Below, piece after piece: positions 1-35,077 of a stretch of DNA of 35,077 nt (position 1 is the first letter of the stretch; every line of letters begins with the position of its first letter). The position numbers and the translations under genes are program-made. The notes beneath the pieces are model-generated. The model was not told where the DNA came from. It saw only the letters and a program-made list of their open reading frames with translations, and did not search any database. Origin of the DNA: Alphaproteobacteria bacterium (GTDB lineage: Bacteria; Pseudomonadota; Alphaproteobacteria; Micropepsales; Micropepsaceae); NCBI GenBank assembly GCA_027456965.1, contig DAIDUA010000073.1, positions 1 to 35,077 of the forward strand, in the 5' to 3' direction.

Positions 1-89
1 GGCCCGCGGTTCCGGCCCACTCCGCTCCTGGCTGCGGGATCTCCGAAGGCCGCGCGTGGTGCGCGGTCCCTCTGTCCAAGGAGACAGCC

Positions 90-1019
90 ATGACGCGCAG
101 CGACGATCACGAACCCGAACACACCTCTTCTCCCACCGACGAGGTGCTGACCCAGCTTCAGCTCTTCGGGCACAAGCCGTTCTACGACGAGCCGGACACG
201 CGGCCCACACCCGACAGCGATGAGATCGCTGGCGCCGTCGCCGTTATCTTCGATGCACTCTCCGGCACGCTCACGGACACGCGCCTCGAACCGGACTTGC
301 ACGATCTGTGTTGGTCGATGGTCCATGTCTTCCACCGCGCCATCGACCGCGTCCAGCGCAAGCTTGATGACAATGAAGACGCGCAGAAACGTAGCCAGCG
401 CGAACAGGACGGCTCCGAAATCCTTTCCGTCGAACTCGAGCGATTGCTCGCAGACGGCGAAGTGCTGCTCGACCGCCGCGACAGCATCGAAGCCTTTCGC
501 GACGCCGCGGCCGACCGTTACGAGCAGATCACCGGCTCAGTCTGGCGGCCGCATTCCGGCTCGATGGTCAACCGCCGCGCCATGACATCGGCCGTCATCG
601 ACAGTCGCGATTTCGTCAACGCCAAACGGCGCAGCGAAACGCAAGTCCTGTTCCCGACCGGTGCTCGCATCGCTTTCACTGGCGGTCCCGACTGCAACGA
701 TCATGACCGCATCTGGAGCGTCCTCGACAAGGTCCATGCCAAACATACCGACATGGTTCTGCTGCACGGCGGCACGCCGACCGGCGCCGAACGCATCGCC
801 GCCTGCTGGGCCGACGCGCGCAAGGTTCCGCAGGTCGCCTTCCGGCCGGATTGGAACCGGCATCGCAAGGCCGCGCCCTTCAAGCGCAACGACCAGCTCC
901 TCGAGGCCCTGCCGATCGGTGTCGTCGCGTTCCCCGGTTCCGGCATTTGCGCCAATCTGTGCGACAAAGCCCGCACGCTTGGCATCCCGGTATGGCGTTC
1001 CGGCGAGGGCGACGCGTGA
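90..1019 (+). CDS. DUF2493 (SLOG/YspA-like) domain protein
   Basis: 309-aa ORF with AAGGAG RBS; C-terminal RIAFTGGPDCNDHDRIWSVLDKVHAKHTDMVLLHGGTPTGAERIAACWA typical of DUF2493. Confidence 0.85.
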   Translation: MTRSDDHEPEHTSSPTDEVLTQLQLFGHKPFYDEPDTRPTPDSDEIAGAVAVIFDALSGTLTDTRLEPDLHDLCWSMVHVFHRAIDRVQRKLDDNEDAQKRSQREQDGSEILSVELERLLADGEVLLDRRDSIEAFRDAAADRYEQITGSVWRPHSGSMVNRRAMTSAVIDSRDFVNAKRRSETQVLFPTGARIAFTGGPDCNDHDRIWSVLDKVHAKHTDMVLLHGGTPTGAERIAACWADARKVPQVAFRPDWNRHRKAAPFKRNDQLLEALPIGVVAFPGSGICANLCDKARTLGIPVWRSGEGDA

Positions 1020-1189
1020 GCGCCGCCCTTGCGCGTCCTGCAACATGACTTGCGCCTGCCGCAACCGTGGTCACGCGCAACATCGTTCGCGAGGATTCCG
1101 CTCCGCATGGCAAGCTGCTATGGACGGGGTCGCGCCGTGGTGGCTGGTAGAGGCGCGAACCGTCAATCTTTTGCACGGAGGCCACCGCC

Positions 1190-1714
1190 ATGATCATTCT
1201 CGGCATCATCCTCAGCGTCTTCGCCATCGGATTCTTCTGCTGGCTGTTGTTCACGCTCGCCGTGTACGCCTTGCCGTTCTTTGTCGGCATGACGGCTGCG
1301 TTTGCCGCCTACCATCACGGCTACGGCATGCTCGGCTCCGGCCTCATCGCCATCGTCGTGGGTGCCGGCGTACTTGTGCTCGGCCAAATCCTCTTCGCAG
1401 CGGTCCGCGTGCCGATCTTGCGCGCTTGTATCGCGCTCATTTTCGCCATTCCAGCGGCAGTCGCGGGCTATCACGCCACACTCGGCATCGCGCATATCTG
1501 CATCCCGGCGGGTACACTGAGTCAGATCCTCGCGCTTCTCGGCGCGGCGCTGGTGGGCGGCACGGCATGGTCGCGCATGGCCATTTTTATCCCTCCGGCA
1601 ACCGGCGAGGTCATGCAGGAGGGTTCTGTGCCGCCCGCAGCTTTCCTTCCCGGCCAACGGCTAGGCCGCGCGGTTGCCGTCCATCTTGACCACGCCCGGC
1701 CGACATCGCGTTGA
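1190..1714 (+). CDS. Hypothetical multi-spanning membrane protein
   Basis: 174-aa ORF with hydrophobic segments and upstream GGAGG RBS. Confidence 0.6.
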   Translation: MIILGIILSVFAIGFFCWLLFTLAVYALPFFVGMTAAFAAYHHGYGMLGSGLIAIVVGAGVLVLGQILFAAVRVPILRACIALIFAIPAAVAGYHATLGIAHICIPAGTLSQILALLGAALVGGTAWSRMAIFIPPATGEVMQEGSVPPAAFLPGQRLGRAVAVHLDHARPTSR

Positions 1715-2022
1715 TAGGGGCACGAGTTTGAGCGCATATCCCGTCTACTCCGACATCGGCCAGAGGCGGCACCGTCGCGCGTCCGACAGCGCGACGGTAG
1801 CAGCGAGTTAGCGCGTTCGGTCGCGCCGATGCTGCCTTTCCTATTCTGCGCTAGCGCTTCTCTTTCTTCGATCCAGACGTCGGTGATCTTGCTTGCATCG
1901 CTGAACAGTCGCCATGAGTTCTCCCCGGATGCTGTTTGGCACGCGAGTCCATGCCGCCTCTCTTGGCTTTGATCGGGCCAAAGACCGGCTACGCCTCGAT
2001 CGCCTAGACGCAAGGGGGCCGT

Positions 2023-2075
2023 CAGACTTTCTTCCCCTGGGCTAAAACCCATTCCTCGCGAGGCAAGAAAGTCTG
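2023..2075. repeat. 11-bp perfect inverted repeat CAGACTTTCTT...AAGAAAGTCTG with internal palindrome CCTCGCGAGG (2054-2063)
   Basis: read directly; 31-nt spacer, noncoding interval upstream of DUF736 gene. Confidence 0.75.
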
Positions 2076-2186
2076 CCGCCCTCCCTCAAGCCCGCTGGGC
2101 GGGTGCGTCGTCGATCGCCTTCGGCCTTCCGATCGCCATCGAGGCCGCGATGGTCGTGGGCTCGAAACAGCAAATGGAGAACAGAC

Positions 2187-2513
2187 ATGGCTATCATCGG
2201 CACATTCAAGAAGGTCACGGGCGGGTTCGAAGGCGAGTTCGCAATGCTGGCACTGCAGGCCAAGGGCGTGCGTATCGTCGCCGAGACCAACCGCACCAAC
2301 GAAGACGCTCCCACCCATCGCATCTTTGTCGGCCGCGCGGAGATCGGTGCCGCCTGGACCAAATCGTCGGAGAAGAACGAGGAGTATCACTCGCTCAAGC
2401 TCGACGACCCGAGTTTCACCGCTCCGGTCTACGCCAACCTGGTCAAGGACAAGGACGGCGACACCTACAGCGCGATCTGGTCGCGCCGGCCGGGCAAGCG
2501 CAACGGCAACTGA
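2187..2513 (+). CDS. DUF736 family protein
   Basis: 108 aa MAIIGTFKKVTGGFEGEFAMLALQAKGVRIV...; canonical DUF736 start and ending. Confidence 0.9.
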   Translation: MAIIGTFKKVTGGFEGEFAMLALQAKGVRIVAETNRTNEDAPTHRIFVGRAEIGAAWTKSSEKNEEYHSLKLDDPSFTAPVYANLVKDKDGDTYSAIWSRRPGKRNGN

Positions 2514-2530
2514 AGCAAAACTCCTCCTCC

Positions 2531-2564
2531 AAGCCCCGTCCGGTTCGCCGGGCGGGGCTTTTGC
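2531..2564 (+). terminator. Rho-independent terminator after DUF736 gene
   Basis: AAGCCCCGTCCGG-TTCG-CCGGGCGGGGCTTTT: near-perfect 13-bp stem, UUCG loop, T run. Confidence 0.9.
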
Positions 2565-2625
2565 GTCTCTTTGGACGGTGTTGCCCACCTCTACCCGCCG
2601 TGCATACAGATCGCGTATCGCACAG

Positions 2626-3132
2626 CTACATTTTCGCAAACGCCGCGGCCGCCGACGAGGCCAAGAGAAACAAACGGCGCGGTTGTCGCGGAAACCCCAC
2701 AAAGCCATACGCCTCGTAGAATTTTGCCGCGCGCTCGTCCTTGGCATCGACCACAATGGCGAACACCGCGAGCGTCTTGCTTGCAGCCAAGATGCGGCGC
2801 ACGGCGTCCGCCAGCAACAACTCGCCGATCCCAAGTCCGTGGGCCTTCTCCTCGCGCGCCAGCCGCCCGATCAGCGCCACAGGAATGGCATCATAGCGCG
2901 GCAGCTTGCGGGCGATCTCGTCCGGCAGATTCTCCAGGCTGAGCGTGAACGAACTGAGGCTGTAGAATCCGACAACACCCAATGCATCGTCCACGGCCAC
3001 AAACACGCGGGTGACATTGCGCCGCTCATCCTGGCTGGCCCGCCGGCGGAACCAATCGTCGAGTTCGGGCTGTCCGCAAGTGAAGCCGGCGCGCTCGTGC
3101 TGCTTTCCGAGTGGTTCAATCCTCAGTGCCAA
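2626..3132 (-). CDS. GNAT acetyltransferase toxin (TacT-like)
   Basis: 168 aa; FxCGQPELDDWFRRRASQDERRNVTRVFVAVDD...GLGIGELLLADAVRR; directly after DUF1778 gene. Confidence 0.85.
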   Translation of the reverse strand: MALRIEPLGKQHERAGFTCGQPELDDWFRRRASQDERRNVTRVFVAVDDALGVVGFYSLSSFTLSLENLPDEIARKLPRYDAIPVALIGRLAREEKAHGLGIGELLLADAVRRILAASKTLAVFAIVVDAKDERAAKFYEAYGFVGFPRQPRRLFLLASSAAAAFAKM

Positions 3133-3135
3133 TCG

Positions 3136-3426
3136 TCAGCCCATCACATCGCGATGTCGGCGCAGGGCCGCGATCAATTTGGCGGTGGGCTCCGGCGGAT
3201 TGAGAACGGCGGCCAGGAATGCATCCCGATTCGCGCCAGTGAGCACCATGCGCTCATGTTCATCGAGAACCCGGCGGGCACCTTCATAAGCCAGATCGCC
3301 GGCCGTCAGGCCGCTCACCGCCATGGCGCGCTGAATGAGCGCTTTGGCCGAGGTGGCAATGCGCAACTCCAATCGGTCCCTTTTGAGCTCTTTGGCGGGC
3401 GGCTTACGGCGCGAGGTGGCACGCAT
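3136..3426 (-). CDS. DUF1778 antitoxin (TacA-like)
   Basis: 96 aa; RLELRIATSAKALIQRAMAVSGLTAGDLAYEGARRVLDEHERMVL; paired with GNAT toxin. Confidence 0.85.
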   Translation of the reverse strand: MRATSRRKPPAKELKRDRLELRIATSAKALIQRAMAVSGLTAGDLAYEGARRVLDEHERMVLTGANRDAFLAAVLNPPEPTAKLIAALRRHRDVMG

Positions 3427-3450
3427 GGGATTCTCCTTCGCAAGAAATGT

Positions 3451-3465
3451 ACGGCAAAATGCCGT
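3451..3465. promoter_or_regulatory. Dyad ACGGCA-AAA-TGCCGT upstream of the antitoxin gene (candidate autoregulatory operator)
   Basis: perfect 6-bp arms, 25 bp upstream of antitoxin start. Confidence 0.55.
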
Positions 3466-3483
3466 GCTTTTTAAGGGGCATCT

Positions 3484-3753
3484 CTAGGACTTGGTTCGGC
3501 GGCGCCTTGGGGCCTTCACATTGAGGTTCAGAGCCGCTGCCGGGGATTTCTCATCCAGAAAATCCGCCGCGCGGCACCCCAAAGCTTGCGAGGCCTGCCA
3601 CAGCGTCAGAAGCGTAACGTTTTGCTGTCCCCGCTCCATGCTGCTGACATGGGCGCGGTCCACACCCATTCCCTCGGCCACCGCTTCCTGGCTCAGGCCG
3701 GCGGCAAGCCGGATACGCCGAAGATTCAGCCCGAAGACCTTGCGAATATCCAT
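3484..3753 (-). CDS. XRE-family HTH regulator, QseC-like (ATG at 3753; TTG at 3771 possible)
   Basis: LNLRRIRLAAGLSQEAVAEGMGVDRAHVSSMERGQQNVTLLTLWQASQALG; divergent from small DUF2285 gene. Confidence 0.8.
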   Translation of the reverse strand: MDIRKVFGLNLRRIRLAAGLSQEAVAEGMGVDRAHVSSMERGQQNVTLLTLWQASQALGCRAADFLDEKSPAAALNLNVKAPRRRRTKS

Positions 3754-3766
3754 CCGCAGGATGGAT
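3748..3766. promoter_or_regulatory. Dyad ATCCATCC-GCA-GGATGGAT overlapping the XRE gene start
   Basis: perfect 8-bp arms including the ATG at 3753. Confidence 0.6.
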
Positions 3767-3774
3767 GCCAATCG

Positions 3775-3802
3775 CGTATTTTATTGCTACGTATTATAAT
3801 AC
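3775..3802. promoter_or_regulatory. Operator/promoter-like cluster: CGTATT direct repeats (3775, 3790) and palindrome GTATTATAATAC (3791-3802)
   Basis: AT-rich dyad containing TATAAT on both strands in the divergent intergenic region. Confidence 0.6.
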
Positions 3803-3978
3803 TCGACTAAGGTGGCACTGTCGTGGAATCGGGGCACGCCAGACGTGCAGGATCGCATCGACGGTGATGCAGTTGTGTGCGCTACGCGATGCCCAAACTC
3901 TATCGTAATATGGAATGACACGAAGGATTTATCTCAAATCGTCGTTGGCGTTTTGCGGTCAGAGGGGCGCGATGGCAT

Positions 3979-4248
3979 ATGCCCATTCCACCGTTCAAAA
4001 ATAAGCCGCCTTCCAGTCGACAGGTGACGCCCTATGATGAGCGCCATCTCAACACGTATCTTCTGCTCTTGGACGCCGATGACGCGGGCATAGACTGGTG
4101 CAGCGCGGTGTGGACGATCTTTCATATCGATCCCGAACGTGAGCCCGCACGGGCGCGTGCCGTTCATAAGAGTCACCTGGCCCGTGCGCGCTGGATCGCG
4201 GACGGCGCCTATCGTGATCTGCTGCGTCCATCACCGAAGAAGCAGTAG
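3979..4248 (+). CDS. Small DUF2285 protein, QseM-like antiactivator
   Basis: 89 aa MPIPPFKNKPPSSRQVTPYDERHLNTYLLLLDADDAGIDWCSAVWTIFHIDPEREPARARAVHKSHLARARWIADGAYRDLL; divergent from XRE gene. Confidence 0.75.
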   Translation: MPIPPFKNKPPSSRQVTPYDERHLNTYLLLLDADDAGIDWCSAVWTIFHIDPEREPARARAVHKSHLARARWIADGAYRDLLRPSPKKQ

Positions 4249-4386
4249 TCGAACTGTACAAATTTGGGACGTCTTAGCGTACCAAGCTCTCGTTGTGTGC
4301 GCATCGCACGCCACCGAATTGAGGACTTCCGAGACCCGTCGCGCCGCAAATAATTCCCAGCTGCACAAAGTCTGGGAGGACGCTTC

Positions 4387-4752
4387 ATGTCACAGGGCGC
4401 AGATCGGCCGTCAGAAAAGCTCACCGACGAATCTCATCAACTGCAACGCTGTGACTTCGCCTGGGAGTTTCTTCGCCGCAATCGCCGCTATCGCAGAGAC
4501 TATTCGGCATTGCATCGGCAACAATCGGGCGGCCAGTCCGATGAGCGCATGATGGCAGCAAAGATGGCGCATTGGGGGCTGAGCTTTCGCCTGCGACCCG
4601 GCTCTTGCGGCGGGCCAAGTCCAGGTCCATTGGCGGCCGGAATTCGTGCCGACGGCGGTGCTGCTGACGCCCGCGCCACCGGGATATACGGCCGCGGCCA
4701 GTCAGCAGACGATCAACTTTGGCGCTGCGCTGGCCGACCAGACGGGGATTGA
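4387..4752 (+). CDS. DUF6499-type N-terminal half of FseA-like activator (zero-frame product)
   Basis: GGGAGGA RBS; CDFAWEFLRRNRRYRRDYSAL...MAHWGLSF; homology-like sequence ends at F(UUU) 4585-4587 and continues in the +1 frame. Confidence 0.75.
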   Translation: MSQGADRPSEKLTDESHQLQRCDFAWEFLRRNRRYRRDYSALHRQQSGGQSDERMMAAKMAHWGLSFRLRPGSCGGPSPGPLAAGIRADGGAADARATGIYGRGQSADDQLWRCAGRPDGD

Positions 4753-5167
4753 CGGCCGGCACGTCATCTTCACCGATCCCCGAGGCGAACATCGCGTCTT
4801 GCTGGTTCGCCCGGGACCCGATCAACCGCTCGCGATCGCCATTCCGCTCGACGAAGACTTCTCGCTTCGCCTGGCCGGCGCCCTGCGCTTTCAACACTGG
4901 CTGATGCGCCGTCCAGCCGGGCGTCTTCCGCGCTCGATGCGGCTCACCGCGCGCCACCGCGCCCGTTTGATGCTGATGCTGCGTGCCTGCGACATGCGCC
5001 AGGACGGTGCCACCTATCGCGAAATCGCCGCCGATCTCTTCGGCGCCAAAGCCGTCGCCGAACACGGCTGGAAAACACTGCCCGTGCGCGGCCGGACCAT
5101 CCGCCTGGTGGAAGATGCCGACACCATGATCGATGGCGGCTACTTGAATCTGCTTCGCGGCAAATAA
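4589..5167 (+). CDS. DUF2285 C-terminal half of FseA-like activator, reached by +1 shift; fused 4387-4587/4589-5167 product would be 259 aa
   Basis: +1 frame reads ACDPALAAGQVQVHWRPEFVPTAVLLTP...; joins WGLSF at UUU-C; no good independent start at the junction. Confidence 0.75.
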   Translation, partial: ACDPALAAGQVQVHWRPEFVPTAVLLTPAPPGYTAAASQQTINFGAALADQTGIDGRHVIFTDPRGEHRVLLVRPGPDQPLAIAIPLDEDFSLRLAGALRFQHWLMRRPAGRLPRSMRLTARHRARLMLMLRACDMRQDGATYREIAADLFGAKAVAEHGWKTLPVRGRTIRLVEDADTMIDGGYLNLLRGK

Positions 5168-5303
5168 CGATTTACATATCGTCAAGGGGTACGCGGGCAG
5201 GTAGCGCCGACTCCGTCATCCCCCCATCCGGCTTCTCTTCGCCATCGTGATCGCTCCCGCGCCGTCATCGACCGACAGCGCACCAACAACACCGGAGCTT
5301 CAC

Positions 5304-5684
5304 ATGAGCAACTCCTCCAGCGACCTGCCGCCGCGGCTTCTGCGCACGCCTGAAGCCGCCCGCTATCTCGGCCTGTCAGGCCGCACGCTTGAAAAACATC
5401 GTACCTATGGCACAGGCCCGGCCTATCATAAGCTCGGCGGTCGTGTCGTCTATGCGATCGACGACCTCAATATCTGGGCCGGTCAGGGATTGCGCCATTC
5501 GACCTCCGATCCGGGCACGGGCATCGTCCATCCGGCCAAGCGCCACAATACGCCGGCGCTCACCAACGACCGCGCATCCGTCCACGCAGGCAATCGGCGC
5601 GACACAAAACCTCCCAGCCTTGTTCGCGGCGATGGTCAGCCTACGAGCGGTAACAACGCAGCTTCTGCGCCGACCAAGCGCTGA
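5304..5684 (+). CDS. HTH (MerR/AlpA-like) DNA-binding protein, RdfS-like excisionase candidate
   Basis: LLRTPEAARYLGLSGRTLEKHRTYGTGPAYHKLGGRVVYAIDDLNIWA; located upstream of traF/rlxS block. Confidence 0.75.
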   Translation: MSNSSSDLPPRLLRTPEAARYLGLSGRTLEKHRTYGTGPAYHKLGGRVVYAIDDLNIWAGQGLRHSTSDPGTGIVHPAKRHNTPALTNDRASVHAGNRRDTKPPSLVRGDGQPTSGNNAASAPTKR

Positions 5685-5833
5685 TCGGCGGAAACCCCGA
5701 TGCCAACCCAACACGCAGCGACAGAGCGCGAGCAGCGTGCCTTTGCCGTCGCATGCCAACGAGCGCTGAACGCGACCGACCGGCAGCGCCTGCCGCTCAC
5801 CAAGACAATTCCCGATATCGATAGAGGCTCACC

Positions 5834-6334
5834 ATGCATGTCACAAATCGCCAAGATTCTGCGCAACACACGATCATGCTCACCCATGTCGAGCTGACCT
5901 GGATCGAACAGCGCATCGAGCATTGGATACGCTTCGGGCGCTTCGCCGAAGACCATATCATCGACCGGCGGCGCCGCGTTGTCAGCTTCGCGCCCGGCAG
6001 TATCTTCGCCTTCGTGCGCTGGGCGTCCAATGATTTTGGGACCATCATTTCGCGCGTCGACATCGTGCGCGCCACGGCACACGGCGAGCCCTACACCACC
6101 CTGCCCTTCGTGCGTCCCGGCGGCGAAATCCTTCTGCGCATCCATGGCTGGGGGAAGGTCGAACGCGTACTGCAGATGATCGACACCGTGGACGCCATCG
6201 GCGTCGATCCAGCCGACGCGGCGCCGGATTACTGGCGCCATGTCCATAACCGTCTCACGGTCGCCGACGATCCGCGGCTCTACACACGCGCGCGCCACAT
6301 CGCTTGGCTGTTACGCAAGAGCCTCGCATCATGA
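5834..6334 (+). CDS. DUF2840 family protein
   Basis: 166 aa; LTHVELTWIEQRIEHWIRFGRFAEDHIIDRRRRVVSFAPGSIFAFVRW. Confidence 0.85.
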   Translation: MHVTNRQDSAQHTIMLTHVELTWIEQRIEHWIRFGRFAEDHIIDRRRRVVSFAPGSIFAFVRWASNDFGTIISRVDIVRATAHGEPYTTLPFVRPGGEILLRIHGWGKVERVLQMIDTVDAIGVDPADAAPDYWRHVHNRLTVADDPRLYTRARHIAWLLRKSLAS

Positions 6335-6843
6335 CACGTTTTGGCTATGTCATGACGACCTACTTCGTAACGCTGGCAATTGGGCTGTCGTCGCTATTTC
6401 ATCCGTCAGCGAGGCTGATCTGGAACGCGAGCGCCAGCGTACCGATCGGGCTTTATGCCGTGCAGCCGGGCAGCCCGCTCAAGGACGGCGATCTTGTCGT
6501 CGCCACGCCACCAGGACCTCTCGCGACTTTCCTTGCCGTGCGCGATTATCTGCCAAGGGGCGTGCCGTTGCTCAAGCATGTCGCGGCGTTGCCGGGACAG
6601 ACTGTTTGCCGTCACGGGCCCGTCATTACGATCAACGGAGCCGCCGTCGCATCCGCGCTGCCGCGTGATCGCGCCGGCCGTCCGCTGCCCGTCTGGCAGG
6701 GCTGCCACAGGCTTATGCCGAACGAAATCTTTCTCCTCAATCGCGCCGCACCGGACTCCTTCGACGGACGCTATTTCGGGGTATTGCCCGTCACCGCCAT
6801 CACCGCTCACGCCGTACCGCTTTGGATCTCCAAGGAGCAGTGA
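6331..6843 (+). CDS. traF: S26-family signal peptidase / conjugal transfer TraF
   Basis: ASASVPIGLYAVQPGSPLKDGDLVV...LPRGVPLLKHVAALPGQTVCR; ATGA overlap with upstream gene. Confidence 0.85.
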   Translation: MTRFGYVMTTYFVTLAIGLSSLFHPSARLIWNASASVPIGLYAVQPGSPLKDGDLVVATPPGPLATFLAVRDYLPRGVPLLKHVAALPGQTVCRHGPVITINGAAVASALPRDRAGRPLPVWQGCHRLMPNEIFLLNRAAPDSFDGRYFGVLPVTAITAHAVPLWISKEQ

Positions 6844-6845
6844 AG

Positions 6846-7742
6846 ATGGCGAGGACGCACTTTCAAATGATGATTCCTTTGTTCGGCCGCATGCTGCGCC
6901 ATTCCTTCGTCCCGGCCGGGCACGAAGCCGCCGCCGCGCGCAGCGGCGGTCCAGGGCGGCCTGTCGGACGGCGCGCCAGCGCCTTGCCCTGGACGGGGGC
7001 GAGCACGGTGGCAGACTGGCGCCAGTTCGGGACGGCGATGGGTATTGCCGCGATTGTGGCATCGCTGACGAGCGCGGCAAATGGCGCGACGGCTGCGCGA
7101 GTGATGTCGCCAGGTACGCCTTCAACGATGGATTCGCACCGCGATCCATCTGCCGGATTTGTGGATGAAGCTGCGCGGCGCTTCGGCGTTCCGGCGACAT
7201 TGCTGCACGCCGTCATGCTGGTCGAAAGTGACGGCAATCCCGCAGCAGTGTCGCCCAAAGGCGCCATGGGTCTGATGCAGATCATGCCGAAGACGTGGGC
7301 GGAGCTGCGCGCGCGTTATCACCTGGGCGCCGATCCATTCGATCCTCACGACAACATCGTGTCCGGCGCCGCCTATCTTCGCGAATTGTTCGACCGTTTT
7401 GGCGCAGCGGGTTTTCTTGCTGCTTACAATGCCGGGCCAAAACGCTTCGAAGAATATCTGGCAGGCCTTCGACCGTTGCGCGAGGAGACGACGGATTACC
7501 TTGCAAAATTGCAGATGACGCTTCCCGCTTTGCACATCGCCGCCACGACGAATGCAGCGGTTAACGTGGCGGATTGGCAGCGAGCAGGGTTGTTCGCGTC
7601 ATCACCGGCAGCGCGTCCACGTCCCGTGAACGGCACTTCCAACCAACGGACTGTCACGACATCGACGCCAGTTCTGTTTGCGCTGGCGCCGCAATCGAAC
7701 AGTTTGTTCGTGCACGGCGAACCTTCAGGAGACCCGCCATGA
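6846..7742 (+). CDS. Lytic transglycosylase (SLT domain)
   Basis: LLHAVMLVESDGNPAAVSPKGAMGLMQIMPKTWAEL...AAYNAGPKRFEEYL. Confidence 0.9.
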   Translation: MARTHFQMMIPLFGRMLRHSFVPAGHEAAAARSGGPGRPVGRRASALPWTGASTVADWRQFGTAMGIAAIVASLTSAANGATAARVMSPGTPSTMDSHRDPSAGFVDEAARRFGVPATLLHAVMLVESDGNPAAVSPKGAMGLMQIMPKTWAELRARYHLGADPFDPHDNIVSGAAYLRELFDRFGAAGFLAAYNAGPKRFEEYLAGLRPLREETTDYLAKLQMTLPALHIAATTNAAVNVADWQRAGLFASSPAARPRPVNGTSNQRTVTTSTPVLFALAPQSNSLFVHGEPSGDPP

Positions 7743-7745
7743 GAT

Positions 7746-8009
7746 GTGTCGCACCGCCTCGTGGGCTGTCGCGAGCGAGCGCAGGTTCGGAATGTCGGCG
7801 CAGGAAATTCCGGTACCCAACCAAGCGATGGCGAGATAAAAGCGCCGCCGTCGGTTTGGCGCATCTGGTTGGTTGGATTCATAATTTGGGGCATTGCGGG
7901 GTATTATCCTGCTGGCTCTTCATTCCGAAACACAAACAAATTCAGCACTTCGCGCGCCAGCCGCACTATCCCGCCAGTCGGATTCGGCCATGAAGACACG
8001 CGACGATGA
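7746..8009 (+). CDS. Putative small membrane protein
   Basis: 87-aa ORF with one TM-like segment WRIWLVGFIIWGIAGYYPAG; overlaps relaxase start. Confidence 0.35.
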   Translation: MSHRLVGCRERAQVRNVGAGNSGTQPSDGEIKAPPSVWRIWLVGFIIWGIAGYYPAGSSFRNTNKFSTSRASRTIPPVGFGHEDTRR

Positions 8010-9717
8010 CCTGCGCGTTCGTCCCGGCCGTATCCGCGACAAGAGTTTTGTCGGCCAAGTGATGCGGGCGGCGAAGAAGGCCGGCCATGTCGGCAAGCAT
8101 TTTGGCGGCGGCAGGACCGGCGCCACGCGATCCCAGTTCGGCCGCGGCCGCTGTGCCGCGTTGTTGCTGTCCATGCGTTCCCCCTCCCGCCGCGTCGTGG
8201 TGAAGGCACGCGTGGTCCGCCATCACGGTACCCGTTTCCGTTCGGCACCCCTTACCAGACACTTGACCTATCTCAAGCGCGAGGGCGTCACCCGCGACGG
8301 CAATGATGCCCACATGTTCGATGCGAACTCGGATGCCGTCGACGAGCTGGAATTCGCCGAGCGCTGCCAGGATGACCGGCACCATTTTCGGTTCATCATC
8401 TCCCCGGAAGACGCCGCAAAGATGGACGGTCTGCGCGCCTTCACGCGCGAATTGATGGTCGATGCGGAACGCGATCTGGGAACCAAGCTCGATTGGGTCG
8501 CTGTCGATCACTGGAACACTGACAATCCGCACATCCATATCCTGGTCCGAGGCCGCGCCGATGACGGCAAGGATCTCGTCATCAGCCGCGACTATATCAG
8601 TCGCGGTCTGCGCGCCCGCGCGTCCGAGCGCCTGACACTTGAACTCGGCCTACGCAACGAATTGGACGTTCGATCCGCCCTGGAAAAGGACGTCGAGGCG
8701 GAACGCTGGACGGACCTCGACCGGGCTCTGCGCAACGTCGCCGACGATGGCGGTGGTCTTGCAGACGTTCGGCCAAGCGTGACAGGCGAAGACCCGGAGC
8801 TGCGTCTGCTTCTGCTTGGCCGCGCCGCGAAGCTTGACCATCTTGGCCTTGCTGAACAGATCGCGCCGGGTTGCTGGACCCTGAAGCCCAATTTGGAGCA
8901 GACGCTACGTGAGCTCTCCATCCGCGGCGATATCATCAAGACCATGCACCGCGCGATGAGTGGCACCGGGCGTGAACCAGACGTTTCCGGCTTCGCCTTG
9001 CACGGCGACACAACCGCCGAGCCTGTGCTCGGCCGGCTTGTCAAGCGAGGGCTGCAGGACGAATTGAATGGCTCGGCCTACGCCGTCATCGAGGGTGTCG
9101 ACGGGCGTACCCATCATGTGATGTTCTCCAATCTCGAGATAACGGGCGACGCCAAACCCGGTACCGTTGTCGAAACACGCGCTTATGACGACGCCAAGGG
9201 TCGCAAGCAGGTTGCGCTTGCTGTCCGGTCCGACTTCACAATCGAGGCACAAATAACGGCACGCGGCGCAACCTGGATCGATCGGCAACTTCTCGCGCAA
9301 GAACCTTTCAGTAGTCGGGGTTTTGGCAGAGAAGTCCGCGCGGCGATGGATCGGCGCGCCGATCACCTCATCGCTGAGGGATTAGCCCAACGGCAAGGTC
9401 AGCGGATCGTCTTCGCGCGCGATCTTCTCAGCACGCTGCGACGGCGAGAGCTGGAGGAAGCGGCAGCAAAACTTTCGCTCGACACGGGCCTCGCCCATCG
9501 CCCATCCGCCGAAGGCGAACATGTGGGCGGCATCTATCGTCAGCGCGTGCCACTTTCATCCGGCCGCTTTGCCATGATCGACAATGGACTGGGCTTCCAA
9601 CTCGTGCCCTGGCGACCAACCTTAGAGCAACAACTCGGGCGACAGGTCTCGGGCGTTATGTCTTCTGGCGGCACGGTCGATTGGAGTTTTGGACGGAAAC
9701 GCGGACTGGGTGTCTGA
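7990..9717 (+). CDS. rlxS: Relaxase / mobilization nuclease with DUF3363 (RlxS type)
   Basis: 575 aa; HHFRFIISPEDAAKM..., DNPHIHILVRGRADDGKDLVISRDYISRGLRARASE relaxase motifs; adjacent to traF and lytic transglycosylase. Confidence 0.88.
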   Translation: MKTRDDDLRVRPGRIRDKSFVGQVMRAAKKAGHVGKHFGGGRTGATRSQFGRGRCAALLLSMRSPSRRVVVKARVVRHHGTRFRSAPLTRHLTYLKREGVTRDGNDAHMFDANSDAVDELEFAERCQDDRHHFRFIISPEDAAKMDGLRAFTRELMVDAERDLGTKLDWVAVDHWNTDNPHIHILVRGRADDGKDLVISRDYISRGLRARASERLTLELGLRNELDVRSALEKDVEAERWTDLDRALRNVADDGGGLADVRPSVTGEDPELRLLLLGRAAKLDHLGLAEQIAPGCWTLKPNLEQTLRELSIRGDIIKTMHRAMSGTGREPDVSGFALHGDTTAEPVLGRLVKRGLQDELNGSAYAVIEGVDGRTHHVMFSNLEITGDAKPGTVVETRAYDDAKGRKQVALAVRSDFTIEAQITARGATWIDRQLLAQEPFSSRGFGREVRAAMDRRADHLIAEGLAQRQGQRIVFARDLLSTLRRRELEEAAAKLSLDTGLAHRPSAEGEHVGGIYRQRVPLSSGRFAMIDNGLGFQLVPWRPTLEQQLGRQVSGVMSSGGTVDWSFGRKRGLGV

Positions 9718-9941
9718 TTGTTATCGAAGCGCAGAATTGGATCGATGTTGTAGCGGAAGGGCTGGATATGGTGCCGCCGAGATTGAGCGGCTGCACATCA
9801 TACTATCCTTAAAGCAGTTAGCGGATCGCTCCCTACGGTCTATGGCAAGTCCGCGCCCTTTTGTTACCAGTCGCGATCGCAGCTGCAAATGGCCGCTTTA
9901 GAAAGTGGACACTATGATCCTTCCATCTAATCCGAGCCGCT

Positions 9942-10904
9942 TTAGCGCTCCTTTCGCGGCGCAGCGAGGAACGAAACGATCTCGCGCTGCACGTCCTTGT
10001 AGTCCTCGACCAGGGCATGACCGCCCGTCGGATAGATCACGGCCCGACCATCGGGCACGCCGGCGGCAATGAACTTTGCCCGATCAGCCCCGAACGCGTC
10101 GTCTACCGCGCTGATTGTCAGGACCGGGCATGAAATCTTCCCGAGGTCATAAGGCTCTGGAATCGTGGCGCTCCTTATGTCGAACTCCATTCCCTTCGTC
10201 CGCGGGCTTACCGGCAGAAGGTGTTCCAGAATTTTCTGCACCCGCGCCTTCTCGCTCGACTCGGCCGCGCGAACGACGGCCGGGTCCGTGCCCAGAATCA
10301 CCCTGGTCATCGCGGCAGGCAATATCGGCAAGAGCTTGATCGTCGCCCAAGCGACGAAGTCGGAACCGAACATTGCCCGAACGAAGGCCATGCGGGCACT
10401 GTTCCTTTGCTGCGGCATATAGGGCGCTGGAACGAGAAGCACCAATGCGTGACACCGGTTTGGGTGGCGAATCGCGAACTGCAATGCCGACCACTCGCCG
10501 GCGGAGATGGAGACGACGTCCACCTTTTGGACACGGAGGCGGTCCAGCAGGTCTGCATACGCGTCGGCCTGCTTGGCATTCGTCAGGTTGGCCGGCGATG
10601 CCGATCTCAGATAGCCGAATCGCGACGGAGCGATCAGCCGGTATCCGTAGGGGCCCAAAGGCCCGATCAAATCGAGACTCTGATCGAAGCCGCCGCCGGC
10701 ACCGTGGATCACCAGGACCGGCTCCCCGTGTCCCCGCAATGCATATTCCATGTCCCCGAAAGGCGTGGAGATCGTCTGGCTTCGGCCCACAAGGCACGCG
10801 TGCGCGCGCGACAAGTCGCGCAAGAACAGCACGTAGATCGCAACAGCAGCGATCGACAGGAAGGCGATAAAAATCATCAGGCTTTTACGTATGAGACCAC
10901 TCAC
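9942..10904 (-). CDS. Alpha/beta hydrolase with N-terminal TM segment
   Basis: VLVIHGAGGGFDQSLDL oxyanion loop, SISAG elbow, TGGHALVEDY catalytic His. Confidence 0.85.
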   Translation of the reverse strand: MSGLIRKSLMIFIAFLSIAAVAIYVLFLRDLSRAHACLVGRSQTISTPFGDMEYALRGHGEPVLVIHGAGGGFDQSLDLIGPLGPYGYRLIAPSRFGYLRSASPANLTNAKQADAYADLLDRLRVQKVDVVSISAGEWSALQFAIRHPNRCHALVLLVPAPYMPQQRNSARMAFVRAMFGSDFVAWATIKLLPILPAAMTRVILGTDPAVVRAAESSEKARVQKILEHLLPVSPRTKGMEFDIRSATIPEPYDLGKISCPVLTISAVDDAFGADRAKFIAAGVPDGRAVIYPTGGHALVEDYKDVQREIVSFLAAPRKER

Positions 10905-10918
10905 TGGCCAAGTGGTCT
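10894..10918. promoter_or_regulatory. Operator-like dyad AGACCACT-N9-AGTGGTCT overlapping the hydrolase start codon
   Basis: perfect 8-bp arms read directly. Confidence 0.6.
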
Positions 10919-10936
10919 ATAAGGCGCCGCGCCTCG

Positions 10937-10953
10937 ACATATCATTGATATGT
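10937..10953. promoter_or_regulatory. Operator-like dyad ACATATCA-T-TGATATGT
   Basis: perfect 8-bp arms, 1-nt centre, intergenic. Confidence 0.5.
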
Positions 10954-11087
10954 GTCAACGGGAGGACTTCATGCCCGTCGCCGCCGGCCAAAATGCATGC
11001 CGCCAAAATGCCGATGTTTCACGCGGAAGCGCTCCAAACCACGAATAGGGCCGCAAACGCGCGCAGGGACAAGTCTTCGCGCGAGGC

Positions 11088-11093
11088 TATAAT
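11088..11093 (+). promoter_or_regulatory. TATAAT -10-like element upstream of adhesin gene
   Basis: exact consensus hexamer 100 bp upstream of ATG 11194; no good -35. Confidence 0.35.
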
Positions 11094-11193
11094 CAATATC
11101 TCAAAACAACATCAGAGGCTGTTGCATACGAGCAAATGGCGCTCCTTTTTATCGTCTCCACTGGTGGCCCGTGAGGCAATGAGGAGACCAAAG

Positions 11194-14100
11194 ATGAGCA
11201 ACATTCGAAAGCGGACCAAGATCACATATCTGCTTCGTAGATTGCTGAAGCTTGGCGCGAGCAGACCGTTGCTACATCCAGGGTCGCGTACAAATGACAA
11301 CGTCTTCGCGCAAGTCGCGATCGCAGACAACCCGAAACGAAGTAACCGCAGAGCCGCGCTTCTGAGGTCGCTGACTGTTTCGGTCGCGTTCTTGATCCTT
11401 GTGCGGCCCGGGGCCGCCGACGCTCAAGCGGACGGAGGCGAGGGAGGGCCTGGCGACCCCCTTATTTGGATCGACGCGAATGCGACCGATCTCGGTGCCA
11501 AGGCGGACGCACCTGAGTCGATCGCGATCGGTGCTCAATCCGATGTCATCTATACCGGCACCAATTCCATTGCACTGGGCTATAATACCAATGTCTCGGC
11601 AGCAAACTCTGTCGCGATTGGGGCGAATGCCACCGCCACTCGCGGCGCACAGACCTACACCGATCCGTTTTCCGGGGTTACCGTCAGCTCGGCCGGAGAG
11701 GTCTCCTTTGGAAGTCTCGGCGCAGAACGCCAGCTCACCAACGTGGCGCCAGGATCAGCTGCAACCGACGCTGCTACCGTCGGTCAACTTGAAAGCGCTG
11801 TCGGCGGCATCCTTTCGCAGGCGAATACCTATGCCGACAACGCGACCTCGGGGATATTGGGTTCTGCGGAGTCCTACGCCAACGGTATCGGGTCCTCAGC
11901 TCTGACATCGGCAACCAACTACGCAAACAGCGTAGGTTCTTCGACTCTGAGTTCGGCAAATAGCTATACGAACTCGTCGAGCGCAGCGGCCCTGAGCGCC
12001 GCTCGCACCTATGCCGATGGCGTGGGTTCCTCGACGCTCACTTCGGCGAACAACTATGCCGACACATCGAGCGCAGCGGCGTTAACCGCTGCGAAAACCT
12101 ACGCCGTCGGCATCGGCTCTTCAACCCTGACTTCAGCCAATAATTTTGCGACAAGTTACGCCAATGGCGTCGGATACTCAACACTGACCTCGGCCAACAA
12201 CTATACTGACGCATCGAGCGCATCGGCGTTGGGTGTGGCAAAAACCTACGCCGATGGCGTCAGTTCCTCGACTCTGACTTCAGCCACCAACTTTGCGACC
12301 ACTTACGCCAATCACGTTGGCACTTCGACACTCACCGCGGCCAATAACTATACCGACGCGTCGAGCGCATCGACGTTGGGTGCGGAAAAAACCTACGCCA
12401 ATGGCGTCGGCGCTTCGACGCTCACCGCGGCAAACAATTATACGGACACATCGACCGCAGCGGTGTTAGCCACAGCGAAGACCTACGCGGATGGTGTCGG
12501 CTCATCGACGCTAACGTCAGCCAACAACTTCGCGACGTCCTCTGCCAACAGCGTCGGGGCCGCGACGCTCACGTCCGCAAACAATTATACGGACGTATCG
12601 AGCGCAGCCACGCTGGGCGCTGTCAAAACCTACGCGGATGGCATCGGCGCGGCGACTCTGACCTCGGCGAATAGTTTTACAACCACCTATGCCAATGGCG
12701 TTGGCGTTTCGACGCTAACGTCAGCCAACAACTATACCGACGCCGCAAGCGCATCGACATTGGCTGCAGCGAACACATACGCGGACGGTGTCGGAGCGTC
12801 GACTCTGACTGCGGCAAACAATTTTGCGACCAGCTATGCCAATGGCGTGGGTTCTTCAACGCTGACCGCGGCGAACAATTATACCGGCGCATCGAATGCC
12901 TCGACATTGGGCACGGCTGAAGGCTATGCGGACGGCGTCGGCTCATCGACATTGGCTGCAGCGAACACATATGCGGACGGTGTCGGGGCGGCGACCCTGA
13001 CCGCGGCAAATAATTTTGCAATGACCTATGCCGATGGCGTTGGGGCTTCGACGCTCACCTCCGCGAACAATTATACTGAAACATCGAACGCGGCGACGCT
13101 GGCCGCTGCCAAGACCTATGCGGACAGCGTTGGCGCATCGACATTGGCTGCGACGAACACCTACGCGGACGGCGTCGGGGCGTCAACCCTGACGGCGGCA
13201 ACCAATTTTGCAACGACCTACGCCGATGGCGTTGGAGCTTCGACACTCACCTCCGCGAACAACTACACCGACGCCTCGAGTACTGCGACGCTTGCTTCGG
13301 CCAACGGCTATGCCGACGCGTCGAGCGCTTCCACCCTGGTCGCCGCCAAGACCTACGCCGATGGGGTGAGTGCGACGACGCTCTATTCAGCGAACGTCTA
13401 TACAGATGCCATGGGCGCCACCACCCTCAGTTCCGCGGAGTTCTATACCGATACGAAGACAACCTATTTTGCCGCCAACTCAACCCTTGCGCCTGCCCAA
13501 GCCTCAAGCCTGGAGGCTATCGCGGTGGGTGGTGGTTCGATCGCATTGGCGCCCAATGCCGTCGCGGTTGGCTCCAACGCACAGGCCACCGGTGCCAGTG
13601 CTATCGCGATCGGCGTGAACGCGCTGGCAACGGATTATTCTGTCGCAGTCGGCAATACCGCCCTGGCCGGAAGCGGCGGAACGGCGCTCGGGGATTTTGC
13701 CACGGCTACGGGCAGCGGCTCCTTCGCTGGCGGCTACGGCGCGACTGTCCTTGTGACGGGCGGCGTCGCGCTCGGCCAGAACTCAAGCGTGACGCAGGTC
13801 AATTCTGTGGCCATCGGCGCAGATTCCACAGCCGGTCGCGGCGCACAGACCAATTACATCGACGCGATTTCGGGTGCCATGGCGAGTTCCGCTGGGGAAG
13901 TATCGGTCGGAAGCATCGGCGCGGAACGGCAGATCACCAATGTCGCAGCCGGCTCATCCCCCACCGATGCGGCCAATGTCGGCCAGGTACAGAGCGCCGA
14001 AGTACAAGCCGTGAACCTTTCCGAAAGCTACACCAACGCAACGGCAGGATCGCTCGTCTCCATGCTGAACAGTTACGGCTACAACACCTCTCCATCGAAC

Positions 14101-14673
14101 GGATCCAATTCCGTGGCGGTTGGTTCGGGGGCTGCCGCGACCGGTAACGATTCTGCGGCTCTGGGCAGCAACAGTTCTGCAACGGCTGACAATTCGGTGG
14201 CCATCGGTGCGGGCTCGACAGCGACACGCGGCTCGCAGACAAACTATAAAGACCCCATATCTGGAAAGACCACGAGCTCGGTTGGAGAAGTGTCCGTCGG
14301 CAGTGACGGAGCCGATCGGCAGATCACCAATGTCGCCCCCGGCACAGCGCCAACGGACGCGGCCAATGTCGGGCAGGTCCAGGCAGCGATCAGCCAGGCC
14401 GAAGGCTATACGGACACGCTGTTCGGCAAGGCATCGAGACAAACTTGGAGTGTCGCGGCGGCAGCGGCAGCGCTGGCCAATCTCCCCCAGGCGCCCAATC
14501 CCGGACAATCCATGATCGGCATGTCTTTCGGCTCATCGAGAGGCGAAGTCGGCTTCGCGGCCGGAGCCTCTTATTACACGCCCGACAACGGCATGATCAT
14601 TAAAGCCTCGGCCAGCTACAGCGCCGAGAGCGGCATGAGCGGCGGTATGGGCGTCGGCTTCATTCTAAACTAA
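11194..14673 (+). CDS. YadA-like trimeric autotransporter adhesin
   Basis: 1159 aa; GAGGAG RBS; signal peptide-like LLRSLTVSVAFLILVRPGAADAQA; head motifs NSVAIGA; three necks (RQxTNVAxGxxxTDAAxVGQ); C-terminal YadA anchor. Confidence 0.9.
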   Translation: MSNIRKRTKITYLLRRLLKLGASRPLLHPGSRTNDNVFAQVAIADNPKRSNRRAALLRSLTVSVAFLILVRPGAADAQADGGEGGPGDPLIWIDANATDLGAKADAPESIAIGAQSDVIYTGTNSIALGYNTNVSAANSVAIGANATATRGAQTYTDPFSGVTVSSAGEVSFGSLGAERQLTNVAPGSAATDAATVGQLESAVGGILSQANTYADNATSGILGSAESYANGIGSSALTSATNYANSVGSSTLSSANSYTNSSSAAALSAARTYADGVGSSTLTSANNYADTSSAAALTAAKTYAVGIGSSTLTSANNFATSYANGVGYSTLTSANNYTDASSASALGVAKTYADGVSSSTLTSATNFATTYANHVGTSTLTAANNYTDASSASTLGAEKTYANGVGASTLTAANNYTDTSTAAVLATAKTYADGVGSSTLTSANNFATSSANSVGAATLTSANNYTDVSSAATLGAVKTYADGIGAATLTSANSFTTTYANGVGVSTLTSANNYTDAASASTLAAANTYADGVGASTLTAANNFATSYANGVGSSTLTAANNYTGASNASTLGTAEGYADGVGSSTLAAANTYADGVGAATLTAANNFAMTYADGVGASTLTSANNYTETSNAATLAAAKTYADSVGASTLAATNTYADGVGASTLTAATNFATTYADGVGASTLTSANNYTDASSTATLASANGYADASSASTLVAAKTYADGVSATTLYSANVYTDAMGATTLSSAEFYTDTKTTYFAANSTLAPAQASSLEAIAVGGGSIALAPNAVAVGSNAQATGASAIAIGVNALATDYSVAVGNTALAGSGGTALGDFATATGSGSFAGGYGATVLVTGGVALGQNSSVTQVNSVAIGADSTAGRGAQTNYIDAISGAMASSAGEVSVGSIGAERQITNVAAGSSPTDAANVGQVQSAEVQAVNLSESYTNATAGSLVSMLNSYGYNTSPSNGSNSVAVGSGAAATGNDSAALGSNSSATADNSVAIGAGSTATRGSQTNYKDPISGKTTSSVGEVSVGSDGADRQITNVAPGTAPTDAANVGQVQAAISQAEGYTDTLFGKASRQTWSVAAAAAALANLPQAPNPGQSMIGMSFGSSRGEVGFAAGASYYTPDNGMIIKASASYSAESGMSGGMGVGFILN
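11830..13443 (+). repeat. Tandem coding repeat: 34 contiguous units (27 of 15 aa, 7 of 19 aa) in adhesin stalk
   Basis: units such as YADGVGASTLTSANN / FATTYADGVGASTLTSANN counted by hand; 538 aa x 3 = 1614 bp matches the coordinates. Confidence 0.9.
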
Positions 14674-14696
14674 TTCCACGTGGAGGCACCTTCGCC

Positions 14697-16679
14697 ATGT
14701 CCGCGACCAAGATCCTCTGGGGTCAAGTACTCCTCGTCAGCATCACCGTGCTCGCCTTCCTCTGGGCCGCGACGGAGTGGACTGCGTGGCGTCTCGGCTT
14801 CCAGCCGCAGCTCGGCCATCCCTGGTTCGAGGTTTTAGGCTGGCCGTTCTATCAGCCGCCTGCGTTCTTTTGGTGGTGGTTTGCGTATGACGCCTATGCG
14901 CGCGGCATTTTCATCGAAGGCGCTTACATCGCCACATCTGGTGGCATTGCCGCGATTGTGGTTGCGATCATGATGTCGGTGTGGCGGGCGCGGGAGACCA
15001 AACGGGTCACCACCTACGGCTCGGCGCGCTGGGCTGAAACACGTGAAATCCGTCGCGCCGACTTGCTGGCTTGCAACGGCGTGCTGCTCGGCCGCTGGCA
15101 GAACAAATATCTCCGCCATGATGGTCCCGAGCATGTGCTGTGTTTTGCACCGACCCGCAGCGGCAAAGGCGTCGGTTTGGTGGTGCCAACGCTCCTGACC
15201 TGGCAGGACTCGGCCATCGTCCACGACATCAAAGGTGAGAACTGGACATTGACCGCCGGTTGGCGGGCCCGCTTCGGGCGCGTCTTGCTGTTCGATCCGA
15301 CCAACATTCTCAGCAGCGCCTACAATCCACTGTTGGAGGTTCGCCGTGGCGACTGGGAAGTCCGTGACGTCCAGAATATCGCCGATGTGCTAGTCGATCC
15401 GGAAGGCGCACTGGAGCGCCGCAATCATTGGGAGAAGACCAGCCATTCGCTCCTGGTCGGCACCATCCTGCATGTCCTTTACGTGGAACCCGACAAGACG
15501 CTCGCCGGCGTCGCAAATTTCCTCTCCGATCCCAGGCGCCCGATTGAGTCCACCCTCCGGGCGATGATGACCACGCCCCATCTGGGAAAGAGTGGCGTGC
15601 ATCCCGTCGTCGCCAGCACGGCGCGCGAGCTTCTTAACAAGAGCGACAACGAACGCTCCGGCGTGCTCTCCACCGCCATGTCGTTTCTCGGCCTCTATCG
15701 CGATCCCGTGGTCGCCAAAGTGACAAGCCGCTGCACCTGGCGTATCCGCGACCTCGTCGAAGGCGAGCGTCCCGCCACACTCTACTTGGTAGTTCCGCCG
15801 TCGGACATCAGCCGCACCAAGCCCCTGGTCCGATTGATCCTCAATCAGATTGGGCGACGCCTGACAGAGGAGCTGAATTCGAAAAACCGACGCCATCGCC
15901 TCCTGTTGATGCTGGATGAGTTTCCGGCATTGGGCCGGCTCGATTTCTTCGAGAGTGCCTTGGCGTTCATGGCGGGCTATGGACTGAAAGCATTCCTCAT
16001 CGCCCAATCGCTCAATCAGATCGAGAAGGCTTACGGCCAGAACAATTCAATCCTCGACAATTGCCGTGTGCGGGTGAGCTTCGCCACCAACGATGAACGC
16101 ACCGCCAAACGCGTCTCCGACGCACTCGGCACTGCCACAGAATTGCGCGCGATGAAGAACTATGCCGGCAGCCGGTTGAGCCCCTGGCTTGGACATCTAA
16201 TGGTGTCCCGCCAGGAAACCTCGCGGGCGCTCCTCACACCCGGCGAGGTGATGCAGCTCCCACCGGACGATGAGCTTGTGCTCGTCTCAGGTTGTCCTCC
16301 AATCCGCGCCAGGAAGGCGCGCTATTACGAAGACCGGCAATTGCAGGCGCGCATCCTGCCCCCTCCCAAGTTGATCCACGCCATCAAGGTCGGCCCGCCG
16401 TTAGAGACGCCGCGGACACAAGGCAAAGAATGGTCGGATACCGTCGTGCCACCGCCATCGGCACCGTCGGACGATCCCGCGAATGCCGGCATCCGCCGCG
16501 AACCCGAACTCCCCAAGCAGGAAGAGATTGCGCTCGAGCCGCACAAGTCTGCCCAGGAATTCGAGCCAGCCGATGACAAACCGGACGATGACGCCCAGCG
16601 CCTTCGCGCCTTGCGACACCAGGCCCGCGTTACCGCGCGGCAGGCTTCCCTCGATCCCGACGACGATTTGGGACTGTAA
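14697..16679 (+). CDS. traG: Type IV coupling protein TraG/VirD4
   Basis: 660 aa; HVLCFAPTRSGKGVGLVVPTLL Walker A; LLLMLDEFPALGRLDFFESALAFMAGYGLKAFLIAQSLNQIEKAYG. Confidence 0.95.
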   Translation: MSATKILWGQVLLVSITVLAFLWAATEWTAWRLGFQPQLGHPWFEVLGWPFYQPPAFFWWWFAYDAYARGIFIEGAYIATSGGIAAIVVAIMMSVWRARETKRVTTYGSARWAETREIRRADLLACNGVLLGRWQNKYLRHDGPEHVLCFAPTRSGKGVGLVVPTLLTWQDSAIVHDIKGENWTLTAGWRARFGRVLLFDPTNILSSAYNPLLEVRRGDWEVRDVQNIADVLVDPEGALERRNHWEKTSHSLLVGTILHVLYVEPDKTLAGVANFLSDPRRPIESTLRAMMTTPHLGKSGVHPVVASTARELLNKSDNERSGVLSTAMSFLGLYRDPVVAKVTSRCTWRIRDLVEGERPATLYLVVPPSDISRTKPLVRLILNQIGRRLTEELNSKNRRHRLLLMLDEFPALGRLDFFESALAFMAGYGLKAFLIAQSLNQIEKAYGQNNSILDNCRVRVSFATNDERTAKRVSDALGTATELRAMKNYAGSRLSPWLGHLMVSRQETSRALLTPGEVMQLPPDDELVLVSGCPPIRARKARYYEDRQLQARILPPPKLIHAIKVGPPLETPRTQGKEWSDTVVPPPSAPSDDPANAGIRREPELPKQEEIALEPHKSAQEFEPADDKPDDDAQRLRALRHQARVTARQASLDPDDDLGL

Positions 16680-16685
16680 GCAGCC

Positions 16686-17126
16686 ATGCGTACCAAGCAC
16701 ACCTTCCGCCTGCCGCCAGATCTTGCCGGCAAACTCGCCGACTATGCAGCTCGCAAACGCGTGCCCCAGGCGCTGGTGGTGGAAACTGCGCTCGCCTCGC
16801 ACCTTTCGCCCGATGGCGCGGATCGTTTGGAAGCTGCGCTGGCCCGCCGGCTAGATCGCATGACGCGGCAAATCGAGCGCCTAGAACGGCATGTCACCAT
16901 CTCGAACGAGGCGCTCGCCCTGTTTGTGCGCTTTTGGCTGACCAGCACGCCGCCTTTGCCGGACACGGCACAACACGCGGCGCAGGCGAAAGGCCGAGAG
17001 CGTTACGACGGCTTCGTCGAAGCGCTGGGCCGTCGTCTTGCGCGCGGCAAGACCCTCGCCGAAGAGATCACAGCTGATATCGGCGACGCCACGTCGACCA
17101 ACGCTCCACAGACCCGGCCGTCGTAA
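16686..17126 (+). CDS. CopG-like ribbon-helix-helix protein
   Basis: MRTKHTFRLPPDLAGKLADYAARKRVPQALVVETAL; position between traG and trbB. Confidence 0.8.
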   Translation: MRTKHTFRLPPDLAGKLADYAARKRVPQALVVETALASHLSPDGADRLEAALARRLDRMTRQIERLERHVTISNEALALFVRFWLTSTPPLPDTAQHAAQAKGRERYDGFVEALGRRLARGKTLAEEITADIGDATSTNAPQTRPS

Positions 17127-17243
17127 AAGCCAATCGCGCCGAACGCCTGTCTTTGTACGCCACTCTACGACGCTCGCATCTGAGCTGTTGCGCGCACGAT
17201 TTATCGCCCTTCTTAGTCACCCTCGCTGATCTATCGCTTCAAT

Positions 17244-17260
17244 GACAATGAAGCATTGTC
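17244..17260. promoter_or_regulatory. Dyad GACAATG-AAG-CATTGTC immediately upstream of trbB
   Basis: perfect 7-bp arms ending 12 nt before ATG 17273. Confidence 0.5.
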
Positions 17261-17272
17261 GAGGGCTCGCAC

Positions 17273-18238
17273 ATGACCAATGTTTCCGTTCGATCCGAAG
17301 CCTTCGCCCGTGGCGCGCGCATGTTACGCACGGCGCTCGGTGCTTCCATCGCCGGGTACCTCGAAGACCCCGGCATCGTCGAGGTGATGCTCAATCCCGA
17401 TGGAAGGCTTTGGATCGATCGGTTGTCGGGCGGGCTTGAGGACACCGGGTGCCGTGTTGCGCCCGCCGACGCCGAACGGATTGTGCGCCTGGTCGCGCAC
17501 CATGTGGGTGTCGAGGTTCATGCGGGCCGCCCACGCATTTCTGCCGAATTGCCGCAAAGCGGCGAGAGGTTCGAGGGGCTCATGCCACCCGTCGTGGCCG
17601 CGCCCTGTTTCGCCATTCGGCGCCCTGCTGTCGCGGTCTTCACGCTCGGCGACTATGTCGAGGCCGGCATCATGTCAGGTGTGCAGGCCGAGCTGCTACG
17701 GGTGGCGGTCCGGGAACGGAAGAATATCCTCGTTGCCGGCGGCACCTCCACCGGCAAGACCACGCTCGTCAACGCGCTGCTCGCCGAGGTCGCCAAGACC
17801 GGCGACCGTGTGGTGCTGATCGAGGATACGCGCGAATTGCAATGCGCGGCGCCCAATCTCGTCGCGCTGCGCACCAAGGACGGCGCGGCCTCGCTCTCAG
17901 ATCTCGTGCGCTCGTCGCTGCGGCTGCGCCCCGACCGCATTCCCATCGGCGAGGTGCGCGGTGCCGAGGCTCTCGATTTGTTGAAGGCTTGGGGCACAGG
18001 CCATCCCGGCGGCATCGGCACCTTGCATGCCGGGTCCGCGATTGGCGCGCTGCGCCGGTTGGAGCAACTCATCCAGGAAGCCGTCATCACCGTCCCACGT
18101 GCGCTGATCGCGGAGACCATCGACCTCATCGCAGTGCTCGCCGGCCGCGGTGCTGGGCGAAGGCTGGCCGAGCTTGCCACCGTGAATGGCCTCGGTCCTG
18201 CCGGCGACTACGTCCTCACCCAAACCGGAGAATCTTGA
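17273..18238 (+). CDS. trbB: P-type conjugative transfer ATPase TrbB
   Basis: [24 protein letters not shown] Walker [26 protein letters not shown]. Confidence 0.95.
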
Positions 18239-18561
18239 TGCTCTTCCATCGAGCCCGCGACCGCTTTGTCCTCGCATCGCTCTACGCCGCCTGTGTCCTC
18301 GCGACGGCGCCCGCATACGCCGCCGGCACCAACATGCCTTGGGAGCAGCCGCTGCAACAAATTCTGGACTCGGTACAGGGGCCGGTGGCCAAGGTGGTGC
18401 CGGTGATCGTCATCATCGTCACCGGTCTCAGCCTCGCATTCGGTGAGACGAGTGGTGGGTTTCGACGGCTGATCCAGATCGTCTTTGGTCTCAGCATCGC
18501 CTTCGCGGCCAGTTCCTTCTTCTTGTCCTTCTTCTCCTTCGGCGGCGGAGCGCTGGTGTGA
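18238..18561 (+). CDS. trbC: TrbC/VirB2 family pilin
   Basis: 107 aa signal peptide plus two TM; TGATG overlap with trbB. Confidence 0.9.
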   Translation: MLFHRARDRFVLASLYAACVLATAPAYAAGTNMPWEQPLQQILDSVQGPVAKVVPVIVIIVTGLSLAFGETSGGFRRLIQIVFGLSIAFAASSFFLSFFSFGGGALV

Positions 18562-18830
18562 TGAACCACGACGAGCCCATTGCTGGGTTCTATGCACCTG
18601 TTCATCGCGCCCTCATCGAGCCGATCCTGCTTGGTGGCGCGCCGCGAGCGGTCGCCATCATCAACGGAACGCTCGCCGCCGCCATCGGTCTCGGGCTTCG
18701 CCTCTGGATCGTCGGCGCGGTGATCTGGTTGCTCGGGCATTTGGCGGCGGTGGGGGCCTCCAAGCGCGATCCCGCCTTCGTCGACGTGGTGCGCCGCCAT
18801 CTGCGCTATCCGCAACATCTCGTCGCGTGA
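18561..18830 (+). CDS. trbD: TrbD / VirB3-like
   Basis: IAGFYAPVHRALIEPILLGGAPRAVAIINGTLAAAIGLGL; TGATG overlap. Confidence 0.9.
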   Translation: MNHDEPIAGFYAPVHRALIEPILLGGAPRAVAIINGTLAAAIGLGLRLWIVGAVIWLLGHLAAVGASKRDPAFVDVVRRHLRYPQHLVA

Positions 18831-18839
18831 GGGCGACCG

Positions 18840-21269
18840 ATGATGAATCTCGCCGAATACCGCCGCAAATCACACTGCCTGGCCGATTTTCTGCCCTGGG
18901 CTACACTGGTCGAGAAAGGCGTGATCCTCAACAAGGATGGCTCCTTCCAGCGCTCGGCGCGCTTCCGCGGCCCAGATCTCGACAGCGCAACGCCGGCCGA
19001 ACTCGTCGCCATTACCGCGCGGCTCAACAACGCGTTGCGCCGGCTCGGGTCCGGATGGGCGCTCTTCATCGAAGCCCAACGCCAGCCCGCCCATCGCTAT
19101 CCCCAGAATGCATTTCCCGACGCAGCCTCAAGCCTTGTCGACGCCGAACGCCGTGCGCAGTTCGAGGAAGAAGGTGCACATTTCGAGAGCCGGTATTTCC
19201 TGACCCTGGTCTGGCTACCCCCGCCCGACGATGCGGCCCGTGCCGAGGCGTGGCTCTATGAGGGACGATCCCGCGAGGGTGCCGACTGGCGTGCGGCCCT
19301 GGCCGCCTTCATCGACCGGACCGATCGGGTGCTGGCACTCATCGTAGGCTTCATGCCCGAGGCCGATTGGCTCGATGATCCCGAGACCCTTACTTATCTG
19401 CATTCCTGTGTCTCCACGCGGCGCCACCGCGTACGCGTGCCCGAGATACCGATGCACCTCGATGCCATTCTGGTCGATCAGGATATCGCAGGCGGCCTTG
19501 AGCCGCGGCTCGGCCGCGCCCATTTGCGCACGCTCACGATCATGGGTTTTCCCTCGCAGACTTGGCCCGGCCTGCTCGACGATCTCAATCGGCTGGCTTT
19601 TCCCTACCGCTGGTCGACCCGCGCCATCTGCCTCGACAAGGCCGACGCGACCAAGGTGCTCGGGCGCATCCGCAGGCAATGGTTTGCCAAGCGCAAATCC
19701 ATCATGGCGATCCTGAAGGAGGTCATGACCAACGAGACGTCGGTGCTGATGGATTCCGACGCCGCCAACAAGGCACTAGATGCCGACATTGCGCTCCAGG
19801 AGCTGGGCTCCGATCTTGTCGGTCAGGCTTATATTACGGCGACCGTCACCGTCTGGGATGAGAATCCGCGTATCGCCGACGATCGCCTGCGCCTCGTCGA
19901 AAAGACCATCCAGGGGCGTGACTTCACCTGCATACGCGAAACGGTGAACGCGATCGAGGCTTGGCTCGGCAGTCTTCCCGGCCATGTCTACGCCAACATA
20001 CGCCAGATGCCGGTCTCGACGCTCAACCTCGCCCATATGATGCCGTTCTCGGCGGTGTGGGCCGGACCGGAGCGTGACGAGCATTTTAAGGCGCCGCCGC
20101 TCTTCTTCGCGCGGACCGAAGGCTCGACGCCGTTCCGTTTTTCGCTCCATGTCGGCGATGTCGGCCACACCCTCGTGGTCGGTCCTACCGGTGCCGGCAA
20201 GAGCGTGCTGCTGGCGCTGATAGCGCTGCAGTTTCGGCGCTATGCCGGCGCGCAGGTCTTTGCCTTCGACTTCGGCGGGTCGATCCGCGCCGCCGCCCTC
20301 GCCATGGGTGGCGACTGGCACGATCTCGGTGGCGCATTTGCGGACGACATTACTGAGCCGGTCGCCTTGCAGCCTTTGGCGCGCGTCGACGATGCTGGTG
20401 AACGCGCCTGGGCGGCCGAATGGGTGGTGACACTCTTAGCCCGCGAATCCGTCTCCGTCACCCCCGAATTGAAGGAGCATCTCTGGTCGGCGCTGACCTC
20501 GCTCGCGTCCTCCCCGGTCACCGAACGAACGATCACTGGCCTGTCAGTTCTGCTCCAATCGAATGCGCTGAAGCAGGCCTTGCAGTCCTACACCGTGGGC
20601 GGTCCATGGGGACGCTTGCTCGACGCGGAAAGCGAGCGCCTGGGCGAGGCCGACATCCAAGCCTTCGAAACCGAAGGTCTCATCGGCACGGGCGCGGCGT
20701 CGGCCATCCTCTCCTACCTCTTCCATCGCATCGAGGACCGGCTCGATGGGCGCCCCACGCTCCTCATCGTCGACGAGGGTTGGCTCGCGCTGGACGATCG
20801 TGGCTTCGCGGGACAGCTGCGCGAATGGCTGAAGACACTGCGCAAGAAGAACGCGAGCGTCATCTTTGCAACGCAATCTCTCGCCGACATCGACGGCTCG
20901 GCGATAGCGCCCGCCATCATCGAAAGCTGTCCGACGCGGCTGTTCTTGCCCAATGAGCGCGCATTTGAGCCGCAGATTGCGTCCATCTATCGCCGTTTCG
21001 GGCTGAACGACCGACAGATCGAGATCCTCAGTCGGGCGACGCCCAAGCGCGACTACTACTGCCAGTCGCGGCGCGGCAATCGCCTGTTCGAACTGGGTTT
21101 GAGCGAAGTCGCGCTCGCCTTCACGGCCGCATCGTCCAAGATCGATCAGGCCGCCATCGCCGAGATATTCACCGTCCATGGCAAGAGCGGCTTTGCCGCC
21201 GCATGGCTGCGAACCAAAGGCCTCGATTGGGCAGCCGACATGCTCGCCAAACAGGAGATTACGCCATGA
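18840..21269 (+). CDS. trbE: TrbE / VirB4 ATPase
   Basis: 809 aa; HTLVVGPTGAGKSVLLALIALQFRRY; TLLIVDEGWLALDD. Confidence 0.95.
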   Translation: MMNLAEYRRKSHCLADFLPWATLVEKGVILNKDGSFQRSARFRGPDLDSATPAELVAITARLNNALRRLGSGWALFIEAQRQPAHRYPQNAFPDAASSLVDAERRAQFEEEGAHFESRYFLTLVWLPPPDDAARAEAWLYEGRSREGADWRAALAAFIDRTDRVLALIVGFMPEADWLDDPETLTYLHSCVSTRRHRVRVPEIPMHLDAILVDQDIAGGLEPRLGRAHLRTLTIMGFPSQTWPGLLDDLNRLAFPYRWSTRAICLDKADATKVLGRIRRQWFAKRKSIMAILKEVMTNETSVLMDSDAANKALDADIALQELGSDLVGQAYITATVTVWDENPRIADDRLRLVEKTIQGRDFTCIRETVNAIEAWLGSLPGHVYANIRQMPVSTLNLAHMMPFSAVWAGPERDEHFKAPPLFFARTEGSTPFRFSLHVGDVGHTLVVGPTGAGKSVLLALIALQFRRYAGAQVFAFDFGGSIRAAALAMGGDWHDLGGAFADDITEPVALQPLARVDDAGERAWAAEWVVTLLARESVSVTPELKEHLWSALTSLASSPVTERTITGLSVLLQSNALKQALQSYTVGGPWGRLLDAESERLGEADIQAFETEGLIGTGAASAILSYLFHRIEDRLDGRPTLLIVDEGWLALDDRGFAGQLREWLKTLRKKNASVIFATQSLADIDGSAIAPAIIESCPTRLFLPNERAFEPQIASIYRRFGLNDRQIEILSRATPKRDYYCQSRRGNRLFELGLSEVALAFTAASSKIDQAAIAEIFTVHGKSGFAAAWLRTKGLDWAADMLAKQEITP

Positions 21270-22009
21270 AGAAACTTCGTCTGCGCACAGCACTCACCAC
21301 CGGCGTCGCGATCCTGACCCTCGTCACCGCCGTCATTCCTGCTGAGGCACAATGGACTGTCTTCGATCCGGCCAACTACACACAGAATGTCCTGACGGCG
21401 GCCCGCGAGCTGCAGCAGGTCAATAACGAGATCCAAAGTCTCGAAAACCAAGCGGCCTCGCTCGCCAATCAGGCAAAGAATCTCGCCAGCCTGCCCTATT
21501 CATCGCTCGTGCAGCTGGATCAGTCGATCGCCCAGACCCAGCAGCTTCTCGCCAAGGCGCAGCGCATCGCCTATGACGTCACGACGATCGACCAAGCCTT
21601 CAGCCAGACGTATCCGCAAGGCTATTCCAGTTCGACATCCTCGCAGCAATTGCTCGCCGATGCGCAAACCCGCTGGCAGAATGCCCGCGCCGGCTATCAG
21701 GACGCCATGCGCGTGCAGGCGGTCGCGGTGCAAAACCTTGAGAGCACGCGCGCGCAAATTGACGCGCTGATCTCCGCTAGCCAGTCCGCTTCAGGCGCGC
21801 TGCAGGCGGCCCAGGCGGGGAACCAACTCATAGCGCTTGAGACCAAGCAACTCGCCGACCTCACTGCCGTCATAGCGGCGATTGCGCGTGCTCAGAGCCT
21901 GGACGGCGCCCGCGCGATCGAAACCCAGGCCCAAGCGCAACAGCAGCTTTTCAACTTCCTCAATTACGGACAGGGATACCGGCCCGGCTCCGCACAGATG
22001 TTTCACTGA
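21266..22009 (+). CDS. trbJ: P-type conjugative transfer protein TrbJ
   Basis: WTVFDPANYTQNVLTAARELQQVNNEIQSLENQA; operon position; ATGA overlap. Confidence 0.92.
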   Translation: MKKLRLRTALTTGVAILTLVTAVIPAEAQWTVFDPANYTQNVLTAARELQQVNNEIQSLENQAASLANQAKNLASLPYSSLVQLDQSIAQTQQLLAKAQRIAYDVTTIDQAFSQTYPQGYSSSTSSQQLLADAQTRWQNARAGYQDAMRVQAVAVQNLESTRAQIDALISASQSASGALQAAQAGNQLIALETKQLADLTAVIAAIARAQSLDGARAIETQAQAQQQLFNFLNYGQGYRPGSAQMFH

Positions 22010-22338
22010 TGCGCGCGCGGCTGTTCAGTTACCGTACCATCGTCCGCGCTGCCGGCTTCGCCCTTGTCGTCGCGGCGATCGTCGCGGCTGGCGTGCACCT
22101 CGTGCAGGACGGCAAGAACGTCAGGGGACTATCACTCGGTCCGGCATCGCTCACAGGTCCCCTCGCGCGCGAGCTGCCGCGCTGCCAATCGATCAATATG
22201 GTCGCGATGAATGACACGGCATGTGACGCGGCTTGGGCCGTGAACCACTACCGCATTTTCAGGTATCGCGCGCCGGATCGCGCCAAGTCCGCGCCATCTG
22301 CAGATCGGCCAGACAAATCAAAATCCCAGGATCGTTAA
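22009..22338 (+). CDS. Putative entry exclusion protein TrbK-alt
   Basis: 109 aa, one TM, RCQSINMVAMNDTACDAAWAVNHYRIF motif between trbJ and trbL. Confidence 0.85.
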   Translation: MRARLFSYRTIVRAAGFALVVAAIVAAGVHLVQDGKNVRGLSLGPASLTGPLARELPRCQSINMVAMNDTACDAAWAVNHYRIFRYRAPDRAKSAPSADRPDKSKSQDR

Positions 22339-22343
22339 AGGAC

Positions 22344-23621
22344 ATGGGCGGTACCGGCGTCATCGACCGATTTTTGGGTGTCTTCACCCAATACATCGAT
22401 TCAGGGTTCGGTCTGGTTCAGGGCGATGTGCACTGGCTTGCCGCCACCCTGATCGTCATCGACATCACGCTCGCAGGCCTCTTCTGGGCGATGGCTCCGG
22501 AGGAGGACGTGCTCGCCCGGCTGATCAAGAAGACGCTCTATATAGGGGCCTTCGCCTTCATCATTGGCAACTTCAACCATCTCGCCCAGGTCATCTTCAA
22601 TTCTTTTGCCGGACTGGGGCTCGAGGCGGGCGGCGGCGCGCTCAGTCAGGCACAGCTCCTGGAGCCGGGACGGCTGGCGCAGATCGGCATAGAAGCGGGC
22701 AAACCCATTCTCACCGCCATTTCCGGCCTGATGAGCTTCACGAGCTTTTTCGCCAACTTCGTTCAGATCGCCATTCTGCTCATCGCCTGGCTGATTGTCA
22801 TCATCAGCTTTTTCATCATGGCGATCCAGCTCTTCGTCAGCCTGATCGAGTTCAAACTCACTACGCTCGCCGGCTTCGTACTGGTCCCCTTCGGTCTCTT
22901 CGGCCGCACCGCCTTCCTCGCCGAGAAGGTTCTTGGCAATGTCGTCTCGTCCGGCGTGAAAATCCTGGTGCTGGCCGTGATTATCGGGATCGGTACGATG
23001 ATCTTCGGCCAGTTCACCGCCGGCTTCAACAATCCGCCCACCATCGACGATGCCCTTACGCTGATCCTCGCCTCGCTGTCGCTGCTTGGCCTTTCGATCT
23101 TCGGTCCCGGCATTGCGAATGGTCTGATCGCCGGTGGCCCGCAGCTCGGCGCCGGCGCCGCTGTCGGAACCGGCCTTGCCGCCGCAGGTCTTGGCGCCGT
23201 GGGCGTGGCGGCCACGGCGAGCGGGCTCGGCGCGGCCGGCGGCGCCATCGCCGGCACGGCCCGCGCGGGCGCCAGTGTCGCGGGCGGCGCAAGCGCCGCC
23301 TACCGCTCGGGGGGACTTGCCAGCGTTGCGGAGGCTGGCGTCGCCGCCGCAATGAGTCCGCTACGTCGCGCGACGGCCGGTCTGCGCGAAAGCTTCGCCA
23401 CGGGCGAACGCACCGTGATGGGGAACGCCACCGCACGCGGTGCGCAAGGTGGTCCCGCCGATCCATCCGGCGGTGGATCAGCAGGCACTCCCCCAGCCTT
23501 GGCCCAGCGCATGAAGCGTAGCCAGACCATGAACCACGGCGCCACCGCTGCCAGCCATGCCGTGCGGTCCGGCGATCAGCCGAGCGGCGGACACGCCGTG
23601 GATCTTTCCGAAGGAGAATAA
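22344..23621 (+). CDS. trbL: P-type conjugative transfer protein TrbL
   Basis: MGGTGVIDRFLGVFTQYIDSGFGLVQGDVHWLAATLIVIDITLAGLFWA; multi-TM. Confidence 0.93.
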   Translation: MGGTGVIDRFLGVFTQYIDSGFGLVQGDVHWLAATLIVIDITLAGLFWAMAPEEDVLARLIKKTLYIGAFAFIIGNFNHLAQVIFNSFAGLGLEAGGGALSQAQLLEPGRLAQIGIEAGKPILTAISGLMSFTSFFANFVQIAILLIAWLIVIISFFIMAIQLFVSLIEFKLTTLAGFVLVPFGLFGRTAFLAEKVLGNVVSSGVKILVLAVIIGIGTMIFGQFTAGFNNPPTIDDALTLILASLSLLGLSIFGPGIANGLIAGGPQLGAGAAVGTGLAAAGLGAVGVAATASGLGAAGGAIAGTARAGASVAGGASAAYRSGGLASVAEAGVAAAMSPLRRATAGLRESFATGERTVMGNATARGAQGGPADPSGGGSAGTPPALAQRMKRSQTMNHGATAASHAVRSGDQPSGGHAVDLSEGE

Positions 23622-23623
23622 GG

Positions 23624-24304
23624 ATGTTTCGACGAACAACCATTCGCTATGGCACCGCACCAGAACCCGAAACGCCTTATCAACGCGCAGGCCAAGCCTG
23701 GGACGACAGGATCGGTTCGGCGCGGGTGCAGGCAAAGAATTGGCGGCTTGCCTTCTTCGGAATGCTCGCGCTCAGCGGTGGGCTCGCCGCTGGCCTTGTC
23801 TGGCAATCGGTGCATGGCACCGTGACACCATGGGTTGTCCAGGTCGACAAGTTCGGCCGGGCCGAAGCGATCGCGCCGGCCGTCGCGGATTACCGGCCGA
23901 CCGATCCTCAGATCGCCTGGTATCTCGCCCACTTCATCGAAGAAGTGCGCAGCATTGCCGCCGACCCCGTCGTGCTCAGGCATAATTGGCTCGACGCGTA
24001 CCACTATGTCACCGACAAGGGCGCGCTGGCGCTGAGCGACTATGCGCGCACCAATGATCCCTTCTCCAAAGTCGGCAAATTGCAGGTTTCGGTCGACGTT
24101 ACCAGCGTTATCCGCGCCTCCGACGACAGCTTCCGCGTCGAATGGACGGAACGCCACTACGTCGATGATGCGCTGGCGGCGACGCAGCACTGGAGCGCCA
24201 TCCTCACCATCACCGTCCAGACGCCGACGGACGCCGATCGGCTGAGGCAGAATCCGCTCGGCATCTACATCCGCGCCCTCAACTGGTCCAAGGAGCTTGG
24301 CTAA
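23624..24304 (+). CDS. trbF: Conjugal transfer protein TrbF / VirB8-like
   Basis: TPYQRAGQAWDDRIGSARVQAKNWRLAFFGMLALSGGLAAGLVW. Confidence 0.93.
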   Translation: MFRRTTIRYGTAPEPETPYQRAGQAWDDRIGSARVQAKNWRLAFFGMLALSGGLAAGLVWQSVHGTVTPWVVQVDKFGRAEAIAPAVADYRPTDPQIAWYLAHFIEEVRSIAADPVVLRHNWLDAYHYVTDKGALALSDYARTNDPFSKVGKLQVSVDVTSVIRASDDSFRVEWTERHYVDDALAATQHWSAILTITVQTPTDADRLRQNPLGIYIRALNWSKELG

Positions 24305-25290
24305 TGCACAACATCCATCTTCCCATCTATCTGCTCACGTGTTTCTCGCTCACAGCCTGTTCGACCTGGAAGCCGCCAGAGATCAGCTACGATAACACGC
24401 TGCAACAGGCCGTTCGAGCGCCCGATCCGTCAAAGCCCGTGCAGATCGTCGAGCTTCCCCAGCCTCTGCCCTTGCCAGGTCAGCTCAAACCGATCCCGGC
24501 TGCGAAACCAGCCCCCGGGGAAGCAGCTGATCCCCGCCTGCGCGTTGCCGAGGCCAACAAAGCCGCCCGCGTGCAACCGACGCGCGCCGACTATATCAAC
24601 GCCGTACAAGTTTATCCCTTCTCGGATGGCGCGCTCTACCAGGTTTACGCCGCGCCTGGCGAGGTGACCGATATCGCGCTCGAAGCCGGCGAACAACTGG
24701 TGGGAACAGGTCCGGTCGCCGCCGGCGACACGGTGCGCTGGATCATCGGCGACACCGAAAGTGGCGTAGGCGTGAACAAACGCGTCCACATCCTGCTGAA
24801 GCCGACACGCGCGGACATCACCACCAATCTTGTCATCAATACCGATCGGCGCACCTATCACCTCGAGCTGCACGCGACCGACAAGACCTATATGGCATCA
24901 GTCTCCTGGGCCTACCCTGAGGATCAGCTCATTGCACTGCGCGCACAAAACGCCGCCGCCGATGCCGCGGCGCCCGTCGCATCCGGCATCGATCTCGACG
25001 CGCTCAAATTCCGCTACCGCATCGAGGGCGACCATCCCGCCTGGCGGCCGCTGCGCGCATTCGATGATGGCCGCCACGTGTTCATCGAGTTTCCCGCCGG
25101 GACCGGCCAAGGCGAGATGCCGCCGCTCTGGGTCGTCGGGGCACAGGGGGACGGCGAACTCGTGAATTACCGCGTCCAGGGCAATCACATGATCGTCGAC
25201 CGCCTCTTCGCCGCGGCGGAACTGAAGCTCGGCGGCGATCCGCAGCAGATCGTCCGCATTGTTCGCACCGATGGGAAGCCGCAATCATGA
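24304..25290 (+). CDS. trbG: P-type conjugative transfer protein TrbG / VirB9-like
   Basis: lipobox-like LTACSTW; VYPFSDGALYQVYAAPGEVTDIALEAGEQL. Confidence 0.93.
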   Translation: MHNIHLPIYLLTCFSLTACSTWKPPEISYDNTLQQAVRAPDPSKPVQIVELPQPLPLPGQLKPIPAAKPAPGEAADPRLRVAEANKAARVQPTRADYINAVQVYPFSDGALYQVYAAPGEVTDIALEAGEQLVGTGPVAAGDTVRWIIGDTESGVGVNKRVHILLKPTRADITTNLVINTDRRTYHLELHATDKTYMASVSWAYPEDQLIALRAQNAAADAAAPVASGIDLDALKFRYRIEGDHPAWRPLRAFDDGRHVFIEFPAGTGQGEMPPLWVVGAQGDGELVNYRVQGNHMIVDRLFAAAELKLGGDPQQIVRIVRTDGKPQS

Positions 25291-26486
25291 TCGAGGAGCA
25301 AGAGCACGGCCCCGAGACGGTGGAAAGTAGCGAACATCCCGCCAATAAGCTTCACCCTCACGAGATGCGCCTGCGCCCCGATCGGCCGCCGGTGACACGC
25401 CTGTCGCGCAAAGTCTTGTTGGGCTTGGGACTCGTTGTGACACTCGGTATCGTCGGCACACTCTTCATCGCCTTGCGGCCGCATACGCAGACGGCGGGTT
25501 CGGAAACTTACAGCACTAATAATCGGACGACGCCGGAAGGCCTCGCCAGCCTGCCGCGCGATTACGCGACCCTGCCGCACAGCGTGCCGCAACTCGGCCC
25601 GCCACTGCCCGGCGATCTTGGCCGCCCGATTCTGAATGCCGGCGCGCCTGCTCCCGGCATGGCAACACCAGCGGCCAGTCCGGAGCAGCAACGTATCGCC
25701 CAAGAGGCGCAAGCCGCGCGCAGTAGCCATCTCTTCACGACCACCGATCGGAGCGAGGCTCCTGCGGCCACTATGCCTATGATGGCACCGTCCAGCACCG
25801 GAACGGCATCGCCTACCACAAACAACGCGACCGGTGTCGGCGCGCAAGATCAAAAGCTCGCTTTCCTGAACGGCGCTATCGATCATCGCACTGAAAGCCC
25901 TGATCGCATCGAAGCCCCGACAAGTCCCTATGTGATTCAAGCCGGCGCCGTGATTCCGGCCGCCCTGATCACGGGTTTGCGCTCGGATTTGCCTGGCGAA
26001 GTTACCGCCCAAGTGACCGAAGACGTCTATGACAGTCCCACTGGCAGCATTCTTTTGATTCCGCAGGGTGCGCGTCTCATCGGGCAATACGATGCCCAAG
26101 TGACCTTCGGCCAATCTCGGGCGCTTCTGGTTTGGAACCGCCTCATCATGCCCAACGGTCGCTCCGTCCTGCTAGAGCGCCAACCGGGCGCCGATACGCA
26201 AGGTTACGCCGGACTTGAAGATGACGTCGACAACCACTGGGCCACGCTCTTCAAGACCGCCATTCTCTCGACCCTGTTGAGCGTCGGCTCTGAGGCGGGC
26301 ACCAGCAACGGCGAGAATTCCCTGGCACAGGCACTGCGCCAAAGCGCTTCGCAGAGTTTCAATCAGGTCGGCGAACAAGTCGTCGGACGTTCGTTGAACG
26401 TCCAGCCGACCATCACGATCCGGCCGGGATTTCCGGTCAACGTGCTCGTGACCAACGATCTCATTCTCGAACCTTATCGTACTTAA
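25287..26486 (+). CDS. trbI: TrbI / VirB10-like
   Basis: YVIQAGAVIPAALITGLRSDLPGEVTAQVTEDVYDSPTG; ATGA overlap with trbG. Confidence 0.94.
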   Translation: MIEEQEHGPETVESSEHPANKLHPHEMRLRPDRPPVTRLSRKVLLGLGLVVTLGIVGTLFIALRPHTQTAGSETYSTNNRTTPEGLASLPRDYATLPHSVPQLGPPLPGDLGRPILNAGAPAPGMATPAASPEQQRIAQEAQAARSSHLFTTTDRSEAPAATMPMMAPSSTGTASPTTNNATGVGAQDQKLAFLNGAIDHRTESPDRIEAPTSPYVIQAGAVIPAALITGLRSDLPGEVTAQVTEDVYDSPTGSILLIPQGARLIGQYDAQVTFGQSRALLVWNRLIMPNGRSVLLERQPGADTQGYAGLEDDVDNHWATLFKTAILSTLLSVGSEAGTSNGENSLAQALRQSASQSFNQVGEQVVGRSLNVQPTITIRPGFPVNVLVTNDLILEPYRT

Positions 26487-26497
26487 GGAAGACGCAG

Positions 26498-26755
26498 ATG
26501 GCGAAATTGAAACTCGGCACCATCGAGAGCGAAAAGCCGGTGCGCCTCACGGTCGTGTTACCAGCCGCGGTGCATCGCGATCTTGTGGCCTATGCCCAAA
26601 CGCTCGCCCGCGAGACCGGGCAGAGCGAGCTAGATCCTGCAAAACTGTTACCTCACATGCTGGCGCGTTTCATGGCGACCGACCGCGGCTTTGCGAAAGC
26701 GCGCAAGACTGCCGCTGGATCGCGGCCGGCTCACCCCAGGTCCGCTGAGGGGTAG
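26498..26755 (+). CDS. DUF2274 family protein
   Basis: 85 aa MAKLKLGTIESEKPVRLTVVLPAAVHRDLVAYAQTLA; follows trbI. Confidence 0.88.
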   Translation: MAKLKLGTIESEKPVRLTVVLPAAVHRDLVAYAQTLARETGQSELDPAKLLPHMLARFMATDRGFAKARKTAAGSRPAHPRSAEG

Positions 26756-27639
26756 CGTTCTTTGAGCAACGCGACGAACCGCATTAAAGTTGGATTTTCA
26801 TTGTCCCCGCGCCAATAAGCGCTTTGTCCGATCCGGCTTGGGCCATTGCCCTCGCCCGCCTCGCGATAGACGACGCCTGGATAAGTAGCCCCCGTGCTGG
26901 CTTCGAACAGCAAGCTCACCCCGCGGCCGGCACCAACCATGCTGAGAATGTTCTCGCGGCTGACATCATGACGCACTACCAAAGGATGGTCGCCGGGTGC
27001 GGCAAGCTTCGCCATCAGCAGTTCCTGGATTTCCGGTCCGGGGTCGCGGCAACTCAACAAAAAGCGCTCGTCCTTGAGGTCGGTCCAGTAGACGATCTCG
27101 TGGGCGGCAAGCGGATGCGTTTGCGGCAATGCAACCGTGATCCTCTCCGCCCAAAGCGGAAGAACCTGGGCCCTACGCAATTCGGATTCTCCGCTGACAA
27201 TTGCAATGTCAAGCGCCCCACCGTCCAACTCGGCCAATAAATAGGCGCGCGTTCCATCCACAGCGCGGATGGTGACGTCCGGATAGCGCGCGACATAGTC
27301 CAATAAGGATGCGCGCAGATGACCGGCGGACAACGACGTGTAGAAGCCAATACTTAGACACCCTGCCTCGCCCCGGCTCTCGGACTTGGCCAGCAAGACC
27401 ATGGAATTGACCTCTTGGATGATGTGCTCCGCGATTCTCAGGAAATTGTGTCCCGCAGTCGTCGGACGCACGCCGCCGCTGTGCCGTTCGAACAACAACA
27501 CGCCAAGCTCGTCTTCGAGTTGGTGGATGCGCCGGCTGAGTGTCGATTGTTTGAGACGAAGCGCCGCGGCAGCCCGCCGAAAGCTGTGATGCTTGTCGGC
27601 AGCGATCATATAGTGCAGATGTCGCAGCTCTATCGGCAT
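26731..27639 (-). CDS. LysR-family transcriptional regulator
   Basis: MPIELRHLHYMIAADKHHSFRRAAAALRLKQSTLSRRIHQLEDELGVLLFER. Confidence 0.93.
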   Translation of the reverse strand: MPIELRHLHYMIAADKHHSFRRAAAALRLKQSTLSRRIHQLEDELGVLLFERHSGGVRPTTAGHNFLRIAEHIIQEVNSMVLLAKSESRGEAGCLSIGFYTSLSAGHLRASLLDYVARYPDVTIRAVDGTRAYLLAELDGGALDIAIVSGESELRRAQVLPLWAERITVALPQTHPLAAHEIVYWTDLKDERFLLSCRDPGPEIQELLMAKLAAPGDHPLVVRHDVSRENILSMVGAGRGVSLLFEASTGATYPGVVYREAGEGNGPSRIGQSAYWRGDNENPTLMRFVALLKERYPSADLG

Positions 27640-27782
27640 CTGAACGGTTCTCCAATTCGATCAGAGTGCGCAAAAATCCTCCTGACAGCGAGTTGGGACT
27701 CGTCGGAATGGCACTCGCACGCACAATCGACAACAAAACCGAAGCCGACCATCGGCACACTGATCTGCTCAACGGGTAAATC

Positions 27783-27802
27783 GGTGCGCCGACAGGCGCA
27801 CC
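27783..27802. repeat. Hairpin GGTGCGCC-GACA-GGCGCACC downstream of luxI
   Basis: perfect 8-bp arms, 4-nt loop; no clear T tract. Confidence 0.5.
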
Positions 27803-27855
27803 CGCTGTAATGATGCCCGAAGGACCCTGCGAAGCGATTCGGGCGCATAGGCGGA

Positions 27856-28488
27856 TTATGCTGCCGTTCGAATGACGGGTTCCCACAACACGGGCCCGTT
27901 AAGGCCGCCGGCCTTACGCAAGCGCAGGAGCGCGTCGCGTGAAACCTCAAGCAGCCCGGCCACCGCCCGTGTCTTGCCGAGTGCGCGCGGTTCGCCAAGA
28001 CGCTCCAGTGGCCAGCTCGCCCGCCGCAGAATGCGTTCCATGCGTGCATCCGTGACGGTGACGATCTTGGCAAGGTTCCGGGCAAGCCCAAACTCCACCA
28101 TGCCGGCGAAGAGTTCGTATGTCGGCGCCGCAATTCCACCGGCGGCTTTGACCGCATCAGAGTGCTCATCCAGTGCGAACCGACTGCTCTCCCAAATATC
28201 CGGACGAGAGGGCGCCATCCTACCGTCCAAAAGGACGGGGAAGGCATCGCTCAGCATTGTTGGACCGGAAGACGGCAGGAGGCGCACGCAGCCAAGGATG
28301 CAGCTCGCATGATCCCGAAGAATGAGGTAAGCCGGGTGCAAGGTATCGAATTCGTCGACTTCCATGTCGCCGGCCACCTCGACATCCCAATCGAGACGTT
28401 CTTTGAACACGCGATAGCGCAGGCGGTGCATTTGCGCGAGTTCGTCAAGGAATTCGCCGTATAAATCCGATGTGATAAGTTGGATCAT
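27856..28488 (-). CDS. Acyl-homoserine lactone synthase (LuxI/TraI family)
   Basis: MHRLRYRVFKERLDWDVEV...EVDEFDTLHPAYLILRD...ILGCVRLLPSSGPTMLSDAFP...IWESSRFALD signature. Confidence 0.93.
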   Translation of the reverse strand: MIQLITSDLYGEFLDELAQMHRLRYRVFKERLDWDVEVAGDMEVDEFDTLHPAYLILRDHASCILGCVRLLPSSGPTMLSDAFPVLLDGRMAPSRPDIWESSRFALDEHSDAVKAAGGIAAPTYELFAGMVEFGLARNLAKIVTVTDARMERILRRASWPLERLGEPRALGKTRAVAGLLEVSRDALLRLRKAGGLNGPVLWEPVIRTAA

Positions 28489-28552
28489 GCTCGCCTCCAC
28501 GAACCGGGCTTTCGATGTACCCAATTGGAGGCAATCCATGCGCTCGAAACAG

Positions 28553-28570
28553 CCTCTAAGGGTTTAGAGG
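28553..28570. promoter_or_regulatory. Lux-box-like 18-bp dyad CCTCTAA-GGGT-TTAGAGG upstream of luxI
   Basis: perfect 7-bp arms, centre about 73 bp from luxI start; resembles CCTGTA-N6-TACAGG core. Confidence 0.65.
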
Positions 28571-28592
28571 GGGGACTTAATGATCCCGCGCG

Positions 28593-29330
28593 TCACCTAT
28601 TGTTTTGGCTGGTGGCAAGCAGAGCAACCGCTTGGTGGCGCGTGCGCACACCCAGCTTGGCCTTGGCGTTTTCGACGTGAAAAGTGACGGTGTTGTGCGA
28701 AATACCAAGAATCCGGCCAATCTCCCATGCCGATTTGCCGGCCGTGACCCATTGCAGGCATTCGAGTTCGCGAGGAGACAAGCGTACGCCGTTGATAAGC
28801 GGGTCGCGCACCAATTTTCGACGTGCGTGGGCGTGCAATGATATGGACATCAGCTGCAGCACGCGCGCGTTGTGGCTGATTGTGTGCTGAAAGACCTGTC
28901 GACGCTGGTCACTGGCGAAGGTTACGGCAGCGATGGGGCCGCGGCCGTCACAAATAGGAACCGTAAAGCCGCAGCGGATGCCAAACGCCGACGCTTCATC
29001 GAAGAGACGTCCTTGGTCGGGGGACATTTGAAAGCCATCCGCACCCAAACCCCATTCGAAGGGCTCGGTCCGCTCGTGCGCGAGTGCGATTACGGGGTCG
29101 AGCTGCTCGTAATGCTCCTTGAGATAATGGTCCGTCCACAGCACCGGATAACTCGAAATCAGCGCTGCGGGCGATTTGCCGTCCCGTGGCATCAAGAGAT
29201 ATGCAAAGCATTGCAGATCAAATGCGGCCGCTGCATCAGCCATGACCGTTCGCATCGCGTCGTCATCGTGACTTTCGCTGAGCTGGTTTACAAATTTCTG
29301 AAAGACGTGATGCATGGACGCCTGCCGCAC
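28593..29330 (-). CDS. LuxR-family quorum-sensing regulator (TraR-like)
   Basis: autoinducer-binding-like YPVLWTDHYLKEHYEQLDPVI; HTH LSPRELECLQWVTAGKSAWEIGRILGISHNTVTFHVENAKAKLGVRTR. Confidence 0.93.
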   Translation of the reverse strand: MRQASMHHVFQKFVNQLSESHDDDAMRTVMADAAAAFDLQCFAYLLMPRDGKSPAALISSYPVLWTDHYLKEHYEQLDPVIALAHERTEPFEWGLGADGFQMSPDQGRLFDEASAFGIRCGFTVPICDGRGPIAAVTFASDQRRQVFQHTISHNARVLQLMSISLHAHARRKLVRDPLINGVRLSPRELECLQWVTAGKSAWEIGRILGISHNTVTFHVENAKAKLGVRTRHQAVALLATSQNNR

Positions 29331-29719
29331 GAGGAACCGGGGTCGACCGTGCGGGCGACCAAATCCGCCACAGGCCGTCGCAGCCTACGCGCGCGTCGAG
29401 CTTGATCTGCAACTAAGACGGATGTGTGAATAGGCCATATGAGATGATCCCGCCGAGCCGGTGGGCGTCGAGCTTACCTTCGGTTAGACGTCTCTGCCTG
29501 TTGCACAGGCGCTCTATCGCATTAAGGACGCCGACAAGTGAAAGAGACAGATCATTACCAAGCGGCGGGACCGCGCCATCAATCCCGAAACACGCCGCGA
29601 TGTCCGTTCGTACGATTCCTGGTGCTTACAATGAGCTTACATTGGGCGAGAAAAATAGCCTGTAAGCACAAAATTGAATGGAAAAATATCACTAAGTGGC
29701 TGTTACTACTTAAGAAACT

Positions 29720-29794
29720 TGGAGCGGGCGAGGCGAATCGAACGCCCGACCCTAACCTTGGCAAGGTTATGCTCTACCCCTGAGCTACGCCCGC
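29720..29794 (-). tRNA. tRNA-Gly (GCC), CCA encoded
   Basis: minus strand GCGGGCGTAGCTCAGGGGTAGAGCATAACCTTGCCAAGGTTAGGGTCGGGCGTTCGATTCGCCTCGCCCGCTCCA folds as cloverleaf; anticodon loop TTGCCAA. Confidence 0.96.
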
Positions 29795-29927
29795 GATCCA
29801 AGTTGGGGGCGGGTTATGGCCCACCCCAGCCCCAGATTCAAGCCGGTTTGGGCCATGCGGTCAACTTAGGGCGGCGGCACGCCGGCCGTCGCCGCGCCGG
29901 CGCGGAAACTTCCGCCGTGAATCCGGC

Positions 29928-32819
29928 CTATCCGCCGAGCACCCTGTCGAAGATCTGCCGCGCCCGGACCTGCAGATCGACGAGCAGTTTTTGCAGGTCG
30001 GAGAACTGGCGCACCTCGCCCGCCCGCGTCAGCAGCGCTTTCAGCCCCGGCGTGGCGGTGTCGGCGTCGAGCGGTCCGTCCAGCGCGATGCGCAGCGCCT
30101 GGGTCAGTGCATGCTGCAGATTGGCGGCGGCGATAAGCGCGTCAGCGTCCTTCCCGTCGAGGACGCCCGCCTTGGACAGCCGCTTGAGGGCATCGATGGT
30201 GTTGGCGGACAACACCGAAGGTTTATCGTGCGCGTGGCGCAGCTGCAGGGTCTGGGCGACGAACTCGATGTCCATCAGCCCGCCTGGCGCATATTTCAGG
30301 TCCCAGGAATTCTTCCCCGGATATTGCGCGGCCACTTTCTCGCGCATCTCGCGCGCGTCGGCGAAGAGCTTCGCCCAATCCACCCGCCGGCGCAGCGTAT
30401 CGGACACCACCGCGTCGAGCTTGGGGATCAATCCCGGCGGACTGGCGATCACGCGCGCCCGGGTCAGCGCCATGCGCTCCCACGTCCAGGATTCCGCCTT
30501 GTGGTACCGCCCAAAGGATTCCAGGCTCACCGCAACGGGGCCCTTGTTGCCCGTGGGCCTGAGCCGCATGTCGACTTCATATAGACCGCCTTCCGCCGTC
30601 GCCACGGTCAGCGCCGCAATAAACCGCTGCGCCAACCGCGCATAATAGAGGCTGGTGGGCATCGGTTTCCTGCCGTCGGACTGCTCGACGGTTTCCGGCG
30701 CGTCGTAGACGAAAACGAGATCAAGATCGCTGCCCGCCGTCATCTCGCGCCCGCCGAGCTTGCCCATCGCAATCACCGCGAAAGCGCCGTCGCGCATCCG
30801 TCCCGCACTTTCGGCCAGTTCGTCAGCGACGCAGGGTAGTAGATTGACGATGACGCTTTCGGCGACGTCGGCAAAAGCCGGCCCTGCGGCGTCGGCCTTG
30901 GCGACACTTTCGATGACCTGCACGCCGACACGGAAAGCCTGTTCCTTTGTGAAGCGTCGGGCGACATCGAGCTTGCGCTCGTAATCGCCAGCGCGCGCGA
31001 GTTGCTCCCCCAGCATGCGGTCGAGCGCCGGCCTCCCGGGCAGCACGCCCAGGAAATCGGGATCGAGCAGTGCGTCCAGCGTCGCCGGCGAACGACCGAG
31101 ATGATCGGCAAGGCGGGGCGCGGATCCCATGACTTCGGCAATCAGACGCAACAATTCGGACCGGGCGAGCAGCAGCGAAAAAAGCTGTACGCCCGCCGAC
31201 AGATTGGTGAGGAAACGGTCGAACTGGGCAAAGGCGGCGTCGGGATCAGCGGTGGCGGCCAAGGCGGCAAGCAGCGGCGGCACCAGCTTCGTCAGCAGCT
31301 CGCGGGCGCGCGCGCTGCGCGTCGCGCGAATACGCCCGTGATGCCAGCCGCGGATCGCACCCGAGACATGGGCGGGATCGCGGAACCCCATACGGGCCAG
31401 GGTCCCCAGCGTTTCGGGAGCATCCTCGACGCCGGTAAAGACGAGGCTGCCGCCCTCCGCGGCGAGCGGTGCCTCGCGTTCGAACAGGCGCGCATAATGG
31501 CCCTGCACGGTTTCGAGTTCGTCGAGCAGCGCGAGGGCGAACACGGCGCCGTCGGCAAAACCCATGAAGCAGGCGATGTGCGCCACGCCCTCCGGCGTCT
31601 TGGGGACACTGTGAGTCTGCTCGTCCTCCATCATCTGCAGGCGATGTTCGAGGGTACGCAGGAAACGGTAGGCGTGGGCCAGCGCGCGCGCCGTGTCGGC
31701 GCTGACATGGCCGCGGCCGCGCAGCGCTTCGAGGGCCGCGATGGTTGCCTGGGCGCGCAATGACGGATCGCGGCCGCCCAGGATCAGCTGTTGCGTCTGC
31801 ACGAAGAACTCGATTTCACGAATGCCGCCACGGCCGAGTTTGACGTTGTGGCCGGCGACAGCGATCGTGCTGTGGCCGCCATGGGCGTGAATCTGCCGCT
31901 TGATGGAGTGGATGTCTTCGATGGCGGCGAAATCGAGATTGCGCCGCCAGACGAACGGCTCGATGGCGGCGAGGAATCGCGATCCGGCGGCGGCATCGCC
32001 AGCGCAGGCCCGCGCTTTGATCAAGGCCGCGCGCTCCCAGTTCTGCCCCATCTCTTCATAATAGGCTTCGGCGGCCTCCGTGGAGATGGCAATCTGGGTT
32101 GCGCCCGCATCGGGGCGCAGCCGCAGATCGACGCGGAAGACATAGCCGTCCGCCGTGACCTCGGCGATCAGCTTGACCAGCTTCTTCACGATGTCGACGG
32201 CCGCACCCCGCGGATCGCCGCGCTTGCGGAAGGGAAAGGTCTCCGCTTCGTAGAAGACGACGATGTCGATGTCGCTAGAATAATTCAGCTCGAAGGCGCC
32301 GTGCTTGCCCATGGCCAGGACCACGAGCCCCGTGGACGCCTCGAGTGCCGCGCCGTCCTTGTGCCACAACTCGGTATTCTGCGCGGCTTCCTTCAGAGCG
32401 AAGCGCAGCGCACTTTTCACGCAGGCATCGGCAAAGCCTGTGAGCGCGGCAGTGACGTCCTCCAGTGTCCAGGCGCCGGCGATGTCGGCCATGGCGATGG
32501 CCAGCGCGGCGCGGCGCTTGGCCTGGCGCAGTGCCGCCATGATTTCGCTTTCGTTGCGCTGGCTGGCAGCCAATGCCGCACCCCTGGCTTCGTCGAGCAC
32601 GGCGCGCGGACCTGCGGTGAACACACGCAGCAAGGTTTCATGCTCGCGCAGCGCCAATCGGCAGAGAAAGGCGCTGTTGCCGAACACCGCTTCGAGGAGC
32701 GCGCGCGCCTGCCCTTCGGGACGATAGCCCGCCGCCGCCAGGCGCTCGAAGGTGCGCTCGACGCGCGCGCGGTCGAACGGCTTCGGCAAAGCGGCAGCGG
32801 AAAATGCGAACGCGCTCAT
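29928..32819 (-). CDS. glnE: Bifunctional glutamine synthetase adenylyltransferase/deadenylyltransferase
   Basis: 963 aa; two nucleotidyltransferase modules (YSSDIDIVVFYE; GSDLDLVFVYD). Confidence 0.95.
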   Translation of the reverse strand: MSAFAFSAAALPKPFDRARVERTFERLAAAGYRPEGQARALLEAVFGNSAFLCRLALREHETLLRVFTAGPRAVLDEARGAALAASQRNESEIMAALRQAKRRAALAIAMADIAGAWTLEDVTAALTGFADACVKSALRFALKEAAQNTELWHKDGAALEASTGLVVLAMGKHGAFELNYSSDIDIVVFYEAETFPFRKRGDPRGAAVDIVKKLVKLIAEVTADGYVFRVDLRLRPDAGATQIAISTEAAEAYYEEMGQNWERAALIKARACAGDAAAGSRFLAAIEPFVWRRNLDFAAIEDIHSIKRQIHAHGGHSTIAVAGHNVKLGRGGIREIEFFVQTQQLILGGRDPSLRAQATIAALEALRGRGHVSADTARALAHAYRFLRTLEHRLQMMEDEQTHSVPKTPEGVAHIACFMGFADGAVFALALLDELETVQGHYARLFEREAPLAAEGGSLVFTGVEDAPETLGTLARMGFRDPAHVSGAIRGWHHGRIRATRSARARELLTKLVPPLLAALAATADPDAAFAQFDRFLTNLSAGVQLFSLLLARSELLRLIAEVMGSAPRLADHLGRSPATLDALLDPDFLGVLPGRPALDRMLGEQLARAGDYERKLDVARRFTKEQAFRVGVQVIESVAKADAAGPAFADVAESVIVNLLPCVADELAESAGRMRDGAFAVIAMGKLGGREMTAGSDLDLVFVYDAPETVEQSDGRKPMPTSLYYARLAQRFIAALTVATAEGGLYEVDMRLRPTGNKGPVAVSLESFGRYHKAESWTWERMALTRARVIASPPGLIPKLDAVVSDTLRRRVDWAKLFADAREMREKVAAQYPGKNSWDLKYAPGGLMDIEFVAQTLQLRHAHDKPSVLSANTIDALKRLSKAGVLDGKDADALIAAANLQHALTQALRIALDGPLDADTATPGLKALLTRAGEVRQFSDLQKLLVDLQVRARQIFDRVLGG

Positions 32820-32883
32820 GGCGGCATACTACTGCAAAAATCCCGGTCCGACGGAACGGGCGATTTGGCACGCAGGACCGGCG

Positions 32884-34320
32884 TCATGCCGGAGCCGGCG
32901 GCTCGCGTGCATCGGATCGGATTTTGCGCTGCGGGGTCCGCGGAAATGAGATCGTCGCCTTGAGGCCGGGCCCGTTGTCGGCGAGCGTCAGGCGTGCGCC
33001 ATGCATGCGGGCGACGGCGGCGACCAGGCTGAGGCCGAGCCCCGTGCCAGGCGAATTGCGGCTCGATTCCAGGCGCACGAAGCGCTCCAGGACGCGCTCG
33101 CGCTCCTCCTCGGGAATCCCCGGCCCGCTGTCGGCGACGACGAGATCGACTCCGGACGGCGTTTCGGCGACGACGACCGCGACATGGCCGCCCGCCGGCG
33201 TGTATTTGATGGCATTGTCGACCAGATTGGCCAGCGCCTGACTGATGAGGCTGCGATTGCCTTCGGTCGTCACGACGCCCGCCGGCACGGCGGTCAGCGA
33301 GATATTCTTCTCTTCGGCCAACGGCGCGTAAAGCTCCGCGACGTCCTCGACAATGGCGGTGAGCTCGATATGCGCCATGCTGCCGCGCGCCGCGCCGGCA
33401 TCGGCTTCGGCGATCAGCAGCAGGTCGTTGAAGGTGGCGATCAAGCGGTCGGTTTCCGCAATGGCCGCTTCGAGATCGCCCGTGTAAGTATCCTGCGGCG
33501 CCAGCCGCCGCTGCGCCTCCTCCAGGCGATTGCGCAGCCGGTTGAGCGGCGTACGCAGATCGTGTGCGACGGAATCCACGACGTTGCGCATCCCTTTCAT
33601 CAACCGCTCGATACGTTCCAGCATGTGATTGAGATTCTCGGCCAGTTCGTCGAATTCGTCATGCGCGCCCGTCACCGGCACGCGACGTGAAAAATCGCCG
33701 GCCACGATCTCGGCGCTGGTCCGGTTGATTGCATCCAGCCGCGCCAGCATGTTGCGGCTGAGCAAGGCCCCTCCGACCAGCCCGAAGAGCAGCATCAGGC
33801 CGACGCTCCACGGCAAGGTGGTGGTGAAAAGCCGCCGGGTCAGATGGCGTTCGCTGACGTCGCGGGCGACGAGAAGCTCAAGTCCTCCGACCAGGGTGAA
33901 AGCCCTTCCGCGCGCACGGCGGCTCACCAGCTGGCCCTGGACATGCCGCTCGTAGTCAAACTCGATGAAGTCTCCATCGTGCGCGACCCGTTGCGGCCAT
34001 TCGTCGAGGTTGCCGGCGAGCGGCCGCCCCTGATTGTCCGCCAGGAGGTAAAGGCTTTGCCCTTCGTGCATCGAACGGTTGACGACGACATCGGCCAGGC
34101 CCCTGACACCCAGCCGCTGATACTGTTCGGCGAGGCCCGTGATCTCAGCCTCGATAATCTGGTCGGTCTGTGCATCGAGCGAACGCTCGGTGTTCCAGTA
34201 GGTAAAGCCGACCAGCACCGTGGCCGAGATCGCAAAGACAAAAACATAGATGAGGACGATGCGGAACGCCTGCGTGCGCAGAAGGCCCGGCGCCCAGGGG
34301 CGGAAAACGCTACCGCGCAC
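32884..34320 (-). CDS. Sensor histidine kinase (HAMP-HisKA-HATPase)
   Basis: VDSVAHDLRTPLNRLRNRLEEA H-box; LVDNAIKYTPAGG; GTGLGLSLVAAVARMHG. Confidence 0.94.
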   Translation of the reverse strand: MRGSVFRPWAPGLLRTQAFRIVLIYVFVFAISATVLVGFTYWNTERSLDAQTDQIIEAEITGLAEQYQRLGVRGLADVVVNRSMHEGQSLYLLADNQGRPLAGNLDEWPQRVAHDGDFIEFDYERHVQGQLVSRRARGRAFTLVGGLELLVARDVSERHLTRRLFTTTLPWSVGLMLLFGLVGGALLSRNMLARLDAINRTSAEIVAGDFSRRVPVTGAHDEFDELAENLNHMLERIERLMKGMRNVVDSVAHDLRTPLNRLRNRLEEAQRRLAPQDTYTGDLEAAIAETDRLIATFNDLLLIAEADAGAARGSMAHIELTAIVEDVAELYAPLAEEKNISLTAVPAGVVTTEGNRSLISQALANLVDNAIKYTPAGGHVAVVVAETPSGVDLVVADSGPGIPEEERERVLERFVRLESSRNSPGTGLGLSLVAAVARMHGARLTLADNGPGLKATISFPRTPQRKIRSDAREPPAPA

Positions 34321-34984
34321 GGATCATGTAGCCCGCGCCGCGGACGGTTTGCAGCAGCAGTACATCGAAGCCCTTGTCGATCTTCGCCCGCAACCGCGAA
34401 ATATGCACATCGATCACGTTGGTCTGCGGATCGAAATGATATTCCCACACGCTCTCCAGCAGCATGGTGCGGGTGACGACCTGCCCGGCATGGCGCATCA
34501 GATATTCGAGCAGGCGGAACTCGCGCGGCTGCAAATCGATCGCTTGCCCGGCACGCGTTGCCGTACGGGTCAGCAGATCGAGTTCCAGATCGCCGACCGA
34601 AAGCTTGGTCTTAACCGCGGAAGGCGAGCGCCGCCGCATCAGCGCGTCGATGCGCGCCAGCAACTCGACGAAGGCGTACGGCTTGGTGAGATAATCGTCG
34701 CCGCCTGCCTTCAGGCCCTTGACCCGATCGTCAACCTCGGACAAGGCGCTGAGGAAAAGGATCGGCATGTTGTTGCCGTGTTCGCGCATTTCGGCCACGA
34801 CGTTAAGGCCGTCCATCTTGGGCAACATGCGGTCGATGATCGCAACGTCGTATGGCCGCGACAGAGCGAGCGCCAAGCCCGTATCGCCGTCGGCGGCATC
34901 GTCGACGACGTGGCCCGCCTCTTTGAGTCCGTTGACCAGATAGCGTTGCGCCTCAAGATCGTCTTCCACGACGAGAATGCGCAT
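34310..34984 (-). CDS. OmpR-family response regulator
   Basis: MRILVVEDDLEAQRYL...IIDRMLPKMDG...; winged-helix LQPREFRLLEYLMRHAGQVVTRTMLLESVW. Confidence 0.95.
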   Translation of the reverse strand: MRILVVEDDLEAQRYLVNGLKEAGHVVDDAADGDTGLALALSRPYDVAIIDRMLPKMDGLNVVAEMREHGNNMPILFLSALSEVDDRVKGLKAGGDDYLTKPYAFVELLARIDALMRRRSPSAVKTKLSVGDLELDLLTRTATRAGQAIDLQPREFRLLEYLMRHAGQVVTRTMLLESVWEYHFDPQTNVIDVHISRLRAKIDKGFDVLLLQTVRGAGYMIRAR

Positions 34985-35060
34985 GCCCGCCTCCAAGTTG
35001 TCGATGAATGGGTCCGCGCCGGCGGCGGCAACGGGGGGATGGGGCCGCCGCCGCCAGCGC

Positions 35061-35077
35061 GGGGGGGGGGGGGGGGG
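35061..35077. other. 17-nt poly-G run at the window end (probable sequencing/assembly artefact)
   Basis: homopolymer to last base. Confidence 0.7.

Follow-up and report, generated by a model that had tools for sequence, protein, structure and literature searches.

A split fseA gene with a conserved UUU-C site in an ICEMlSymR7A-type conjugative element: a very probable programmed +1 frameshift

Introduction

FseA activates transfer of the conjugative element ICEMlSymR7A of Mesorhizobium japonicum R7A. It is the product of two genes, msi172 and msi171, fused via a low-frequency +1 frameshift (PMC10359603). Of 4709 listed FseA homologues, ~61% are encoded in two frames with a conserved +1 site, and the WGL motif beside that site is encoded by a ribosome-binding-site-like UGGGGG (PMC10359603). 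The same arrangement and frameshift are described for ICEMcSym1271, and the traI2-msi172-msi171 operon is under quorum sensing (PMC5882170). Both the FseA family and the division of its gene at a conserved +1 site are thus already published and widespread, and the copy described here is a further member. Outside this family, an SD-like purine run also lies upstream of the +1 slip in prfB, the gene for release factor 2, as it does at the fseA site. The two sites differ in that only prfB has a stop codon at the shift, in their slippery codons (CUU in prfB versus UUU in fseA) and in their spacing. RovC of Yersinia, as far as is known, is encoded in one frame. It has a C-terminal DNA-binding domain in common with the FseA reported below (PDB 6xz5, E 9.4e-7, residues 195-256) and differs from FseA in being an activator of type VI secretion (PMC10359603).

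Here we analyse a 35,077-nucleotide stretch of DNA (hereafter the window), contig DAIDUA010000073.1 from an assembly of an alphaproteobacterium of the Micropepsaceae. We demonstrate the structure of its fseA gene, the conservation of the slip site, the surrounding gene cassette and the family membership. By every feature testable from sequence, the gene falls within the described FseA family. The recoding family to which it belongs was known, and it is a clean further example; the case also shows that plain gene calling would either break this element's activator in two or overlook it.

The split fseA gene and its join

The fseA gene of the window lies on the forward strand and, as in ICEMlSymR7A, combines DUF6499 and DUF2285 domains encoded in two frames, with a +1 join beside a UGGGGG-coded WGL. 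The zero frame starts at an ATG at 4387. Its 5' part (4387-4587) carries an AWEFLRRN motif at residues 25-32, matches PF20109 (Trans_reg_dom, formerly DUF6499; 1.8e-16) and ends in WGLSF. Codon 67 of this frame is TTT (4585-4587), followed by C at 4588; together these bases form the UUU-C site (4585-4588). Six nucleotides 5' of the slippery codon, TGGGGG (4573-4578) resembles a ribosome-binding site and encodes the W-G of WGL, giving the junction sequence TGGGGGCTGAGCTTTC, at a position that matches the split relatives described below. The +1 frame, already open before the junction, continues to 5167 and encodes ACDPALAAGQVQVHWRPEF... immediately after TTT-C. This 3' part (4589-5167) matches PF22792 (DUF7012; 1.8e-16) and PF10074 (RovC_DNA-bd, formerly DUF2285; 3.7e-34). 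Joining UUU to UUC unites all three domains in one protein of 259 amino acids, and the peptide predicted across the join runs from WGLSF into ACDPALAAG (WGLSFACDPALAAG...).

These results bear out a preliminary description of the locus, which had read a DUF6499-type start ending in WGLSF, a +1 frame resuming directly after the UUU and C, and a seamless 259-residue product, and had likened the gene to the msi172-msi171 fusion. It had also placed the zero-frame stop at 4752, about 55 codons past the site. By open-reading-frame analysis the stop occupies 4750-4752, and we count 54 codons beyond TTT. An unshifted ribosome would translate this tail (4588-4752). Tail length varies from 2 to 104 codons among homologues (median 5), and a function of its own is therefore unlikely; the longer-than-median tail in the window gene weighs little against the frameshift reading.

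We aligned the joined product with L035 (43% identity) and L101 (36%), relatives in which one frame encodes the whole protein. Both run continuously and without a gap across the join, and in L035, L101 and the joined window protein alike, 14 residues separate the Phe of WGLxF from the Trp of the conserved block that follows. The WGLxF Phe codon is TTC in single-frame L101, compared with TTT in the split genes. This alignment bears on whether the DUF6499 and DUF2285 proteins might instead be translated separately and act as a complex without fusion. Possible +1-frame starts do exist, such as a GTG at 4646, and QseM of R7A binds the DUF6499 part alone (PMC10359603). However, starting at that GTG would drop the conserved stretch ACDPALAAGQVQVHWRPEF, the single-frame relatives are fused at precisely the join, and the constraint on TTT and its next base, documented below, lacks an explanation unless slippage occurs. 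We consider separate translation highly improbable.

Conservation of the slip site

We drew relatives from the 100 genomes nearest to the window's own, from a protein alignment across a genome collection and from a class-wide PF20109 search. They come from many assemblies, isolates included, and the frames of both halves were set by profile in every locus. The fetched loci comprised 91 distinct split relatives, which are mutually related and were partly gathered by an N-terminal motif, so that the counts that follow are not independent trials. The shift is +1 in every one (91/91) and always falls at the WGLxF motif. The slip codon is TTT in 90 of the 91. After it comes C in 85 of these 90 and T in the other five (L026, L078, L097, L099 and L117), never A or G. 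TGGGGG, coding W-G, stands just 5' of the slip site in 83/91. The agreement among the split genes exceeds chance: TTT makes up only 29 of 92 Phe codons, and GGG 40 of 291 Gly codons, in sampled open reading frames of the window, which has a GC content of 62.6%. One split relative, L032, has TGT in place of TTT (near 5571-5600) and a longer gap to rdfS; it is possibly decayed.

A junction lying elsewhere in homologues, or lacking UUU-C, would have spoken against the preliminary description. The junction sits at the same place in all 91 relatives, with TTTC in 85 and TTTT in five. Since tRNA-Phe reads both UUU and UUC, its re-pairing demands a pyrimidine after UUU, and the cases with T (UUU to UUU) are compatible with this mechanism as well. 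The modest addition of this survey to what was known is that only pyrimidines (C, rarely T) follow UUU, in agreement with tRNA-Phe re-pairing.

The same pattern weighs on two further explanations of the break. One is a sequencing or assembly error that placed a single extra base in a single-frame fseA. The source, a metagenome assembly, is fragmented into 224 contigs and 67% complete, and single-frame relatives do exist in L035 and L101, but an identical +1 break occurs at the same codon in the 91 distinct relatives. Because dozens of independent assemblies share the break at the same base, we regard a base error or a private mutation as practically ruled out and give the extra base very little credence. 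The other is a genuine frameshift mutation that made fseA a pseudogene, for which the incompleteness of the metagenome-assembled genome might be cited; it is hardly likely, given that both halves are intact with full domain matches, the break coincides exactly with the conserved slip site and those neighbouring transfer genes that we examined are intact as well. The preliminary description had favoured a programmed frameshift over both a pseudogene and a base error, and the shared motif upholds that preference. A programmed +1 frameshift in the fseA of an ICEMlSymR7A-type conjugative element is by far the strongest explanation of the locus and is very probably correct.

A model for FseA expression

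Slippage and its rate, FseA activity, inhibition by QseM and the regulatory actions are all transferred here by analogy with R7A. On this model, translation would begin at 4387, and most ribosomes would stay in the zero frame, their product being DUF6499 followed by a meaningless tail. In a minority of cases, with the ribosome-binding-site-like UGGGGG probably causing a pause, slippage would occur at UUU: the P-site tRNA-Phe would shift from UUU to UUC one base downstream, bringing the ribosome into the +1 frame to make the 259-residue FseA. FseA would be expected to switch on rdfS just downstream and thereby trigger excision and transfer; the QseM homologue encoded next to it would block FseA by binding its DUF6499 part.

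A more speculative and, on balance, unlikely extension is that QseM catches nascent DUF6499 at UGGGGG/UUUY, coupling shift and inhibition during translation, with fseA here perhaps uncoupled from direct quorum-sensing control. A qseM gene immediately precedes fseA, in the same orientation, in 56 of the 58 surveyed loci that span 10 kb or more, and the antiactivator may therefore be made beside the pausing ribosome.

The conjugative element and its regulatory sites

The window element brings together the ICEMlSymR7A-type gene set of rdfS, traF, rlxS, trb, qseM and qseC, and traR and traI. Upstream of fseA, the qseM-like gene (3979-4248, +) encodes a DUF2285-only antiactivator homologue whose best PDB match is QseM (7uqt, E 5.7e-12); its PF10074 score is under that profile's cut-off. 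Divergent from it is a qseC-like gene for an XRE-type helix-turn-helix protein (3484-3771, -; HTH_3, 3.9e-14), whose position is conserved, on the opposite strand in 45 of the same 58 loci. Downstream of fseA lies an rdfS-like gene for a recombination directionality factor (5304-5684, +; HTH_17; best PDB match 8dgl RdfS, E 3.1e-9). Domain matches then identify a DUF2840 protein (5879-6334, +), a TraF-like S26 peptidase (6325-6843, +), a lytic transglycosylase of the SLT type (6846-7742, +) and an RlxS-like relaxase (DUF3363; 8008-9717, +), the last with an uncertain start codon in a frame open further upstream. The genes for rdfS, DUF2840 and traF are downstream of fseA in 56/58 of these loci. 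Pfam matches place traG and the trb mating-pair genes (TraG, TrbB-like, TrbE-like and TrbI) at 14697-26486 (+). A LuxI/TraI-type autoinducer synthase (27856-28539, -; PF00765, 7.9e-48) and a LuxR/TraR-type regulator (28593-29330, -; PF03472 and PF00196) follow. Unlike in ICEMlSymR7A, qseM and rdfS are the immediate neighbours of fseA in the window, one on either side, and no traI2 gene precedes fseA.

We examined the regulatory sequences around these genes. An alignment of 86 upstream regions revealed a GGGG...CTTCGTCnTCCnCCC block conserved ahead of rdfS (5168-5303), which is possibly an FseA box and promoter. Between fseA and rdfS, a search for inverted repeats that required an exact seed of 6 nt returned none. 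Between traR and traI, a perfect 18-bp palindrome, CCTCTAAGGGTTTAGAGG (28553-28570), is a candidate lux/tra box. Neither this palindrome nor a similar site was found near fseA, the only perfect lux-box-like palindrome found being the one that adjoins traI, and there is no clear sign that quorum sensing controls fseA in the window element.

The start of the contig already lies within the element. A search of the window for an integrase gave no match; two matches lie on other contigs. At the far end, a tRNA-Gly(gcc) gene (29720-29794, -) lies between traR and glnE with its 3' end facing the element. The tRNA-Gly and glnE come after traR, and the element therefore probably ends near 29720; this tRNA-Gly(gcc) beside glnE is its likely integration site. 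A search for a second attachment site with the tRNA-Gly region found nothing closer than a diverged match (74%), which lies on a different contig.

Two further features were observed along the element. At 2626-3426 (-), a gene for a TacA-like antitoxin (PF08681) precedes one for a GNAT acetyltransferase, and the two form a probable element-borne toxin-antitoxin pair of the TacAT type. Between the relaxase region and traG, a 1260-residue protein (10891-14673, +) with many ...YADGVGSSTLTSANNY... repeats resembles a trimeric autotransporter adhesin.
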